This document shows, piece after piece, positions 1-64,000 of a stretch of 64,000 nt of DNA. A program made the translations under genes and the position numbers. Each line of letters starts with the position of its first letter. Position 1 is the first letter of the stretch. The stretch spans positions 124,001-188,000 of the forward strand of contig NZ_SZZH01000003.1 of assembly GCF_005298075.1 (NCBI RefSeq), given 5' to 3'. The DNA comes from Nakamurella flava. GTDB lineage: Bacteria; Actinomycetota; Actinomycetes; Mycobacteriales; Nakamurellaceae. Under the pieces are notes generated by a model. It was not told the origin of the DNA, ran no database searches, and saw nothing but the letters and a program-made list of their open reading frames with translations.

Positions 1-1955
1 AGTGCGGTCCGCCAGGCGGCATCGACCTCTGACCGCGCAACGCCCTGGGGCGACTGTGGATCGACGATCGGGGTGGCGGCCGGTCCGCCCAGGTGCTGCA
101 GGGCGTGATCGAACGCCAGATGCGCCGGCCAGTCAGGATCCTCGGCCCGTTCGGACAGCCGGTCCTTCGCTGCGGCGATCTCCTCGTCGGTGAATCCGGA
201 CGACTGCAGGACGGCCAGGTCGACGCCGAGCGCAGAGGCGATGCGATCGCTGCAGTCCGGCGCCGCGTCGGCGGCGATCGAGACGATGACCTCCGACCCG
301 GCCAGACCGATGACGATCGCGGCGATGTCGTAGACCAGCCCGCCGTCGTGTCGCAGCAGTCGGGTCCACCGCACCTGGAGGGCCTCGACGAGGACCTCGA
401 CCTCGAGACTGCGCCGCGCCCGGAAACTGACCTGGAAACCCGGCGGGCCCGCTATCCACGCGGGGGTGTCGAGCGCCCGTGGGTTCGCTGTGGGCCTGGG
501 GGGACGGCTGCCGTCGGGCAGCGGCAGGGACAGCCCCGCCGGGGGCGGCCCGTCGAGGACGAGCGCGGCGTTGCCGCGGACGAACCAGCGACGGCACCAT
601 TCGGTCAGCTCGGATGCTTCTGCTCGGGACAGGCCCAGGGTCGATTCCCCGGCCAGTCCGATACCGCTGCGGCCGAACCACGCTGCGGCCGGCAGCGTCA
701 CGGCCAGCCCCATCCCCGCCCCCTGTGCCGCCTCGGCTCGCAGGACGGCCCGCTCCGCTTCGACGGTGGTGGCGTCGAGACCACCGCTGGCGGCAGCCCC
801 GATCGTCTCGCACACCTGACGAAGGTGACCGACCACGGTCTCCGGGCGGCTCTGGACGTCGAACGTGGTGACGCCCAGCCCCACTCCGGCGTTGTTCTCG
901 TAGGTGGCGTCGGCGAAGCGCCGCATCACGACATGTACGAGGAGGTGGGTGATCTGCCCGTCGAGGAACGGTTCGTCCGCCTGGCCGACGCGGAAGACGA
1001 GTTGCGCGGACAGGCGCGCCGACGCGGGCCGGTCAACCCAGAAGACCGGCACGCCGTCGATCTCGCTGTGACGCACCCCGTCCGGAAGTCCCAGTGGGGC
1101 GGTGCTCGCCGTCCCGTCATCGGGGGCTGCGGCTTCGACCCGCGCGCGACGTCGGTTGTCGGCCAGCAGTGGATCGACGATCGTCGGGATGTCTTCGGCC
1201 GGGATGAGGCCCGTCCATTCGACATCGCCGTCGGGTGTCCGCAGGAGCAGACCGGCGTCGTCGTCGAGGCTGATGGTGGTGACGTCGTCCCGCAGGAACC
1301 AGGCCGATGCGTCGGTGAGCCTGTCGGGAACGCGGCCGACGCGGCGGTCGGTCAGCACCACCGACCCAGTCCTCATGGCGCCGAAGCGCGCAGCGGCCTC
1401 GACACTCTCGCCGTCGAGCAACTCATGGGTGAGTCGGTGGACCGTGGCGTCGTTGAAGAAGCCGGGGAACACCGATAGTCGTTCCTGCAGCGTGGCGGCA
1501 AGTCGGTCGGATGCCAGGGTGCGGTCGGTAGTGACCGCGTCGTCCGATCCAGGGCTGGGCTGAGCACGGGTGTGCAGCTCGGCGAACTGGTCAGCGGCGG
1601 CAACAGGGAGCAGGGTCCTGACGGTGAGCTGCTCGTTACCGAGATCGATGACCAGATCGCCGTCGAGCAGGCCCAGCCGTTCGATGTCGGTCCAAGCGAG
1701 CACGCGTGACCACGAGGACTTCCAGCGGTGCGCTTCGGCGATGATCAGGCGGGCGTCGGTGGCGACGAACAGCTGACCGGTGACCAGGGATCGCTCCCGG
1801 ATGCGCCCCATCGCGACCGACCGGATCTGTTCGTCCTCCGCCAGCATGCCCACCGCGAGGTCCCGGTCCCGCCGGGGGATGACCCGGGCGGCCGGTCCCA
1901 GCCGTTCGGAGAGCAGCGCGTCCAGCCGCTCCGAGTGTGCTTCGTTCCCCGCCAT
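1..1955 (-). CDS. PH-domain / inactive M16-like peptidase fusion protein (3' end outside window)
   Basis: This frame is open from an ATG at 1955 to the window edge, giving about 651 residues with no stop. Residues ~10-130 and ~140-290 each look like a bacterial PH-like module (short beta-rich segments ending in '...VLTDRRVGRV'-type strands). Residues ~310 onward resemble an M16 (insulinase/pitrilysin) subunit, with 'LVYDIAAI' and 'FVRGNAALVLDG' as in that family. The zinc motif HxxEH is present as H337-L-L-V-H341, so the catalytic glutamate is valine and peptidase activity is unlikely; it may be a scaffold or a partner of an active M16 subunit. Long plus-strand ORFs here are shadows of this gene. 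The PH assignment is by pattern and is less certain than M16. Confidence 0.8.
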   Translation of the reverse strand, partial: MAGNEAHSERLDALLSERLGPAARVIPRRDRDLAVGMLAEDEQIRSVAMGRIRERSLVTGQLFVATDARLIIAEAHRWKSSWSRVLAWTDIERLGLLDGDLVIDLGNEQLTVRTLLPVAAADQFAELHTRAQPSPGSDDAVTTDRTLASDRLAATLQERLSVFPGFFNDATVHRLTHELLDGESVEAAARFGAMRTGSVVLTDRRVGRVPDRLTDASAWFLRDDVTTISLDDDAGLLLRTPDGDVEWTGLIPAEDIPTIVDPLLADNRRRARVEAAAPDDGTASTAPLGLPDGVRHSEIDGVPVFWVDRPASARLSAQLVFRVGQADEPFLDGQITHLLVHVVMRRFADATYENNAGVGLGVTTFDVQSRPETVVGHLRQVCETIGAAASGGLDATTVEAERAVLRAEAAQGAGMGLAVTLPAAAWFGRSGIGLAGESTLGLSRAEASELTEWCRRWFVRGNAALVLDGPPPAGLSLPLPDGSRPPRPTANPRALDTPAWIAGPPGFQVSFRARRSLEVEVLVEALQVRWTRLLRHDGGLVYDIAAIVIGLAGSEVIVSIAADAAPDCSDRIASALGVDLAVLQSSGFTDEEIAAAKDRLSERAEDPDWPAHLAFDHALQHLGGPAATPIVDPQSPQGVARSEVDAAWRTA

Positions 1956-2049
1956 GATCAGCTCCCCGCCCTCCCGATCGGCGGCATACCGATCGACTCC
2001 CCAGCTGTGACCTTACGGGGACGGCAGGCGGACCATCCGGATCTCCAGC

Positions 2050-2068
2050 TAAGGTGAGCCTTCCCTAC
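2050..2068. promoter_or_regulatory. Candidate DtxR/IdeR iron box
   Basis: The 19 bp TAAGGTGAGCCTTCCCTAC match the actinobacterial iron box TTAGGTTAGGCTAACCTAA at 13 of 19 positions. The site lies 21 bp upstream of the ATG of a FecB-like lipoprotein gene, where a bound iron repressor would block transcription. It overlaps a possible GTG start at 2054, which argues for the ATG at 2090 as the true start. Confidence 0.5.
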
Positions 2069-2089
2069 TACCGTCAGGAGCCCCTCGGC

Positions 2090-3211
2090 ATGGCCTCGCG
2101 TCCCCCTTTGTACCGACTGTCCGGGACGGCGGTCGCCATCGGATTCACCGCGCTGCTCGTCGGTTGTTCGTCGGCTCCGGTGTCGTCGCCGGCCACGCCG
2201 GCCACGCCGGCCACGTCGGCCACGTCGGCCGCGTCGGCCGCCTCGACGTCCGCTGCGGCGTCATCGTCGACGGCTGCCGCTCCGTCGACGGCGGCCGTCT
2301 CGTCCATGGCTGACGCACAGACCTCCTTCGCCGCTCCCCGAACCGTCCCCAGTGGGATGGGATCCGGTCAGGCCGACGGCGTGTTCCCCCGCACCGTCAC
2401 GCATTTCGGGGGCGCCACGACCATTCCGGCCGCACCGCAGCGGGTCGTGGTCATCAGCACCGGGCAGCTCGACGGGCTGCTCACGCTGGGGGTCGTGCCG
2501 GTGGGCAGTACCCGCGGCACCGGCGCCGGACTCGTCCCCGCCTATCTGACGGCGGCGTTCCCGGACCGCGCCGATCAGCTCGGCCAGCTGGCCGACCTGG
2601 GCACCCGGCAGGAACCCAACCTGGAGGCTGTCGCGGCGGTCAAGCCGGACCTCATCCTGGTCAACAAGGCCGGCGCCGCCGACTACGCCGACCAGCTGGC
2701 CGCCATCGCGCCGACGGTGCTCACCGAGGGCACCGGGGTCAACTGGAAGCAGGACTTCCTGTTACTGGCCGATGCTCTCGGCCGCACGCAGCAGGCGCAG
2801 GGCATCCTGGACGCCTTCCACGCCACCGCGGCGGCCCACGCCGCGGGTCAGGTGCCGTCGGTGTCGCTGGTCCGCACCACGTCCGACCGGACCCGCATCT
2901 TCGGGGTGGCCTCGTTCCCCGGCAGCATCGCGCAGGACGCCGGCTTCCCCCGCCCGGACAGCCAGCAGTTCGAGAAGACCTCGGAGGACATCAGCGCCGA
3001 GCAGCTCGACCGGGCCGACGCCGACTGGATCTTCTACGGGGTGCAGTCCGGCTCCGAGGACCAGAGCGTCGTGGAGAACCCGACGTGGAAGACGCTGACC
3101 GCGGTCGCCGCCGACCATGTCGTCCCGGTCGACGACGACATGTGGTACCTCAACGCCGGTCCCACCGCGGCCGCCACCGTGCTGCGGGAGATGATCAGCG
3201 CCACGTCCTGA
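2090..3211 (+). CDS. Fe-siderophore-type ABC transporter substrate-binding lipoprotein
   Basis: A 373-residue lipoprotein: signal peptide with lipobox L23-V-G-C26, then an Ala/Ser/Thr-rich linker encoded partly by six 9-bp repeats (2192-2245), then a TroA/FecB-type periplasmic-binding fold from about residue 120. It includes 'RVVVISTGQLDGLLTLGVVPVGST' -style N-lobe strands and a C-lobe ending near 'WYLNAGPTAA'. The family binds ferric siderophores or related chelates outside the membrane for an ABC importer; no permease or ATPase is adjacent. I chose ATG 2090 because CAGGAG precedes it by a good distance. The upstream GTG at 2054 lies inside the iron box. Its 3' end overlaps the convergent cobB/cobC gene by 17 bp. 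Iron repression is inferred from the box. Confidence 0.87.
   Translation: MASRPPLYRLSGTAVAIGFTALLVGCSSAPVSSPATPATPATSATSAASAASTSAAASSSTAAAPSTAAVSSMADAQTSFAAPRTVPSGMGSGQADGVFPRTVTHFGGATTIPAAPQRVVVISTGQLDGLLTLGVVPVGSTRGTGAGLVPAYLTAAFPDRADQLGQLADLGTRQEPNLEAVAAVKPDLILVNKAGAADYADQLAAIAPTVLTEGTGVNWKQDFLLLADALGRTQQAQGILDAFHATAAAHAAGQVPSVSLVRTTSDRTRIFGVASFPGSIAQDAGFPRPDSQQFEKTSEDISAEQLDRADADWIFYGVQSGSEDQSVVENPTWKTLTAVAADHVVPVDDDMWYLNAGPTAAATVLREMISATS
2192..2245 (+). repeat. Six tandem 9-bp repeats in lipoprotein linker
   Basis: Six in-frame 9-bp units, two each of GCCACGCCG, GCCACGTCG and GCCGCGTCG/GCCGCCTCG, encode Ala-Thr-Pro, Ala-Thr-Ser and Ala-Ala-Ser pairs. They form the flexible linker between lipid anchor and binding domain, and could vary in copy number by slippage without breaking frame. 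Confidence 0.8.
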
Positions 3212-5705
3212 GGACGTCCTGCAGCGCGACCAGCAACGCCGCGGTGACGTCCGGTGGCCGCACCGCCAGGCGGATCCACCCCGGCCCGAGGCCGGGAAAC
3301 GTGTCCCCCCGCCGGACGGCGAAACCGCGCTCCCGCAGCGCGAGCCGGAGGGCGCCCGGGGCGCCGTCCGGGGGGACGGCGGTCGCGGTGTCGACAAGGA
3401 CGAACGGGGCGACCGACCCCGGTACCGGGGCCAGGCCCAGGTCGGTGAGGCCCTCGATGAGTGGTCGCCGCCATTGGACGAAGGTCTCCGCGGCCGTGGC
3501 CGCCTCTTCGTCGGCCCGCTCCGAACAGCAGGCCACGGTCGCCGCGACGGCCAGCGACGACATCGACCACGGCGGTTGCTGCGCCGCCAGTTCGGCGATC
3601 ACGTGCGTCTCGCCCACGGCGTACCCGGCCCGCAGACCGGCCAGACCCCACGTCTTGGTCATCGACCGGAGGATCAACAGTCCGGGAATCCCCTCGCCGA
3701 CGAGGCTCTCGCGCAGCTGCTGCTCGGCCGGGACCGCGTCCATGAAGGCCTCGTCGACGACCACGAGCCGTCCTGGGCGGAGCAGCGCGCGGATCGTCGC
3801 GGCCGGGTGCAGTCGGCCGGTCGGGTTCGTCGGATTGCCGAGCATCACCAGGTCGGCGTCCGCCGGGACCTGCGCAGGATCCAGAGCGAAGTCGTCCTCG
3901 GCCCGCAACAGCAGACGGTCGACGGAATGGCCGGCGGCGCGCAGGGCCGCCTCCGGCTCGGTGAACTGCGGATGGACGACGACGGCACGCCGCGGCCGCA
4001 CGGCCCGGGCCAGCAGGGTGAACGCCTCGGCGCCCCCCGCGGTGGGCAGTACCTCGGCCTCGTCGCGGGCGTGCCGCGCGGCCAGCGCCGCGCGGGCGGG
4101 AGTGGCGTCCGGGTAACGGGCCAGATCGTCCACCGCGCGGCGGATCTCGTCAGCCAACCAGTCCGGCGGGCGGGGGAGGCGCACGTTGACCGCGAGATCG
4201 ACCAACCCATCGGCGATGTCGCGGTCGCCGTGATGGTGCAGGTCGGGTTCGGATTCGGACGACGCCACGACCGCCTCGGCCACCGGGGCGGCGCTGTCGG
4301 CGACCGGGGTGAGAAGTGCGCCCTCCGCCGGCTGCCAGCCGGCGACCGCCCGGGCGAAACCGGCGGCCACTTCGGGATGGCCGGCCCAGTGCACGTGCAG
4401 ATACGACGCGTGCACCGTGGGGCGGCCAGTGCCGGACGGATCGAGCACGAAACCCTCCGGCCTTCCCCCGACCAGCCAGGCCGGCGGATCCGACCAGCCC
4501 GGATCGGTCGCCGTCCGGTGGAACTCGTGGCCGGTCACCCGGGTGCCCGCCGGCCCGTAGACCGAGTCCACCGGCGCGACCGCGCTCCGGTAGCCCAGGG
4601 TCAGCCGCGGGGTCATGGCCGCGTCGGCGGCGACCACACCGAGCCCGGGCAACCCGTCGAGGGTGCGCGAGAGGTACAGCAGACCAGCGCATTCCGCGAC
4701 CGTGGGCAGGCCCGCCGCGAGGTGGGCGCGGATGTCCCGGCGCAGGTCGTCGTTGGCCGCCAGCTCGCCCGCGTGCACCTCGGGAAACCCGCCGCCGAGA
4801 TACAGCCCGGCCGTGCCCTCCGGCAACCGGTGGTCGGCCAGCGGGTCGAAGACCACCGGATCCAGTCCGGCCGCCCGGAGCAGCTCGTCGGTCTCCGCGT
4901 AGCGGAAGGTGAACGCCCGTCCCCCCGCTACCGCGACCACCCGGCGCTGCGGGCTGCGGTAACCGATCTCCGCCGCCGCGTCCCAGGCTCCGTCCAGCAA
5001 TGGCGGCGCGGTGCGGGCCAGTGCGAGCACTCCGTCCAGGTCGACCGTGGCCGCGATGTGGTCGGCCAGTCGGTCCAGCGCCGCGACGGCCTCGGGCCGC
5101 TCGGCCACCGGGACCAGACCCAGATGCCGTGACGGGGCGGCGATGTCGGGGTCCCGGGGCAGACTCCCCAGGACCGGCAGGCCGGTGTCCTCCAGGGCGT
5201 CGGTGATCTCCCGCCCGTGGCGCTCCGAGCCCACCCGGTTGAGGATCACCCCGCCGATCCGCACCGACCGGTCGAACGAGGCGAGACCGTGCACGACGGC
5301 CGCATGGGTGCGGGCCGCGCCCGAGGCGTCGACGACCAGCAGGACCGGGGCCGCGACCACCGCCGCGACGTGGGCGGTGGAGGCGAAACCCTGCTGGCCC
5401 AGAGCCCCGTCGTAGAGGCCCATCACGCCCTCGATGACGGCGACGTCCGCCGGACGCGGGACCAGGGCGCCGTGCGCGAGTAGCCCGGGGAGCCGGTCCA
5501 CCCCGACCAGGTGCGCGTCGAGGTTGCGCCCCGGACGACCCGTCGCCAGCGCGTGGTAGCCGGGGTCGATGTAGTCGGGACCGACCTTGTGGCCGCTGAC
5601 CTCCAGGCCCCGGCGGCGCAGGGCGGCCATCAGACCGGTGGCCACCGTGGTCTTCCCGGAGCCCGAGGACGGGGCCGCGATCACCACCCGGGGGAGGGTC
5701 AGCAT
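3195..5705 (-). CDS. cobB: Cobyrinate a,c-diamide synthase fused to CobC-type aminotransferase/decarboxylase
   Basis: An 836-residue two-domain protein. Residues 1 to ~445 are CobB/CbiA: P-loop SSGSGKTT near the N-terminus, 'GPDYIDPGYH', and a class-I glutamine amidotransferase half with nucleophile C339 in 'AECAGLL'. This half amidates the a and c carboxylates of hydrogenobyrinate with glutamine and ATP. Residues ~475-836 are a PLP fold-type I enzyme of the CobC/CobD (threonine-phosphate decarboxylase) group, with PLP lysine K684 in 'RSMTKTWGLAGLRAGY' and 'GNPTNPTGR'. This half would supply the aminopropanol phosphate side chain. The two are usually separate genes. It is the last gene of the riboswitch-headed chlID-cobO-cobB operon, 51 bp after cobO. 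Confidence 0.93.
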   Translation of the reverse strand: MLTLPRVVIAAPSSGSGKTTVATGLMAALRRRGLEVSGHKVGPDYIDPGYHALATGRPGRNLDAHLVGVDRLPGLLAHGALVPRPADVAVIEGVMGLYDGALGQQGFASTAHVAAVVAAPVLLVVDASGAARTHAAVVHGLASFDRSVRIGGVILNRVGSERHGREITDALEDTGLPVLGSLPRDPDIAAPSRHLGLVPVAERPEAVAALDRLADHIAATVDLDGVLALARTAPPLLDGAWDAAAEIGYRSPQRRVVAVAGGRAFTFRYAETDELLRAAGLDPVVFDPLADHRLPEGTAGLYLGGGFPEVHAGELAANDDLRRDIRAHLAAGLPTVAECAGLLYLSRTLDGLPGLGVVAADAAMTPRLTLGYRSAVAPVDSVYGPAGTRVTGHEFHRTATDPGWSDPPAWLVGGRPEGFVLDPSGTGRPTVHASYLHVHWAGHPEVAAGFARAVAGWQPAEGALLTPVADSAAPVAEAVVASSESEPDLHHHGDRDIADGLVDLAVNVRLPRPPDWLADEIRRAVDDLARYPDATPARAALAARHARDEAEVLPTAGGAEAFTLLARAVRPRRAVVVHPQFTEPEAALRAAGHSVDRLLLRAEDDFALDPAQVPADADLVMLGNPTNPTGRLHPAATIRALLRPGRLVVVDEAFMDAVPAEQQLRESLVGEGIPGLLILRSMTKTWGLAGLRAGYAVGETHVIAELAAQQPPWSMSSLAVAATVACCSERADEEAATAAETFVQWRRPLIEGLTDLGLAPVPGSVAPFVLVDTATAVPPDGAPGALRLALRERGFAVRRGDTFPGLGPGWIRLAVRPPDVTAALLVALQDVLRTWR

Positions 5706-5756
5706 CGCGCGCCCCCTTCGGTCGCGCTCGCCGCGTTCGTGACGGTCACCCCGCGG

Positions 5757-6371
5757 CTACCATTCGATGCCCCGCTGGCCCTTCTGGCCGGCGTCCATCG
5801 GGTGCTTGACCTTGGTCATCTCGGTCACAAGGTCGGCCACCGCCAGCAGATCCGGATGGGCGCGCCGACCGGTCACCACCACGTGCTGATCGCCGGGGCG
5901 GTCGCGCAAGGTGGCCACCACGTCGTCGATGTCGACCCATCCCCAATTGATCGGATAGGTGAACTCGTCGAGCACATAGAGCCGGTGGCGCTGCTCGTTC
6001 AGCCGCCGCTTGATCTCCGCCCAGCCTTCGGCGGCCTGCGCGGCGTGGTCCTCCTCGGAACCGGTCCGACGCGACCACGACCACCCCGAGCCCATCTTGT
6101 GCCACTCGATGGGTCCGCCGGTGCCGTCCTGCGTGTGCAGGCCGTCGAGGGCCTCCAGGGCGGTCTGCTCGCCGATCCGCCACTTGGCCGACTTGACGAA
6201 CTGGAACACCCCGACGGACCAGCCCTGGTTCCAGCCCCGCAGCGCGAGACCGAAGGCGGCAGTGGACTTTCCCTTTCCGTCACCGGTATGCACCATCAGC
6301 AGCGGTCGGTTGCGACGCTGGCGGGTGGTGAGCCCGTCGGACGGGACGGCGGTCGGCTGTGCCTGCGGCAT
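5757..6371 (-). CDS. cobO: Cob(I)yrinic acid a,c-diamide adenosyltransferase
   Basis: 204 residues, the usual CobO/BtuR length. It transfers the adenosyl group of ATP to the cobalt of cob(I)yrinate a,c-diamide. The P-loop is 'GDGKGKSTAAFG', followed by the family motifs 'FQFVKSAKW', 'YVLDEFTYPINWGW' and 'VTGRRAHPDL'. The start codon shares one base with the stop of the upstream chelatase gene, so the two are translationally coupled. It sits between the chelatase and cobB, fitting the order cobalt insertion then adenosylation then later amidation. Confidence 0.96.
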   Translation of the reverse strand: MPQAQPTAVPSDGLTTRQRRNRPLLMVHTGDGKGKSTAAFGLALRGWNQGWSVGVFQFVKSAKWRIGEQTALEALDGLHTQDGTGGPIEWHKMGSGWSWSRRTGSEEDHAAQAAEGWAEIKRRLNEQRHRLYVLDEFTYPINWGWVDIDDVVATLRDRPGDQHVVVTGRRAHPDLLAVADLVTEMTKVKHPMDAGQKGQRGIEW

Positions 6372-8512
6372 CAGGCCACCTGCGCCCGGACCGCGGTGGT
6401 CAGCGCCTCGGCGGCCACCTCGTCGAGCGGGACATGTTGTGCGTCCAGGAGTCCGGCCAACCGCGCCGCGAGACCCAGCCGGAACCGTCCGGTCTCGCAG
6501 TCGATGACGAGGGCGGTGACGCCCGTCCCGGCCAGACCGGTCGCCGCGCGCTGTGAGCGGGCCACCGCGTCCGGGCCGGACGTGGCCCGGCCGTCGGACA
6601 CCAGCACCAGGAGCGGGCGGCGCCGGGAATCCCGGATCGCCTCCCGTCGCAGGGTGTCGGCGGCCAGCACCAGACCCTCGGCCAACGGGGTGCGGCCGCC
6701 GGTCGGCAGGTCGGCCAGCCGCCGCGCGGCCACGTCCACCGATGTCGTCGCCGGCAGGGCCAGATCAGCGTCCGCGCCGCGGAAGGTGATGAGGCCGACC
6801 TTGTCCCGGCGCTGGTAGGCGTCCAGCAGCAGCGACAGCACCGCCGTCTTCACCTGTTCCATGCGCCGGCGTGCGGCCATCGACCCGGAGGCGTCGACGC
6901 AGAACAGGATCAGATTGGACTCGCGCCCCTCCCGGGCCGCGCGGCGGACGTCCGCGGAGCGGACCAGCAGTCCCGCGCCCTGCCGACCCCGGAACCGCTG
7001 ATGGGGAGCAGCGGCCCGGATGGTCGCCGTCAGGTGCAGCGGACCGGTGGGTTCGGGGGAGACCCCGACCGTCCGGCCCAGCGAGGTCAGGGCCCGGGAC
7101 CGGCGACCGGCCGCGCCGGCGCCCAACCCGGCGACGGTGAAGAGCTTTGGCCGGTAGGGCGTTCCGGCCGCCACCGGCGCCGCGGTGGCCGCCGGGTCCG
7201 CACCGGCCGGAGCAGAAGCCGTTGCCGCAGCGGTGGTCTCGGCGGTGTGGTCGACCGGCGCATCGCCGGATGAGTCGACCTGATCGGATGGGCCCTCGCC
7301 GGCCCCGGGGTGCTGTGACGGCCGGGACCCGGAGTCCGGCTGGTCGTCGGCGGACGACTGCGAGGACGCGTCCGGCTGATCGCCGGCACCGTCCGGCCCG
7401 CCGCCATCGCTGGGGTCCGGATCCGGCTCGGGTTCGGGGCCGCAGTCGTCCAGCAGCCGGTCGAGCAGGTCCTCGTCGAGCCCGGGGGCGTCGAACGGGT
7501 TGCGCCGGCGGCGATGGGGCAGAGCCAGGCGGGCGGCCGCGCGGATGTCCTCCCGGCCGACGCCGGTGCGCCCGGCCCAGGCGGCGTGCGCGACGGCGGC
7601 CCGGGCGGTGACGATGTCCGCCCGCAGGCCGTCCACCTCGAAGCCGGCGCAGACCGTGGCGATGGTGGTCAGCGCCCAGTCGTCCAGGACGACCGCGGGT
7701 AGTCGTTCCCGCGCGGCGAGAATGCCGGCGGCCAGATCGGTCTCGGCGTCGGCGAACCGGCCGCTGAACCCCGCGGGGTCGGCGTCGAAGGCCAGGCGCC
7801 GCCGGACCACCTCGGCGCGCTGCACCGGCTCCCGGGGGGCCCGGATCTCCACCGTCAGACCGAACCGGTCCAGCAGCTGCGGACGGAGTTCGCCCTCCTC
7901 CGGGTTCATGGTCCCGACCAGGACGAACGATGCGGCGTGGGCGATCGAGACGCCTTCGCGTTCCACGGTGCTGCGGCCCATCGCGGCCGCGTCGAGCAGC
8001 AGGTCGACCAGGTGGTCGTGCAGCAGGTTGACCTCGTCGACGTACAGCAACCCACGGTGGGCGGCGGCCAGCAGGCCGGGCTCGTACTCAGTGACGCCGG
8101 CGGTCAGCGCCTTCTCCAGGTGCAGTGACCCGATGACCCGATCCTCGGTCGCCCCGACCGGCAGCTCGACCAGCCGCGCGGACCGGACCGTGCTGGCGTC
8201 CGGGCCGTCCGCGTGACGCGCGCGGTCGGGGCAGTGCGGGTCCGGGGCGGACGGATCGCAGGAGAACCGGCATCCGCGGACGACCGCGACGCCCGGGAGC
8301 AGGGCCGCCAGGGCCCGCACGGTGGTGGACTTGGCCGTGCCCTTCTCGCCGCGGACCAGCACCCCGCCGACCGCCGGCGACACCGCGCACAGCAGCAGGG
8401 CCAGGCGCATGTCGTCCGCGCCGACCACGGCGCTGAACGGGTAACCGGGGGCCTGACCGGCCCGCTCGTCGACGGTGGTCGTCGCGGCGGCGGGGGCGGG
8501 CGGAGTCGGCAC
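6371..8512 (-). CDS. Cobalt/magnesium chelatase AAA+ - VWA fusion subunit (ChlI-ChlD type)
   Basis: About 713 residues. The N-terminal ~320 residues are a ChlI/BchI-type AAA+ ATPase: Walker A 'GEKGTAKSTT', Walker B 'LLYVDEVNLL' and sensor region 'LVGTMNPEEGELRPQLLDRFGL'. A ~130-residue acidic Pro/Ser/Asp linker follows, then a ChlD-like VWA domain with MIDAS 'FCVDASGSMAA' near residue 540. With CobN it should form the ATP-dependent cobaltochelatase that inserts cobalt into hydrogenobyrinate diamide. Actinobacteria use such a fused protein instead of separate CobS and CobT. I chose GTG 8512, preceded by GAGGG; an in-frame GTG at 8545 has no ribosome site. A cobalamin riboswitch lies just upstream. 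Confidence 0.92.
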   Translation of the reverse strand: MPTPPAPAAATTTVDERAGQAPGYPFSAVVGADDMRLALLLCAVSPAVGGVLVRGEKGTAKSTTVRALAALLPGVAVVRGCRFSCDPSAPDPHCPDRARHADGPDASTVRSARLVELPVGATEDRVIGSLHLEKALTAGVTEYEPGLLAAAHRGLLYVDEVNLLHDHLVDLLLDAAAMGRSTVEREGVSIAHAASFVLVGTMNPEEGELRPQLLDRFGLTVEIRAPREPVQRAEVVRRRLAFDADPAGFSGRFADAETDLAAGILAARERLPAVVLDDWALTTIATVCAGFEVDGLRADIVTARAAVAHAAWAGRTGVGREDIRAAARLALPHRRRRNPFDAPGLDEDLLDRLLDDCGPEPEPDPDPSDGGGPDGAGDQPDASSQSSADDQPDSGSRPSQHPGAGEGPSDQVDSSGDAPVDHTAETTAAATASAPAGADPAATAAPVAAGTPYRPKLFTVAGLGAGAAGRRSRALTSLGRTVGVSPEPTGPLHLTATIRAAAPHQRFRGRQGAGLLVRSADVRRAAREGRESNLILFCVDASGSMAARRRMEQVKTAVLSLLLDAYQRRDKVGLITFRGADADLALPATTSVDVAARRLADLPTGGRTPLAEGLVLAADTLRREAIRDSRRRPLLVLVSDGRATSGPDAVARSQRAATGLAGTGVTALVIDCETGRFRLGLAARLAGLLDAQHVPLDEVAAEALTTAVRAQVA

Positions 8513-8564
8513 GGGTGGGATCCCTCGCTCACTGCGGGTGTCCACGCCCGCATCGTCGGCAGTG

Positions 8565-8587
8565 CCGTGACACCCGGGGTGTCACGG
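8565..8587 (-). terminator. Hairpin downstream of the cobalamin aptamer (expression platform)
   Basis: A perfect 10-bp stem, CCGTGACACC pairing with GGTGTCACGG across a 3-nt loop, directly follows the aptamer and lies 52 bp before the chelatase start. No T-run follows, so it may be a GC-rich terminator or a structure controlling ribosome access. Confidence 0.55.
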
Positions 8588-8594
8588 GACGATC

Positions 8595-8735
8595 GCCGAT
8601 GGCCTGGCTGCCGTCGTCCCGGCCCGGGACGACGGATCACAGTGGCGGGACCGCTCCGGATTCTCACCGGGATTCCTCCGCGACCGTCGGGGCCGATGAT
8701 GGCACACCGCCGGTGACGGCCGGCACCTCGTCGTT
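8595..8735 (-). ncRNA. Adenosylcobalamin riboswitch (chlID-cobO-cobB leader)
   Basis: On the minus strand the conserved core reads CCCGGTGAGAATCCGGAGCG, closely followed by CCCGCCACTGTGA, both hallmarks of the cobalamin (RF00174-type) aptamer. A GGTGCC-containing 5' stem lies near 8725. A strong stem (GTCGTCCCGG/CCGGGACGAC, 8613-8633) and an AGCCAGGCC segment lie on the 3' side. This occupies most of the 389-bp gap between 8513 and 8901. Cobalamin binding should reduce expression of the downstream operon. Confidence 0.93.
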
Positions 8736-8901
8736 CGCCCGGCAACGTCCCGCCCGCCGCCCTCGTCCCGCATGCCCGTCCTCACGGACCGCAGTGGCCG
8801 TGTGGCGGGCCGGTGACGGCGGCTCCCCATCGAGTGGGCTCGGCCACGACGCCCGTGTGGCGTGGAACCCGCTGTCGGAGGGCGCGGGTAGACCTGGAGC
8901 C

Positions 8902-9096
8902 ATGACCACGCACTCACTGCCCGCCGCCAGCCTCCGTATCGGCCACCAGGTCGTCCTCGCCACCGGCGTGTGCGTGGTGACCTCGACCCGCTGGCAGGGC
9001 GCCGGCGGCGGGGTGGTGTCGATCGCCTTCGCCGACCAGGGCACCCGGGTCAGCTACCAGCCGTCCGACCTGCTCGAGGTCGTCACCGGCTCCTGA
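8902..9096 (+). CDS. Small conserved-looking protein, function unknown
   Basis: 64 residues, ATG at 8902 behind CTGGAG. The sequence is soluble and beta-rich in appearance, with 'GHQVVLATGVCVVTSTRWQG' followed by a short glycine-rich stretch and an acidic C-terminus. No family is recognised. It overlaps the convergent GNAT gene by 14 bp at the 3' end. It is divergent from the riboswitch-controlled chelatase operon, but nothing in the sequence ties it to cobalamin. A longer in-frame reading from 8515 would run through the riboswitch and is not credible. Confidence 0.6.
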   Translation: MTTHSLPAASLRIGHQVVLATGVCVVTSTRWQGAGGGVVSIAFADQGTRVSYQPSDLLEVVTGS

Positions 9097-9628
9097 CGCC
9101 GGCCGCGCGGTCCGCCGGGTCGGGCTGCCGGGGCAGCGCCGTCGTCGGAGTGAGCGATCGGCCCAGGCTGACGACTCCGGGCGCGCCGGCGTAGTGGCCG
9201 AAATCGGGGATGTCGACGTATCCGATCCGCCGGTACAGCGCGATGGCCGCGACCTGGGGGGCGCCGGTCTCCAGGACGAGCCAGTCGGCCCCGCGCCGTC
9301 GGGCCTCGTCCTCGACGTGGGCCACCAGGGCCCGCGCCACCCCGCCCCGGCGGGCGTCGTCGGCGACGTAGACCCGCTTGAGTTCGGCCGGCCGGGCTGC
9401 CCCGGCGACGGGGTAGGGGCTGAACCGCCACCCGGCGGTGGCCACCGGTCGGTCGCCGAGGTAGCCGATGACGAAGCCGCCCCGGTCGCCCGCGAAATGG
9501 TCGCGCTCCAGCGGAGTCTGATCGGGTTCGCCGTAGATCTCGGCCATGTACCGCTGGGCGGCGGCCCGCAACGGGATGGCGTCGGGATGGTCGTACGGTC
9601 GCGCCCGGATCTGCAGGCCCTGGTCCAT
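9083..9628 (-). CDS. GNAT family N-acetyltransferase
   Basis: 181 residues. The acetyl-CoA binding motif A of GNAT enzymes is clear: 'RVYVADDARRGGVARALVAH' followed by 'GADWLVLETG' and the motif-B-like 'ALYRRIGYVDIPDFG'. It acetylates an unknown small-molecule or protein amine in the cytoplasm. The ATG at 9628 gives the normal family length; a much longer upstream reading frame is the antisense shadow of cobL. It is divergent from cobL with about 50 bp between starts, and convergent with the small gene at 8902. Substrate cannot be told from sequence. Confidence 0.9.
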   Translation of the reverse strand: MDQGLQIRARPYDHPDAIPLRAAAQRYMAEIYGEPDQTPLERDHFAGDRGGFVIGYLGDRPVATAGWRFSPYPVAGAARPAELKRVYVADDARRGGVARALVAHVEDEARRRGADWLVLETGAPQVAAIALYRRIGYVDIPDFGHYAGAPGVVSLGRSLTPTTALPRQPDPADRAAGVRSR

Positions 9629-9679
9629 CCGGCGATGGTAGGAGCCGGCCGGCGGTCGTCGCTCGCGTACGGTGCACCG

Positions 9680-10984
9680 GTGCCGAGTCCGCCGTCGATC
9701 ACCGTCGTCGGTATCGGTGCCGACGGATGGTCCGGTCTGGGGCCCGCTGCGCGGTCGGCCATCGCGACCGCCCACCGCCTGTTCGGCGGGCGACGGCAGC
9801 TCGACCTCGTCCCGGCCGCCGACACGTGCGCCGAGCGCATCGTCTGGCCGTCGCCGCTGCGTCCGGCCCTCGCCGCCCTGCTGGCGGCGGGCGCCGGGCC
9901 CGTGGTGGTGCTGGCGTCCGGAGATCCGCTGGTCAGCGGCATCGCGACGACGATCGTCGACGTGCTCGGGATCGACGCGGACGTGCGTGTGCTCCCCGCG
10001 CTCTCCTCGGTGGCGCTGGCCCGGGCCCGGATGGTGTGGCCGGCGGAGACGACCGCCGTCGTGTCGGCCGTCGGCCGGGATCCGTCCGCGCTGCTGCGGG
10101 AACTGAGCCCCGGGCGTCGCATCCTGCTGCTCTCCGCCGATGCGACCACCCCCGCCGCGGTGGCCGCGTTGCTGGTCGACCGGGGCCACGGCGCCAGCCG
10201 GCTGACGATCCTCGGCGAGCTGGGCGGGCCGGGGGAGAGCCGCCTGGACGTCACCGCGGGCGAGCTGCTGGGGGACCGCCCCCAGCTCCCCGCCCTGCAC
10301 GTACTGGCCGTCGTGGTCGAGCCGGCAACCGGTGGGGCCGAGCCCGGACCGGGGGTCGTGCCGCCGCCGGCCAGCTGGGCCACCGGCCTGCCCGACGACG
10401 CGTTCGAGCACGACGGTCAGCTGACCAAACGCGACCTGCGGGCCGCCGCGCTGGCCCGACTTGCGCCTCGCCCCGGGGAACTGCTGTGGGACGTCGGCGC
10501 CGGAGCCGGGTCGATCGGCATCGAGTGGTCGCGGGCCCATCCGACCTGCCGGGCGGTGGCGTTGGAACGCGACCCGATCCGGGCCGACCGGATCGCGCGC
10601 AACGCCCGCGCGCTGGGCGTCCCCACCCTGCAGGTGGTGATCGGAGCCGCCCCGGCCGTGTTGGACGCCGCATTGCCCGGTCCGCCGCACGCCGTCTTCG
10701 TCGGCGGCGCGGTCAGTGTGCCCGGGGTCCTGGACCGCTGCTGGGCGGCGCTGCCGGCCGGGGGGCGGCTGGTCGCCCACGCGGTGACGCTGGAGAGCGA
10801 GCGGGTGCTGATCGAGCGGTGCTCCGAGTACGGCGGGGAACTGATCCGGGTGGCCGTCGAGCACGCCGCGCCTCTGGGCGGTTTCACCGGGTGGACCCCG
10901 GCGCGGGCCGTGGTGCAGTACGCGGCGGTCAAGCCGCACCCTGCCGTATCGACAACCACCACCGCACAGGAGATCTCCCGGTGA
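9680..10984 (+). CDS. cobL: Precorrin-6Y C5,C15-methyltransferase (decarboxylating), CbiE-CbiT fusion
   Basis: About 434 residues. The N-terminal ~210 residues are a CbiE-type tetrapyrrole methylase ('ITVVGIGADGW', 'VVVLASGDPLVSGIA'). The C-terminal half is CbiT, a Rossmann methyltransferase with 'LLWDVGAGAGSIGIEW' as SAM site. It methylates C5 and C15 and decarboxylates the acetate side chain of precorrin-6B. The start is taken as GTG 9680, just before the first beta strand; ATG 9635 is an alternative, and neither has a strong ribosome site. The stop overlaps the cobM start by 4 nt (GTGA). Confidence 0.93.
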   Translation: MPSPPSITVVGIGADGWSGLGPAARSAIATAHRLFGGRRQLDLVPAADTCAERIVWPSPLRPALAALLAAGAGPVVVLASGDPLVSGIATTIVDVLGIDADVRVLPALSSVALARARMVWPAETTAVVSAVGRDPSALLRELSPGRRILLLSADATTPAAVAALLVDRGHGASRLTILGELGGPGESRLDVTAGELLGDRPQLPALHVLAVVVEPATGGAEPGPGVVPPPASWATGLPDDAFEHDGQLTKRDLRAAALARLAPRPGELLWDVGAGAGSIGIEWSRAHPTCRAVALERDPIRADRIARNARALGVPTLQVVIGAAPAVLDAALPGPPHAVFVGGAVSVPGVLDRCWAALPAGGRLVAHAVTLESERVLIERCSEYGGELIRVAVEHAAPLGGFTGWTPARAVVQYAAVKPHPAVSTTTTAQEISR

Positions 10985-11781
10985 CCGTCCACTTCATCGG
11001 CGCCGGGCCTGGCGCCGCCGACCTGCTCACCGTGCGGGCCACCCGCCTGCTGGCCGCGAGCCCGGTGTGCCTCTACGCCGGGACCTACCTGGACGCCGAG
11101 GTGCTCGGCCACTGTCCACCGGACGTCGAATTCGTCGACAGCCAGCACCTCAACCTCGACGAGCTGGTGGCCGTGATGGTCCGGGCCCATCGGCAGGGGC
11201 ACGACGTGGCCCGGTTGTGTTCCGGCGACCCGTCGGTGTACTCGGCGCTGGCCGAGCAGACCCGCCGGTTGGACGAGGAGGGTGTGCCGTGGGACGTCAC
11301 TCCCGGGGTGCCGGCCTATGCGGCGGCGGCAGCCCGGCTCGGCCGGGAACTGACCGTTCCCGAGGTGGCCCAGACCGTCGTCCTGACCAGGACGCAGGCC
11401 CGGTCGACCCGCATGCCGCAGTCCGAGAACCTCGAGGCGGTCGCCGCGATCGGCGGCACGGTGGTGCTGCACCTGGCCATCACCCGGATCCGGGAGCTCA
11501 CCGAACGGCTCGTCCCCCGCTACGGCGCCGACTGCCCGGTGGCCGTCGTCCACCGCGCCAGCCAGCCGGAAGAGGTGGTGCTGCGCGGTGACCTGGCCGG
11601 GATCGCCGATGCCGTGGAACAGGCCGGCCTGCGACAGGCGGCCGTCATTATCGTCGGACCGGCGCTCACCGCCCAGGGTTTCGTCGATTCGCATCTGTAT
11701 TCCTCGCGACAGCCGACATCGCCCGCAACTGACGGAGATTCGTCCGGTTCCGACCTAGCATCACACCGTCCGACCGCCTGA
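10981..11781 (+). CDS. cobM: Precorrin-4 C11-methyltransferase
   Basis: 266 residues of the tetrapyrrole methylase family. It begins 'VHFIGAGPGAADLLTVRA' and carries 'LCSGDPSVYSALAEQ' and 'VTPGVPAYAAAAARLG', which together define the SAM site of CobM/CbiF. It methylates C11 of precorrin-4 in the aerobic pathway. The gene is translationally coupled to cobL by a GTGA overlap. The C-terminal ~20 residues are Ser/Asp-rich and look like an unconserved tail. Confidence 0.95.
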   Translation: MTVHFIGAGPGAADLLTVRATRLLAASPVCLYAGTYLDAEVLGHCPPDVEFVDSQHLNLDELVAVMVRAHRQGHDVARLCSGDPSVYSALAEQTRRLDEEGVPWDVTPGVPAYAAAAARLGRELTVPEVAQTVVLTRTQARSTRMPQSENLEAVAAIGGTVVLHLAITRIRELTERLVPRYGADCPVAVVHRASQPEEVVLRGDLAGIADAVEQAGLRQAAVIIVGPALTAQGFVDSHLYSSRQPTSPATDGDSSGSDLASHRPTA

Positions 11782-11837
11782 CCCACCCGCAAGTCGCGCC
11801 CCGGTGGGCGGCCGTGACCGGTGCGAGAGGATGACCA

Positions 11838-12761
11838 GTGGTGACCGCGGTAGAGCAGGATCGACCGATTCCGGAGCAGGCCGACCCGCCGTCGTCGGTT
11901 CCCGACACTCCCACCCCACCGCCCCCGAGCGCCGTCGAGCCGGCGCCCGTCGAACCCGTCTCGGAAGCTTTGTCGAAACCGGATACGACGCCCGACGGGC
12001 CGGACCGCGACGCTCTGGCGACTCAGGTCGAACGGGCCGGCGACCGGGCCGCGGCGGCCGAGACCCAGGCCGACCTCGCCCGGTCGGAGACGGTCGCGAC
12101 GACCGAACGGGTCGCCGCCCTGGAAGCCCGCATCGCCGAGGCGGACGTCCGCAGCACCACCGTCGAGCGGCGCCTGGCCGACGCCGACGAGGAGATCGAA
12201 CGGCTCACCGCCCGGCTCGCCGAAGCCGTCGACGGTGCGGCAGCCCAGCGGTCGGCCGTCGCCGCCCTGCACCAGGACGTCACGACGCTCCAGGAGGCGG
12301 GCCGACGCACCGCCACCGACATCGCCCGCGCGGTCGAGCAGCACACCACCGCCGCCCTCGTCGACGGCCAGCAGCGTCTGCACCAGGCGTCGGTGACGCT
12401 GGCCGGTCTGGCCCAGTCGCTGGCCGACGCGGCCCGCTCCGTGCCGACCGAACTCACCGCCGAGTCCGCCCGGACGCTGTTCGAGACCTTCGCCGTGGAC
12501 GTCGATCTGCTCCTGCAGCAGCTGGGTCACGAGGCGCTGGGCGTCGCGGCCGGGGACCCGTTCGATCCGCGCCGGCATCGTGCCGTCCGCCGTGTCGCCA
12601 CCGACGACCCGGCCGCCGATCGCACCGTCGCCCGGGTCCTCCGTGACGGCTACCGCACCCCGGCCACCGACCGGGTGCTGCTGTTCGCCGATGTCGAGGT
12701 CCACCGGACCACCCCGACCACCGATCCGGCCGCCCCCGGCCAGGAAGGCACGCCGTCATGA
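11838..12761 (+). CDS. GrpE-like nucleotide exchange factor with long coiled-coil N-terminus
   Basis: 307 residues. Residues 1-50 are Pro/Glu-rich and disordered. Residues ~55-215 are Ala/Glu/Arg-rich heptads typical of coiled coil. Residues ~225-290 fit the GrpE C-terminal beta domain ('DPFDPRRHRAVRRV', then 'GYRTPATDRVLLFADVEVHR'). Standard GrpE is about 190 residues, so the helical part is extended. It should release ADP from the Hsp70-like protein encoded immediately downstream, with which it shares an ATGA overlap. GTG 11838 follows AGAGGA by 7 nt. It is not the main-operon GrpE, since no dnaJ or hrcA is nearby. Confidence 0.75.
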   Translation: MVTAVEQDRPIPEQADPPSSVPDTPTPPPPSAVEPAPVEPVSEALSKPDTTPDGPDRDALATQVERAGDRAAAAETQADLARSETVATTERVAALEARIAEADVRSTTVERRLADADEEIERLTARLAEAVDGAAAQRSAVAALHQDVTTLQEAGRRTATDIARAVEQHTTAALVDGQQRLHQASVTLAGLAQSLADAARSVPTELTAESARTLFETFAVDVDLLLQQLGHEALGVAAGDPFDPRRHRAVRRVATDDPAADRTVARVLRDGYRTPATDRVLLFADVEVHRTTPTTDPAAPGQEGTPS

Positions 12762-14311
12762 GCCACTACCTCGGCATCGACCTCGGCACCACCAACTCGG
12801 CGGTCGCCGCGCTCGACGCGGACGGCCGGGTCGAGGTCGTCCCCAACACGGTCACCGGACACCCGACGACCCCGTCGATCGTCTACTTCCAGGAGCAGAC
12901 CGACGTGGCGGTCGGTGACATCGCCCGCAACGCGGCGGTCGCCGAGCCGGAGAACGTCATCAGCCTGGTGAAACGTTCGATGGGCGAGGCGGTCTCGTAC
13001 CCGATCCACGGCATCGAACACACCCCGGAGTCGATCTCCGCGCTGATCCTGCGGCACCTGTACGAGGACGCGCGCTCCACCCTCGGCCGGGACGACAACG
13101 GCGTGGTGATCACGGTTCCCGCCTACTTCGGCATGCGCGAGACCCAGGCCACCGTCGAGGCCGGGACGCTGGCCGGACTCAACGTGCTGGCCACCATCCC
13201 CGAACCGATCGCCGCCGCCCTGCACTACGGCCGCACCCCTGGATCGGGCGAGGGAACCCTGCTGGTCTTCGATCTCGGCGGGGGGACGTTCGACACGTCG
13301 ATCCTGCGCATCGGGGCGGATGCCATCGACACGGTCGTCATCGACGGCGACCGACGGTTGGGTGGGGCCGACTGGGACCGGCGCATCGCGGATTGGCTGA
13401 TCGACGAGTTCTGCGCCCGGACCGGCTGTGACGAGACCGATCTCGACGCCGGGTTCCGCCAGCAGCTGCTGCAGCAGACCGAGGCCGCGAAGGTGCAGCT
13501 CTCGCAGGTGTCGACGACCCGCGTGCCGATCCGCTTCGGGGCGCACGCCGCCGCGATCGAGCTGACCCGCGAGAAGTACGAGGAGCTGACCCGCGATCTG
13601 CTCGACCGGACCATCGCGATCGTCCGGCGCACCCTGGGCACCGCGGCGGGCAAGGGCATCGACCAGGCCGATGTCGCCGACGTGCTGCTGGTCGGTGGGG
13701 CCACGTTGATGCCGGCGGTGACCCGTCGGCTGCGCGCGGAGTTCGGCTGGGAAGGCAAGCGTGTCGACCCACACCTGGCCGTCGTGAAGGGAGCCGCGCT
13801 GTACGCGGCGTCGCTGCGCACCGCGCAGGGGGGCGAGCCGGTGCTGTCGCTGCCGACCGTTCGCAAGGTCCTGCCGCGATCGTTCGGCGTCCGGCTGGAT
13901 CGCGAGACCTCATCGCGCCGTGAGGATCTCTACATCGAGTACATCGCGCACGCCAACGATCCGCTGCCGATCACCGACCGCCGGCTCGTCACCTACACCA
14001 AGATCGCCGACGTCAGCGAGCAGGCCTTCCATCTCTTCGAGCAGAACGCCGACGTGCCCTCACCAGTCGTCGCGCTCAATCGCGAAATCACCCCGGACGA
14101 CGGCTTCGTCTTCACCGGACTTCCGAGCCTCCCGCAGGGCTCGCCGATGACGATCGTCGTCAACGTGGACGAGGACGGTTTGGCCCACGTCGAGGCCTAC
14201 GAGGACACCACCGGTCAGCGGCTGCAGACCCAGGTGCAGCTCGGGGTGCTCCAGCAGGACCAGCTGGCCGAGCTCGAGCAGGCCGTGGCGCAGGTCGAGC
14301 TGCTGCACTGA
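12758..14311 (+). CDS. Hsp70/DnaK-like chaperone, short form
   Basis: 517 residues. The actin-fold ATPase domain is intact: phosphate-1 'GIDLGTTNSAVA', connect-1 'VITVPAYFGMRETQATVEAG', phosphate-2 'VFDLGGGTFDTSIL' and adenosine motif 'VLLVGGATLMPAVTRRL'. A beta substrate-binding domain follows, ending 'MTIVVNVDEDGLAHVEAYE'. DnaK is about 620 residues; here most of the helical lid is missing, as in actinobacterial Hsp70 paralogs. Coupled by ATGA overlap to the GrpE-like gene, so the two likely act as a dedicated pair. Clients are unknown. The divergently placed VWA locus ends 43 bp downstream on the other strand. Confidence 0.9.
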   Translation: MSHYLGIDLGTTNSAVAALDADGRVEVVPNTVTGHPTTPSIVYFQEQTDVAVGDIARNAAVAEPENVISLVKRSMGEAVSYPIHGIEHTPESISALILRHLYEDARSTLGRDDNGVVITVPAYFGMRETQATVEAGTLAGLNVLATIPEPIAAALHYGRTPGSGEGTLLVFDLGGGTFDTSILRIGADAIDTVVIDGDRRLGGADWDRRIADWLIDEFCARTGCDETDLDAGFRQQLLQQTEAAKVQLSQVSTTRVPIRFGAHAAAIELTREKYEELTRDLLDRTIAIVRRTLGTAAGKGIDQADVADVLLVGGATLMPAVTRRLRAEFGWEGKRVDPHLAVVKGAALYAASLRTAQGGEPVLSLPTVRKVLPRSFGVRLDRETSSRREDLYIEYIAHANDPLPITDRRLVTYTKIADVSEQAFHLFEQNADVPSPVVALNREITPDDGFVFTGLPSLPQGSPMTIVVNVDEDGLAHVEAYEDTTGQRLQTQVQLGVLQQDQLAELEQAVAQVELLH

Positions 14312-14354
14312 GTAGGCATGCCTGACCAGCGGGGCTGCCTCCACGACGTTCTGG

Positions 14355-15644
14355 TCAGAACTGCTCGACCGAGATCAGGTAGAGGATGAGCACGACGAGC
14401 GAGATGCCGATCCGACCAGCGATGGGCGGAGCCTTGGTGCCGACCACGAGCGCGCCGAACACGGTGGCGAAGGCGCCGAACGGTGTCCCGGGCCCGACGC
14501 CACCGAAGGGCGGGAAGACGCCGACGGCACCCCAGACGACGGAGGCGACGGTCAGGCCCAGACACGAGTAGTAGTAGAAGGCGCCTTTGCTGGCGTCGAC
14601 CCCGCCCAACGTGCAGCCGAGACCGAGCACCACCAGCGCCAGGTTCAACGCCTGATACAGGGCGGCGAGGTCGAAGGCCGCGCCGCCGCGGCCGTCGGGA
14701 AGGACGGCAATTGTGGTGCCGGACGCCGGGTCGATGACCCAGAACGCCTCCGGCGGGCCTGAACTGGGCACCAGCCGATACTGCGACCCGTAGGTCTGGA
14801 GGGCAGCCTGCAGCTGGGCCGCGGCGGCTGCGTCCAGCCCGGCCAGCCGGTCGTCCGGCAGTGATACGCCGGGTGCGAGCAGCACGATGTCCCGGTCCCG
14901 CAACCGGGCATGGGCGCTGGCCGCCGACAGCAGGCCCTCACCGGCCGACAACAGCAGCGATTCCCGTACAGCCGCGCGGAGCGCGGATGTCGGATCCGTA
15001 ACGAGTGCGGTGACCTGGTTCAGGGCTGGGCTCACATCGACGGTGGCCAGCAACCGCTCGATGCCGGGAGCCGTGGAGGGGTCGGGTCGTTGGGTGAGCA
15101 GCACGGTGGTCGTCGCGCGCATCGCCGCGGGCGGCGTCGTTGCCACGTTCCCGCCCTGTCCTGCCGACGGCGCAAGAAGGGTCACGAGGGGGACCGGAAA
15201 GCGGCGGACGTCGGCGGCTACACCGCTCAGCGCCGCGGCCGTGGGTTCGGTCACGATCCCACGCAGGGGCGCCCAGGTCAGATGCGCGGTGATGGCATCG
15301 TCCATCGCGGCGGCAGGGGTCGGTGTGACCGGCTCCACCAGCAGCGTCGTGAGACCGGTGAAACAGCTGAGGGTGTCGGCGGAGTCGGCCGGATCAGGCT
15401 GCCCGGTCGCGGGGTCCGGAGCACCGGCGAGGCGGCGGGTATCCGTCGTTCCGGCGACCTCGACGGTCATCGACAACCCGACGAAGCCGGGTGGTGCGAT
15501 CCGGTCGCTCTCGGTCGGCACCGTATAGGCCGCGGTCACCGTGCCGGCCAAATCCCCGATAGTCGCAGTGATCGTGCGGTCCGACGGGCCCACTGCAGCC
15601 GCCGTGGTCGCCAGGCGATAGGTCGTGGTGGTCCGGACGGTCAT
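14355..15644 (-). CDS. C-terminal part of VWA-domain surface protein (displaced by frameshift)
   Basis: From ATG 15644 (numbering of the plus strand) the frame encodes 429 residues. It begins with a beta-sandwich segment of the kind that follows VWA domains ('TTTTYRLATTAAAVGPSDRT'). A large extracellular region follows, then three or four hydrophobic spans near the C-terminus ('ALNLALVVLGLGCTLGG', 'LGLTVASVVWGAVG', 'GISLVVLILYLISV'). It reads as the direct continuation of the upstream VWA gene in a +1-shifted frame. Skipping one base near 15650 would join the two into one ~1070-residue protein. It could be a separate reinitiated gene, but there is no good start signal. Confidence 0.7.
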   Translation of the reverse strand: MTVRTTTTYRLATTAAAVGPSDRTITATIGDLAGTVTAAYTVPTESDRIAPPGFVGLSMTVEVAGTTDTRRLAGAPDPATGQPDPADSADTLSCFTGLTTLLVEPVTPTPAAAMDDAITAHLTWAPLRGIVTEPTAAALSGVAADVRRFPVPLVTLLAPSAGQGGNVATTPPAAMRATTTVLLTQRPDPSTAPGIERLLATVDVSPALNQVTALVTDPTSALRAAVRESLLLSAGEGLLSAASAHARLRDRDIVLLAPGVSLPDDRLAGLDAAAAAQLQAALQTYGSQYRLVPSSGPPEAFWVIDPASGTTIAVLPDGRGGAAFDLAALYQALNLALVVLGLGCTLGGVDASKGAFYYYSCLGLTVASVVWGAVGVFPPFGGVGPGTPFGAFATVFGALVVGTKAPPIAGRIGISLVVLILYLISVEQF

Positions 15645-17574
15645 CAGCCCTGGTGTCGATCGCGTCGGCAAGTCGACCACTGAAATCGGCTGTACCCGGG
15701 TCGAGCGCCAGACCGCCGGTGAGCTGAACGATCCGGGCCGTGGCGTCGGCGCCCTCCGATCCAAGCGCGACGCTGATCACCGGCGACGGGCGCGCGGTCA
15801 TCCGCCGTTGGGCGGCGGCGACGGTGGCCTCGTCCTCGTCGGAGAGGTTGTCGCTGAGCAGCACGACGGCGCTCGCGCCACCGGCTTCGCCGGCCGTGGC
15901 GAGCGATGACCAGATGGCGGACGTGGAGGGCGTGGTGAGAGCCGGCTCGATGGCGGCGGGGTCCGGCGGCGCCCACCCCGCAGTGCTCGGCTCACCACCG
16001 AGGCTCACCACCTGCAGGTCGAATGGGGTCCGGACGGCCGCGGCGACGAGCGCCTCGGAGAGGGTGCGGCCGAAAGCGCCCTGCGCTTCGGGGCTCGCAA
16101 AGTTGCTGCCGACGCTGACGCTGCCGTCCACGAGGAGCAGGACGCGGGGCCGACGGACGTCGGGCCCGTTGGCCAGCAGAGTGATGGGGAGATCGCGTCC
16201 GTCCTCGGTGACCGTGAACGATGCCGCGTCCAGCCCGTCCACGGATCCCCCGGCAGCATCGGTGACCTGTAGTTCCAGATCAAGTCGCGGGAATGCGGAT
16301 GCGTCAACCCGAAGGGTCGCGGCGGCGACGCGGGCCCGGGCCGCAGCGAGGGCATCCGGGGCGAGCCCGCTGACCGTTCCGGCCGGGCCGACTACCCGAG
16401 GATCGCCCCCGGTCGCCGCGGCCGGCTCGGCCAGGTCGCCCCACAGCGTGATCGGCGTACCGAACGCCGGTGCACCGGCCGGGACGGCGGGCAGCGAACC
16501 GCTCGGCGCATCGGGCATCCCGGCCTGCGGGCGCAGCACCGGCATCCGTACCGGTATCGCGCCTAGTCCGGCAGACAGGACGGTGTCCGGGTCGGCCATC
16601 GCATCGAAGCTCAGGCTCAGGGGGCGGCCCAGCAGTTGTTCCAGAGGCCAGCTACCGCTGACCAGCTCGACGAGTTCGGTCGTCGGCGTGCGGCTGCCGG
16701 GCGGTGGGTTGCTCCGAGCGTGCACCGTGACGGTGACCCGATCGCCGGGTTCGATCCGGTCGAGCTCCGCCAGGTCCACGGGCGATGCGGTGGTCGGCTC
16801 CAGATCGCCGACTGCGAAAGCGAAGTGGGTCGCCGCGGGCGTGACGTAGCGGACCAACGGCAGCCGATCCGGCAGCGGGTCCGGAGGCAGGTCGAGGGCG
16901 GCGGCCGCATCGGGTGGGAGAGCGGCGAGCAGGTGTTCGGTGAGCCGGTCGACCTCGGCGTCGACCGTGTCGACCGCGGGGGAGTCCGGCTCGCTCGTCG
17001 GGGCAACGGACACCGTGCCGGCCGCCGCTCCGGCTCGTTGGAGCAACGTGGTGTCGGGTGAGAACGGCGGCCTTCGACATCGGCGCAGTACCTCGGCGGT
17101 CAGCCCCTCCGGGCGCCGCGCACCGACCACGGTGGCCTCGGCGCCGGCGGCCGTCAACAGGGTGGCCAGCAGTTCCATTCGGTCACGCGGGGTCCCTGCT
17201 CCGCATCGCAGCACCGCAGCGGGGCCCCATCGCCGGTCAGTCTCGGCTGCCCCCGGAATGCGGTGCGGCAGCACGCTGACACCGTCGCGGACGAGGGTGA
17301 CGATGGCCTCGGCGTCCCCGGTGGCGACCGCTTCCGCCGCGCGGGCGCTCAGGTGATCGGAGCTGGCGCGCACCGCATCGCGGAGCAGGAGCAGGGGGTC
17401 CTCCGTGGGGGTGGGTGTGACGCCGCCCGTGGGCGGCGGCAGAGCGTCGTCGCCGGTGCAGGCAGCCAGCAGGCTCCAGGCGGTCAGTGCGCCTGCCCCG
17501 GCAAGGAATGACCGGCGTTCTACTACTAGGCCACCCGCACGGCTCGCCGAGGAGCCCGACCCAGGAGTGATCAT
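15394..17574 (-). CDS. VWA-domain lipoprotein, frame lost after ~residue 640
   Basis: The first ~25 residues carry a Tat-like 'ERRSFLAGAGALTAWS' segment and a lipobox ending LLAAC, so it is probably an exported lipoprotein. Residues ~125-180 recall a transglutaminase-like core ('GTPRDRMELLATLLTAAGAE'). Residues ~465-640 are a VWA domain with MIDAS 'LLVDGSVSVGSN'. True coding appears to stop at about 15650. The last ~85 codons (His/Arg/Asp-rich) are off-frame translation of the gene's own continuation, which is the 14355-15644 frame. Either a real frameshift or a one-base sequencing error explains this. Its role is unknown. Confidence 0.7.
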   Translation of the reverse strand: MITPGSGSSASRAGGLVVERRSFLAGAGALTAWSLLAACTGDDALPPPTGGVTPTPTEDPLLLLRDAVRASSDHLSARAAEAVATGDAEAIVTLVRDGVSVLPHRIPGAAETDRRWGPAAVLRCGAGTPRDRMELLATLLTAAGAEATVVGARRPEGLTAEVLRRCRRPPFSPDTTLLQRAGAAAGTVSVAPTSEPDSPAVDTVDAEVDRLTEHLLAALPPDAAAALDLPPDPLPDRLPLVRYVTPAATHFAFAVGDLEPTTASPVDLAELDRIEPGDRVTVTVHARSNPPPGSRTPTTELVELVSGSWPLEQLLGRPLSLSFDAMADPDTVLSAGLGAIPVRMPVLRPQAGMPDAPSGSLPAVPAGAPAFGTPITLWGDLAEPAAATGGDPRVVGPAGTVSGLAPDALAAARARVAAATLRVDASAFPRLDLELQVTDAAGGSVDGLDAASFTVTEDGRDLPITLLANGPDVRRPRVLLLVDGSVSVGSNFASPEAQGAFGRTLSEALVAAAVRTPFDLQVVSLGGEPSTAGWAPPDPAAIEPALTTPSTSAIWSSLATAGEAGGASAVVLLSDNLSDEDEATVAAAQRRMTARPSPVISVALGSEGADATARIVQLTGGLALDPGTADFSGRLADAIDTRADDRPDHHDLSPGDHGGCSGPVGPHDHCDYRGFGRHGDRGLYGADRERPDRTTRLRRVVDDRRGRRNDGYPPPRRCSGPRDRAA

Positions 17575-17637
17575 CGGGACGTCATAGCAGAAAGCGGACG
17601 ACTAGTCACGATCGGTAGCGAAAATGGCGGTGGGACG

Positions 17638-17660
17638 CCGCGCTGCTGACGGCAGCGCGG
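17638..17660. promoter_or_regulatory. Inverted repeat between VWA and clpP genes
   Basis: A perfect 9-bp inverted repeat, CCGCGCTGC / GCAGCGCGG, with a 5-bp centre, lies in the 138-bp divergent spacer 53 bp before the first clpP-like start. It could be an operator, for instance for the ClgR-like regulator encoded nearby, or a leader hairpin. Confidence 0.45.
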
Positions 17661-17712
17661 CCGTGGGCGGATCCAAGGGCCTTCCGGTCGCCGGCCGACG
17701 CACGATCGGCCC

Positions 17713-18342
17713 ATGACCGACAACCCCACTGCGCCCCTGTTCTCCGAGCGGGCCCGCCTCGAACTGGCCGAGCAACGCGTCCTGGTGCTGGACGGTCCGT
17801 TGACCGACGACAACGGCACCCTGCTGGCCACCCAGCTGGTCTCGTTGGCCGCCGCCGATCCGAGCACCGACATCGCCCTGTGGATCCACTCGCCGGGCGG
17901 TTCGGTACCGGCGATGCTCGCCCTCCGGGATCTGATGCGGCTGATCCCCTGCGACGTGTCGACGCTGGTGCTCGGCATCGCCTACAGCGCCGGCCAGTTC
18001 CTGCTGTCGTCCGGGACCCCGGGCAAGCGTCGGGCGCTGCCCCACAGCCGGGTGCTGATGCACCAGGGATCGGCCGGGATCGGCGGTAGCGCCGTCGATG
18101 TAGAGCTGCAGGCCGGCGATCTGCGCCACACCCGGGACACCGTGCTCGGGCTGATCGCCCACGACACCGGCCAACCGCTGGACCGGGTGTTCGCCGACTC
18201 GCTGCACGACCGGTGGTTCACCGCGGCCGAGGCCCTGGACTACGGGTTCATCGACGCGGTGGTCGACGACTTCACCACCATCGTGCCGCCGCGACGGCCC
18301 AGCGCCGGCTTCGCGGTCCGGGTCGGGGGGAGTACCCGATGA
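17713..18342 (+). CDS. ClpP-like serine protease subunit, catalytic triad intact
   Basis: 209 residues, the normal ClpP length. Triad residues are visible as S92 in 'GIAYSAGQFL', H117 in 'VLMHQGSAG' and D166 in 'HDRWFTAAEALDYGFID'. The oxyanion motif is 'SPGGSVPAM'. ClpP forms a tetradecameric cytoplasmic chamber fed by ClpX or ClpC. The stop overlaps the next clpP-like gene by 4 nt, so a mixed-ring protease is likely. It is probably a paralog of the essential clpP1P2 pair, since clpX is not adjacent. Confidence 0.93.
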   Translation: MTDNPTAPLFSERARLELAEQRVLVLDGPLTDDNGTLLATQLVSLAAADPSTDIALWIHSPGGSVPAMLALRDLMRLIPCDVSTLVLGIAYSAGQFLLSSGTPGKRRALPHSRVLMHQGSAGIGGSAVDVELQAGDLRHTRDTVLGLIAHDTGQPLDRVFADSLHDRWFTAAEALDYGFIDAVVDDFTTIVPPRRPSAGFAVRVGGSTR

Positions 18343-18938
18343 GCAGCTACACGATCCCCAGCGTCATCGCCGCCCACCCCCGCGGCGAACGGATCATGGA
18401 CGTCTACTCGCACCTGCTCACCGAACGGGTCGTCTACCTGGGCACGGCGTTGGACGCGGGCGTGGCCAACGCTTTGGTCGCCCAGCTGCTGCACCTGGAG
18501 TCCGACAACCCCGACCAGGCCATCCAGCTGTACATCAACTGCGAAGGCGGCGACCCGAGCGCCATGCTCGCCGTCTACGACACCATCCGCTACGTCCGGG
18601 CGCCGGTCGCGACCACCTGCATCGGCCAGGCCGTCGCGGCCGGGGCGGTGCTGGTGGCCGCCGGTGCCCCCGGCCGGCGGGCGGCCCTGCCGCACGCGCG
18701 GGTCGTCCTGCACCAGCCGGCCGCCCAGGGCCGGGGAACCATCCCCGACCTCATCCTGCAGGCCGACGAGGTCGTCCGGGTCCGCAGCGACATCGAACAG
18801 ATCCTGTCCCGGCACACTGGTCGACCGGTCGAGACCCTGCGCGCCGACACCGATCTCGACCGGGTGTTCACCGCGACGGCCGCGGCCGAGTACGGGCTGA
18901 TCGACCATGTCATCACCGAACGGCCGGTGACCGCATGA
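18339..18938 (+). CDS. ClpP-like subunit with serine replaced by alanine
   Basis: 199 residues, strongly ClpP-like throughout ('YINCEGGDPSAMLAVYDTI', 'LPHARVVLHQPAA', 'AAAEYGLIDHVI'). In the active-site segment CxGQAxSxGA the sequence is C-I-G-Q-A-V-A-A-G-A, so the nucleophile position A100 is alanine. H125 and the aspartate of 'DLDRVFTA' remain. It should be proteolytically inactive, like ClpR subunits, and serve in a hetero-oligomer with the active subunit encoded just upstream (ATGA overlap). Confidence 0.9.
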   Translation: MSSYTIPSVIAAHPRGERIMDVYSHLLTERVVYLGTALDAGVANALVAQLLHLESDNPDQAIQLYINCEGGDPSAMLAVYDTIRYVRAPVATTCIGQAVAAGAVLVAAGAPGRRAALPHARVVLHQPAAQGRGTIPDLILQADEVVRVRSDIEQILSRHTGRPVETLRADTDLDRVFTATAAAEYGLIDHVITERPVTA

Positions 18939-18964
18939 CCCGGCCACCGGGCCGGGTACGGGTC

Positions 18965-19375
18965 TCAGGCCACCCTGAGCAGGGCCGTCGGACCGGACGG
19001 CGTCGTCGATGGGGTGCCCGCCGGGGTGCCGGTGCGGCGCTGCAGGTCCCGGCCGACGCCCTGGGCCAGGCCGGCCAGGTCGGTGCCCAGGGCGCGGCCG
19101 ATCGCCCCGATCATCTCGCTGGACGGTTCCTTGCGCCCGCGTTCGACCTCCGACAGGTACTGCGGTGACACCCCGGCCCGCCCGGCGACGTCAGCCAACC
19201 GCTCACCCCGGTGCAGACGGCGAGCCCGGAACTGGGCACCGAGCAGCTCCCGCCACAGCGGCTCCGGACCGGGCGACCGGGGCGGGGGACTGCTCGCCGG
19301 CGCCGCGGGCCGGGTGGGCGGCGCGGTGACCGGCGGGTCGGGGACGAGACGCAGGTGCGCGCGGGATCGAGCCAT
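18965..19375 (-). CDS. XRE-family regulator, ClgR-like
   Basis: 136 residues. A Pro/Ala-rich N-terminal 40 residues precede a Cro/CI helix-turn-helix: 'RGERLADVAGRAGVSPQYLS' then 'EVERGRKEPSSEMIGAIGRA'. The EVERGRKE...S run is the signature of ClgR, the actinobacterial activator of clp genes. It is convergent with the two clpP-like genes, 26 bp from the second stop. The likely role, by analogy, is control of this clpP pair. The C-terminal 25 residues are Thr/Pro/Gly-rich and may carry a degradation signal, which I cannot confirm. Confidence 0.82.
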   Translation of the reverse strand: MARSRAHLRLVPDPPVTAPPTRPAAPASSPPPRSPGPEPLWRELLGAQFRARRLHRGERLADVAGRAGVSPQYLSEVERGRKEPSSEMIGAIGRALGTDLAGLAQGVGRDLQRRTGTPAGTPSTTPSGPTALLRVA

Positions 19376-19438
19376 GGTTCACCGTAGGAATCCGCGGCCG
19401 GCGGCGCACCCGCTTTCACGGACGGCAGAGACCGGTCG

Positions 19439-20290
19439 TCATGCGGTGGCGGGCTCGTCCAGCACCTCACGCAGCCGGGCCGCGAACGGGGCCGGGTCGC
19501 CGCCCATCGAGGTCACCCACGGGGCGTGGTCGCCCGGGAACAGTGTCGTCGGGATCACCAACTGGGCGGCCAGCGCCTCGGCGCAGCGGCGAGCGAGCAT
19601 GGTGCCCGACTCCTCACCGGCCCCCACCACCAGACGCGGTGCCGTCGATGCCGCCAGGGCCGTGAGGTCCGGGTGATAGGTGCAGATGGGCACGAGACCG
19701 TGGGCCAGCATGCGGTATCCGGCCCGCATGTCCTCCGCCGACGGCTCGTGCATCGGCCGGTCGGCGGTGGGGTCGGGTTCGGGCGCCTCGAAGCCGGCCA
19801 GGGCCATGAATGCACCGAACGCCGCCTCCGGGCCGTGTTCGTGCAGCGTGCGGACGATGTCGTCGATGCCGGTGCGCAGGTCGGCCGCGTCCGGGAGCGC
19901 CTCGACCAGCGGCGGTTCGTGCGCCACGACGGTGCGGGCCTGATGCGGGTGGCGGGCGGCGAAGGCCAGTGCCGTCACCGCACCGCCGCTGCTGCCAAAG
20001 ACGTCGGCCGGCTCGCTCGTGACCGCGCCCAGCACGGCGGCCAGGTCGTCGGCCAGCCGTTCCGGATCGGCATCGTCCTGGTCGTTCTCCAGCGGGCTGG
20101 CCCCGAACCCGCGTGGGTCGGTCAGCACGACGGTGTGGTCGGTGGCGAAGTGCTCGGCCAGGTCGCGGAAGTCGGCCGCGCCCATCGGGTGGCCGACGAG
20201 GGCGAGCACCGGGCCGGACCCGGCCGTCTCGTAGTGCAGGGTGGCGCCCGGGGCGGCGAGCTGGTGGCTGGTCCAGGTGAGGGTGGTCAT
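19439..20290 (-). CDS. Alpha/beta hydrolase
   Basis: 283 residues. The fold is shown by 'ALVGHPMGAADFRDLAEHF', 'TDPRGFGASP' and the nucleophile elbow in 'DVFGSSGGAVTALAFA' (G-S-S-G-G). The acid and histidine lie near 'LVVGAGEESG' and 'FPGDHAPWV'. It acts on an unknown ester, amide or similar substrate. It starts 30 bp after the stop of cobIJ and could be cotranscribed with cobG-cobH-cobIJ, though no role in cobalamin synthesis is known for such enzymes. A longer start at 20323 or 20359 is possible; I chose ATG 20290 from family length. Confidence 0.88.
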   Translation of the reverse strand: MTTLTWTSHQLAAPGATLHYETAGSGPVLALVGHPMGAADFRDLAEHFATDHTVVLTDPRGFGASPLENDQDDADPERLADDLAAVLGAVTSEPADVFGSSGGAVTALAFAARHPHQARTVVAHEPPLVEALPDAADLRTGIDDIVRTLHEHGPEAAFGAFMALAGFEAPEPDPTADRPMHEPSAEDMRAGYRMLAHGLVPICTYHPDLTALAASTAPRLVVGAGEESGTMLARRCAEALAAQLVIPTTLFPGDHAPWVTSMGGDPAPFAARLREVLDEPATA

Positions 20291-20319
20291 GGGGGGTGGA
20301 CCGGCCGGGCCGCCCGAAC

Positions 20320-21864
20320 TCATCGGCCCATCGACCGTTCGACCGAGCGCGCGCTCCACACCCGCCCTCCGGCGGTCACGGTGGTGGACGAGCAGCCGAC
20401 GATGACCAGGCAGCGCATGTCGACCGTGCCCGGGTCCCAGTCGGCCAGGGTGGTGACGGTCAGCTCTTCACCCGGGCGACCGACCTCGCGGCCGACGACC
20501 ACCGGCGTCTGCGGGTCGCGGTACTCCAGCAGGATCTTGCGGGCCCGGGCCAGCTGGTCGACGCGGGTCCGGGACGCCGGGTTGTAGACGGCGAGGGCCA
20601 GGTCGGCCTGACCGATGGCGGCCAGGCGTTGTTCGATGACCGGCCACGGTTTCAGCCGGTCCGACAGCGAGACCACGGCGTAGTCCGCACCCAACGGTGC
20701 GCCGGCCCGGGCAGCCACCGCCTGGGCCGCGGTCAGCCCGGGCAGCACCTCCACATCCACTGCCGCATAACGTGGTTCGCCGGACGACTCGTCGGCGGAG
20801 ACCGCCTCGAAGACCGCCGCGGCCATCCCGAAGACGCCGGCGTCACCGCCCGAGACCACCGCGACGTCCGCACCGCCCGCGGCCAGGTCGAGGGCGAACC
20901 GGGCCCGGTCGAGCTCGACGGTGTTCCCGGACGCGTGCCGCTGCAGGCCCTCCCGCTGCGGCACCCGGTCCACGTAGGGCGCGTAGCCGACGACGTGCTG
21001 CACCCGTGCAAGGGCGTCCGACACCTCGGTTGTCAGCCACCGGTCCGGCCCGGGACCGAGCCCGACCACCAGTAGTCGGCCGGCGCGCTGCGCCGTGACC
21101 ACCTGGGGCGCGGCCGTCCGGGGCGCGGACGGGTCGGTTCGCAGCCGGCGATCATGACCGGGCACGATGACGATCGAGAAATACGGCACCGCAGCCGGAT
21201 CGACGCTGGCCGCCGGTTGCACCCGCTGCAGCTCGCTGCTGGCCCGCTCGACGTAGACCGCGTCGTCGAGCCGACCGGCCTCGGCCAGCGCGGCCCGGAC
21301 CTCGGGGAACGTGCGGCCCAGCTTCAAGATCGCGGCGGCCTGCGTGTCGGCCAGTCGCCGGGCCAGCTCCGGACGGGGCAGCGTGCCGGGCAGGATCGTC
21401 AGGACGTCCTCGTGCCGGGCCAGCGGCTGGGCGGCCGCCGCCGACGCGGCCGACACCGAGGTCACCCCGGGCACCACCTCGGCCGGGAACCGCGGGGCCA
21501 GCCGGTCGTGCAGGTACATGTAGGAGCCGTAGAAGAGCGGGTCGCCCTCGCACAGCACGACGACGGTCCGCCCGGCGGCCAGGTGCACGGCGAGGCGCTC
21601 GGCCGACTCGTCGTAGAACGCGGTGATCGCACCGTCGTAGCCGCCGGCGTGGTCGGTGCGGCCGGTGGTCACCGGGTAGACCAGCGCCTCCTCGATCACG
21701 CCCGTCGGCAGCAGTTCGGCGGCGATCGATCGCGCGATCGACCGGCCGTGCGTGCCCGAGTGGTAGGCGACGACATCGGCCTGGTCGATCAGCCGGGCCG
21801 CCTTGCGGGTGATGAGTTCCGGATCCCCCGGCCCGAGGCCGACCCCGAACAGCCGGCCGCTCAC
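20320..21864 (-). CDS. cobIJ: Precorrin-2 C20- / precorrin-3B C17-methyltransferase fusion
   Basis: 514 residues made of two tetrapyrrole methylases. Residues 1 to ~245 are CobI ('GRLFGVGLGPGDPELITRKA', 'VVLCEGDPLFYGSYMYL'), which methylates C20 of precorrin-2. Residues ~255-514 are CobJ ('LLVVGLGPGPDRWLT', 'VVSGGDAGVFGMAA', 'LSDRLKPWPVIEQRL'), which methylates C17 with ring contraction after CobG has acted. CobIJ fusions are common in mycobacteria and relatives. GTG 21864 overlaps the stop of cobH (GTGA), so translation is coupled. Confidence 0.95.
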   Translation of the reverse strand: MSGRLFGVGLGPGDPELITRKAARLIDQADVVAYHSGTHGRSIARSIAAELLPTGVIEEALVYPVTTGRTDHAGGYDGAITAFYDESAERLAVHLAAGRTVVVLCEGDPLFYGSYMYLHDRLAPRFPAEVVPGVTSVSAASAAAAQPLARHEDVLTILPGTLPRPELARRLADTQAAAILKLGRTFPEVRAALAEAGRLDDAVYVERASSELQRVQPAASVDPAAVPYFSIVIVPGHDRRLRTDPSAPRTAAPQVVTAQRAGRLLVVGLGPGPDRWLTTEVSDALARVQHVVGYAPYVDRVPQREGLQRHASGNTVELDRARFALDLAAGGADVAVVSGGDAGVFGMAAAVFEAVSADESSGEPRYAAVDVEVLPGLTAAQAVAARAGAPLGADYAVVSLSDRLKPWPVIEQRLAAIGQADLALAVYNPASRTRVDQLARARKILLEYRDPQTPVVVGREVGRPGEELTVTTLADWDPGTVDMRCLVIVGCSSTTVTAGGRVWSARSVERSMGR

Positions 21865-22550
21865 AGCTCGTCCGCCTGGGCCACCGCGTTGATCGCCGAC
21901 GCGGCCATCGCCGAACCGCCCCGCCGCCCACGCACCGTCAAGAGCGGAACGGCCGAGACATGCTGCAGCAGCGCATCCTTGGACTCCGCGGCACCGATGA
22001 AGCCGACCGGCACGCCGACGATCGCGGCGGGCAAGGGGGCGCCGTCGTCGATCATCTCCAGCAGATGGAACAGGGCAGTCGGGGCGTTGCCGATGGCCAC
22101 CACCGCACCGTCGAGCTGGTCGGCCCACAGGGAGACGGCTGCCGCGGACCGGGTGGTGCCCCAGTCGCGGGCCAGCGCGGGCACCCGTGGGTCGCGGAGG
22201 TGACAGACGACGTCGTTGTCGGCGGGCAACCGCCGGCGGGTCACCCCGCTCACCACCATGTGCGCGTCCGTGAGGATCGGTGCCCCGGCCGCCAGGGCCG
22301 CCCGGGCCGCCGGGACGAAATCCGGAGTGACGACGAGATGTTGGATGAGGTCCGTCTGCCCGCACGCGTGCACCATGCGCACCGCGACCGTCTCGGCGCT
22401 CACCGGCAGGTGTGACCGGTCGGTCTCGGACCGGATGGTCGCGAACGATCGCCGGTAGATCTCGTCCCCGTCGGTCACGTAGTCGTAGCGGCGGGTCGGT
22501 GGGTGCACGCCGGTGGCGGGGGCCGTGGGGGAGGAGAGACGAACGGTCAT
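21861..22550 (-). CDS. cobH: Precorrin-8X methylmutase
   Basis: 229 residues, usual for CobH/CbiC. The catalytic histidine is in 'RMVHACGQTDL', and the C-terminal part has 'AIVGVPVGFIGAAESKDALL' and 'TVRGRRGGSAMAASAINA'. It moves the C11 methyl to C12, giving hydrogenobyrinate. It lies between cobG and cobIJ with 4-nt overlaps on both sides, so the three are one translationally coupled unit. Confidence 0.96.
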   Translation of the reverse strand: MTVRLSSPTAPATGVHPPTRRYDYVTDGDEIYRRSFATIRSETDRSHLPVSAETVAVRMVHACGQTDLIQHLVVTPDFVPAARAALAAGAPILTDAHMVVSGVTRRRLPADNDVVCHLRDPRVPALARDWGTTRSAAAVSLWADQLDGAVVAIGNAPTALFHLLEMIDDGAPLPAAIVGVPVGFIGAAESKDALLQHVSAVPLLTVRGRRGGSAMAASAINAVAQADEL

Positions 22551-23743
22551 CGGGTGTGGGCTCCGGTGGGTCGCAGGTGCCGGTGCAGGCCGGCGCGGGT
22601 GACGTGCAGTTCGAGGTGCCGGCCGGACGGCGCGCCGCAGCGCCGCTCGCAGGCGATCACGTGGACGGGCAGCCCGGTGGCGGCGGCCTCGCGGACACCG
22701 AGGTCGTCGGCCACCGGTCCGGTGGCCGCCTCCGCGCGGTGACAGCCGGGCGCGCCGGTACAGGCGCTGACCGCTCGACGAGGGTCGGTGGCATCGGTGA
22801 GAAGTCCGGCTGAGGCGAGCTTGTCGAGGGCATCGGCGTCGACCCGGGGGATGACCACACCGCGGTCGGTGGTGACGACGACCTCCGCGTCCTGCGCCGT
22901 GGCCGACTCGGCGATCGCCGCCAACGCCGCGATCTGGGGCTGCTGGAGCCGACCGAGGGGAACGCCGACGAGGGCGGCCCGGCCGCCGTCGTCGCGACGG
23001 AGGGTGCCGAGCGGTCGGGAAGGCGCGGCGGGCCGGACCGGGGTCGCCGAGCCGCCGTCCGGCAACAGCTCCCGGCCGGTCGCGGGGAGATCACCGACCC
23101 GCCATGCCCTCCCGGCCAGCGAGCGGAAATGCCGAGCTCTGTCGACCAGGGTGTCGACGATGTCGGCGGCGGGCAGTTCCGACCCCCACCACGACCCGAC
23201 GCGGAGCCGGACGGTCGACTCATCGACGGCGGTGACACCGAGATCCACTGTCCGAGCTGAGATGTCACCTCGCCCGTCGTCGAGGCCGAAGAGGAAACGA
23301 CCGGAAAGCCCCGCCAGATCCGCGTGCTGGCAGATCATCTCGTCGAGACGGGCTGCCATCGGGTGCAGATCGAGCTGGCCGCCGGCGATGCCACTGAGCG
23401 GTGACACCAGGACATTGCGGACCCGCTCGTGGCTGCGGGAGGGCAACAACCCGGCGGCACTGATCGCGGCCACCAGGCCGGGGTCGGCGTCGCCATGCGC
23501 GTCGACCGACAGGCCGCGCAGTTGCAGGTTGCCGCGCGAGGTCAGGGTGACGGTGCCGTCGCCGTACTGCTCGGCCGCGGCACCGACCGCGGCCAGGGCA
23601 GCCGTCCGGATGCGGCCACCGATGAGCCGGATGCGGACCACCGCGCCGTCGGCCGCCTGGTGCGGTCGCAGCATCCCCGGGCAGCGATCGGTGTCCGCCG
23701 GGGACGCCGTGCCGGTGCCGGTGGCGGCGGATGGGCTGGTCAC
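22547..23743 (-). CDS. cobG: Precorrin-3B synthase (oxygen-dependent)
   Basis: 398 residues of the sulfite/nitrite-reductase-like family. 'CPGMLRPHQAADGAVVRIRL' opens the first repeat. The 4Fe-4S cysteines are in 'SACTGAPGCHRAE' and 'VIACERRCGAPSG'. CobG hydroxylates precorrin-3A using molecular oxygen, which marks the pathway as the aerobic one. GTG 23743 is the only in-frame start that keeps the conserved N-terminus; the nearby ATG runs into a stop after two codons. It leads the cobG-cobH-cobIJ operon and is divergent from cobN. Confidence 0.94.
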   Translation of the reverse strand: MTSPSAATGTGTASPADTDRCPGMLRPHQAADGAVVRIRLIGGRIRTAALAAVGAAAEQYGDGTVTLTSRGNLQLRGLSVDAHGDADPGLVAAISAAGLLPSRSHERVRNVLVSPLSGIAGGQLDLHPMAARLDEMICQHADLAGLSGRFLFGLDDGRGDISARTVDLGVTAVDESTVRLRVGSWWGSELPAADIVDTLVDRARHFRSLAGRAWRVGDLPATGRELLPDGGSATPVRPAAPSRPLGTLRRDDGGRAALVGVPLGRLQQPQIAALAAIAESATAQDAEVVVTTDRGVVIPRVDADALDKLASAGLLTDATDPRRAVSACTGAPGCHRAEAATGPVADDLGVREAAATGLPVHVIACERRCGAPSGRHLELHVTRAGLHRHLRPTGAHTR

Positions 23744-23817
23744 CGGGCCATGGTGGCACGAGCCGCGCGGGGCTCCACACGCATCGACCGTCGGCTGAGT
23801 CTGCCCCCCGGTGCCAT

Positions 23818-23874
23818 CGACTTGTCATACCCGCACCCTCCTCCGCCCTCCGAAGGTGCGGGTATGACAAGTCG
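23818..23874. repeat. 20-bp perfect inverted repeat between cobG and cobN
   Basis: Arms of CGACTTGTCATACCCGCACC and its exact complement are separated by 17 bp of pyrimidine-rich sequence. It lies in the 347-bp divergent spacer (23744-24090), before the cobN riboswitch and upstream of cobG on the other strand. A hairpin of this quality may end antisense transcription, serve as a repressor site or be a palindromic repeat element. Confidence 0.75.
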
Positions 23875-23924
23875 GCGGCTGGTCACGGAACGCCGCGCCG
23901 CTTGACCGGCGGGTGATCGGGCGG

Positions 23925-24040
23925 GGAGAGTGGCGGTACCCCGCGTCGGGGTGCCCGGAACCCGGTGAGAAGCCGGAACGGCCTGAGCCACTGTGACCGC
24001 ACCCGCCTCGGCGGGAGCCTGCGGGAGTCAGACCCGGCCC
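23925..24040 (+). ncRNA. Adenosylcobalamin riboswitch (cobN leader)
   Basis: The core GGAACCCGGTGAGAAGCCGG is followed by GAGCCACTGTGACC and, on the 3' side, by GCGGGAGTCAGACCC. These are conserved elements of the cobalamin aptamer and closely match the one upstream of the chelatase gene. It ends about 50 bp before the cobN GTG, and the ribosome site AAGGAG (24079) lies downstream of it, so either translational or transcriptional control is possible. Confidence 0.93.
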
Positions 24041-24090
24041 CATGACGCTTCACCGCGCACCGGTCCCAGGCCCGGTCGAAGGAGTGGCTC

Positions 24091-27000
24091 GTGACGCGCA
24101 TCGCCCTGCTGTCGACCTCGGACACCGACCTGCTGTCCGGCCGGGCGAGTGGCGCGAACTACCGGCTGGCCAACCCCACCCGCCTCGATCTGCGCGGCGA
24201 CGGCCCGGGTGATCTGCCCGCGGTGCTGGCCGAGGCCGACCTCGTGGTCCTGCGCATCCTGGGCACGGCCCGGAGCTGGCCGGACGGGATGGCCGTGGTC
24301 CGCTCGTGCGGGAAACCGCTGGTCGTGCTGGGTGGGGAGCGCACCCCGGACGCGGAGCTCATGCGCCTGTCGACCGTCCCGATCGGCACCGCGGCGCAGG
24401 CCCACCGCTACCTGGCCGAGGGTGGGCCGGGCAACCTCGCCCAGCTGCACGCCTTCCTGGCCGACACCGTGCTGCTGACCGGTGACGAGTTCACCGACCC
24501 CGAGGTGCAGCCGGAGTGGGGGGTGCTGCCGCGCCCCGACGCCGGTGCCCCCGGCAGTCACCACACCGGGCCTCGGGTCGGGGTGCTGTTCTACCGGGCC
24601 CACCAGGCGTCCGGGAACACCGCGTTCGTGCACGCCCTGGCCGACGCCATCGACGCCGGTGGCGGGATCGGCGTGCCGGTCTTCTGCAGCAGCCTGCGCA
24701 ACGCTCCCGAGGAACTGCTGGCCGAACTGGGCCGCTGCGACGCGTTGATCGTCACCGTGCTGGCGGCCGGGGGGACGAAGCCGGCGACCGCGTCGGCCGG
24801 GCAGGACGACGAGTCCTGGGACGTCAAGGCGCTGGCCGCGCTCGACATCCCGATCCTGCAGGGGCTGTGTCTGACCTGGTCACGGGCCGACTGGGCGGAC
24901 TCCGACGACGGGCTGACCCCGCTCGACGTCGCCACCCAGGTCGCCGTCCCCGAGTTCGACGGCCGGATCATCACGGTGCCGTTCTCGTTTAAGGAGACCG
25001 ACGAGGCCGGGCTGCCCTACTACGAGGCCGACCCCGAACGGTGCGCCCGCGTCGCGGGTATCGCGCTCGGTCATGCCCGGTTGCGCCGCACCCCGCCGGC
25101 CGAGCGGAAGATCGCGCTGCTGCTCTCGGCGTATCCGACCAAGCACTCGCGGATCGGCAACGCCGTCGGCCTGGACACCCCGGTCTCGGCCGTTCGGCTC
25201 CTGCGGGCGATGCGGGACGCCGGTTACGACGTCGGTCCGAGTGAGGGTCCCGACGCGCTGCCCGGGCTGGCCCCACTTCCGCCGGTCGAGGGCGAGGACC
25301 CGGACACCACCGCCGGTAACGCGCTCATCCACACCCTCATCGCCGCCGGGGGCCAGGACGAGGAATGGCTCACCGAGGGAGATCTGGCCGGTCAGCCGGT
25401 GCGGATCCCGGCCTCCGACTACCGCCGCTGGCTGGCCGAGCTGGATCCGGAGCTGGCCGCCGCCGTCACGGAAGCCTGGGGCGAGGCGCCCGGGTCGCTG
25501 TTCGTGGACCGGTCGCACGACCCGGACGGTGAGATCGTGCTGGCCGCCCTACAGGCCGGCAACGTCGTGATCATCGTGCAGCCGCCCCGCGGGTTCGGCG
25601 AGAACCCGGTCGCGATCTACCACGACCCCGACCTCGCCCCGTCGCACCACTACCTGGCCGCCTACCGGTGGTTGGAGCGCGGGTTCGGCGCGCACGCCGT
25701 CGTCCACCTGGGCAAGCACGGCAATCTCGAGTGGCTGCCCGGCAAGAACGTGGGCATGTCCGCCGGCTGCGGAACCGACGCCGCCCTGGGCAACCTGCCG
25801 CTGATCTACCCGTTCCTGGTCAACGACCCGGGCGAGGGCACCCAGGCCAAGCGCCGGGCCCACGCCACGATCGTCGACCACCTGGTGCCGCCGATGGCCC
25901 GGGCCGAGACCTACGGCGACATCGCGCGTCTGGAACAACTCCTGGATGAGCACGCGAATGTCGCCGCCATGGACCCGGCCAAGCTGCCGGCCATCCGGGC
26001 GCAGATCTGGACGCTGATCCGCGCGGCCAAGATGGACCACGATCTCGGGCTGGCCGGCCAGGACGGCCGACCTGACGACACCGAGTTCGACGACTTCCTG
26101 CTGCACGTCGACGGCTGGCTCTGCGAGATCAAGGACGCGCAGATCCGTGACGGCCTGCATGTTCTCGGTCAACCGCCGACCGGCGAGGCGCGGGTCAACC
26201 TGGTGCTGGCCATGCTGCGGGCCACGCAGGTCTGGGGCGGTCAGACCGCCGCCCTCCCCGGTCTGCGGGCCGCGCTGGGTCTGAAGGACGGGGCCGATCT
26301 GGCTGCCGTCGACGCGACCGAGACCCGGGCCCGCGCGCTGGTCCAGGCCGCCGACGACGCCGGCTGGGTGCCGTCGGCGATGGCCGGTGTGGTGACGGCC
26401 GAGTTCGAGCGTGTCTCGCAACAGCGGCGAGACACGCTCTCAGCGTCTGATCGCGCCCTCGCAAGCTCGGGACGACCGAGCCAGGCCGAGCCGGCGGTGG
26501 TGCAGATCCTGGAGTTCGCGGCCACCGAGGTGGTGCCGCGGCTGGCGCGCACCACCGACGAGCTGACCAACACGATGCACGCCCTGGACGGCGGGTTCGT
26601 CGCGGCCGGGCCGTCCGGGTCGCCGCTGCGGGGCCTGATCAACGTGCTGCCCACCGGGCGCAACTTCTACTCCGTCGACCCCAAGGCCGTGCCGTCCCGG
26701 CTGGCCTGGGAGACCGGCCAGGCGATGGCCGAGTCACTGGTCGACCGGTATCGCGCCGACAACGGGGAGTACCCGCGGTCCGTGGGGCTGTCGGTGTGGG
26801 GGACGTCGGCCATGCGCACGTCCGGAGACGACATCGCCGAGGTGCTGGCGCTGCTGGGTGTGCGCCCGGTGTGGGACGAGGCGTCCCGCCGGGTGTCCGG
26901 GCTGACGGCGGTGGATCTGGACGAATTGGGCCGCCCCCGGATCGACGTCACCGTGCGCATCTCCGGGTTCTTCCGGGACGCCTTCCCGCACGTGATCATG

Positions 27001-27837
27001 ATGCTCGACGACGCGGTCCGACTGGTCGTCGAACTCGACGAGCCGGAGGAGCTCAACTACGTCCGCGCCCACGCGCAGGCGGACCGGGCCGAGCATGGCG
27101 ACGAACGGCGGGCCACGACCCGCATCTTCGGCTCCATGCCCGGCTCCTACGGGGCCGGTCTGCTGCCGCTGATCGAGTCCGGGAACTGGCGGGACGACAG
27201 CGATCTTGCCGAGGTCTACACCGCCTGGGGCGGGTTCGCCTATGGACGTGACCTGGACGGCGTCCCGGCCCGCGCCGACATGGAAGCCAACTACCGGCGG
27301 ATCGTGGTCGCGGCCAAGAACACCGACACCCGCGAGCACGACATCATCGACAGCGACGACTACTTCCAGTACCACGGCGGCATGGTCGCGACCGTGCGGG
27401 CGCTGACCGGCACCGCCCCCGCGGCCTACATCGGCGACTCCACCACCCCGGACGCGGTCCGCACCCGCTCGCTGACCGAGGAGACGGCGCGCGTCTTCCG
27501 GGCCCGGGTGGTCAACCCCCGGTGGATCGCCGCGATGCGCCGGCACGGCTACAAGGGCGCCTTCGAGATGGCCGCCACCGTCGACTACCTCTTCGGCTAC
27601 GACGCCACCGCCGGGGTGGTCACCGACTGGATGTACGAAACCGTCGCCCGGACCTACGCTCTCGACCCGCAGAACCGCGCGTTCCTCGACCACGCCAACC
27701 CGTGGGCGCTGCGCGGGATGATCGAACGGCTCACCGAGGCCGCCGACCGTGGACTGTGGGCCGAACCGGACCCGCAGCTGATGGCCGATCTGGCCCAGGT
27801 GTATCTGGATGTCGAGGGGGACCTTGAGGACCGCTGA
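24091..27837 (+). CDS. cobN: Cobaltochelatase subunit CobN
   Basis: 1248 residues, normal for CobN. Family motifs include 'VLFYRAHQASGNTAFV', 'HLGKHGNLEWLPGKNVGMS', 'LPTGRNFYSVDPKAVPSRLA', 'VWGTSAMRTSGDDIAEVLAL' and 'YIGDSTTPDAVRTRSLTEE'. It is the porphyrin-binding large subunit that inserts cobalt into hydrogenobyrinate a,c-diamide, driven by the AAA+/VWA partner at 6371-8512. GTG 24091 follows AAGGAG. A 13-bp inverted repeat (26407-26439) sits in the coding region near residue 775. The segment 'ERVSQQRRDTLSASDRALAS' there looks like a small in-frame insertion before the conserved C-terminal domain. Confidence 0.97.
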   Translation: MTRIALLSTSDTDLLSGRASGANYRLANPTRLDLRGDGPGDLPAVLAEADLVVLRILGTARSWPDGMAVVRSCGKPLVVLGGERTPDAELMRLSTVPIGTAAQAHRYLAEGGPGNLAQLHAFLADTVLLTGDEFTDPEVQPEWGVLPRPDAGAPGSHHTGPRVGVLFYRAHQASGNTAFVHALADAIDAGGGIGVPVFCSSLRNAPEELLAELGRCDALIVTVLAAGGTKPATASAGQDDESWDVKALAALDIPILQGLCLTWSRADWADSDDGLTPLDVATQVAVPEFDGRIITVPFSFKETDEAGLPYYEADPERCARVAGIALGHARLRRTPPAERKIALLLSAYPTKHSRIGNAVGLDTPVSAVRLLRAMRDAGYDVGPSEGPDALPGLAPLPPVEGEDPDTTAGNALIHTLIAAGGQDEEWLTEGDLAGQPVRIPASDYRRWLAELDPELAAAVTEAWGEAPGSLFVDRSHDPDGEIVLAALQAGNVVIIVQPPRGFGENPVAIYHDPDLAPSHHYLAAYRWLERGFGAHAVVHLGKHGNLEWLPGKNVGMSAGCGTDAALGNLPLIYPFLVNDPGEGTQAKRRAHATIVDHLVPPMARAETYGDIARLEQLLDEHANVAAMDPAKLPAIRAQIWTLIRAAKMDHDLGLAGQDGRPDDTEFDDFLLHVDGWLCEIKDAQIRDGLHVLGQPPTGEARVNLVLAMLRATQVWGGQTAALPGLRAALGLKDGADLAAVDATETRARALVQAADDAGWVPSAMAGVVTAEFERVSQQRRDTLSASDRALASSGRPSQAEPAVVQILEFAATEVVPRLARTTDELTNTMHALDGGFVAAGPSGSPLRGLINVLPTGRNFYSVDPKAVPSRLAWETGQAMAESLVDRYRADNGEYPRSVGLSVWGTSAMRTSGDDIAEVLALLGVRPVWDEASRRVSGLTAVDLDELGRPRIDVTVRISGFFRDAFPHVIMMLDDAVRLVVELDEPEELNYVRAHAQADRAEHGDERRATTRIFGSMPGSYGAGLLPLIESGNWRDDSDLAEVYTAWGGFAYGRDLDGVPARADMEANYRRIVVAAKNTDTREHDIIDSDDYFQYHGGMVATVRALTGTAPAAYIGDSTTPDAVRTRSLTEETARVFRARVVNPRWIAAMRRHGYKGAFEMAATVDYLFGYDATAGVVTDWMYETVARTYALDPQNRAFLDHANPWALRGMIERLTEAADRGLWAEPDPQLMADLAQVYLDVEGDLEDR
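26407..26439. repeat. Perfect 13-bp inverted repeat inside cobN
   Basis: GAGCGTGTCTCGC and its exact complement flank a 7-nt loop within the cobN reading frame. The encoded stretch (about residues 773-783) is hydrophilic and unlike the flanking conserved CobN sequence, suggesting that a palindromic element was inserted in frame at a surface linker. Confidence 0.7.
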
Positions 27838-28039
27838 CCCGCGGTGGGGTCATGGGTGTACCCCGGGGGGCGCGGATGTCGGGGCCTGGCGGGCCGACGC
27901 CCGCTGGTGGTGCTCGGACGCGGTCGGCCGTACGTCACCGGATCGCTGCGGGTCCACCGGTTCCCCGAACCCGACCGCCGTGGTGCCGGCCGACCGCGTC
28001 ATCCACCTGGAGTTGCCGGTGGAGCGAGCGAACTTCTGA
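27824..28039 (+). CDS. Possible small protein after cobN
   Basis: This frame from TTG 27824 (preceded by GAGGGGG) or ATG 27809 gives 71-76 residues. It has higher G/C at third codon positions (about 89 percent over the last 54 codons) than the other two plus frames, which suggests coding. The sequence contains 'GADVGAWRADARWWCSDAVG' and ends 'VIHLELPVERANF'. No family is recognised. It would overlap the last codons of cobN, consistent with translational coupling. It could be a fragment of a longer lost gene. Confidence 0.35.
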   Translation: MRTADPRWGHGCTPGGADVGAWRADARWWCSDAVGRTSPDRCGSTGSPNPTAVVPADRVIHLELPVERANF

Positions 28040-28042
28040 GGG

Positions 28043-28090
28043 CTACTTCTTCTTCTTGCCCTTCTTCTTGTCCTTCTTCTTCTTCGCCAT
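28043..28090 (-). CDS. 15-residue lysine-rich micropeptide
   Basis: ATG at 28090 with AAAGGGGG upstream, then codons for MAKKKKDKKKGKKKK and a TAG stop. Eleven of 15 residues are lysine, all read from AAG, giving a purine-strand run unlike the surrounding GC-rich DNA. Similar tiny Lys-rich frames are seen in other actinobacteria, so this is likely translated. A nucleic-acid- or membrane-binding role is only a guess. It is divergent from the HTH gene at 28202, with twin palindromic operators in between. Confidence 0.55.
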   Translation of the reverse strand: MAKKKKDKKKGKKKK

Positions 28091-28132
28091 GTCGTCCACC
28101 CCCTTTCCGTCGTCCGGTCGATGTGCGGGAGA

Positions 28133-28172
28133 GTCAATCATCCGTTGACGGAGGAGTCAACGCATCGTTGAC
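28133..28172. promoter_or_regulatory. Two GTCAA-N7-TTGAC operators
   Basis: Two 17-bp palindromic sites, GTCAATCATCCGTTGAC (28133-28149) and GTCAACGCATCGTTGAC (28156-28172), have centres 23 bp apart, about two helical turns. The second has 7-bp perfect arms. They lie between divergent genes and directly upstream of the HTH gene, so autoregulation by a dimeric HTH protein is plausible. The last TTGAC may also serve as a -35 element with TAGGCT (28189-28194) as -10. Confidence 0.65.
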
Positions 28173-28201
28173 GTGTGTTGGGGTCGGTTAGGCTTTTGAC
28201 C

Positions 28202-28453
28202 GTGGCGGACCCGACGTACGGCAAGCGAGTGGCGCGGGTGGTGCAGGCCCTGCAGAACGAGCCCGATCCGTTGCGCCGATTGGATGCCGTTCGCGAATGC
28301 CTCGCCGTTCTGCACGATCTGGAGGCCTCCGCGGTGCTCGATGCGCGCGCTGCCGGCCGGACGTGGGGAGAGATCGGCGCGCTGTACGGATTGAGCAAGC
28401 AGGGAGCCCAGCAACGCTTTCGGGTGCCCAGGAAGTCGGCACCGGAGGTTTAG
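28202..28453 (+). CDS. Small helix-turn-helix protein
   Basis: About 83 residues from GTG 28202. The C-terminal half holds an HTH of the sigma-factor region 4 / LuxR-like shape: 'DARAAGRTWGEIGALYGLSK' followed by 'QGAQQRFRV'. The N-terminal half is helical. With a -10-like TAGGCT ending 7 nt before the GTG and no ribosome site, the message may be leaderless. It is probably a DNA-binding regulator acting at the twin operators just upstream. A longer start at 28175 would overlap the second operator's flank. The next gene follows after 34 bp and may be cotranscribed. Confidence 0.75.
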   Translation: MADPTYGKRVARVVQALQNEPDPLRRLDAVRECLAVLHDLEASAVLDARAAGRTWGEIGALYGLSKQGAQQRFRVPRKSAPEV

Positions 28454-28487
28454 GCTCGCGGCGTCGTCCTCGTCCAGGAGGTGGGTC

Positions 28488-29003
28488 ATGACCGGAATCG
28501 ACCGTCGGCGTCAGCAGGTCAGTCTGGAGGAGCAGACCGAGATCCTCGGTCCCCACCGGCTCGGCCGGCACTACCCGGACGAGTACGAGATCCCGACGGT
28601 GATGATCAAGGGACGCGAATTCCTCGTCCCGGCGCTGGGCGACAAGCTCGAACTGATCATGCACGTGTGCGTCCACGCCACCGGCAGCAGCACCGTCGAC
28701 GAACCGGTGATGGAGCTGGCTCCGGAATTCACCGCGGACGATCTGGTCGACGCCCTCCGGCTGCTGCAGGAGGTCCGCATCGAGGTCGACCGTCTCGAAC
28801 TGGGCCTGCTGCAATCGCTCTCGGATCTCGGGGTGCCGGACGAGCGGGCCGCCGAGGCCCGGCGGAGCTCACCCGAGGACATCGCTCCGTACCGCGCTCA
28901 GTTGCGCGCGGACGAGCAGATTCGCCGACCGGCTGCCCTGACCAAGCGGTGGGGCCAGATCGACCCCGCCGGCGACGGTGACGGCGGTTCGCCGGAGGCC
29001 TGA
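28488..29003 (+). CDS. Hypothetical protein, function unknown
   Basis: 171 residues, ATG 28488 behind a strong AGGAGGTG. The protein is soluble, acidic and largely helical, with no signal peptide or membrane span. Visible blocks include 'LGRHYPDEYEIPTVMIKGRE', 'FLVPALGDKLELIMHVCVHA' and a leucine-rich helix 'ALRLLQEVRIEVDRLELGLL'. No known family is recognised. It probably shares a transcript with the small HTH gene 34 bp upstream. Confidence 0.8.
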   Translation: MTGIDRRRQQVSLEEQTEILGPHRLGRHYPDEYEIPTVMIKGREFLVPALGDKLELIMHVCVHATGSSTVDEPVMELAPEFTADDLVDALRLLQEVRIEVDRLELGLLQSLSDLGVPDERAAEARRSSPEDIAPYRAQLRADEQIRRPAALTKRWGQIDPAGDGDGGSPEA

Positions 29004-29070
29004 CCCGACGGCGGCGCATCGACGCGCGTCGGTCACCGACGGGCCGGTTCGGATCCCCGGGCCGGCGTCG

Positions 29071-29676
29071 TCAGGTGGTGCCCAGCGTGGACGTCAGCTC
29101 GTCCGCGAAGTTGACGAGCTGGGGCAACGGGGTGTCTCCCGCATCCGCGGACAGGTTCAGCACGCCGTCGGCGGTCCGCAGGTAACAGGTCAGGTTGCTG
29201 GCCACCGAGGTGGAACCACAGATGCCGGCGGCCGTCGACGTCTGCTGCTCGCTGACATTGGCGGCCACCCCGTTGAACGATGAGCCCGCGAGGAAACTGA
29301 CGATGACGGTGCTGTTGCCCTGCGTGTAGATCGTGCCGGGACCGGTGCTGCTGCTCGGTCCGGCCCAGGCGCCGACCGTCGCCGGCAGGGCTGTGGCCGC
29401 TCCGGCGGTGATCACCGCGGAACCGGGCGAGGCGGCCCCGGCCGCACCCGCCGGAGACGAGGCCGCACTCGAAGAGATGGTCGACGACGCGACGGGGGAG
29501 CTCGCTGCGGTCGAACGGGCCGTCGACGGCGAGCTCGCCGCCGAGGAGCTCGGGCCCGAGGTCGCGGCCGGGGTGGACGCCGTCGACGACGACGCCACCG
29601 ACCCGGTCTCCGAGCCGCCACAGGCGGACAGGAACAGGGCAGCGGGTACAGCGATCACGAGCACATGACGACGCAT
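29071..29676 (-). CDS. Secreted lipoprotein with Ser/Ala/Thr-rich linker
   Basis: 201 residues. The signal peptide ends in lipobox LSAC (C19). Residues ~20-85 are almost wholly Ser, Ala, Thr and Pro, a likely wall-spanning linker. The C-terminal ~110 residues form a small domain with 'GTIYTQGNSTVIVSFLAGSS' and two cysteines in 'AAGICGSTSVASNLTCYL' that could pair. No family is recognised. An extracytoplasmic location is inferred from the lipobox. Confidence 0.82.
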   Translation of the reverse strand: MRRHVLVIAVPAALFLSACGGSETGSVASSSTASTPAATSGPSSSAASSPSTARSTAASSPVASSTISSSAASSPAGAAGAASPGSAVITAGAATALPATVGAWAGPSSSTGPGTIYTQGNSTVIVSFLAGSSFNGVAANVSEQQTSTAAGICGSTSVASNLTCYLRTADGVLNLSADAGDTPLPQLVNFADELTSTLGTT

Positions 29677-29972
29677 GGTTCTCCCTCAGCGTGACGACAA
29701 CGTCCGATCCGGACCCTAGAGGGCGCGGGGCGCTGGAAGCGCCTGTGCGCCGGGGGTGCCGCCCGACCGTGTCGCGCGGCCGCAGTCTGTGAGATCACCT
29801 GCGCAGCACAGGGTGTCGGAACGGCAGAATGCCGGCATGTGAACGCGGTGCTGTCGTAGGGCATCGGCGACGATTCCGGTCGGTGGACGATGCGTGGGGG
29901 ACGACCTGTCGCGCCGGCTGGTCTGGCAGCATCACGGTCGTGGGGGAGATGATCGATGGTCCGGGGGACGAC
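29677..29972. other. Divergent intergenic region with no clear feature
   Basis: 296 bp between the lipoprotein start and the membrane-protein start. I see only a short hairpin (GGCAGAATGCC, around 29823) and no convincing gene, riboswitch or operator. Confidence 0.4.
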
Positions 29973-30530
29973 GTGACCGGTGGTGCCGACAGACGCGCAG
30001 ACGGATCGGCCCGGCCGGCAGATTCCGCCCGATCCGAGTGGCTGCGGTCGACCTGGTCGCGGGTCGGGACGAGCAACGCCACCGCGGCGCTCTACGGCAG
30101 CGTCGTCTCCGCGGGGCTGCTGTCGGTCGCCGACGAGGACGTCTCGCCGACCCCTGGACTGCTGGCCGGTACCGCGGGGGCCCTGGTCGTCTTCTGGCTG
30201 GCCCACGCCTACACGCAGGTCCTGGGGACCCGGCCCGACAACGCCAGTGGCTCGTTGATGTCGCACATGGTCCACACCGCCGGTCATGACTTCCCGCTGG
30301 TGCTGGGCGGTCTGCCGGCGTTGGCCCTGGTGGGGGCCGCGGTGCTCGCCGGGGTCCGTCCCGACACCGCCGTGATGGTGGTCATCCTCATCACCGGCGT
30401 GGTGCTCACCGTGGGGGGCTACGTCTTCGGTCGGCGTTGCGGCGCCCGGGGGTGGGATCTCGTGCGCGAGACGTTGACCGGTTCACTGCTGGGCGCCGGG
30501 ATCCTGGTGCTGGAGATCTTCGCCCACTGA
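29973..30530 (+). CDS. Integral membrane protein, function unknown
   Basis: About 185 residues with an Arg/Asp/Ala-rich cytoplasmic N-terminus and four hydrophobic spans ('AALYGSVVSAGLLSVA', 'LLAGTAGALVVFWLAHAYTQ', 'LALVGAAVLAGVRP', 'AVMVVILITGVVLTVGGYVF'), the last segment ending 'LGAGILVLEIFAH'. No transporter motif is visible. GTG 29973 follows GGGGGA at good spacing; ATG 29949 is an in-frame alternative. Its 3' end faces the peptidase S51-like gene. Confidence 0.75.
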   Translation: MTGGADRRADGSARPADSARSEWLRSTWSRVGTSNATAALYGSVVSAGLLSVADEDVSPTPGLLAGTAGALVVFWLAHAYTQVLGTRPDNASGSLMSHMVHTAGHDFPLVLGGLPALALVGAAVLAGVRPDTAVMVVILITGVVLTVGGYVFGRRCGARGWDLVRETLTGSLLGAGILVLEIFAH

Positions 30531-30550
30531 CTCGACGACCGGCCGGCGGA

Positions 30551-31315
30551 TCAGGCGGGGCCAGTCGGCACGGCCGCGCCGGCCGGGAACGACGTCACTC
30601 GCACGCCGTCGGCGCCGTGCCCGGGGCGCCGGACCAGATGAACCCGGCCCGCGCCGGCGGCGGTGACGTTCCCGTCGGCGTCGATCTGCAGGACCGTGTC
30701 CTCGTCGACGGCGAGACCGCTCACGACCAGGCCACCGGCCACCGCGGCGACCAGGCGGGGCAAGGTGCCCCACTGGGCGGCGTGCACGTCCACGGCGAAC
30801 GGGACAAGACCAAGGCCGTCGACGACGGTGATCTCCTCGAGGTCCTCGCCGGCGTCCGCCGGGCACACGGGCACCCCGTGATCACGCCAGCCGCCGACCA
30901 CCGCCCGGGTCGCGGCCACCGCGGCCCCGGCCGAGAAACCCGCGTAGGGCACCCCGTCGGCGACCCGTGAGCGCACGAGGTCGGCGACCGGGGCGAGGGA
31001 CTGCGCGTACGCCGGGGTCAGGCCGCCGCACACGAGCAGCCCGTGCGCCGCGCTCAACGCCGCCACCTGGTCGTCCGTCGCCGTCGCCCCCTCGGGGATG
31101 AGCACCGGGACCGGCGTGCACACCGCGGTCTGGCCGAGCACCCCGGCCCACCGTTGCACCTGATCCGGGCCGTCACCCTCGTCGACGACCACACAGGCGA
31201 CACTGGGCGGTCCGCCGGCCGCCCGTTCCGCCGCCCGCTGCAGGAACGGCCCCCACACCGCGTCCCGGTGCTCGGCCGACCAGCCGCCGCCGATGAGGAA
31301 GATCCCAGCATCCAT
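30551..31315 (-). CDS. Peptidase S51 (dipeptidase E/cyanophycinase-like) family protein
   Basis: 254 residues. The family's Ser nucleophile motif is seen in 'VPYAGFSAGAAVAATRAVVG' (G-F-S-A-G), with an upstream 'LLVCGGLTPAYAQ' segment matching the GGxT...loop. Members hydrolyse Asp-containing dipeptides or related amides; the exact substrate is not evident. ATG 31315 is chosen over GTG 31321 two codons earlier. Confidence 0.8.
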   Translation of the reverse strand: MDAGIFLIGGGWSAEHRDAVWGPFLQRAAERAAGGPPSVACVVVDEGDGPDQVQRWAGVLGQTAVCTPVPVLIPEGATATDDQVAALSAAHGLLVCGGLTPAYAQSLAPVADLVRSRVADGVPYAGFSAGAAVAATRAVVGGWRDHGVPVCPADAGEDLEEITVVDGLGLVPFAVDVHAAQWGTLPRLVAAVAGGLVVSGLAVDEDTVLQIDADGNVTAAGAGRVHLVRRPGHGADGVRVTSFPAGAAVPTGPA

Positions 31316-31338
31316 GCCCACAGTCTGGCCGGAGAGCA

Positions 31339-31371
31339 GACGACCCGCCGACCGGGGGTCGGCGGGTCGTC
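31339..31371 (-). terminator. Terminator hairpin after luciferase-like gene
   Basis: A perfect 15-bp stem (GACGACCCGCCGACC and complement) with a GGG/CCC loop lies 16 bp beyond the stop of the monooxygenase gene on the minus strand. No T-run is present, as is usual in high-GC actinobacteria. Confidence 0.75.
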
Positions 31372-31386
31372 AGGCTGAGCAGCGGG

Positions 31387-32409
31387 TCAGCGCCAGCCGA
31401 GGCCGGGCGCCACGTGGGTCATGATCGACTCCAGGATGTGGGCGTTGTAGTCCGCACCCAGCTGGTTCGGCACCGTCAGCAGCACGGTGTCGGCAGCCGC
31501 GATGCCCTCGTCCTTCGACAGCTGCTCGATCAGCTTGTCCGGCTCGGCGGCGTAGGAGCGGCCGAAGACCGCGCGCATGTTGTCGATGTGGCCGACCGAG
31601 TCGCTGCCCTCGTCGTCGTGGCCGAAGTAGGCCTGATCCTGGTCGTTGACCAGCGCGAAGATCGACCGGCTGACCGAGACCCGCGGCTGCCGCTCATGCC
31701 CGGCGGCTGCCCAGGCGGCGCGGTACTTCTCGATCTGCTCGGCCTGCTGGACGTGGAACGGCTTGCCGCTCTCGTCCTCCTTGAGGGTCGAGCTCATCAG
31801 GTTCATCCCGAGATTCGCGGCCCACTCACCGGTCGCGTTGGACGCCGACCCCCACCAGATGCGGTCACGCAGGCCCGGGGACTGCGGCTCGATCGGCAGC
31901 GGACCCGGGTGCGGGTTCGGGAACATCGGCCGCGGATTGGGCTCGGCGAACCGGGCGCCGTCGATCACCTTGAGGTAGACCTCGGTGTTGTGCCGGGCGA
32001 CGTCGGCCATGGTCTCGCCCTCCGGCGCGCCGTAGCCGAAGTAGCGGTAGCCGTCGATGACCTGCTCGGGCGATCCCCGGCTGATACCGAGCTGCAGTCG
32101 GCCGCCGGAGATGAGGTCGGCCGCGCCCGAATCCTCCGCCATGTACAGCGGGTTCTCGTAGCGCATGTCGATGACCCCGGTGCCGATCTCGATGCGGCTG
32201 GTCCGCGCGCCGACCGCGGCCAGCAGCGGGAACGGGGAGGCGAGCTGCCGGGCGAAGTGGTGCACCCGGTAGTACGCGCCGTCGACGCCGAGTTCCTCGG
32301 CGGCCACGGCCAGGTCGATGGACTGCAGCAGGACGTCCGACGCGCTGCGCGCTTGCGAGTACGGGCCGTTGGACCAGTGCCCGAAGGACAGGAACCCGAT
32401 CTTCTTCAT
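31387..32409 (-). CDS. LLM-class flavin-dependent oxidoreductase
   Basis: 340 residues of the bacterial-luciferase-like TIM barrel. Typical blocks are 'DLAVAAEELGVDGAYYRVHH', 'IGTGVIDMRYENPLYMAED', 'LISGGRLQLGISRGSPEQV' and 'WWGSASNATGEWAANLGMNL'. It uses reduced flavin to oxidise an unknown substrate in the cytoplasm. ATG 32409 follows AAGGAA. It ends at a strong hairpin terminator, and a small membrane-protein gene lies 7 bp upstream, so the two may be cotranscribed. Confidence 0.92.
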   Translation of the reverse strand: MKKIGFLSFGHWSNGPYSQARSASDVLLQSIDLAVAAEELGVDGAYYRVHHFARQLASPFPLLAAVGARTSRIEIGTGVIDMRYENPLYMAEDSGAADLISGGRLQLGISRGSPEQVIDGYRYFGYGAPEGETMADVARHNTEVYLKVIDGARFAEPNPRPMFPNPHPGPLPIEPQSPGLRDRIWWGSASNATGEWAANLGMNLMSSTLKEDESGKPFHVQQAEQIEKYRAAWAAAGHERQPRVSVSRSIFALVNDQDQAYFGHDDEGSDSVGHIDNMRAVFGRSYAAEPDKLIEQLSKDEGIAAADTVLLTVPNQLGADYNAHILESIMTHVAPGLGWR

Positions 32410-32416
32410 GTTTCCT

Positions 32417-32668
32417 TCAACTCTCAACTACTTCTGGTTGTTCCCGGGCGGCCTCGGTTCGGGGCGGGGGCGAGCCGCGACGCCGCCACCGCGCGACTAG
32501 TGGAGCCAGTGTGGCCACCAGGATGACGAGGACGACCGTGGTCACCGGCCAGATGGCCAGGAACACGATGGCCGCCGAACCGCCCATCGCGACGATCCGG
32601 AAGTACGCCACTCCAAGCTGGGCATACAGGGCTGTTGCCCACTGCCGGATCCGATCGATCACGCGCAT
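32417..32668 (-). CDS. Small membrane protein
   Basis: 83 residues. A cytoplasmic Arg-rich N-terminus ('MRVIDRIRQWATALYAQLG') precedes two hydrophobic spans ('FRIVAMGGSAAIVFLAIW', 'VVLVILVATLAPLVARW') and a charged tail rich in Arg, Pro and Glu. No family is recognised. It starts at ATG 32668 with a modest GAGGA and ends 7 bp before the monooxygenase start. Confidence 0.65.
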   Translation of the reverse strand: MRVIDRIRQWATALYAQLGVAYFRIVAMGGSAAIVFLAIWPVTTVVLVILVATLAPLVARWRRRGSPPPRTEAAREQPEVVES

Positions 32669-32801
32669 GCGACCATCCTCAGCCCGTTCGGAGTGGTTCC
32701 GATCCAGTACCTGCCGCGACTGGGCGCGACACGCCGTCTCCGCGGTCTTTTCCCGGCCCTCTTTACCAAGTCGCGGTGGGGGGGTGGGGTGCCGCGGTGG
32801 G

Positions 32802-33590
32802 TCAGGGGCGGCGTCGGAGCAGGTAGAGGTCCAGCACCCAACCCTGCTCGCGCTTGACCTGCTCGCGCAAGGCTTCGATCCGGGGAAGGGTCTCGCTCAA
32901 AGGCCCGGCGGCCAGGGCCTGGCCGGGCGTCCCGAGGTTGGCGGCCCAGTGGATCGTCAGGCCGGCCGGGTCCAGTTGCTCCAGGGCGGACAGGTCGGAG
33001 TTCAGCAGCACGACGACGTCGTCGAACTCGCCGGGTCGACCGGGCCAGCCGTCATCGGCCAGCCGCCGGCCGGTGGTCAGGGCGACCGGGCGGCCGATGC
33101 CGTGCAGCACGATCCGATGGGCGGCGGTCAGGGCGTGCAGGCTGCTGACGCCGGGGATGACCGTCCAGTCGAACGACACCCGACCGCGGGCCAGCACGTC
33201 CTGCACGATCCGGATGGTGCTGTCGTAGAGCGACGGGTCCCCCCAGACCAGAAAAGCCCCGGTCGCGTCGGGCGCGACGGCGGCGAACGCGTCCTCGTAC
33301 GCGCCGGCGCGGGCGGCGTGCCAGTCGCGGACGGCGTGCTCGTACCCGGCCTGGCCGTGCGGGGCCCGGTTGCGGCGAGGGTCGATGATCGTCACCACCT
33401 GGCAGTCGCCGTCCGGGCGGTGCCGCCGCAGCAGCTCCTCCCGCCAACGCGCCAGGTGGTCCGCACTCTCGCCGGGGTCGGACTTGTCGACCACGAACAC
33501 CACGTCGATCGATCGCAGCGCCGAGATCGCCTGCAAGGTCAGCTGTTCCGGATCCCCGGCGCCCACTCCGATCAGCTGCAGCTGCCTCAC
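32802..33590 (-). CDS. cobF: Precorrin-6A synthase (deacetylating)
   Basis: 262 residues, tetrapyrrole methylase family. The start 'LQLIGVGAGDPEQLTLQAI', 'FLVWGDPSLYDSTIRIVQ' and 'VIPGVSSLHALTAAHRIVLH' match CobF. It methylates C1 of precorrin-5 with loss of acetate, a step confined to the aerobic pathway. GTG 33590 overlaps the stop of cobQ (GTGA). It is the last gene of the unusual tetR-cobQ-cobF unit. Confidence 0.93.
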   Translation of the reverse strand: MRQLQLIGVGAGDPEQLTLQAISALRSIDVVFVVDKSDPGESADHLARWREELLRRHRPDGDCQVVTIIDPRRNRAPHGQAGYEHAVRDWHAARAGAYEDAFAAVAPDATGAFLVWGDPSLYDSTIRIVQDVLARGRVSFDWTVIPGVSSLHALTAAHRIVLHGIGRPVALTTGRRLADDGWPGRPGEFDDVVVLLNSDLSALEQLDPAGLTIHWAANLGTPGQALAAGPLSETLPRIEALREQVKREQGWVLDLYLLRRRP

Positions 33591-35047
33591 CCACGTGCTC
33601 CGATCAGCTCGATGACGGCGTCGACATCGACGTGTGCCTCCACGGCGTCGGCCAGGGCGTCGATCATCGACTCGCGCAGCGCGCGGTAACCGATCCCGGC
33701 GGCCGGGAGGGTTGCCCGGCCCCGTTCCGCAGCCACCTGGGCCAGCCAGCGGCGGCGGAACCCGTCGTTCTCGAAGATGCCGTGCCACATGGTCCCCCAC
33801 ACCGGACCGACCCGGCAGCCGTCCAGGAAGGGTTCGGCCCCGTCGTCGACAGTGGCGACACCATGATGGATCTCGTAGCCGTCGACGGTTTCGTCGTGCC
33901 ACGACCCGCTCGGGGTGCCCAGGGATTTCTCGGCCGCGAAGCGCACGTCGGTCGGCAGCAGACCCAACCCGTCGACCTCGGCGACCGACGACTCGACGCC
34001 GTCGCGGATCGTGCGTCCGAGCATCTGATAACCGCCGCAGATGCCGACCACCGTGGTCCCCGCGGCGACGGCGCGGAGCACCTCGTCGGCCAGTCCGGTA
34101 CGCCGCAGCCACGCCAGATCACCGACCGTGGACCGGGACCCGGGGAGCACGATGACGTCGGCCGACCGCAGCGCCACCGGGTCGTCGACCACGCTGACCG
34201 CCACCCCGGGTTCGGCGGCCAGGGCGTCCACGTCCGTCGCGTTCGACAGCCGGGGCATCCGCACCACGGCCACCCGCAGCACTGGATCCGGAGCATCGAC
34301 CGCCGATCTGGACGCCCAGCGGCCGACGGCCAGGGTGTCCTCGCCGTCCAGCCACACCCCGTCCAACCAGGGCAGGACCCCGAGGAACGGCACCCCGGTC
34401 CGCCGGGTGATCTCATCCAGGCCGGGCCGCAGCAGGTCGACGTCACCGCGGAACTTGTTGATCAGGAACGCCCTCACCAGGGCCCGGTCGGCGTCGTCCA
34501 GCAGGGCGACCGTGCCGTACAGCGAGGCGAGGACGCCGCCGCGGTCGATATCACCGACCACCATCACCGGCAGGTCGAAGCGGCGGGCCAGGCCCAGGTT
34601 GACGTAGTCGCCGGACCGCAGGTTGATCTCGGCCGGGGAACCGGCGCCCTCGCTGACGACGACGTCGTACTTCTCCGCCAGTTCCTCGTAGGCCGCGAAC
34701 GCCGCCTGGGCCAGATGGCGCCGTCCGGTCGCGAACTCACCGGACGCCAGCTCGCCGGCCGGCCGACCGCGGACCACGATGTGTGAGCGACGGTCCGAGC
34801 CGGGCTTGAGCAGCACCGGGTTCATCGCCGACTCCGGCGTGGCCCGGGCCGCCTGGGCCTGCAGGTACTGGGCCCGGCCGATCTCGGTGCCGTCCGGGCA
34901 GACCATCGAGTTGTTCGACATGTTCTGCGCCTTGAACGGCGCGACCCGGATCCCTCGCCGATGCAGCACGCGGCACAGCCCCGTGGTCACCGACGACTTG
35001 CCCGCGTCCGACGAGGTCCCGGCGATCAGCAGACCCCGGGCGGTCAC
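33587..35047 (-). CDS. cobQ: Cobyric acid synthase (adenosylcobyrate amidotransferase)
   Basis: 486 residues. P-loop-like 'LIAGTSSDAGKSSVTTGLCR' and 'APFKAQNMSNNSMV' open the synthetase half. The glutamine amidotransferase half has its cysteine in 'VGICGGYQMLGRTI' and histidine in 'MWHGIFENDGFR'. CobQ amidates carboxylates b, d, e and g of adenosylcobyrinate a,c-diamide using glutamine and ATP. It overlaps the upstream tetR stop by 4 nt and the downstream cobF start by 4 nt. Longer upstream readings in this frame run through the tetR gene and are not real. Confidence 0.96.
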   Translation of the reverse strand: MTARGLLIAGTSSDAGKSSVTTGLCRVLHRRGIRVAPFKAQNMSNNSMVCPDGTEIGRAQYLQAQAARATPESAMNPVLLKPGSDRRSHIVVRGRPAGELASGEFATGRRHLAQAAFAAYEELAEKYDVVVSEGAGSPAEINLRSGDYVNLGLARRFDLPVMVVGDIDRGGVLASLYGTVALLDDADRALVRAFLINKFRGDVDLLRPGLDEITRRTGVPFLGVLPWLDGVWLDGEDTLAVGRWASRSAVDAPDPVLRVAVVRMPRLSNATDVDALAAEPGVAVSVVDDPVALRSADVIVLPGSRSTVGDLAWLRRTGLADEVLRAVAAGTTVVGICGGYQMLGRTIRDGVESSVAEVDGLGLLPTDVRFAAEKSLGTPSGSWHDETVDGYEIHHGVATVDDGAEPFLDGCRVGPVWGTMWHGIFENDGFRRRWLAQVAAERGRATLPAAGIGYRALRESMIDALADAVEAHVDVDAVIELIGARG

Positions 35048-35583
35048 CGGGCCAGCACCCGGTCGAACACCGCGGCCAGCAGACCAGAATCGGGCAACGG
35101 CAGCCCGGCGATCGCCGACAGGTAGATGCCGTTGCCCACCAGCTTGATCAACTCGGCCTGCACCGGGTCGTCGATCTCGGCCCGCATCGGGGCCTCCCAG
35201 GCGGTGAAGATCTCGACCAGCAGCCGGGCCGCCCGGTCCTCGGTCTCCGGATCCGCCCCGGCATCCGGGCCGGTACCGGTGCGGACGGCCGCGATGAGCG
35301 AGGTGAAGAACCCCTCGTCCTCCGTCGGGATCGAGTACTGCAGATACGCCTGGGCGCCGCCCACCGCCGCGCTCTGCTGGTCCATGTCGGCGATGACTTT
35401 GTCCTTCACCTGCTCGAGCAGACCGAGCAGCAGATGGGACTTCGACGGAAAGTGATACAGCAGGCCGCCTTTGGAGACCCCGGCTTGCGCGGCCACCGCC
35501 TCCAGGGTGACGGCCGGCAGACCGCCCGTGCTCAGCAGGTGCCGGAGGGCGGCGAGAATCCGCTCGCGCGCATCGGAGGCCAC
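35044..35583 (-). CDS. TetR-family transcriptional regulator
   Basis: 179 residues. The N-terminal HTH is 'TLEAVAAQAGVSKGGLLYHF' followed by 'PSKSHLLLGLLEQV'; the rest is the helical ligand domain. It is divergent from an MFS exporter, with a palindrome in the 95-bp spacer, the usual arrangement for a repressor of its efflux pump. It is also the first gene of a tetR-cobQ-cobF transcript, so cobalamin genes would be cotranscribed with it. The ligand is unknown. Confidence 0.93.
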   Translation of the reverse strand: MASDARERILAALRHLLSTGGLPAVTLEAVAAQAGVSKGGLLYHFPSKSHLLLGLLEQVKDKVIADMDQQSAAVGGAQAYLQYSIPTEDEGFFTSLIAAVRTGTGPDAGADPETEDRAARLLVEIFTAWEAPMRAEIDDPVQAELIKLVGNGIYLSAIAGLPLPDSGLLAAVFDRVLAR

Positions 35584-35593
35584 CGGTAAACTG

Positions 35594-35609
35594 TACCGGC
35601 CGGACGGTA
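35594..35609. promoter_or_regulatory. Candidate TetR operator
   Basis: TACCGGCCGGACGGTA is an imperfect palindrome (TACCG / CGGTA arms) in the tetR-MFS spacer, 11 bp before the tetR GTG. A related ACCGGTAAA half-site lies just beside it at 35582. Binding there would repress both divergent genes. Confidence 0.55.
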
Positions 35610-35678
35610 AAGCGAGAGAGACTGGTCGCCGGCCACCAGCACGATCCGGTCGCTGACCGGCAGTTGGGTTCGAAGCTC

Positions 35679-36935
35679 ATGTTCGGTACGTACCTGGAAG
35701 TCCTGCGCCTCCCCGGCGCCCTGCGGTTCACCCTCTCCGGCCTGCTCGCGCGCATGCAGCTGTCGATGGCCGGGCTGGGCGCCGTCATGCTGCTGTCGGC
35801 CAGCCGCGGCTCCTACGCCGTCGCCGGCACGGTGGCCGCCCTGTACGCGGTCTCGGCCGCCCTGGTCGGTCCGCAGGTCTCCCGGCTCATCGACTCCTTC
35901 GGCCAGCGCCGCATCGTCCCCCTCCAGCTCGCCGTCCACCTGCCCGCCGTCGCCGGGTTGGTGTCGTTCGCGGTGTTCACCGATCTCAACTGGCCGGTCT
36001 TCGTGCTGGCGCTGTTCGCCGGTTCGTCGACCCCCGCGGTCGGCGCCCTGGTCCGGGCCCGCTGGTCCAACCTGTTGCGCGGCTCGCCCCAGCTGCGGAC
36101 CGCGTTCGCCTGGGAGGCGCTGATCGACGAATTCGTCTTCATCGTCGGCCCGCCGCTGGCGACCATCCTGGCCCTGCAGATCACGCCCAGCGCGGCGCTG
36201 ATCATCGCGACCATCGCGCTGGTCACCGGCACCGTCCTACTGATCACCCAGCGGTCGACCGAGCCGCCGGCCGCCGGTCGGTCCAACGCGACGTCCGGTC
36301 GCCCGGCCATCCTGCTGCCCGGCGTCGCCGGGATCACGGCGATCTTCGTGCTGCTCGGCGGCATCTTCGGCTCGTACGAGGTGGCCACGGTCGCCTTCGC
36401 CAAGGAGCAGGGCGCCCCGGCGGTGGCCGGTCTGATCCTGGCCCTGTACGCGGTCGGGTCGCTCGCCGCCGGCGTCGTCTACGGAGCCCTCACCCTGCGG
36501 GCCCCGTTGTCGAAGCAGTTTCTGGCGGCGACCGGCGTGCTCGCCGTCGTGACGTTCCCCCTGCCCCTGCTCGGGCAGCTGTGGCTGGTCGCCGCCGGCC
36601 TGTTCGTCGCCGGTATCGCCTGCTCACCGGTGCTGATCGCCGGCACGGCGCTGCTCGAGCACATCGTGCCGTCCAACCGGTTGACCGAGGCCATGACGTG
36701 GAACGCCAGCGGCCTGGCCGTCGGCATCGCCGTCGCGTCGCCGCTGGCCGGGGTGGTCATCGACCGGCACGGTGCGGCGGTCGCGTACTGGGTGACCGCC
36801 GGCTGCGGGGTGCTCGCCTTCGCCGTCGCCGCGGTGGTCTACCGGTCCCTGCGCCGCGCCGACCTGGGCGCCGAACCCACGGAAAAGGTCCTGACCGGCG
36901 GGCAACCACAGTCGCTCACGGTGGAAAAGGCCTGA
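35679..36935 (+). CDS. MFS transporter
   Basis: 418 residues with 12 predicted spans, for example 'AGLGAVMLLSASRGSYAVAG', 'AGLVSFAVFTDLNWPVFVL' and 'GITAIFVLLGGIFGSYEVAT'. The loop 'RLIDSFGQRRIVPLQ' occupies the MFS motif-A position after span 2. It exports an unknown solute by proton antiport, judged from its divergent tetR neighbour. ATG 35679 is preferred to an upstream TTG. No cobalamin transporter feature is seen. Confidence 0.9.
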   Translation: MFGTYLEVLRLPGALRFTLSGLLARMQLSMAGLGAVMLLSASRGSYAVAGTVAALYAVSAALVGPQVSRLIDSFGQRRIVPLQLAVHLPAVAGLVSFAVFTDLNWPVFVLALFAGSSTPAVGALVRARWSNLLRGSPQLRTAFAWEALIDEFVFIVGPPLATILALQITPSAALIIATIALVTGTVLLITQRSTEPPAAGRSNATSGRPAILLPGVAGITAIFVLLGGIFGSYEVATVAFAKEQGAPAVAGLILALYAVGSLAAGVVYGALTLRAPLSKQFLAATGVLAVVTFPLPLLGQLWLVAAGLFVAGIACSPVLIAGTALLEHIVPSNRLTEAMTWNASGLAVGIAVASPLAGVVIDRHGAAVAYWVTAGCGVLAFAVAAVVYRSLRRADLGAEPTEKVLTGGQPQSLTVEKA

Positions 36936-36954
36936 CAGCGGGTACTGGTCAGCT

Positions 36955-37107
36955 ATGACGCAGCCCGACGATCGCACTCAGGACGGCACCGCCAGCCCCG
37001 ACGGTGGTGACGTCAATCTGCAGCCCGGGCCCCGGGACGAGGGCGGGTCCGGCGGGATGGCCACCCGCGAGCAGGAAGCCCGCGAGGAGCAGGCGGACGG
37101 CGGGTGA
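36955..37107 (+). CDS. Small acidic, disordered protein coupled to MpaB-like gene
   Basis: 50 residues, ATG 36955 to TGA 37105-37107. The composition is Asp/Glu/Gly/Gln-rich with no hydrophobic core ('MTQPDDRTQDGTASPDGGDV' at the start, 'REQEAREEQADGG' at the end). Its stop overlaps the GTG start of the next gene (GTGA), the pattern seen in real operons throughout this window. Function unknown. Confidence 0.55.
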   Translation: MTQPDDRTQDGTASPDGGDVNLQPGPRDEGGSGGMATREQEAREEQADGG

Positions 37108-37985
37108 CCCCGGACAGCAACCGTCCGGGCCGTGCCGGCAGTACTCCTGACATGGAGTCTGGTTCCGGAACGTTGTTCGGCCCGTCATCGGTCAGCTGGC
37201 GCGTGCACGCCGACCCGGTGTTCCCGGTCGCCGGGGTGCGGGCGCTCATCCTGCAGGCCCTGCACCCCACGGCGGTGGCCGGGGTCGCCCAGCACACCGG
37301 GTTCCGGGACGACTTCTGGGGGCGGCTGGAACGCACCGGCTTGTACGTCTCGACGCTGACCTACGGCCCGGCCGGCGAGGCCCGCAAGCTGGCCGCCCGG
37401 ATCCGCGGGATCCACCGTCGGCTGAGCGCCGTCGACCCCGACACCGGTCGCGAGTTCCCGCTCGACCGGCCCGATCTGCTGCTCTGGGTGCACTGCTGCG
37501 AGATCGAGTCGTTCCTGACGACCGTGCGCCGGGCCGGCAACCCGCTGTCGGATGCCGACGCCGATCGGTACGTCGCCGAGCAGGTCGTCAGCGCCGAACT
37601 GATCGGTCTACCGGCGTCGCAGGTACCGGCCAGCGTCGCCGAGTTGGACGCCTACTTCCACGACGTCCGACCCCGGCTGCGGCTCACCGACACCGCACGG
37701 GACGGCATCCGCACGCTGACCATCCCGCCGATGAAGGCGTGGGTGCAGCTGCTCACCCCGGCCCGGCCGGCCTGGACCGTCCTCGCCGGGGCGGCCCTGG
37801 CCACCCTGCCGCGGTGGGCCCGCAAGATGTACCGGCTCCCCGGCCTGCCGACCACCGACCTCGCCGCCACCGCCGGACTGAAGGCGCTGCGGGTCGCCGC
37901 CCTCGCCCTGCCCGACCGCATCAGCGGCCCACCCGAGGCCCGGCGGGCCCGCGCGCTCATCGCTGCGGCCGAGGGCGCGGCCTGA
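37104..37985 (+). CDS. MpaB-like / DUF2236 oxygenase-family protein
   Basis: 293 residues. The opening 'SVSWRVHADPVFPVAGVRAL' and 'QALHPTAVAGVAQHTGFRDD' and the middle 'DLLLWVHCCEIESFLTTVRR' match the MpaB/latex-clearing-protein-like family, which binds heme b through conserved histidines. Substrate unknown. It begins within the stop of the 50-residue gene upstream and ends just before a 61-bp palindrome that probably terminates it. Confidence 0.87.
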   Translation: MTPDSNRPGRAGSTPDMESGSGTLFGPSSVSWRVHADPVFPVAGVRALILQALHPTAVAGVAQHTGFRDDFWGRLERTGLYVSTLTYGPAGEARKLAARIRGIHRRLSAVDPDTGREFPLDRPDLLLWVHCCEIESFLTTVRRAGNPLSDADADRYVAEQVVSAELIGLPASQVPASVAELDAYFHDVRPRLRLTDTARDGIRTLTIPPMKAWVQLLTPARPAWTVLAGAALATLPRWARKMYRLPGLPTTDLAATAGLKALRVAALALPDRISGPPEARRARALIAAAEGAA

Positions 37986-37988
37986 GCC

Positions 37989-38049
37989 ATCGACAGGACG
38001 CTTGTGCCGCTCTGAAGGCCTTCCAGAGCGGCACAGGCGTCCTGTCGAT
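37989..38049. repeat. 61-bp near-perfect palindrome (probable bidirectional terminator)
   Basis: Thirty-base arms beginning ATCGACAGGACGC and meeting at AAGGCCTT are complementary except for one mismatch and one bulged base, with essentially no loop. It fills the space between two convergent genes and touches the stop codon of the minus-strand one. It may terminate both transcripts or be a palindromic repeat element. Confidence 0.8.
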
Positions 38050-38567
38050 CAGTCGGCCGTCGGAATCATGCCGACCAGTGACACCCGTCGAGACGGCTTG
38101 ATGCGAATGAGGTCATCGGCGATGAGTTCCTCGCTCAAGCCGCTGACCCGCCTCACTTCGGACAGATCAGGGATGCGTCCGGTCTCGTCGACGTGGATCT
38201 CGAAGGGATCGGACGGTTCCATCACGCCCCACCAGAGCAGATGGACGTCGAGCGCGCAGAACCTCTGAAATGCGGCGCGGAGCACCTTCTGAACAGCGAT
38301 CTTCTGAATTCGGGTCAGCGGCGTGAACTCGAATCGCACCTCGATGTCCGCAGGTACCAGCGCTTGGTAGCCGCGTTCGAGGTCTGCGTCGAAGAGTTCA
38401 TTCTGCCGCCGCCGGTGGACGGTGATCAGCCGGTGGTGGTGCGCACGACGGACGGCGAAGTGCTGCGGATCGTGCTGGGCTCCCCACTCGTTCATGGTCG
38501 TCGCCAACGGTTGGAGGAGATGGTAGAGCGCCTCCTCCTCCGGGTCGTCGAACATGCGCAGGGTCAT
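38049..38567 (-). CDS. Hypothetical protein, function unknown
   Basis: 172 residues, starting at ATG 38567 inside the stop of the upstream hydrolase (ATGA overlap). It is soluble with charged blocks, including 'HHHRLITVHRRRQNELFDAD', 'EVRFEFTPLTRIQKIAVQKV' and 'ALDVHLLWWGVMEPSDPFEI'. No known family is recognised. Its codon use is somewhat less GC-rich at third positions than its neighbours, hinting at later acquisition. It is the last gene of the vanZ/RDD - hydrolase - hypothetical unit. Confidence 0.72.
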   Translation of the reverse strand: MTLRMFDDPEEEALYHLLQPLATTMNEWGAQHDPQHFAVRRAHHHRLITVHRRRQNELFDADLERGYQALVPADIEVRFEFTPLTRIQKIAVQKVLRAAFQRFCALDVHLLWWGVMEPSDPFEIHVDETGRIPDLSEVRRVSGLSEELIADDLIRIKPSRRVSLVGMIPTAD

Positions 38568-39478
38568 GCGCCGCCTCCAGGCCACTCGGCCCGTCGCTCC
38601 TGTCCCGCCCGGGCCACTTCGGCGATCCCGTCGGCGATCGGTTCCCAGAGCGGTTGGGGGATCTCGTGACCCATCCCGGCGTAGGTGACGAGCTTGGCGC
38701 CGGGGATGGCGGCGGCGGTGGCGCGGCCGCCGGAGGCGTTGATCAACGGGTCGGACAGACCATGGACGACGAGGCTGGGCAGGTCGAGGCGGCGTAGTTC
38801 GGCGGTGCGGTCGGGGGAGCCGAGGATGGCCGCGAACTGGCGGGCCGAGCCGTCCGGGTCGTAGGCCCGGTCCCAGGACGCGCCGGCGATCTCCCGCATC
38901 GCGTCCAGCCGCAGCGGGTAGGCCGGGGACGCCTGCTGCCGGTACACGGTGAGCTTCAACGCGATCGCCTCCTCCCGGGAGGTGACGGTCGGCCGGGTCA
39001 GCAGGCGGTAGGCGGTGGCCAGCTTCGGATGACCCACTCGCCGGGACCCGGTGCTCGACGCGATCGACGTCAGGCTGGCGACCAGATCCGGATGACGGAT
39101 GGCCAGCGACTGGGCGATGCAGCCGCCCATGCTGATCCCCACCACGTGCACGGGCCCCAGGCCCAACCCGGTGATGAGCCCGGCGGTGTCGTCGGCCATG
39201 TCCGCGGTCAGGTAGGGCGGCTGCTGCCGCCCGAGGAACGCCGACACCGGCCGGCCGGCCGGCAGGTCGGACAGATGCGTCGACAACCCGACGTCCCGGT
39301 TGTCGAAGCGGACGACGTGATGCCCCCGCGCGACGAGTTCCGCGCAGAACCCGTCCTCCCACGCCAGCATCTGCGTCGCCAGACCCATCACCAGCAGCAC
39401 AGTGGGGTCGGCCGGGTCGCCGAACGACTCGTAGGCCAGGGACAGGCCGTTGCTGGAGACGGTGGCCGAAGCAGTCAC
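38564..39478 (-). CDS. Alpha/beta hydrolase
   Basis: 304 residues. 'TVLLVMGLATQMLAWEDGF', 'HVVRFDNRDVGLSTHL' and the nucleophile elbow 'VHVVGISMGGCIAQSLAIRH' (G-I-S-M-G-G) define the fold. The catalytic acid and histidine fit 'LVVHGLSDPLINASGG' and 'TYAGMGHEIPQPLW'. The arrangement resembles aclacinomycin methylesterase-type and lipase-like hydrolases. GTG 39478 overlaps the stop of the VanZ/RDD gene by 4 nt. Confidence 0.92.
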   Translation of the reverse strand: MTASATVSSNGLSLAYESFGDPADPTVLLVMGLATQMLAWEDGFCAELVARGHHVVRFDNRDVGLSTHLSDLPAGRPVSAFLGRQQPPYLTADMADDTAGLITGLGLGPVHVVGISMGGCIAQSLAIRHPDLVASLTSIASSTGSRRVGHPKLATAYRLLTRPTVTSREEAIALKLTVYRQQASPAYPLRLDAMREIAGASWDRAYDPDGSARQFAAILGSPDRTAELRRLDLPSLVVHGLSDPLINASGGRATAAAIPGAKLVTYAGMGHEIPQPLWEPIADGIAEVARAGQERRAEWPGGGA

Positions 39479-40638
39479 CCGACCAGTCTGGCAGCGTCGT
39501 CCGGCCGGTCGTCGGCTCTGGCCACCACCGGAGCACGGACGTCGACCATGGCGGCCCCGCTGATCAGGCCGGACAGTCCCGGGCGACCCCGAACCGCTGT
39601 GGTGAAGGGCACCGCGATCAGGCAGAGGACGGTCCAGGCCCAGCAGGTGACCTGCACCCATCCGGCCGCCCCGGACCCGGACACCGCCCCGGCCACCTGG
39701 CCGACCGTGAAAACGCCGCCGGTGACCGACGCCCGCAGCAACCGTCGGTCGGACGAGGGCTCGGGCCACCGCGGCGACAGCCAGACGAGGGCCTGACCGA
39801 TCGACGCTCCCGACCCGCGAAGCGCGGGCAGGTAGAAGACGCCCAGCCCGGCGATCAGGGCTGCGGCCGGGGACGCCCACACCGGGGCGTCGAGGAACCG
39901 ACCGGCCAGGGCCGACCGGACCGCCACGGTCCCGGCCACCAGGGCGACCGCCACCAGCAGGAACGCCGCGCCGTCGAGCAGCATCCCCACCCAGCGCCGG
40001 CCGACCGTCACCGGGCGGGGCTCGGTCCGGGTCATCCGGAGATCCCGGGCCTGCGGCATCCAGAACAGCAGGGCCGGAGCGATCACCGCCCCGACCAAGG
40101 CGCCGGTGGTGTTGGCGATCAGGTCGTCGACGTCGCCGACGCGGTAGCTGCAGGGGTAGAGGCCGTAGATCGCCGACCACTGCGTGAGCTCGATGACCGC
40201 CGACACCGCCAGCCCGATACCCGTCGCGGCCACGACCCCGCGGCCCAGGTATCGGCGGACCACCACACCGAGGGGGATGAAGAGGGCGACGTTGAAGAGG
40301 ACCTGCCAGAGCGACCAGCCGGTCAGCGCGGCCCGCCAGCCACGACGCGCGGCCGTCGACCGGATGTCGTCGACGAACGAGAACGGTGACCACTGGAACG
40401 CGGCCAGCCCGGGCCCGCCGCGACGGTTGCACACCGTGTCCGGATCAGGCAGCGGGAGGAAGACGTAGGCGACCAGGGCGACGACATAGACGCTGACCGC
40501 GAGCAGACCCAGTAGCCGGGCGCCACTGATCCGTCCGTACCGGCGGTACTGCACGACGACCGCCGGGACCAGCACGGCCAGGAAGACCAGCGCCCCGCCC
40601 AGCAGGCCGAACCCGGCCTGCCATGTCCATCCGCCCAC
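39475..40638 (-). CDS. VanZ / RDD-domain membrane protein
   Basis: About 387 residues with eight or more hydrophobic spans. The N-terminal half fits VanZ ('VLFNVALFIPLGVVVRRYLG', 'VSAVIELTQWSAIYGLYPC', 'RVGDVDDLIANTTGALVGAV'). The C-terminal half fits RDD ('RRWVGMLLDGAAFLLVAVAL'). VanZ proteins are linked to glycopeptide or lipoglycopeptide tolerance, but here the role is unknown. GTG 40638 is chosen because the alternative GTG 40653 lies within the leuA terminator hairpin; neither has a clear ribosome site. Confidence 0.85.
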   Translation of the reverse strand: MGGWTWQAGFGLLGGALVFLAVLVPAVVVQYRRYGRISGARLLGLLAVSVYVVALVAYVFLPLPDPDTVCNRRGGPGLAAFQWSPFSFVDDIRSTAARRGWRAALTGWSLWQVLFNVALFIPLGVVVRRYLGRGVVAATGIGLAVSAVIELTQWSAIYGLYPCSYRVGDVDDLIANTTGALVGAVIAPALLFWMPQARDLRMTRTEPRPVTVGRRWVGMLLDGAAFLLVAVALVAGTVAVRSALAGRFLDAPVWASPAAALIAGLGVFYLPALRGSGASIGQALVWLSPRWPEPSSDRRLLRASVTGGVFTVGQVAGAVSGSGAAGWVQVTCWAWTVLCLIAVPFTTAVRGRPGLSGLISGAAMVDVRAPVVARADDRPDDAARLVG

Positions 40639-40649
40639 GCCGGGATCGT

Positions 40650-40691
40650 GCACTCCGGCGCTGCCGCCCGGAGGCGGTGACGCCGGAGTGC
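40650..40691 (-). terminator. leuA terminator hairpin
   Basis: GCACTCCGGCG and its exact complement enclose 20 nt that can themselves pair (CCGCC/GGCGG). It begins 12 bp after the leuA stop on the minus strand. No T-run follows. Confidence 0.65.
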
Positions 40692-40702
40692 GCCCGAAAG
40701 GG

Positions 40703-42628
<1,926 letters not shown>

Positions 42629-42644
<16 letters not shown>

Positions 42645-42676
42645 CGACCGAGAAGCAGGGACGCGCGGCACACCAC
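42629..42676 (-). CDS. leuA leader peptide (attenuator)
   Basis: GTG at 42676 (a second GTG follows) opens a 15-residue peptide, (M)VCRASLLLGRRDGA, ending in TGA. It holds three consecutive Leu codons, CTG CTT CTC, two of them uncommon in this GC-rich DNA. A hairpin overlaps its 3' end, and leuA starts about 105 bp downstream. This is the classic leader-peptide attenuation layout. An AGGG lies about 9 nt before the start. Confidence 0.65.
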
Positions 42677-42726
42677 GGCAGGGACCCTACCCCCGATGGC
42701 CGCCGCTCGAAAGCCGGACCCGCGGA

Positions 42727-44391
42727 TCACCGTTGGGTCACCCGACCGTCCCGGACCTCCCAGTGCCGGTCGACGTGGACCGCCTGGAGCATCCGTCGAT
42801 CGTGCGTGACCAGCAGCAACGTGCCCGCGTAGCTCGCCAGGGCCTGTTCGAGCTGGACGATCGCCGGCAGGTCGAGATGGTTGGTCGGCTCGTCGAGCAC
42901 CAGCAGATTCACTCCCCGGGCCTGCAACAGCGCCAGGGCGGCCCGGGTGCGCTCGCCCGGGGACAGGTCGCGTCCGGCCCGCCGCACGTGGTCGGCGTAG
43001 AGCCCGAACTTGGCCAGCAGAGTGCGGATCTCGGCCGGCGGCTGGTCCGGCAGTTCCCGCTCGAAGACGTCCAGCACCGTGCCGGCCCCCGCACCGGCGG
43101 CCGTGTCCAGCAGGCTGCGGGCCTGGTCGACCCGGCCGATCGCCACGGACGCGCCCCGGCTGACGGTCCCGTCCTGCGGCGGCAGGTCGCCGAGCAGCAA
43201 CGACAACAGGGTCGTCTTGCCGCTGCCGTTGGGTCCGGTGACGGCGATCCGGTCGCCGGCGGACACGTGCAGGTCGACCGGCCCCAGGACGAAGTCACCG
43301 CGCCGGGCCGTGGCCCCGCGGGCGGTCAGCACCACCGCGGACGAGCCGGGCGCCGTGGCGATGGAGTACTGCAGCACCCATTCCTTGCGCGGCTCGGCCA
43401 CCTCGGTCATGCGCTCGATGAGCCGGTCGGTCTGCCGGGCCTTGGCGGCCTGCTTCTCGGTGGCCTCGATGCGGAAACCCCGTGAGACCTTGTCATTATC
43501 AGACTTGCCGGTCTTCGACCTCGCTGCCCGGATGCCCTTGTCGGCCCAGGCCCGCTGGGTCCGGGCCCGTTCCTGCAACGACGACTTCTTGTCCGCGTAT
43601 TCGTCGTAGGCGTCGCGGGCGTGCTGCCGTTTGACCTCCCGCTCGGCCAGGTAGGACTCGTAGCCGCCGCCGAAGATGCCGACCTGGTGTTGCGCGAGAT
43701 CCAGCTCGACGACGCGATTGACGCTGCGGGACAGGAACTCCCGGTCGTGCGAGACGATCACCAGGGCGACGCCGCGGCGGGCGGCGTCGACGACGAACGC
43801 CTCCAACCGGTCGAGGCCATCGAGGTCGAGATCGTTGGTCGGCTCGTCCAGCAGCAGGACGTCGAAGCGGGCCAGCAGCAGGGCGGCCAGGTTCACCCGG
43901 GCCGCCTGCCCGCCGGACAGCGCCACCATCGCGGTGGACGGGTCGACGTGCAGACCCAGGTTGGCCAGCACCTGGGGGATGCGTTCGTCCAGATCGGCTC
44001 CGCCCAGGGCGAGCCACCGTTCCAGCGCGGTGCCGTAGCGGTCCGGGTCGGCGTCGGGGGACTCGAGATCGGCAGCGGCAGCGTCCATCTCGCGCTGGGC
44101 ATCGGCCACCCCGGTGCGTCGGTGCAGGTGTTCCACGATCGACTCGTCCGGGCGACGCTCGATCTCCTGCGGCAGATGACCGACGGTCGCCTCCGGCGGG
44201 CTGACCGACACCCGGCCGGACATCGGGGCGTCCTGCCCGGCCAACAGGCGCAGCAGGGTCGACTTGCCCGCGCCGTTCACCCCGACCAGGCCGATGACGT
44301 CCCCGGGGGCGATCACCAGGGAGAGGTCGTCGAACAGGGGGACGTCGCCGAAACCGGCGGACAGGCCGGCGGCCACCAGGGTTGCGCTCAC
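42727..44391 (-). CDS. ABC-F family ATPase
   Basis: 554 residues with two ABC domains and no membrane span. Domain 1: Walker A 'GVNGAGKST', signature 'LSGGQ', Walker B 'VLLLDEPTNDLDL'. A charged linker of about 80 residues follows, then domain 2: Walker A 'GPNGSGKTT', signature 'LSPGE', Walker B 'LLVLDEPTNHLDL'. ABC-F proteins act on the ribosome, some giving antibiotic protection and others rescuing stalled translation. The specific type is not determinable. GTG 44391 is the start. Confidence 0.94.
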   Translation of the reverse strand: MSATLVAAGLSAGFGDVPLFDDLSLVIAPGDVIGLVGVNGAGKSTLLRLLAGQDAPMSGRVSVSPPEATVGHLPQEIERRPDESIVEHLHRRTGVADAQREMDAAAADLESPDADPDRYGTALERWLALGGADLDERIPQVLANLGLHVDPSTAMVALSGGQAARVNLAALLLARFDVLLLDEPTNDLDLDGLDRLEAFVVDAARRGVALVIVSHDREFLSRSVNRVVELDLAQHQVGIFGGGYESYLAEREVKRQHARDAYDEYADKKSSLQERARTQRAWADKGIRAARSKTGKSDNDKVSRGFRIEATEKQAAKARQTDRLIERMTEVAEPRKEWVLQYSIATAPGSSAVVLTARGATARRGDFVLGPVDLHVSAGDRIAVTGPNGSGKTTLLSLLLGDLPPQDGTVSRGASVAIGRVDQARSLLDTAAGAGAGTVLDVFERELPDQPPAEIRTLLAKFGLYADHVRRAGRDLSPGERTRAALALLQARGVNLLVLDEPTNHLDLPAIVQLEQALASYAGTLLLVTHDRRMLQAVHVDRHWEVRDGRVTQR

Positions 44392-44434
44392 GCCCGTGAT
44401 CCTGTCAGTCGGAAAGGTCGATCCACCCGAGAGG

Positions 44435-44674
44435 TCAGTCGACCCGGACGGTCACCCCGTGGAAGGTGACGAGGTCACCCCGGTGCAACTGCCGGCCGCG
44501 GCGGGTTTCGGGCTCGCCGTTGACGGTGACGTCGCCGTCGGCGAGCAGTTCCTTGACGTCGGCTCCCGAGTCGACCGCGCCGCCGAGCTTGAGGAACTGG
44601 CCCAACCGGATCATGTCGGTACCGATGGTGATGCCGGTGACGTCGGAGGGAGCGGAACGGTCGGAGCGACTCAT
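44435..44674 (-). CDS. S4-domain RNA-binding protein (YbcJ/YaaA-like)
   Basis: 79 residues with one S4 RNA-binding domain: 'IRLGQFLKLGGAVDSGADVK' and 'ELLADGDVTVNGEPETRRGR'. Such small S4 proteins bind structured RNA or ribosomes. ATG 44674 is chosen; longer readings in this frame run through the antisense of the NfeD gene. The ABC-F gene begins 43 bp downstream, so the two may be cotranscribed, both acting at the ribosome. Confidence 0.88.
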   Translation of the reverse strand: MSRSDRSAPSDVTGITIGTDMIRLGQFLKLGGAVDSGADVKELLADGDVTVNGEPETRRGRQLHRGDLVTFHGVTVRVD

Positions 44675-44852
44675 CCGTCCAGTGTCCCAGTGACCGGTCG
44701 ACGGGCGGGCGCACAAGGGCGGACATTCTCGAACAATCCGTCCCTTACCCCTGGTAAATACCTCCTGACCTGCGGTATTGTGATGGAACAGACAGACGAC
44801 CCCCAGCCCGACAGCAGCGCACCACATGCTGACAGCGCCGGACAGGAGGCCC

Positions 44853-45380
44853 ATGGATCCCATCACGCTCGTGTTCCTGGGCGTCGGTCTGCTCGGGGTC
44901 GTCCTGCTCCTGATCTCCCTCGTCGTGGGCGATCTGCTGCATCTGGCGTTCCACGACGTGGACGGCCCGTTCTCGTTCCCGGCGCTGGCGGCGCTGGTGG
45001 GTGGCGGCGGGTTCATCGGCGCCATTCCGGCGACCCTGCTGGGTGATCTGGCCACCACGTCGCGGGTCCTGATCTCGGCGGCCGTCGGCCTGGCCGGAGC
45101 GCTGCCGCTGGCCTGGGGGGCGGTGCGGCTGACCGCCGGGCTGAACCGGATGCCGACCGACCGCACGCTGACCGACCAGGACGTGGTCGGCCGGTTGGGC
45201 CGGGTGATCAGCGCCATCCCCGTCGGCGGGCTCGGCGAGGTCAGTGTGTCGGTGGGCGGACAGGCCCTGAAGTACTACGCCCGCAGTGCCGAACCCATAC
45301 CGGTCGGCACCCCGATCTTCGTCACCGAAGCGCTGAGCGCCACCGCGGTCGAAGTGGTGTCCACCGCCGAGGTGGGTTGA
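44853..45380 (+). CDS. NfeD-like membrane protein
   Basis: 175 residues. ATG 44853 follows a strong AGGAGG. Hydrophobic spans lie at residues ~5-27, ~48-68 and ~75-97, then a C-terminal OB-fold-like domain ('LTDQDVVGRLGRVISAIPVG', 'GTPIFVTEALSATAVEVVST'). This is the short NfeD form that pairs with flotillins, and a flotillin gene follows 230 bp downstream. The pair should organise membrane microdomains. A possible -10 (TATTGT, 44776) is the only promoter hint. Confidence 0.88.
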   Translation: MDPITLVFLGVGLLGVVLLLISLVVGDLLHLAFHDVDGPFSFPALAALVGGGGFIGAIPATLLGDLATTSRVLISAAVGLAGALPLAWGAVRLTAGLNRMPTDRTLTDQDVVGRLGRVISAIPVGGLGEVSVSVGGQALKYYARSAEPIPVGTPIFVTEALSATAVEVVSTAEVG

Positions 45381-45610
45381 CGCTCACCCGGGCGGGTGGC
45401 CGTCCGATCGTCCCCTTTGACCTGCTCGACATAGCGACATCCGTTGCTCACCAACGGGTGTCATGACAACGACCGACCCGCGTGAAGTCGACCCGTCCGT
45501 GCGGCCCGCTCCTGGCGTGCCGGCGACGGGACGGGGAACCGCGCGCAGTAGAGCCTGCAGTGCCCGTCCGGGGCGGCCCGCCGACCCCACGACACCTCGG
45601 AGGTGCCGTC

Positions 45611-47203
45611 ATGGAAGTACTCATCGCCATCGGAGGAGTGGTCGTCCTCGTCCTGCTCCTGGTGATGCTGATCCTGTCCCGGATCAAGGTCGCCGGCCCC
45701 AACCAGGCGTTCCTGGTGACCGGTCGCCGTGGCCGGTCGGTGACGTCCACGACCGGGGAGACCTCGACCGACATGTCCGGTCAGAAGGTCGTCATGGGCG
45801 CGAGCGTGTTCGTCATCCCCGTGGTGCAGAAGCTCCACACCATCGACCTGTCCAGCCGCCGCATCCCGGTCGGCATCCGGGGTGCGGTCTCCAAGCAGGG
45901 CGTCAAGTGCGACCTGGAGGGCGTCGCCATCGTCAAGGTCGGTGGCAACGAGACGTCCATCCGGGCGGCCGCCCAGCGGTTCCTCAACCAGCAGCAGGGC
46001 ATCGACACCTTCACCTCGGAGGTGCTGGCCGGTGCGTTGCGGTCCATCGTCGGCCGGCTGACCATCGAGGAGATCATCCGCGACCGCGCCGCTTTCGCCT
46101 CCGCCGTCGCGGAGGAGGCCGAGACGTCGCTGACCGGGCAGGGTCTCGTCCTGGACACCTTCCAGCTGCAGGACATCCAGGCCGAGGGTTCGTACCTGGC
46201 CGACCTCGGTCGGCCGGAGGCGGCGCGGGTGGTCAAGGAGGCGTCCATCGCCGAGGCCCGGGCCCGGCAGGCCGCCGAGCAGGAGCGGCTGCTGGCCGAG
46301 GAGGCCATCGCCGTCGCCAACCGGCAGTACAACCTCAAGCAGGCCGAGATCAGCGCTCAGATCGACGCGGCCAAGGCGCAGGCCGCGGCGGCCGGTCCGT
46401 TGGCCCAGGCCGCCCAGGACCAGCTCGTCCTGTCCGAGAAGGAGAAGGTCGCGCTGCGCACCGCGGCCCTGAAGGAACGGCAGCTGGACACCGAGATCCG
46501 CAAGCCGGCGGACGCCGACCGGTACAAGGTGGAGCAGCAGGCCGAGGCCAACAAGAACGCCGCCATCGCCCGGGCCGAGGCCGACCGGCAGTCGACCATC
46601 GCCGCGGCCCAGGCCGGGGCGGAGAAGGCCCGGCTGTCCGGTGAGGGCGAGCGGTCCCGCCGATCCGCGCTGGCCGAGGCCGAGGCCATCGAGGGCGCCA
46701 AGCGCGGTGAGGCCGAGCGGCAGCGCCGCGTGGCCATCGCCGAGGCCGTGGAGAAGGAAGGCGCGGCCGACGCGTCCGCCATCCTCGCCCGGGGCCGGGC
46801 CGAGGCCGAGGCGATGGACCTGCGGTCGCAGGCGTTCGCCACCTACGGCGAGGCCGCCGTGCTCGATCTGCTGGTCAAGGTGCTGCCCGAGGTCGTCGGC
46901 GCCGCGTCCGCCCCGCTGGCCGCGGTCGACAAGATGACCGTCATCTCCTCCGACGGCGGTGCCGGTTCCCTCGGCAAGACAGTCGCCTCCAACGTCGCCC
47001 AGGGGCTGCAGCTCTCCAGTGACCTGACCGGTGTGGATCTCGCTGCGCTGCTCCAGCGGCTCACCGGTCAGACCGTCGACACCGGCAGCACGAAGAAGGC
47101 GACGCCGGAGAAGCGGCCCGCCGCCCGTCCGGCGGTGGCCACCCCGGCCCGGACCGAGCCGATCACCCTGGACGGCACGGAGAACGGTCGGCTCGACGGC
47201 TGA
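45611..47203 (+). CDS. Flotillin-like SPFH-domain protein
   Basis: 530 residues. An N-terminal membrane anchor ('MEVLIAIGGVVVLVLLLVML') is followed by the SPFH domain ('NQAFLVTGRRGRSVTSTTGE', 'LSSRRIPVGIRGAVSKQGVK') and by a long EA/AE-rich coiled coil (residues ~210-390) that drives oligomerisation. The tail is Ala/Pro/Thr-rich. It scaffolds membrane microdomains with the NfeD protein encoded upstream. ATG 45611 follows GGAGGT. The ~230-bp gap before it holds no convincing gene. A strong hairpin follows the stop. Confidence 0.93.
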   Translation: MEVLIAIGGVVVLVLLLVMLILSRIKVAGPNQAFLVTGRRGRSVTSTTGETSTDMSGQKVVMGASVFVIPVVQKLHTIDLSSRRIPVGIRGAVSKQGVKCDLEGVAIVKVGGNETSIRAAAQRFLNQQQGIDTFTSEVLAGALRSIVGRLTIEEIIRDRAAFASAVAEEAETSLTGQGLVLDTFQLQDIQAEGSYLADLGRPEAARVVKEASIAEARARQAAEQERLLAEEAIAVANRQYNLKQAEISAQIDAAKAQAAAAGPLAQAAQDQLVLSEKEKVALRTAALKERQLDTEIRKPADADRYKVEQQAEANKNAAIARAEADRQSTIAAAQAGAEKARLSGEGERSRRSALAEAEAIEGAKRGEAERQRRVAIAEAVEKEGAADASAILARGRAEAEAMDLRSQAFATYGEAAVLDLLVKVLPEVVGAASAPLAAVDKMTVISSDGGAGSLGKTVASNVAQGLQLSSDLTGVDLAALLQRLTGQTVDTGSTKKATPEKRPAARPAVATPARTEPITLDGTENGRLDG

Positions 47204-47215
47204 CCCCGCGGACGA

Positions 47216-47256
47216 AGGAAGGGCCGGTCGACCTGCAGGTCGGCCGGCCCCTTCCT
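47216..47256 (+). terminator. Terminator hairpin after flotillin gene
   Basis: An inverted repeat of about 19-20 bp (AGGAAGGGCCGGTCGACCT against its near-complement) with a 2-bp centre begins 12 bp after the flotillin stop. Stem strength is high; no T-run. Confidence 0.75.
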
Positions 47257-47271
47257 GCGGGGGGGCGGTTG

Positions 47272-47366
47272 GTCGACGCTGACCACGTCGGCTGACGCTG
47301 GTGAACCGAGCTGACGCTGGTGAATGTGGTCGACGCCGACGAAGGTGGCTCGCGCTGATCAACTCC
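47272..47366 (+). repeat. Five tandem 19-bp repeats, consensus GCTGACGCTGRTGAA-N4
   Basis: Units begin at 47272, 47291, 47310, 47329 and 47348 at exactly 19-bp spacing. Units 2 and 3 share GCTGACGCTGGTGAA exactly; the others are degenerate. Inverted copies of the core (TCAGCGCCAGC) occur at about 47408 and 47472. The array fills part of the 352-bp gap between the flotillin terminator and the amidase gene. Spacing of near two helical turns suggests protein binding sites. Confidence 0.6.
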
Positions 47367-47555
47367 GCTTCACAGCGGGCATTTCGGGCGCTCCAGCGCG
47401 CAATTGGTCAGCGCCAGCGGGGTTGAGCAGCGTCGGTGTCCGCGCGATCTGCGACGGCGGGTCGGACGATGATCAGCGCCAGCGGGCTTCGTCGGCGTCA
47501 CGCCCGAGCCCCGACCGCCACCACCCGCAGCAGAAGGGGCAGAGTGGGGCGGGTG

Positions 47556-48887
47556 ATGGATCTGAACCGCATCGCGGCGGCGTTCCGGTCTGGGGAGTCG
47601 TCCCCGACCGAGCACGTGGCCGACGTCCTCGAGCGCCTGACCGCCGACCCGTACAACCTGGTCGTCACCCTCGACGCCGACCGCGCGCTGGCCACCGCGC
47701 GGGAGTTGACCGACGAGTTGGCCGCCGGGCGGGACCGAGGGCCGCTGCACGGGATCGCCCTGGGGGTCAAGGATCTGATCGACGTCGCCGGGCTGCCGTC
47801 CCGGTGCGGATCGAACGTGTTCGCCGACGCCGCCCCCGCCCGCCTCGACGCCCCCGTGGTCGCCCGGCTGCGGGCGGCGGGAGCCGTCGTGGTGGCGAAA
47901 CTGCACACCCAGGAGTTCGCCCACGGCGCCACCGGGGATGTGTCGGCCAGCGGTCCGGCGCACAACCCGCACGACCCCACCCGGATCACCGGCGGGTCGT
48001 CGTCCGGGTCGGCCGGCTCGCTGGCCGCCGGGCATCTGCCCCTGGCGCTGGGCACCGACACCGGCTGTAGCGTCCGGGGTCCCGCCGCGCTCTGCGGGGT
48101 GGTCGGCCTCAAGCCCCGGTACGGCCGGCTGCCGTCGGACGGCATCTTCCCGCTGTCGGAGTCACTGGACCACCCCGGCCTGCTGTCCACCGACGTCGCC
48201 GCCACCGCCACCGCCTGGTCCGTGCTGTCCGGGGAAGGCCCCCGCGAACGACCGGTCGACGTGCGCGGACTGCGGGTCGGCGTCCTCACCGACGACTACT
48301 GGCGGCCGGCCGACCCGGCCATCGCCCCCTGGCCCGGCCGGGCGGTGGACGTGCTGCGCGACAGAGGGGCCGAGGTGATCGAGGTGTCGACGCCGTTCAT
48401 CGACGAGTTCGCCGCCGCCTACCGGCCCATCGTCAGCAACGAGGCCTACGCGACGCACGCCCGGTGGCTGGCCGAACGGCCCGAGGCATACCAGCCGCTG
48501 ACCCGCGAGCGGCTGCTGAGCTTCGCCGACCGGCCGGCCCGCGACTACATCGAGGCGCAGCGGACCCGGCGTCGGTTGTCGGCCGAGTTCACCGCGGCGG
48601 CCGCCGATGTCGACGTCCTGGTGCTGGCCACCACCCGACTGCGGGCCACTCCGATCGGCGCGGCCGAGGTGACGCCAGAGGGCGGGGACGGGGCGCCGGT
48701 GGAGGTGCGGCCGGCACTGCTGGCCCTGAACTCGCCGTTCAACCTGACCGGCTGGCCGGCCGTCAGCATCCCGGCGCCGGTCGACGGGCTGCCGATCGGC
48801 GTGCAGATCGTCGGCGTGCGCCAGGACGAGGCCGGAGTGCTCGACGTGGCCGCGGCGGTCGAAGCCGGCTGGCGGTCGGCGGGTTGA
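47556..48887 (+). CDS. Amidase (amidase signature family)
   Basis: 443 residues. The Ser-cisSer-Lys triad is placed by 'GIALGVKDLIDVAG' (Lys), 'RITGGSSSGSAGSLAAG' (cis-Ser) and 'GTDTGCSVRGPAALCGVVGL' (nucleophile Ser). The family usually has DTGGS; here the residue before the nucleophile is Cys. It hydrolyses an unknown amide. It is too divergent from GatA to be the tRNA amidotransferase, and no gatB/gatC is adjacent. ATG 47556 follows a GGGG-rich ribosome site. Confidence 0.92.
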   Translation: MDLNRIAAAFRSGESSPTEHVADVLERLTADPYNLVVTLDADRALATARELTDELAAGRDRGPLHGIALGVKDLIDVAGLPSRCGSNVFADAAPARLDAPVVARLRAAGAVVVAKLHTQEFAHGATGDVSASGPAHNPHDPTRITGGSSSGSAGSLAAGHLPLALGTDTGCSVRGPAALCGVVGLKPRYGRLPSDGIFPLSESLDHPGLLSTDVAATATAWSVLSGEGPRERPVDVRGLRVGVLTDDYWRPADPAIAPWPGRAVDVLRDRGAEVIEVSTPFIDEFAAAYRPIVSNEAYATHARWLAERPEAYQPLTRERLLSFADRPARDYIEAQRTRRRLSAEFTAAAADVDVLVLATTRLRATPIGAAEVTPEGGDGAPVEVRPALLALNSPFNLTGWPAVSIPAPVDGLPIGVQIVGVRQDEAGVLDVAAAVEAGWRSAG

Positions 48888-49014
48888 TCCGCGAGAGGGC
48901 CAAGGCCGCCACGGTCGCCTGCCGCGCACGTCGCACACGCCGCTGATGGCCGACAAGTGAGCGCCAGCAATATTTTTCGTGGTCATCGATGCGACGATGC
49001 CGCACACTGAGGCT

Positions 49015-49338
49015 ATGTGTGGTCAGTGTCGAGCGCCCGCCCCCCGCAACGACTGGTTCCTCGTCGGCGCGGGACCCGACATCGGGAGCCGTCGCCGGGC
49101 CCGCGAGGAGGCCGCACTGGCGGCCAGCCGGGTCCTGCAGCCATGGCGGATCAGTGTGCGTGCCCCGGCCGCGTCCATGACCTTCGTGATGACGACGGCG
49201 ACCGGGAAGTCCAGAACGGTCGAACATCTCGAGGACCTGGTCGACGCGGCCGAGCGACTGAGCGGCCGCCCTGTCGACCCGATGAGTGCCCCATCCGGCC
49301 CCGCGACCGAGAGCTCCTCTCGGCAGAACGGGCACTGA
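49015..49338 (+). CDS. Small CxxC protein preceding CobW-family GTPase
   Basis: 107 residues from ATG 49015. It opens 'MCGQCRAPAPRNDWFLVGAG' with a C2-x-x-C5 pair that could bind zinc. The middle resembles a small alpha/beta unit ('PWRISVRAPAASMTFVMTTA') and the tail is Ser/Pro-rich. No named family. Its stop is 1 bp from the start of the CobW-like GTPase, so cotranslation is likely; a metal-handling role is inferred from that neighbour. An AT-rich patch (AATATTTTTCG, 48969) marks the probable promoter. Confidence 0.72.
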   Translation: MCGQCRAPAPRNDWFLVGAGPDIGSRRRAREEAALAASRVLQPWRISVRAPAASMTFVMTTATGKSRTVEHLEDLVDAAERLSGRPVDPMSAPSGPATESSSRQNGH

Positions 49339-49339
49339 G

Positions 49340-50302
49340 ATGATCGACCTCACGGTGGTCAGTGGACCGCTCGGCGCCGGCAAGACGACCTGGCTGCTCC
49401 AGCAGGCGGACCTGCTCGAGTGCGATCTGCTCGTCACCAACGACGTCGCCGACGTGTCCATCGACGACTCGATCCTGGCCCCGGAGTCCGCCGGAGCCGG
49501 CCGCCGAACGGTGTGCATCGCGGGTGGATGCGTGTGCTGCACGGCGTGGCCGGATCTTCGGAATACGTTGCTGCAGTGCGTGAATGAGGCCCATGTCGGA
49601 ACGTCTCGGCGTGATCGTCAGGTGTTGCTGGAGGTGTCCGGGGCGGCCGAGCCGGACCAGCTGCTCCGACGGCTGACCGACGACCCGGTGCTCGGAGCCA
49701 ACGTGCGCGTGGCTCGCCTGACCGTCGTGCTCGACGGCTCGGACGCGGTGCGGGGTCTGCGGCACGAGGCCGCTGTCCGCACCCAGGTGTCCGTGGCCGA
49801 CGAGGTGGTCCTCACCCGGGCCGACGTGGTCAGCCCGACGGATCTGCGCCACGCCGCGGGGGTGGTGCGCGGCCTGCGGCCCGATCTGCGTCTCACCGCA
49901 ACCGCCCGGGGGGCCGATCATCCGCTGGGCCCGGTCGTTCCGGAGGTACTGCTGGTCGGCGATGATGTCGACGGGGCGGTCGGTGGCCTGTCGACCCTCG
50001 CGGTCCGCCTCTCCGCCCGCACCCGTTGGGCCGAGTACGCGCTGTGGCTGCACGCGATGACGCGCCGGCACCCGGCCGGACTGGTGCGCTCCAAGGGCTA
50101 CGTCACCACGCCGGCGGGGCGGGCCCTGGTCCAGTCGGTCGGTGCGGCCATCACGGTCGAGCTGGTGGCGACCGCCGCAGTGGACCCGGACAGCCGGTCC
50201 GGACCGACGGACATGACGTACGTCCTCCGCGGGCTGGATCGCGATCAGGTCCGGGCGTCGCTATCGCAGTGGGTGCCGAGCGCTGGGGCGGCCGACGACT
50301 GA
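49340..50302 (+). CDS. CobW/COG0523-family GTPase (metal chaperone)
   Basis: 320 residues. G1 'VVSGPLGAGKTTWLL', the metal motif G-G-C-V-C-C (CxCC), and 'LLEVSGAAEPDQLLRRL' fit COG0523 GTPases. The C-terminal domain has 'RTRWAEYALWLHAMTRRHPA' and 'VRSKGYVTTPAGRALV'. These proteins deliver zinc or another metal to target proteins. Despite the name, the actual CobW role in cobalamin synthesis is not shown, and this gene is 14 kb from the cob genes, next to a CxxC protein, which fits zinc handling better. Confidence 0.88.
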   Translation: MIDLTVVSGPLGAGKTTWLLQQADLLECDLLVTNDVADVSIDDSILAPESAGAGRRTVCIAGGCVCCTAWPDLRNTLLQCVNEAHVGTSRRDRQVLLEVSGAAEPDQLLRRLTDDPVLGANVRVARLTVVLDGSDAVRGLRHEAAVRTQVSVADEVVLTRADVVSPTDLRHAAGVVRGLRPDLRLTATARGADHPLGPVVPEVLLVGDDVDGAVGGLSTLAVRLSARTRWAEYALWLHAMTRRHPAGLVRSKGYVTTPAGRALVQSVGAAITVELVATAAVDPDSRSGPTDMTYVLRGLDRDQVRASLSQWVPSAGAADD

Positions 50303-50343
50303 GGGTCGCGGGACCGGCGGGAGACAAGCCGGTCCAGGGACTC

Positions 50344-51387
50344 TCAGACGTCCGTCGCGTGCCCGTCGTCCGTCAGGCGCCGCGCACCGAGGGTCGATGC
50401 CCGGGCGGACAGGAACGGTTGGAGCAGTTCAGACTCGATCGCCTGGCCCCCGAGCCGGGCGGCAAGGGCCAGCGCCCCGCGCCGGCCCATCTCCACCATG
50501 GGGGAAGCGACCGACGTCAGCGTCACCGGGAGATACCGAGACAGGGGGATGTCGTTGTAGCCGATGACGGCGATGTCCTGCCCGACGCGCCGGCCCAGTT
50601 CACTGGCCGCGCCCATGGCGCCGATCGCCGCGAAGTCGTTGATCGCGAACAGGGCGGTGATCTGTGGATGGGCGGTGAGCAGCCGCCCGGCCGCCTCGTA
50701 GCCACCCTGGGCATCGGCCCCGGACAGGGCGATGTGGCTGCCCGGAACGGCGACCCCGGCCCGTTGGAAGCGGCCGACGAAACCGTGGGTGCGTTCGACG
50801 CACGTGCTGGCGTATTCGTGGCCGGCGATGACGGCGACGTCCCGGTGACCCAGTTCGAGCAGGTGCTCGGCGGCCAGCTCGCCCCCACGGACGTCGTCGG
50901 TCGTCACCGACGGGTGTCCGCGCAGGCGGCGGTTGACCAGGACGTACGGATGGTTCCGCCTTTTAAGCGAGGCCACCAGTTCATCGCCGTCGAGTCGCGC
51001 GTCGCCGATGATGCAGCCCTCGACCCGGCGCGCGAGCAGCTGCTCCATTTGTTCGTGCCGGGACGTGGGCTTGTCACTCGAGGTCTGCACGACCGTGTGC
51101 AGGCCGGCTTCGTGGGCCCCGTCGTCGGCGCCCTCGTAGATCCGCGCCAGCACGTAGTCGGTCACACGCGGGACCAGTACGCCCAGCAGACCGCTGCGCC
51201 GGGTCCGCAGCGCCGTCGCCGCCGGGTCGGGGACGTATCCCATCTGTTCGGCGATACGCCGGATGCGGGCGACGGTGGCGCTTCCGGCACGTGACGGTGG
51301 CTCCCGCAACGAACGGGAGACGGTGGAGACATGCACCCCGGCCCGATCAGCGATCTCCGCCAACGTCACCGAGTGCGGGGCTGACAT
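50344..51387 (-). CDS. LacI-family transcriptional regulator of the catabolic island
   Basis: 347 residues. The N-terminal HTH is 'TLAEIADRAGVHVSTVSRSL' with hinge 'YVPDPAATALRTRRSG'. A periplasmic-binding-like effector domain follows ('GLLGVLVPRVTDYVLARIYE', 'IGYNDIPLSRYLPVTLTSV'). Two identical GCCAATCGTTTGGC operators 4 kb away, at the divergent promoters of the island, are the likely targets. It follows the SDR gene by 67 bp and may belong to the same transcript, giving autoregulation. ATG 51387 has GAGGAG 7 nt upstream. Confidence 0.93.
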   Translation of the reverse strand: MSAPHSVTLAEIADRAGVHVSTVSRSLREPPSRAGSATVARIRRIAEQMGYVPDPAATALRTRRSGLLGVLVPRVTDYVLARIYEGADDGAHEAGLHTVVQTSSDKPTSRHEQMEQLLARRVEGCIIGDARLDGDELVASLKRRNHPYVLVNRRLRGHPSVTTDDVRGGELAAEHLLELGHRDVAVIAGHEYASTCVERTHGFVGRFQRAGVAVPGSHIALSGADAQGGYEAAGRLLTAHPQITALFAINDFAAIGAMGAASELGRRVGQDIAVIGYNDIPLSRYLPVTLTSVASPMVEMGRRGALALAARLGGQAIESELLQPFLSARASTLGARRLTDDGHATDV

Positions 51388-51454
51388 GACTCACTCCTCG
51401 ACGGTCGACTTCAGCGACTGTGCCACGTTCGGCACGCGATTGCCCGCATCACCG

Positions 51455-52282
51455 CTAGATGTCCAGACCCGGCTCGCCGGCGAGCCAACCGCCGTCGACG
51501 GGGAGGATCTGCCCGGTGACCATGGCGGCCGCGTCGCTGAGCAGGAAGGCAACCGCCCCGGCGATGTCCCGCGGCTGCCCCACCCGGCCCAGGGGGATGC
51601 GGCGTTCCGATGCCCGCAGCACCGCCGGGTCCGCCAGCATCGGCGAGGCCATCGGGGTCCAGACGAACGTCGGCGCGACCGCATTGACGCGGATACCGAC
51701 TGGAGCCCAGTCGATGGCCAGGCTCCGGGTCATGGCGGCAACCGCGCCCTTGGTCGCGGTGTAGACGACCTGGTGAGGCAGGGCGGTCAGAGCCGCCTGG
51801 GAGGCGAGATTCACGATCGCGCCGCCGTTCTCGTGCATCAGGCGGTGAGCGGCCTGGCTGACGAAGAGCAACCCCTTGACGTTGATGGCCCACAGTCGGT
51901 CGAGATCGGCCTCGCTGGCCTCCTCGGCCGGCCCGTTCTGGCAGATGACCGCGGCGCAGTTGACCACGCCGTCCAGCCCGCCCATTCCGGCACCGGCCGC
52001 GGCGACCGCACGGTCGACCTCGTCCCGGCGGCTGACATCGGCCGACACGGTGACCGCCGAGCCGTCGAGATCCCCGATCATGGAGGAGGTCTCGTCGAGC
52101 CTGCTTTCATCGAGATCCAGGATCGCGACCCGGGCCCCCAGCGCGGCCAGGCCGACGGCGACACCCTGTCCGATGCCCTGTGCCGCGCCGGTCACCAGCA
52201 CCCGGCGGCCCTCGAGGAGGGCGTCCTGCCGGCCCAGGGGTGCCCCCGGCCCCGCCGGGGACGTACCGCCCTGCTCGTTCAT
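51455..52282 (-). CDS. SDR-family oxidoreductase
   Basis: 275 residues. Cofactor motif 'VTGAAQGIGQG', acid after beta-2 ('ILDLDES', favouring NAD), 'NCAAV', active-site Tyr and Lys in 'VVYTATKGAVAAMTRSLAID', with Ser in 'NLASQAALTA'. It oxidises or reduces a hydroxyl/keto group of the island's substrate. Start overlaps the stop of the upstream hydrolase gene by 4 nt (ATGA). The N-terminal ~20 residues are a Gly/Pro-rich extension. Confidence 0.93.
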   Translation of the reverse strand: MNEQGGTSPAGPGAPLGRQDALLEGRRVLVTGAAQGIGQGVAVGLAALGARVAILDLDESRLDETSSMIGDLDGSAVTVSADVSRRDEVDRAVAAAGAGMGGLDGVVNCAAVICQNGPAEEASEADLDRLWAINVKGLLFVSQAAHRLMHENGGAIVNLASQAALTALPHQVVYTATKGAVAAMTRSLAIDWAPVGIRVNAVAPTFVWTPMASPMLADPAVLRASERRIPLGRVGQPRDIAGAVAFLLSDAAAMVTGQILPVDGGWLAGEPGLDI

Positions 52283-53127
52283 CGGGCCTGCTCCATGGCG
52301 TGGCGGGAGAAGAAGTCCGCGACGACGGAGGCGTGCTCCTCCGTGCTGTCGAACGGAGTCGAATGACCGCCACCCTTGATGACGTGGACCTCGGCGCCGG
52401 GCAGGTTGTCGGCGATCCACTGCTGCCCCGCCCCCTGCGGGCCCTGGTCCCACGGGGTCATGAGGTCCTGGTCCCCACCCAGCACCAGCGCGGGGGAGGA
52501 GATGGCGCGAACGAGGTCCCGCAGATCCATCTCCTGCATGGCCCGGCACGCCGCCACGAACGGTGCGAGCGTGTTGCTGTCGCGCAGGATGGTCTGGACC
52601 TGGTCGACGGCGTCGCGTCCCGCCTCGCTCTCCATGTAGCCGTTGGACAAGGCCTGCCAGGAGATGAGCTCGGCCAGGATCCTGCTCCCGGGGCCGGCGG
52701 GATCGAGTTGCACGATGTCGATCCAGTTCTGGAAGACCAGCCGACCGTTGCGGCCGAGTTTGGACGCCGAGCAGTTGATCACCACGGATTGGGTCCGTTC
52801 CGGGTACAGACCTGCGAACGCCTGGGCGACCATGCCGCCCATCGAGGTGCCGTGCACGTGTGCTCGCTCGATGCCCATCGCGTCCAGCAGTGCGGCGGCG
52901 TCGGCTGCCCACCGCTCGATCGAATACGGGTAGTCGTCGGGACGACTGGAGTCGCCGTATCCCCGCTGGTCGTAGTCGATCACCTGGAACTTCTCGGCCA
53001 GCAGCGGGCTCAGCGGCGCGAAGTTGTAGTGACCGAAACCGGATCCGTGGATCTGCAGGACCGGGTCTCCCTGGCCACTGACCTCTGTCCACAGGTCGGC
53101 GTCGCCGATGCTGATGATTCGAGCCAT
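52279..53127 (-). CDS. Alpha/beta hydrolase
   Basis: 282 residues. 'VLQIHGSGFGHYNFAPLSPL', 'VIDYDQRGYGDSSRPDDYPY' and the nucleophile elbow 'VHGTSMGGMVAQAFAGLYPE' (G-T-S-M-G-G) show the fold. The acid is in 'LVLGGDQDLMTPWDQG' and the histidine in 'VIKGGGHSTPFDS'. It probably cleaves a C-C, ester or lactone bond of the pathway intermediate. ATG 53127 follows GGAGG. It lies third in the minus-strand operon, 21 bp after the asparaginase-like gene. Confidence 0.93.
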   Translation of the reverse strand: MARIISIGDADLWTEVSGQGDPVLQIHGSGFGHYNFAPLSPLLAEKFQVIDYDQRGYGDSSRPDDYPYSIERWAADAAALLDAMGIERAHVHGTSMGGMVAQAFAGLYPERTQSVVINCSASKLGRNGRLVFQNWIDIVQLDPAGPGSRILAELISWQALSNGYMESEAGRDAVDQVQTILRDSNTLAPFVAACRAMQEMDLRDLVRAISSPALVLGGDQDLMTPWDQGPQGAGQQWIADNLPGAEVHVIKGGGHSTPFDSTEEHASVVADFFSRHAMEQAR

Positions 53128-53148
53128 GGTCTTTCAATCCTCCGGTGA

Positions 53149-54171
53149 TCAGTAGTCGTTGTCGAAGAAGGCGGCGATCGCCGCACGGTCGGCCCCGCCC
53201 ATCAGCAGCACCATCAGGGCCAGGCGGGCCTTGAGCCCGTCCAGCGGCCCGGCGGGGATGAGTCCGCGTTTCCAGAGGTCGCTCTCCGAACCGGGGAACC
53301 CGTAGGTGTTCGTGTAGAGATCGCCCGCCCCGGTCCGCGTGGTGACGACGACCGGGACGTCGCGGGCGACCGACTCCAGGAGCGGGACGATCCGGGCCGG
53401 GACGTGCCCGCCGCCGAACGCCTCGACCACCAGTCCGGCCGCCCCGTTCGCCGCGAGGCGGACGAGGCTCCCGTCATCGCCGAGCACCATGCGCACGAGC
53501 GGCACGGTGGGCAGGTCGTCCGCCCCCGCGGGCGGAAGTGGTGCCGAGACCCGCCGGGCACTGAAGGGCAGGCGAACCCGGCCCTCCACGACGTATCCGA
53601 CGGGACCCACCGTCGGCGACTGGAACGTCGACGGGGACGAGCTATGGGTCTTGCGGACGAACCGGGCCGAGTGGACCTCGTCCGCGAAGACGACGAGAAC
53701 GCCCTGACCGGCGGAGTCCGCGGCGGCGGCGACGCGGACGGCGGCCAGCAGGTTGGCCGGTCCGTCGGCGCCGGGGAGCCCGGAGTTGCGCATCGCTCCC
53801 GTCATGGCGACCGGCGTGGTCGTCCGCAGCAGCAGATGCAGGAGGAACGACGTCTCCTCCAGTGTGTCGGTTCCCTGGGTGACGACGATCCCGTCGACGT
53901 CTGCCGCTCGCCGCTCGATGAGCCGGGCCAGTTCGAGGATGTCGACCACCGTGAGATCGCCCGAGGGAAACTGGCGGAACGCCTCGCACTCCAGGCTGGC
54001 CACCTCCTGAAGACCGGGTACCGACGCCACCAACTGCTCGGGGGTCAGGCTCGGGACCGCGTCCCCGCCCCCGGCTGCGGGGACGGAGGCGATGGTGCCG
54101 CCCAGGGAGATCACCAGGATCTCCGGCAGCGGGGCCACCGCGGCCGAGGGCCGCGGGGCCGCTTCGGTCAC
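53149..54171 (-). CDS. Asparaginase-like amidohydrolase
   Basis: 340 residues. The two catalytic threonines of the family are in '[12 protein letters not shown]' and '[20 protein letters not shown]', with the supporting '[11 protein letters not shown]'. C-terminal '[20 protein letters not shown]' fits. It is related to L-asparaginase, but in this operon it may hydrolyse another amide. GTG 54171 overlaps the stop of the NodB-like gene by 4 nt. Confidence 0.9.
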
Positions 54172-55082
54172 GGGTTCTCCTGATCGAACGGGTACTTGGC
54201 GTTGGTCGCGAACGGGAACCGGCGGCGGAAGTCCTCGGCGGTGTTCTCGAACGTCTCGAAGGACACGCCTTCGTGGCCCTGGATGTAGGTCAGCAGGCGC
54301 TCGAGCATCAGCAGCACCTGCGGCCGCCCCGACACGTCGGGGTGGATGGTGATCGGGTAGATCGCGTAGTCGTACTCGCGGTAGACCCAGTCGAACTGGT
54401 CGCGCCAGAGCTGCTCGATGTCGTGGGGATTGACGAAACCGTGGCTGTTCGGGCTCGCCTTGATGAACATCATCGGCGGCAGATCATCGATGTACCAGCT
54501 GAAATTGATCTCGACCAGGTCGATCTCCTGGCCCCGCACCAGCGGCTTCATCCAGTGGTCGGCCGGCTGCGACAGGTCGATCTTGGTCCAGGTGTCGCCG
54601 GTGCGGGCGTAGAACGGCTGGAAATCGTGGAACGCCTGGCTGTGGTCGTACCGGAACCCGTTCTTGAGCAACAGGTCCGTGGTGACCGGAGAGAGCTCGC
54701 ACCACGGGGCGATGTAGCCACGGGGGCGCTGGCCGGAGAACTTCTCGATCAGTTCGATCGATTTGTTGAGGACGTCCTCCTCCTGCTGAGGGCTCATCTG
54801 GATGGGGTTCTCGTGCGAGTAGCCGTGTGCGGCCAGTTCGTGCCCTGCGGCGACGATCTGCTCGATCCGGTGCGGGAACGTCTCGATGGAGTGCCCCGGC
54901 GCGAACCACGTCGTGGTGATGCCGAAGCGCTCGTAGAGCTTGAGCAGGCGGGGGATGCCGACCTCGCCGGCGAACATGCCGCGCTGGACGTCGGCCGGTG
55001 AATCCTCCCCGCCGTACGAGCCCAGCCAGCCCGCCACGGCGTCGATGTCCGCACCGATACAGACCTTGATGTCCTTGCCCAT
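54168..55082 (-). CDS. NodB-fold polysaccharide deacetylase/allantoinase-like hydrolase
   Basis: 304 residues. Metal and base residues are visible: D12 and D14 in 'IGADIDAV' and the zinc motif H86-x3-H90 in '[10 protein letters not shown]'. '[20 protein letters not shown]' and '[20 protein letters not shown]' are typical of the PuuE/HpPgdA-type branch, which acts on small cyclic or N-acyl amides rather than on chitin. There is no signal peptide, so it is cytoplasmic. It is the first gene of the LacI-controlled minus operon; ATG 55082 follows AAGGAGG. Confidence 0.9.
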
Positions 55083-55145
55083 GTTCAGCCTCCTTGATCG
55101 TCGATGACCGGGATTGCCTCCGTGGAGCCGCCGACAACGGCTCTT

Positions 55146-55159
55146 GCCAATCGTTTGGC
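55146..55159. promoter_or_regulatory. LacI-type operator, minus-strand operon
   Basis: GCCAATCGTTTGGC (5-bp arms, LacI-type CG centre) lies 64 bp before the NodB-like start. On the minus strand it follows a promoter with -35 TTGACA (55203-55198), 16-bp spacing and -10 TATTGA, so the operator falls just past the transcription start. An identical copy lies 210 bp away. Confidence 0.85.
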
Positions 55160-55175
55160 TACGGGTTGGGGGCAG

Positions 55176-55203
55176 TCAATAGGTGGCAGCTGCTGATTGT
55201 CAA
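55176..55203 (-). promoter_or_regulatory. Promoter of the deacetylase operon
   Basis: On the minus strand TTGACA (from 55203) and TATTGA are separated by 16 bp. The following sequence carries the LacI-type operator about 15 bp downstream, as expected for a repressed promoter. Confidence 0.6.
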
Positions 55204-55323
55204 CGCCTCAGCAGGCGATGCTCCCTATCGCTGGGATACGGCTGAGGACCTGCTGGATCCCGTCTTTCGCGACATCACGCACGCTGAACTGATGGTCGAC
55301 GCACAGTAGTCGCACTCGGGGTC

Positions 55324-55353
55324 TTGACAATGCGAGCGCATTTCCGCTCAGAT
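55324..55353 (+). promoter_or_regulatory. Promoter of the ABC importer operon
   Basis: TTGACA (55324-55329) and TCAGAT (55348-55353) are separated by 18 bp. The second LacI-type operator begins 2-3 bp after the -10, covering the start of transcription. Confidence 0.6.
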
Positions 55354-55355
55354 GT

Positions 55356-55369
55356 GCCAATCGTTTGGC
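55356..55369. promoter_or_regulatory. LacI-type operator, ABC importer operon
   Basis: GCCAATCGTTTGGC, identical to the copy at 55146, here extended to TGCCAATCGTTTGGCA. It sits immediately after the candidate promoter and 66 bp before the binding-protein ATG. Two operators 210 bp apart, a whole number of helical turns, could support looping by a tetrameric LacI. Confidence 0.85.
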
Positions 55370-55434
55370 AAGGTCGTCATCGACCGGCCGAAGATCCCTT
55401 CCGAGCCTCGACGGCACCGCCACCAGGAGCATCG

Positions 55435-56655
55435 ATGAGCATTCGAGACCACGACCTGCGCATCTCACCGACCTTGTCGGTGAACCCACCCCGCAGGGCG
55501 CGACGAGCGGCGACCGCACTGATCGCCGCCACCGGGCTGGTACTGGCCGGATGCACGTCCACCGGGGAGGCCGGCACCGGTTCCTCGGCGGCGGGCCAGG
55601 GCGTCGATGTCTCCGCCGCGGTCGCTGCGGTCAAGGAGGCTTCGGCGGTCCCGGCCTTCCAGCTGCAGGCCCCGCCGGTCGACATGACCAAGATCGCCGG
55701 CAAGAAGGTCTACGTCATCCCGTTGTCCTCGCAGATCCCGTATGTGACGGCGGTCGATGCCGAGATCAAGTCGGTGGTGGAGCAGCATGGCGCGACCTAC
55801 CTGGAGTTCCCCAACAGCGGGCAGCCGACGGAATGGGCCGCCGGCATCACCCAGGCGATCGCCCAGCAGGCCGATGTGATCATCCTCAGCCAGGGCCCCG
55901 ATCCGAAACTGCTGGTGCCCCAACTGCAACAGGCGAAGGAAGCCGGGATCCCGGTGGTCCTGAGCCACCTGTACCAGGTCGGGGAGGAGCTGCCGTCCGA
56001 GGTCGACGGGCTGATCGCCGCCACCACCAACGTCGACTTCGCCGAGGCCGGTCGGCTGATGGCCGACGCGGCCATCGCCCGCAGTGGCGGGGCGGTCAAC
56101 GCCCTGATCATCACCTCCACCGAGGTCGCGCCCAGCCAGTCGATCTCCGACGCGGTGCAGGCCACCCTCAAGGAACGGTGCCCGGACACCTGCAAGGCCA
56201 CCGTCGAGAACGTGCCGGTCGCCGACTGGGCCACCCGGTTGAGCAGCACGACCCAGACCGCGCTGCAGCGTGACCCCGACATCAACTGGGTCATCCCGCT
56301 CTACGACTCGATGTCCTTGGGTGTCATCTCCGGCATCACCAGCGCCGGCAAGACGACGGGGGTCGATGTCGCTTCCTACAACGGCACTCCGGACATCCTC
56401 AAGCTGATCCAGGACGGCGGCCCGATGAAGGTCGACGTGGGGGAGAGCACCGCCTGGCTGGGCCGGGCGGCGGCGGACCAGGCCTTCCGTCTCCTGGCCG
56501 GCCAGGAACCGATCGCCGGGGGCGACGTCAAGACCCCGCTGCGCATCTTCACCCCGGACAACGTGGGCGAGGCCGGCACCCCGCCCCAGGCGACCTTGGG
56601 CTACGGCGACGCCTACTCCAGCGGATACGACGCGTTGTGGACGAGCGGCCAATGA
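55435..56655 (+). CDS. Ribose-type ABC transporter substrate-binding lipoprotein
   Basis: 406 residues. The signal peptide is preceded by an Arg-rich leader and ends in lipobox LAGC. The mature part is a type-I periplasmic-binding fold (RbsB-like): 'KKVYVIPLSSQIPYVTAVDA', 'QQADVIILSQGPDPKLLVPQ', 'NALIITSTEVAPSQSISDAV' and 'VDVASYNGTPDILKLIQDGG'. It captures the island's substrate outside the membrane. ATG 55435 follows CAGGAG; the stop overlaps the ATPase start (ATGA). Confidence 0.93.
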   Translation: MSIRDHDLRISPTLSVNPPRRARRAATALIAATGLVLAGCTSTGEAGTGSSAAGQGVDVSAAVAAVKEASAVPAFQLQAPPVDMTKIAGKKVYVIPLSSQIPYVTAVDAEIKSVVEQHGATYLEFPNSGQPTEWAAGITQAIAQQADVIILSQGPDPKLLVPQLQQAKEAGIPVVLSHLYQVGEELPSEVDGLIAATTNVDFAEAGRLMADAAIARSGGAVNALIITSTEVAPSQSISDAVQATLKERCPDTCKATVENVPVADWATRLSSTTQTALQRDPDINWVIPLYDSMSLGVISGITSAGKTTGVDVASYNGTPDILKLIQDGGPMKVDVGESTAWLGRAAADQAFRLLAGQEPIAGGDVKTPLRIFTPDNVGEAGTPPQATLGYGDAYSSGYDALWTSGQ

Positions 56656-58244
56656 CCCCGGCGGGGCCGCCGGTGGTCGAGCTACGTTCGGTGAGTAAGA
56701 CCTTCGCCGGCGTTGCCGCACTTCGCGCCGTGGATCTCACCGTGCGAGCCGGCGAAGTCCACGGCCTGCTCGGCCAGAACGGTTGCGGCAAGTCGACTCT
56801 CATCAAGGTGTTGGCCGGGTACCACGCACCCGATGAGGGCAGCGAGGTGCTCGTCCGTGGCGAGGCCGTCACGCTCCCGGCGGCTCCCGGTGACGCGGCA
56901 CGATGGGGATTCACCTTCGTGCACCAGAACCTCGGCCTGGCCGAAGGTCTCACTGTCGCCGAGAACCTGGGCCTGAGTCGGATCGCGACCGGAGCAGCAC
57001 TGCGTCCGCTGGACGCCCGCAAGCTGCGGCGCTGGGCGGCGGAACTGTTGGCCGAGTTCAAGCTGGCCATCTCGCCCGACGAGTTGCTGGACCATCTCGA
57101 CGGGACCGACCGGGCGCTGTTGGCGATCGTCCGGGCGGTGGACCAGCTGCGCGGGCGGGGGCCGGACGCCGGTCCCGGCCTGCTGGTCCTGGACGAGCCG
57201 ACCGTGTTCCTGCCCCGCTCCGGTGTCGACCGCCTCTTCGGGCTGGTCCGCGACGTCGTCGCCACCGGTGCCGCGGTGCTGTTCGTCTCCCACGATCTCG
57301 ACGAGGTGCGCACCGTCACCGACCGTGTCACCGTGCTGCGGGACGGGCAAGTCGTCGCTCAGGCCGTGACGGGGCAGACCACGACCGCCGAGCTCGTCTC
57401 CCTGATCGTCGGCCATGAGGTGGTGCAGGGTCAGCGGGCGGCACCCGACCGGTCGGGTCCCGACCGACTGGTGCTGGAGGGTGCGAGCAGTGGACGTCTC
57501 GCGCCGGTGGATCTGCGGGTGCGCGGCGGCGAGGTCGTCGGGCTGACCGGGTTGATGGGGTCGAGCTACGACGAACTCGTCTATCTGCTGTCCGGTGCCC
57601 GGGGCTCCTTCGCCGGCCGAGTCGCGATCGACGGTGCGTCGGTCCCGGCCTCGCGGTGGACGACCGGTCTGGCCCGGCGGAGCAACATCGCCCTGGTCCC
57701 CGGCGACCGCGCCCGGCTCGGGGCTGCCGGCGAGCTGACCGTGGAAGAGAACGTGACCCTGCCGGTGCTGGACTCCTTCACCCGGCGTGGGCTGCTCGAC
57801 CAGAAGCGTGTCCGGGCCCGTTCGGACGAGCTGGTCGAGGAGTTCGACGTCCGCCCCCGTCGGTCCGACGCCCTGTTCGCCACGCTCAGCGGCGGTAACC
57901 AGCAGAAGGCCGTCCTGGGTAAGTGGCTGCAGACCGAGCCTGCGCTCCTGCTGCTGCACGAGCCGACCCAGGGTGTGGACGTGGGGTCACGGGAAGACAT
58001 CCATGCCCTCATCGGATCGGCAGCCGAGGCCAGCGGCATGGCCGTGCTGTGCGCGAGCACCGATTACAACGAGCTGGCCCGCCTGTGCGACCGGGTGTTG
58101 GTGTTCGCCGATGACCAGGTCATCGATGAGCTGTCAGGCGCCGCCCTCACCGAGGGCGCCATCGCGCGAACCGTGCTGCAGGGCAGCGAGACGACGACCA
58201 GAGGAGAGCAGCGACATGTCCGAGACGGTGCAGACCGTGGCTGA
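56652..58244 (+). CDS. RbsA-type ABC transporter ATPase with atypical sites
   Basis: 530 residues, two fused ABC domains. Domain 1 has Walker A 'GLLGQNGCGKSTLIKVLAGY', Q-loop 'FVHQNLG' and Walker B 'GLLVLDEPTVF', but the signature is weak ('HLDGTDRALLAIVRAV'). Domain 2 lacks a proper Walker A ('GLTGLMGSSYDELV') and its Walker B aspartate is histidine ('LLLLHEPTQGVDVG'), while the signature 'LSGGNQQK' is good. So one composite ATP site is likely active, as in the sugar-importer family. Stop overlaps the permease by 29 bp. Confidence 0.93.
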   Translation: MTPAGPPVVELRSVSKTFAGVAALRAVDLTVRAGEVHGLLGQNGCGKSTLIKVLAGYHAPDEGSEVLVRGEAVTLPAAPGDAARWGFTFVHQNLGLAEGLTVAENLGLSRIATGAALRPLDARKLRRWAAELLAEFKLAISPDELLDHLDGTDRALLAIVRAVDQLRGRGPDAGPGLLVLDEPTVFLPRSGVDRLFGLVRDVVATGAAVLFVSHDLDEVRTVTDRVTVLRDGQVVAQAVTGQTTTAELVSLIVGHEVVQGQRAAPDRSGPDRLVLEGASSGRLAPVDLRVRGGEVVGLTGLMGSSYDELVYLLSGARGSFAGRVAIDGASVPASRWTTGLARRSNIALVPGDRARLGAAGELTVEENVTLPVLDSFTRRGLLDQKRVRARSDELVEEFDVRPRRSDALFATLSGGNQQKAVLGKWLQTEPALLLLHEPTQGVDVGSREDIHALIGSAAEASGMAVLCASTDYNELARLCDRVLVFADDQVIDELSGAALTEGAIARTVLQGSETTTRGEQRHVRDGADRG

Positions 58245-59238
58245 GTCGAAGAGCGCGAACCGGCAAGCGGCGCGTCCACGGGGGATCGTGACGCGGTACG
58301 GCGAGCGCTATGCGCTGCTGATCGCCTGGCTGCTCGTGGCCGTCCTGGTCGCGGTGGCCATCCCCGGGATCTTCCTGCGGACCGACACCCTGCAGACGAT
58401 CTTCGGGACGCAGTCGGTGCTGCTCGTGCTGGCCCTCGGTCTGCTCTTCCCGCTGCTGACGGGACTGTTCGACCTGTCGATCGCCTCGGTACTGACCCTG
58501 AGCGCGATGACCGTCGCCCTGCTCAACGCCCAGCACGGCGTTCCCCTCCCGCTGGCCGTCCTCGCCGGCCTCGGGGTGGGCCTGGTCGTCGGGGCGATCA
58601 ACGCCCTGTTGATCGTGGTGTTCGACCTCGATTCCTTCATCGTCACGCTCGGCACCTCCACCCTGCTGCTCGGAGTGGTCCAGCTGGTGAGCCAGGGACA
58701 GACCGTCAGCGGGGTCGACCCCACCCTGACCCGGTTCGTCACGAGCATCCGCGTCGCCTTCATCTCCCTGTCGTTCTGGGGCGCGCTGCTGCTCTGCGTC
58801 GTCGTCTGGGTGCTGCTGACCCGGACCCCCCTGGGTCGGCGCCTGCTCGTGGTCGGACGCAACCCCGAGGTGGCCAGGCTCAGCGGCCTGAACACCCGGC
58901 GGCTGCGGGCCGGGGCGCTGATCGCCTGCTCGCTGCTGGCCTCGCTGGCCGGTGCGGTGAGCGTCGGCACCCAGGGCGGGGCCGATCCCACCTCCGGGGC
59001 CGCCTTCCTGCTGCCGGCCTTCGCGGCCGTCTATCTCGGCGCGACTGCGGTGACCCCGGGGCGCTTCAACGTCTGGGGCACGTTCACCGCCGTCTACTTC
59101 CTGGTCACCGGGATCACCGGGCTGCAGCTGCTGGGTGTGCCCAATTTCGTCCAGCAGCTGTTCTACGGCGGCGCCCTGGTCATCGCGGTCGGCCTGTCCC
59201 GACTCGCCCGGCGTCGCAGCGTCCGCCCGACCTCCTGA
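58216..59238 (+). CDS. RbsC-type ABC transporter permease
   Basis: 340 residues with eight to ten hydrophobic spans, for instance 'ALLIAWLLVAVLVAVAIPGI', 'VLALGLLFPLLTGLFDLSIA' and 'LAGLGVGLVVGAINALLIVV'. The EAA-like cytoplasmic region is around 'RRLLVVGRNPEVARLSGLNT', characteristic of branched-chain/ribose-type permeases. It should form the homodimeric channel for the substrate captured by the binding protein. ATG 58216 follows GAGGAG inside the ATPase gene. Confidence 0.93.
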   Translation: MSETVQTVAESKSANRQAARPRGIVTRYGERYALLIAWLLVAVLVAVAIPGIFLRTDTLQTIFGTQSVLLVLALGLLFPLLTGLFDLSIASVLTLSAMTVALLNAQHGVPLPLAVLAGLGVGLVVGAINALLIVVFDLDSFIVTLGTSTLLLGVVQLVSQGQTVSGVDPTLTRFVTSIRVAFISLSFWGALLLCVVVWVLLTRTPLGRRLLVVGRNPEVARLSGLNTRRLRAGALIACSLLASLAGAVSVGTQGGADPTSGAAFLLPAFAAVYLGATAVTPGRFNVWGTFTAVYFLVTGITGLQLLGVPNFVQQLFYGGALVIAVGLSRLARRRSVRPTS

Positions 59239-59296
59239 ACACCCCAGCACCGAGAACCCGCCCGCGCCCGGCGTGGGTGAGAAAGGACGGCATCCC

Positions 59297-60061
59297 GTGA
59301 CCGGACGACTCGAGGGGAAGGTTGCGCTCATCACCGGCGCCGCCTCTGGCATCGGCCGACGGACCGCCGAGCGCTTCGCCGACGAGGGTGCGATCGTCGT
59401 GGTGGGCGATCTGGACGAAGCCGGCGCCCTGGCCGCCGCCGAGCACCTGGGGCGGGACGCACTCGGTCTACGGCTCGACGTCACCGACGCCGACTCGGTC
59501 GCCGCGGCAGTCGCCTCCGTCGTCGCCCAGCGGGGACGGCTCGACGTGCTGGTGAACAACGCCGGGGTCACCATCACCGGCGCCGCCCACGATCTGGCCG
59601 AGGACGACTGGGATCGCGAGATGCGGGTCAACGTCAAGAGCGTGTACCTGATGAGCCGCGCGGCCTGGCCCCACCTGGTGGCCAGCAAGGGCAACATCGT
59701 CAACACGGCCTCCATCGCCGCGTTGTGGGCCATCCCCGCTGACGCCGCCTACTGCGCGTCCAAGGCCGCCGTCCTCATGCTGACCAAGTGCATGGCCCTG
59801 GACGGCGCGCGCGACGGGGTGCGCTCCAACTGCGTGTGTCCCGGGTACACCGACACCCCCATGATCCAGGGCTATTTCGCCGATCAGACGGATCCGGCGT
59901 CGGCGCGGACCTTCGCCGAGTCCATCCATCCGCTGGGACGGCTCGGGCAGCCCGATGACATCGCCTCGGCGATGGTGTATCTCGCCTCCGACGACGCGTC
60001 CTGGGTGACGGGCAGCGCGCTGACCGTGGACGGCGGTCTGACGTCCGGTATCTGGGGCTGA
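59297..60061 (+). CDS. SDR-family oxidoreductase
   Basis: 254 residues. '[20 protein letters not shown]', acidic 'VGDLDEA' (NAD-type), '[10 protein letters not shown]', Ser in '[11 protein letters not shown]', Tyr/Lys in '[20 protein letters not shown]' and '[10 protein letters not shown]'. It is 58 bp after the permease gene, with AAAGGA before GTG 59297, so it shares the importer transcript and probably acts on the imported compound, perhaps paired with the second SDR of the divergent operon. A strong hairpin follows the stop. Confidence 0.94.
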
Positions 60062-60075
60062 GCGCGTCGCGGGTC

Positions 60076-60123
60076 GGCCGCGGTCCACGGATGCGGCTGC
60101 GCCGCGCGTCGAGGACCGCGGCC
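60076..60123 (+). terminator. Terminator hairpin of the importer operon
   Basis: GGCCGCGGTCC and its exact complement enclose 26 nt with further GC pairing, starting 15 bp after the SDR stop. No T-run. Confidence 0.65.
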
Positions 60124-60206
60124 GCCGTGCGTGCCGAGAAAGCTCGAGGGCAGAACCACGGCCACACTTCTCGATTCGTGCCGGTCTCGTCTCGTACCGA
60201 CGATGC

Positions 60207-60231
60207 GGGGACCCGTCTCGGCCGGGTCCCC
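60207..60231 (-). terminator. Terminator hairpin of acyl-CoA dehydrogenase gene
   Basis: GGGGACCC pairs with GGGTCCCC across 9 nt, 13 bp beyond the dehydrogenase stop on the minus strand. Confidence 0.6.
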
Positions 60232-60243
60232 GATGGGCCGACG

Positions 60244-61431
60244 TCAGTACGATCGAGGCAGCCCCAGCACCTTGGTGGCGACGAACGCCTTGATCATGTT
60301 GTTGCTCACCGGGGCGACCTGGAACATGCGGGTCTCCCGGAACTTGCGCTCCACGTCGAACCGGTCGACGAAGCCGTAGCCGCCATGGGTGTCCAGGCAG
60401 GTGTTCGCCGCGGCCCAACTCGCTTCCGAGGCCAGGTGTTTGGCCATGTTGGCTTCCGCGCCGCAGGGAAGACCGGACTCGAACAGTCGCGCAGCTTCGT
60501 AGCGCATCATGTCGGCGGCGCGCACCTTCATGTAGGCGTCGGCCAGTGGGAACTGGACGCCCTGGTTGGCGCCGATCCGACGGCCGAACACCTCTCGGGC
60601 GTTGGCGTAGTCCACCGCCCGCTCGATGAACCAGTACCCGTCACCGATCGCCTCGGACGCCAGCAGGATGCGTTCGGCGTTCCAGCCGTCGATGACGTAC
60701 CGGAATCCGTCGTCCACCGTTCCGATGACGTGGTCGGCCGGCACCCGCAGGCCGTCGTAGACCAACGAGTTGGTCGCGTAGTTGAACATGGTGCGGACCT
60801 TGGTGACCTGCAGGGACTCCGGTTGTCCGGCCCGCACCTCCCGCAGGTCGACCAGGAACAGGGTCAGGCCCCGGGTCTTGTCGGTGCCCTTGTCGCTGGT
60901 CCGGGCCAGGACGAGGGCCAGGTCGGACTCGTCGATGCGACTCGTCCAGTTCTTGGCCCCGGTGATGAGGTAGTCGTCCCCGTCCCGGACCGCGGTGGTG
61001 GTGATGCTGGTGGTGTCCGACCCGGCCGACTCCTCGGTGACCGAGAAGGCCTGCAGCCGGAGCTCGCCCCGGGCGATGGCCGGCAGGTAACGGTCCTTGA
61101 GGAACCGGCTGCCGTGCCGCAGCAGAGCGCCCATCGTGTACATCTGCGCGTGACAGGCGGCCGAGTGACCGCCGGATTTGTTGATCTCTTCCATGATCAC
61201 GCTGGCCTTGGTCAGACCCAGGCCCAGCCCGCCGTATTCGGTCGGGATGAGCGCCGACAACAGGCCCGCGGCGGTCAGGGTGTCCACGAACTCCTGTGGA
61301 TAGCGACGGTTCCGGTCGGTCTCTCTCCAGTACTCGTCCGGGAACGCGGCGCACAACCGGCGGACCTTCTCGCGGAGTTCCTCCACGGACCCGTCGGGGT
61401 GCGTCGTCTCGATCTCCGGGTGGTGGGGCAT
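60244..61431 (-). CDS. Acyl-CoA dehydrogenase
   Basis: 395 residues, FAD-dependent family. 'FSVTEESAGSDTTSITTTAV', 'DDYLITGAKNWTSRIDESDL', 'WNAERILLASEAIGDGYWFI' and 'DTHGGYGFVDRFDVERKFRE' are characteristic; the catalytic glutamate position cannot be fixed by eye. It introduces an alpha-beta double bond into an acyl-CoA. It is divergent from a MaoC-CitE-CaiB operon, so its substrate may be a C5 dicarboxylyl-CoA such as methylsuccinyl-CoA. ATG 61431 follows GAAGGAGC. Confidence 0.94.
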   Translation of the reverse strand: MPHHPEIETTHPDGSVEELREKVRRLCAAFPDEYWRETDRNRRYPQEFVDTLTAAGLLSALIPTEYGGLGLGLTKASVIMEEINKSGGHSAACHAQMYTMGALLRHGSRFLKDRYLPAIARGELRLQAFSVTEESAGSDTTSITTTAVRDGDDYLITGAKNWTSRIDESDLALVLARTSDKGTDKTRGLTLFLVDLREVRAGQPESLQVTKVRTMFNYATNSLVYDGLRVPADHVIGTVDDGFRYVIDGWNAERILLASEAIGDGYWFIERAVDYANAREVFGRRIGANQGVQFPLADAYMKVRAADMMRYEAARLFESGLPCGAEANMAKHLASEASWAAANTCLDTHGGYGFVDRFDVERKFRETRMFQVAPVSNNMIKAFVATKVLGLPRSY

Positions 61432-61487
61432 CGTCGCTCCTTCATGCCGGGCTGCCGTCGTCGGCCGCGCTGCTCGGGCTCAGACTA

Positions 61488-61590
61488 ACCAAATATATTC
61501 TGTACGCCAGGGCGGGTGGTTCAGGTCACTGAGAGTTGCATCAAGGCAGTTCAAAGCCCATTCTGGGCCGACATCGCAGAATATTTTCAG
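61488..61590. promoter_or_regulatory. AT-rich divergent promoter region with inverted ATATTCTG motifs
   Basis: AAATATATTCTG (61491-61502) and CAGAATATTTT (61577-61587) are inverted copies of one AT-rich motif in otherwise GC-rich DNA, 82 bp apart, between the dehydrogenase and MaoC starts. They may be binding sites of one regulator controlling both directions, or a pair of promoter -10 regions. Confidence 0.45.
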
Positions 61591-61633
61591 ACGACACCGG
61601 CGCCAGCGGCGGCGACCGGGGCAGGAGGCGGCA

Positions 61634-62176
61634 GTGAGCGAAGCGTCGGAGTCCCGGGTCGTGCCCGGGTGGACGGGGCGGTTGTACGAGGACTTCGCGG
61701 TGGGCGACGTCTACTACCACCCGTTCGGCAAGACGGTCACCGAGACCGACAACCAGTGGTTCACCCTGCTCACCCAGAACGTGGCCAAGACCCACGTGGA
61801 CGCCCATTTCGCCGAGCAGACCGAGTTCGGTCGGCCGCTGGTCAACTCGACGTTTCTCCTGGCCCTGGTCACCGGGCAGTCGACGATCGACCTGTCGATG
61901 AACGTGTTCGCGAACCTCGGCTGGGACGAGGTCCGGATGCCGCATCCGGTCTTCGTCGGGGACACCATCTATTCGCGGTCGAAGGTCCTCGAACTCCGGG
62001 CCTCGGCGTCCCGTCCGGGCGTGGGTCTGGTGACGGTGGCCAGCGAGGGTTTCAACCAGGACGGCGCGATCGTGATCAGTTACCGGCGCACCTTCATGGT
62101 GTACCGCCAGGGCCACCTCCCGGCGGTCGACGACGTCCGGCCCGACGAGTCCAGCCTTCCGGACGTGGCTCGATGA
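61634..62176 (+). CDS. MaoC-like enoyl-CoA hydratase
   Basis: 180 residues of hot-dog fold. 'LYEDFAVGDVYYHPFGKTVT', 'NQWFTLLTQNVAKTHVDAHF' with the catalytic Asp/His region, and 'GRPLVNSTFLLALVTGQ' match MaoC proteins of the mesaconyl/itaconyl-CoA hydratase group. It adds water to an unsaturated acyl-CoA, giving a hydroxyacyl-CoA for the CitE-like lyase whose gene overlaps its stop (ATGA). GTG 61634 follows AGGAGG. Confidence 0.92.
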   Translation: MSEASESRVVPGWTGRLYEDFAVGDVYYHPFGKTVTETDNQWFTLLTQNVAKTHVDAHFAEQTEFGRPLVNSTFLLALVTGQSTIDLSMNVFANLGWDEVRMPHPVFVGDTIYSRSKVLELRASASRPGVGLVTVASEGFNQDGAIVISYRRTFMVYRQGHLPAVDDVRPDESSLPDVAR

Positions 62177-63060
62177 GCATGAGCTCCGCCCCGTCGGCCG
62201 GCGTCGACCCCGTCGCCCAGGTCGCCGGTGCGGTCACCGCCCTGTTCGTCCCCGGCGACCGCCCGGACCGGTACGCCAAGGCCGCGACCTCGGGTGCGGA
62301 CGTCGTCGTCATCGACCTGGAGGATGCGGTGGCCCCCCCGGCCAAGTTCGGGGCCCGACTGGCTGCCACGCGGGCGCTCGGCGCGCCGGACGACGACCGG
62401 GCCCGGGCGCTGGTCCGGGTGAACGCCGCCGACTCGGGCCTCTTCGCCGCCGAGATCGAAGCGCTGCTCGCGACCGCCCGGCTGTCCCGGTCCGGACTGC
62501 TGGGCGTCATGCTGCCCAAGTCCGAGGACCCGTCCGTCGTCGCCGACGTGGTCACCCGGTTTGCCGCAATCGAAAAGCCTGTGGCTGTCGTTCCTCTCGT
62601 CGAGTCGGCCCGTGGAGTCCTGCGGGCCGCCGAACTCGCCGCGGTTCCCGGGGTCACCCGGCTCGCCCTCGGGGCCATCGATCTGACCGTCGATGTGGGT
62701 GCCGATCTGGAGAGCCCGGTCGTCACCCATGCGATGGCCCATCTGGTGCTGGCGTCCCGGGCGGCTCGGATCGCCGCGCCGCTGGACAGCCCGTCGACCG
62801 CCATCACGGATCTCGCGCTCGTCGGCGACGCCGCCCGGGTGGCCCGTTCGGCCGGGTTCGGCGGCAAGCTCTGCATCCACCCTCGGCAGGTGGCCGCCGT
62901 GCGGGCGGCGTTCGCGCCCACCGAGGAGCAGCTCGCCTGGGCCCGTTCGGTTCTGGCCGCCGGGGAGGCCGCCGTCCAGATCGACGGCCGGATGATCGAC
63001 AAGCCGGTGATCGCGGCGGCCCGCCGGATCCTGCGGCTGGCCGGGACGGACGCGTCGTGA
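62173..63060 (+). CDS. CitE-like (HpcH/HpaI family) acyl-CoA lyase
   Basis: 295 residues. 'ALFVPGDRPDRYAKAATSGA', 'VVVIDLEDAVAPPAK' (metal-binding acids), 'GVMLPKSEDPSVVADVV', 'VVPLVESARGVLRAAELAAV' and 'GKLCIHPRQVAAVRAAFAPT' are the family blocks. Such lyases split citramalyl-CoA to acetyl-CoA and pyruvate or related malyl-CoA esters. It is coupled to MaoC upstream (ATGA) and to the CoA transferase downstream (GTGA). A stand-alone CitE without CitD/CitF is the usual catabolic form. Confidence 0.93.
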   Translation: MSMSSAPSAGVDPVAQVAGAVTALFVPGDRPDRYAKAATSGADVVVIDLEDAVAPPAKFGARLAATRALGAPDDDRARALVRVNAADSGLFAAEIEALLATARLSRSGLLGVMLPKSEDPSVVADVVTRFAAIEKPVAVVPLVESARGVLRAAELAAVPGVTRLALGAIDLTVDVGADLESPVVTHAMAHLVLASRAARIAAPLDSPSTAITDLALVGDAARVARSAGFGGKLCIHPRQVAAVRAAFAPTEEQLAWARSVLAAGEAAVQIDGRMIDKPVIAAARRILRLAGTDAS

Positions 63061-64000
63061 GCCGGCGACTCCCCCTCGCGGGACTGACCGTCGTCGCCCT
63101 GGAACAGGCGGTCGCGGCCCCGTTCGCCACCCGCCAACTCGCCGACCTGGGCGCTCGCGTCATCAAGATCGAACGCGATTCCGGCGATTTCGCTCGCGGC
63201 TACGACACCAAGGTCCGGGGGATGGCCAGCTATTTCGTCTGGCTCAACCGCGGCAAGGAGAGCGTCGTGCTGGACCTCAAGTCCACCGTCGGCCGGGAAG
63301 CGTTACGGGCCCTCGTCTCCTCCGCGGACGTCCTGGTGCAGAACCTCGCTCCCGGTGCCGTCGAACGCCTGGGGTTCGGCCCCGACGACGCCCTGGAGCT
63401 CAACCCGCGCCTGGTGCACGCGTCCATCTCCGGCTACGGCCGCGGCGGCAGCTACGAGCAGAAGAAGGCCTACGACCTGCTGGTGCAGTGCGAAGCGGGT
63501 CTGCTCAGCCTCACCGGCACCCCGGACGGCCCCGCCAAGGTCGGCGTGTCCATCGCGGACATCTGCGCCGGCATGTACACCTACAGCGGGATTCTCACCG
63601 CACTGCTCGACCGCGCGGTCACCGGGAAGGGGGACGTCATCGAGGTCTCCATGCTCGAAGCGCTGGGCGAATGGATGAGCCAGCCCTACCTGTACGCCGA
63701 GTACGGGGGCAGCGCACCGCCGCGAAGCGGCGCCCAGCACGCGAGCATCGCGCCGTACGGCCCGTTCCGGGTGGCCGACGGAACGGTGTTCCTCGGTATT
63801 CAGAACGACCGCGAATGGGCGCAGTTCTGCCGCATCGTGCTGGATCGGCCGGAGCTGGTGGACGACCCGCTCTTCGCGGGCAACGCCCGCCGTGTCGACC
63901 AGCGGGCCGCCCTGCACGAAGCCATCGACCAGGTGCTGCAGCATCTGCCGGCCGAGCAGGTACTGGCCCGGTTGGACGCCGCGGGGATCGCGAACGCCCG
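63057..64000 (+). CDS. CaiB/BaiF-type (family III) CoA transferase, 3' end outside window
   Basis: About 314 residues are present. 'GLTVVALEQAVAAPFATRQL', 'LGARVIKIERDSGDFARGYD', 'LNRGKESVVLDLKS', catalytic-Asp block 'KKAYDLLVQCEAGLLSLTGT' and 'APYGPFRVADGTVFLGIQND' identify family III. It moves CoA between dicarboxylic acids. With MaoC and CitE it matches the activation step of itaconate/mesaconate/citramalate degradation. GTG 63057 overlaps the CitE stop. Confidence 0.93.
   Translation, partial: MSRRLPLAGLTVVALEQAVAAPFATRQLADLGARVIKIERDSGDFARGYDTKVRGMASYFVWLNRGKESVVLDLKSTVGREALRALVSSADVLVQNLAPGAVERLGFGPDDALELNPRLVHASISGYGRGGSYEQKKAYDLLVQCEAGLLSLTGTPDGPAKVGVSIADICAGMYTYSGILTALLDRAVTGKGDVIEVSMLEALGEWMSQPYLYAEYGGSAPPRSGAQHASIAPYGPFRVADGTVFLGIQNDREWAQFCRIVLDRPELVDDPLFAGNARRVDQRAALHEAIDQVLQHLPAEQVLARLDAAGIANA

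Follow-up and report, generated by a model that had tools for sequence, protein, structure and literature searches.

Organization of the island

What does a divergent catabolic island of Nakamurella flava import and degrade, and how is it controlled? The window analyzed here is a 64,000-nucleotide stretch of contig NZ_SZZH01000003.1, and positions 50344–60061 of it had been described in an initial annotation as a nine-gene divergent island with a LacI regulator, a ribose-type importer, short-chain dehydrogenases (SDRs), and hydrolases. Each of the nine genes was found, in the family then given; Pfam domains bear out the arrangement, and the island is real (table 1). Start codons were refined for the genes of the NodB-fold hydrolase, binding protein, ATPase, permease, and both SDRs. 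Our reading is that the island, repressed by LacI, encodes the breakdown of a small cyclic imide or of a hydroxylactam or ester precursor. We give roughly 60% to the joint prediction of imide-ring hydrolysis, deamidation of the half-amide, and a LacI repressor released by ligand.

Table 1. Features of the island and its flanks (positions in the window).
Feature	Position	Strand	Evidence
Amidase-signature (AS) amidase, possible accessory half-amidase	47436..48887	+	PF01425, 298 bits
107-aa small protein MCGQC...DW, family "c2" (label coined here)	49015..49338	+	HMM match to homologs
COG0523/CobW G3E GTPase, CVCC motif, putative metallochaperone	49340..50302	+	PF02492, 82 bits; PF07683, 30 bits
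LacI-family repressor	50344..51387	-	PF00356, PF13377
SDR1	51455..52282	-	PF13561, 232 bits
Alpha/beta hydrolase, PcaD/Est1-like	52279..53127	-	PF00561
Asparaginase-family amidohydrolase, proposed half-amidase	53149..54171	-	PF00710, 194 bits; PF17763, 77 bits
NodB-fold hydrolase, HP0310/HxnM clade, proposed cyclic imide hydrolase	54168..55082	-	3qbu, E 6e-134
Predicted LacI operator 1, before imidase-like arm	55146..55159		Sequence match, core conservation
Predicted LacI operator 2, before importer arm	55356..55369		Sequence match, core conservation
CUT2-type substrate-binding lipoprotein	55435..56655	+	PF13407, 103 bits
CUT2 double ATPase	56652..58244	+	PF00005, two stretches
CUT2 permease	58216..59238	+	PF02653
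SDR2	59297..60061	+	PF13561, 228 bits
CoA module, candidate neighbor only	60244..63060		Acyl-CoA dehydrogenase (-), MaoC/mesaconyl-CoA-hydratase-like (+), CitE-like lyase (+, from ~62173)

Predicted LacI operators

As first proposed, an identical 14-bp operator, GCCAATCGTTTGGC, precedes both arms; the two sites are 64 and 66 positions from the start codons at 55082 and 55435, respectively. Beyond these two, the 4.84-Mb genome has no exact copy. A sigma-70 scan of 55060–55460 found no promoter. The operator is a palindrome with a central CG, and its core, CAA[AT]CG[AT]TTG, is common to loci that have a relative of the LacI repressor (61–67% identity in L012–L015, 53% in L052, 42% in L054 and L061, and 41–53% in seven further loci). 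Of the 14 foreign loci whose LacI relative reaches 40% identity, 12 have the strict core, against 1 of the 82 that lack such a relative; the 96 loci apparently count one place twice (L107 = L043). L015 and L155 lack a strict site despite their LacI relative, and L036 has a site without a LacI relative of at least 40%. The core was derived by eye from the window, L012–L014, and L052, with L015 also inspected; in foreign LacI loci (at least 40%) other than those used to read or inspect it, eight of nine have the strict core. The 96-locus count supersedes one of 35 hand-chosen loci, in which 16 sites fell in 11 of 13 loci with LacI (window included) and none in the 22 without (0.27 expected). Uniqueness of the predicted sites in the genome and conservation of the core alongside LacI relatives support the earlier claim that LacI controls the divergent arms.

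Proposed ring opening by the NodB-fold hydrolase

The NodB-fold hydrolase is 65% identical to HP0310 (3qbu) over 290 gapless residues, which exceeds the >60% full-length identity that we used to delimit the HP0310/HxnM clade, and its metal and catalytic residues (D12, D14, H86, H90, W127, and H247) are the same as those of HpPgdA. From its sequence, the enzyme belongs to this clade. The initial annotation had placed it in the allantoinase branch, but by model score it is not a PuuE-family protein (80 bits, cutoff 424.6; NCBIfam TIGR03212). Nor is it a NodB chitooligosaccharide deacetylase (28.1 bits against a cutoff of 240; NCBIfam TIGR04243). HP0310 was reported to be inactive on GlcNAc, GlcNAc3, allantoin, and the N-acetyl amines and dipeptides tested, and to lack an open polysaccharide groove; its homologs were reported beside polyamine importers and D-Ala-D-Ala peptidases (PMC3084791). 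Both readings were set aside because the model cutoffs were missed and HP0310 was reported inactive. HxnM shares 64% identity with a cyclic imide hydrolase of Pseudomonas putida and has HP0310 as its closest structural relative. To HxnM is assigned the opening of 3-hydroxypiperidine-2,6-dione, after HxnW (an SDR) and before HxnN (an amidase), a step deduced from mutant metabolites (PMC9304392). Because the hydrolase is in the HP0310/HxnM clade and not of the PuuE family, a cyclic imide is the better guess at its substrate. Of the cyclic or N-acyl amide proposed initially, the cyclic amide is likely; the N-acyl amide is disfavored by the reported inactivity of HP0310 on N-acetyl amines and dipeptides.

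The polysaccharide-deacetylase Pfam domain and the ribose-type importer could also fit use of an N-acetyl amino sugar or peptidoglycan fragment, in which the NodB-fold enzyme would deacetylate an imported sugar and the SDRs would oxidize it. HP0310 is also cited as having deacetylase activity on a crude peptidoglycan substrate (PMC3084791). However, given the low NodB score, the reported inactivity on GlcNAc and GlcNAc3, the lack of a sugar kinase, isomerase, or glycosidase among the Pfam matches of the island, and an asparaginase that would be left unexplained, we regard this as highly improbable.

Proposed deamidation and gene neighborhoods

The asparaginase-family gene is the sole match of its kind in the genome. 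Its product has the Pfam superfamily domains but does not reach the cutoff of the type II L-asparaginase model (191 versus 314.3 bits; NCBIfam TIGR00520). It keeps the catalytic Thr in GGTI, the TDT motif, and the Lys. Loss of the equivalent of E. coli asparaginase Q59 was considered as a clue to a half-amide lacking an alpha-amino group and was rejected, as PDB asparaginases 9d91 and 7c91 lack Q59 too.

Neighborhoods were compared at 95 loci, 79 of them from the best 80 of 591 relatives of the imidase-like gene and 16 from the host's class; here, too, L107 and L043 are apparently one place. Among the 79 loci of best relatives, 20 have an asparaginase-type gene no more than 5 kb from the imidase-like gene, 26 an AS amidase, 45 either type, and 34 neither. 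In the host's class, 11 of 16 loci have an asparaginase-type gene within 6 kb. These associations are consistent with the two successive C-N cuts, by the NodB-fold and then the asparaginase-family enzyme, that were proposed at the outset, and such a pair of cuts is the best reading of the sequences. The AS amidase of the window, whose coding start may be at ~47556 (by eye), is a candidate neighbor of the unit and a possible accessory half-amidase.

Co-occurrence in other genomes, a check named in the initial annotation, was found for the LacI, asparaginase-family, and imidase-like genes. None of the 95 loci has all nine genes. Relatives with these three genes differ in transporter, which is MFS, NCS1, or, in L054 of Rhizobiales, CUT2. 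At L155, L156, and L158, LacI is divergent from asparaginase-imidase-MFS-SDR-SDR; L052 has the same order with a 34% identical asparaginase. At L054, asparaginase and LacI are divergent from a CUT2 importer followed by SDR, imidase-like, small-protein, and GTPase genes, with an operator site between the arms. An old yellow enzyme (OYE) gene is near the imidase-like gene in L146, L152, and L154 and is rare overall (3 of the 79 best-relative loci and 3 of 16 in the host's class); Pfam finds no OYE reductase among the island genes.

Neighborhoods also bear on catabolism of a cyclic ureide (hydantoin- or dihydropyrimidine-like), in which the NodB-fold enzyme would open the ureide ring and the asparaginase-family enzyme would take the amide off the product. 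By fold, PuuE and HP0310 are closely related (PMC3084791). Hydantoinase-type genes are no more than 5 kb from the imidase-like gene in 8 of the 79 best-relative loci and near CUT2 relatives in L107, L108, and L111, and an NCS1 permease gene follows the imidase-like gene in L152 and L154. Nevertheless, asparaginases cut carboxamides and are not known to cut ureas. The PuuE score, the reported inactivity of HP0310 on allantoin, and the lack of a carbamoylase among the island's Pfam matches likewise make ureide catabolism unlikely.

Proposed import and order of steps

Relatives of the binding protein (34–46% identity) were found in eight other genomes. No single substrate can be named: against the PDB, the binding protein reaches 49.5 bits with its best relative. 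Genes of hydantoinase, amidase, or imidase type are near CUT2 relatives in four of nine loci versus none of 13 control regions, which mix importer types. Relatives of SDR1 (44–46%) and SDR2 (43–49%) are near CUT2 relatives in L108, L110, and L111. The alpha/beta hydrolase has Est1 as its best PDB match and scores 140 bits against the 3-oxoadipate enol-lactonase model (cutoff 256).

For an imide or imide-precursor substrate, the CUT2 importer would take up the compound, and the SDRs and alpha/beta hydrolase would trim it, for example from hydroxylactam to imide as HxnW does. The NodB-fold enzyme would then open the imide ring to a half-amide, from which the asparaginase-family enzyme would free ammonia to leave a dicarboxylate. 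A ligand would release LacI from both operators. Sequence gives the genes, the two predicted operators, the hydrolase's clade, and the conservation of the operator together with the core enzymes. Far less certainty attaches to what the SDRs and the esterase do and in which order.

Flanking genes

A small protein and a COG0523 GTPase are encoded to the left of the island, a pair that the initial annotation did not mention. The small protein scores 57 bits (E 8e-17) against a family HMM built without it. Neither it nor any of four homologs matches Pfam at E ≤ 0.1, and it and three homologs are without an NCBIfam match. Its AF2 model has a mean pLDDT of 82, and a structure search with that model against the PDB gave no match at E ≤ 0.001. 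The GTPase has the CobW domain and, in its translation, the CVCC form of the CxCC motif, which together we took to define COG0523; it is the only match of this protein in the genome at E ≤ 0.001 and is under the cutoffs of all NCBIfam models matched.

In 54 of the 79 loci from the best 80 of 591 relatives, the pair is no more than 10 kb from the imidase-like gene; for the small protein, this count used an HMM built with the window protein among its members. A survey of 298 genomes from a Pseudomonas family found the small protein in the same 27 as the imidase-like enzyme. That survey scored 16 candidates per genome, and two others scored 12 and at most 150, so absences of the small protein in them are no proof. 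Small-protein-like ORFs at L156 and L158 are insecure (E ≤ 0.001 in one and in neither of two profile scans, respectively). The GTPase and MCxxC protein may help build the ring-opening enzyme by supplying its metal, and the unit may extend leftward to 49015. No operator core within one mismatch precedes the pair in the window, so that its membership in the regulon is argued from relatives. Tentatively, and with somewhat less than even confidence, we suggest that the unnamed ~100-aa MCxxC...W protein and COG0523 GTPase work as a pair dedicated to inserting metal into NodB-fold imidases across several phyla. On this view, bacteria have a widespread, undescribed cyclic-imide pathway with an asparaginase-fold half-amidase, and the island would be one example of it under LacI control.

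To the right, past the CoA module and beyond the window, are a CaiB gene and then a GntR-like gene (acyl-CoA dehydrogenase, MaoC, and CaiB were assigned by Pfam, CitE and GntR by eye). The imide pathway could extend into this module, with the freed dicarboxylate (methylsuccinate-, mesaconate-, or itaconate-like) activated by CaiB and degraded by the acyl-CoA dehydrogenase, MaoC, and CitE. The MaoC gene matches the mesaconyl-CoA hydratase model, and related acyl-CoA dehydrogenase and/or MaoC genes (56–65%) are no more than 10 kb from the imidase-like genes of L056, L081, and L090, but these are only 3 of the 95 loci, and we consider the extension doubtful. Separate control of the module is probable because no operator core within one mismatch was found there (nor at the module in L092) and a GntR-like gene follows CaiB.

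Comparison with known systems

Literature searches for the gene set or for bacterial imidase clusters returned only fungal work as relevant; the small protein and GTPase pair may have been noticed earlier. The initial statement that no described pathway has this gene set holds in that no such set was found, but the logic of SDR, imidase, and amidase has been described in fungi (PMC9304392).

Like the sugar importers RbsABC and YtfQRT, the importer has the three-gene CUT2 architecture and Pfam domains; unlike them, it falls below every listed NCBIfam cutoff (for the ATPase, among the best 25 of 185 models). The GTPase shares CobW domains and the CxCC motif with the metallochaperones ZigA, Nha3, and CobW, as these are described (PMC2770081; PMC9164220), but differs in falling below NCBIfam cutoffs and in its pairing with an unnamed MCxxC protein and an imidase-like gene. 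If the proposed role is correct, an orphan COG0523 group would gain a suggested client, and a protein family that had no Pfam or NCBIfam match here would gain a name. With its two operators and conserved motif, the regulon lends itself to direct testing.

Helicobacter pylori HP0310 (HpPgdA) is named a peptidoglycan deacetylase (PMC3084791), and its likeness to the island enzyme would, under the imide reading, give a function to a large clade usually labeled polysaccharide deacetylase, HP0310 included. The imidase of P. putida YZ-26 (AAY98498; cited in PMC9304392 and PMC8478523) is related to the island enzyme by its published identity to HxnM. The closest parallel is HxnW-HxnM-HxnN of nicotinate breakdown in Aspergillus nidulans, where, as described, an SDR, an imidase of the HP0310-related clade, and then an amidase act in turn, preceded by the OYE HxnT (PMC9304392); OYE genes are likewise near the imidase-like gene in three relatives. 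HxnN is a FAAH-like amidase whereas the island has an asparaginase fold, with the AS amidase at 47436–48887 as a further candidate amidase beside it. The island has no OYE among its genes, is under predicted LacI control, and would use ABC import for its proposed substrate. With these differences, the island would be what bacteria have in place of the fungal steps for imides.

Gene content of the island

All nine island genes that the initial annotation had proposed are present, in the families stated, according to gene calls and Pfam. Both arms are compact, with neighbouring genes overlapping or separated by no more than about 70 bp. Left of the island, the ORF at 45482-47203 looks flotillin/SPFH-like by eye.

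Features of the island and its flanks (window positions)
Feature	Position	Strand	Remarks
Small protein, MCGQC...DW, 107 aa	49015-49338	+	left of island
COG0523 GTPase, CVCC motif	49340-50302	+	left of island
LacI	50344-51387	-	
SDR1	51455-52282	-	
Alpha/beta hydrolase	52279-53127	-	
Asparaginase family protein	53149-54171	-	
NodB-fold hydrolase (imidase-like)	54168-55082	-	Pfam: polysaccharide deacetylase only
CUT2 binding protein	55435-56655	+	
CUT2 double ATPase	56652-58244	+	
CUT2 permease	58216-59238	+	
SDR2	59297-60061	+	
ACAD	60244-61431	-	Pfam
MaoC	61634-62176	+	Pfam; matches mesaconyl-CoA hydratase model
CitE-like gene	after MaoC		by eye
CaiB CoA-transferase	after CitE-like gene		Pfam
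GntR-like gene	after CaiB		by eye

Identity of the NodB-fold hydrolase

The description of this hydrolase as NodB-like holds for its fold; its placement in the allantoinase branch does not, as the PuuE model scores far under its cutoff. A reading as NodB itself fails likewise, that model also scoring far under its cutoff. The top solved structure is 3qbu, HP0310 of H. pylori (E = 6e-134; 65% identity in a gapless alignment of 290 residues), and D12, D14, H86, H90, H247, and W127 of HP0310 are found at the same positions. PMC3084791 lists the first five as metal- or water-binding residues, reports no HP0310 activity on GlcNAc, GlcNAc3, N-acetyl polyamines, N-acetyl dipeptides, or allantoin, and suggests a small molecule for this protein. 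According to PMC9304392, HxnM of A. nidulans is the proposed opener of 3-hydroxypiperidine-2,6-dione, a cyclic imide hydrolase of P. putida is 64% identical to HxnM, and the closest known structural homolog of HxnM is HP0310. Through the match to HP0310 and this published likeness, the island gene is predicted to encode a cyclic imide hydrolase.

A shared operator and its footprint in other genomes

The same operator had been proposed for both divergent promoters, and two identical 14-bp copies of GCCAATCGTTTGGC indeed lie between the arms (55146-55159 and 55356-55369), at distances of 64 and 66 positions from the start codons of the two arms. An exact search of the host genome returned no further copy, and positions 48000-64000 plus L092, the stretch continuing rightward beyond the window, hold no additional site within one mismatch. 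By eye, a TTGAC-like hexamer is upstream of each operator; a promoter scan of the divergent region found nothing.

Operators were compared across 96 foreign loci with an imidase-like gene (79 from the best 80 of 591 relatives, 15 others, L107, and L093), where L107 and L043 appear to be the same place and one locus is thus counted twice, as it is in the 95-locus set. A LacI at least 40% identical to that of the window is encoded in 14 loci; the strict core CAA[AT]CG[AT]TTG is present in 12 of these (16 sites in all) and in one of the remaining 82 (L036, one site). As the window, L012-L014, and L052 had served to derive the core by eye, the fair test is limited to the nine other LacI loci, L015 excluded; eight are positive (L054, L061, L146, L150, L152, L154, L156, and L158). 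The strict core was not found in L155, which has a LacI relative, and L015 has GCAAAGGATTGC twice, one mismatch from the core. Coordinates place the sites between LacI and its divergent neighbour in L052, L054, L146, L150, L152, L154, L156, and L158. A site ends 17 bp (L013) and 19 bp (L014) upstream of the gene for the small protein.

Recurrence of a core gene set

The expectation that the gene set would co-occur elsewhere was borne out in part: LacI, asparaginase, and imidase-like genes recur, but the rest of the set varies. These three are the recurrent core. Among the 79 loci from the best 80 of 591 relatives, 20 have an asparaginase-family gene and 26 an amidase-signature gene no more than 5 kb from the imidase-like gene; 45 have at least one of the two, and 34 have neither. 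Of 394 host-class genomes, 17 encode the clade, host counted; 11 of the 16 others have an asparaginase gene within 6 kb and seven have a LacI relative of 41-53% (two further LacI matches reach only 27%).

The closest loci by hydrolase among those best 80 of 591 (L012-L015, 86-89%) encode the small protein, GTPase, imidase-like enzyme, asparaginase, MFS, and LacI (61-67%), with SDR genes also in L013; importer and alpha/beta hydrolase were seen in none of the four. Genes are ordered LacI<>asparaginase-imidase-MFS-SDR-SDR in L155, L156, L158, and L052 (asparaginase relative of 34%). Closest to the island in plan is L054 (Rhizobiales). Asparaginase and LacI form one arm; in the other, the CUT2 importer genes (binding protein, ATPase, permease) come before an SDR-like match (29-34%), and after it are the imidase-like gene, small protein, and GTPase. 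Between the arms are one strict operator site and one with a single mismatch. Its importer is not close to that of the window (ATPase about 35%).

Other partners occur. An NCS1 permease follows the imidase-like gene in L152 and L154 (Pfam on L154; L152 is 93% identical), and three of 16 host-class loci (L146, L152, and L154) and 3 of the 79 drawn from the best 80 of 591 have an old yellow enzyme no more than 6 kb away. An arylmalonate-decarboxylase-family gene, at a guess a maleate isomerase, precedes the imidase-like and asparaginase genes in L018 (by Pfam) and L035. MFS-like, Amdase-family, imidase-like, and asparaginase genes form a row there (L018:7411-11982; L035:2553 to about 7150) whose predicted functions would fit maleimide -> maleamate -> maleate -> fumarate.

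In Sneathiella (L061:16082-20880), an operator lies between LacI plus asparaginase and a divergently oriented TRAP-type transporter (by eye); the imidase-like, small-protein, and GTPase genes are about 8 kb away. Imidase-like and asparaginase genes have LamB/YcsF (PxpA-like) and biotin carboxylase genes close by at L155:3561-5948 (Pfam) and L044:8976-11489 (cluster match), and a YcsF-like start is seen by eye at L054:12968. Cryobacterium ruanii has a second NodB-cluster gene (L016:672-1553) about 8.4 kb from the first.

The importer arm

Binding-protein relatives (E<=1e-55) occur in 9 of 394 host-class genomes, host counted. Among nine foreign matches (L104-L112), hydantoinase-type genes are nearby in L107, L108, and L111, an amidase in L106 and L107, and an imidase-like gene in L107; the queries used found none of these in L104, L105, L109, L110, and L112. 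As a control, 0 of 13 regions, a mix of importer types, around 19 other BPD_transp_2 matches of the host genome had such hydrolase, GTPase, or CoA-transferase genes. Relatives of SDR1 and SDR2 (43-49%) adjoin each other in L108, L110, and L111. We suggest that the island may combine two parts, a core regulon and a module made up of importer and SDR pair. The cluster recurring in these three loci (CUT2 importer, alcohol dehydrogenase, OYE, two SDRs, and a PEP-mutase/ICL-like gene) looks like another cyclic-amide pathway; hydantoinase and isochorismatase-type genes are present in L108 (Pfam) and L111 (by eye).

A small protein and GTPase beside the island

The window small protein matches a family model built without it (E = 8e-17). 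No Pfam family was matched at E<=0.1 by it and four homologs, nor any NCBIfam family by it and three homologs. Its AF2 model (mean pLDDT 82) has no match among solved structures at E<=0.001. By a model including the window protein, it is present in 55 of the 79 loci from the best 80 of 591 relatives; the GTPase is within 10 kb in 54, and in all of these the small protein ends less than 200 bp from the GTPase on the same strand. In several phyla, HP0310-clade genes have the pair next to them. Chosen loci led to 21 genomes, 14 of them with one small-protein match each; the other seven, whose loci lack it, have no match elsewhere (at most 150 candidates scored per genome). Across 298 genomes of the family of Pseudomonas cichorii, the same 27 have both small protein and imidase-like gene, 3.2-4.1 kb apart, and neither was found without the other, a co-occurrence whose weight is limited by shared descent and a shallow search (16 candidates scored per genome). 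Among the 394 host-class genomes, two have a small-protein match, both among the 17 with an imidase-like gene (12 candidates scored per genome), and many imidase-like genes there therefore seem to do without it. We propose, from these gene associations, that small protein and GTPase are a candidate metal-insertion pair for the imidase-like enzyme.

Right-hand neighbours

A putative CoA module spans 60244-64000 and L092:1-2952. The operator core was not found in this stretch, and its genes are probably under other control than the island. Of the 95 loci, among which one place is counted twice, three (L056, L081, and L090) have a related ACAD or MaoC (56-65%) no more than 10 kb from the imidase-like gene. 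The CoA genes may consume the dicarboxylate that the island pathway would leave.

Proposed pathway and comparison with known systems

From the genes, operators, and conservation observed, we infer the following chemistry. Without ligand, LacI would hold both operators. The CUT2 system would import a substrate, to be converted by the alpha/beta hydrolase and SDRs, whichever acts first; the imidase-like enzyme would then open the imide ring to a half-amide, and the asparaginase-family enzyme would release ammonia. All island enzymes come from known superfamilies, and fungi provide a precedent for the SDR-imidase-amidase logic: in A. nidulans, according to PMC9304392, HxnW, an SDR, makes the imide, and HxnT is an old yellow enzyme. 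As far as literature searches reach, three features are new: the regulon of LacI and its footprint, the partner with an asparaginase fold, and the association with the small protein and GTPase.
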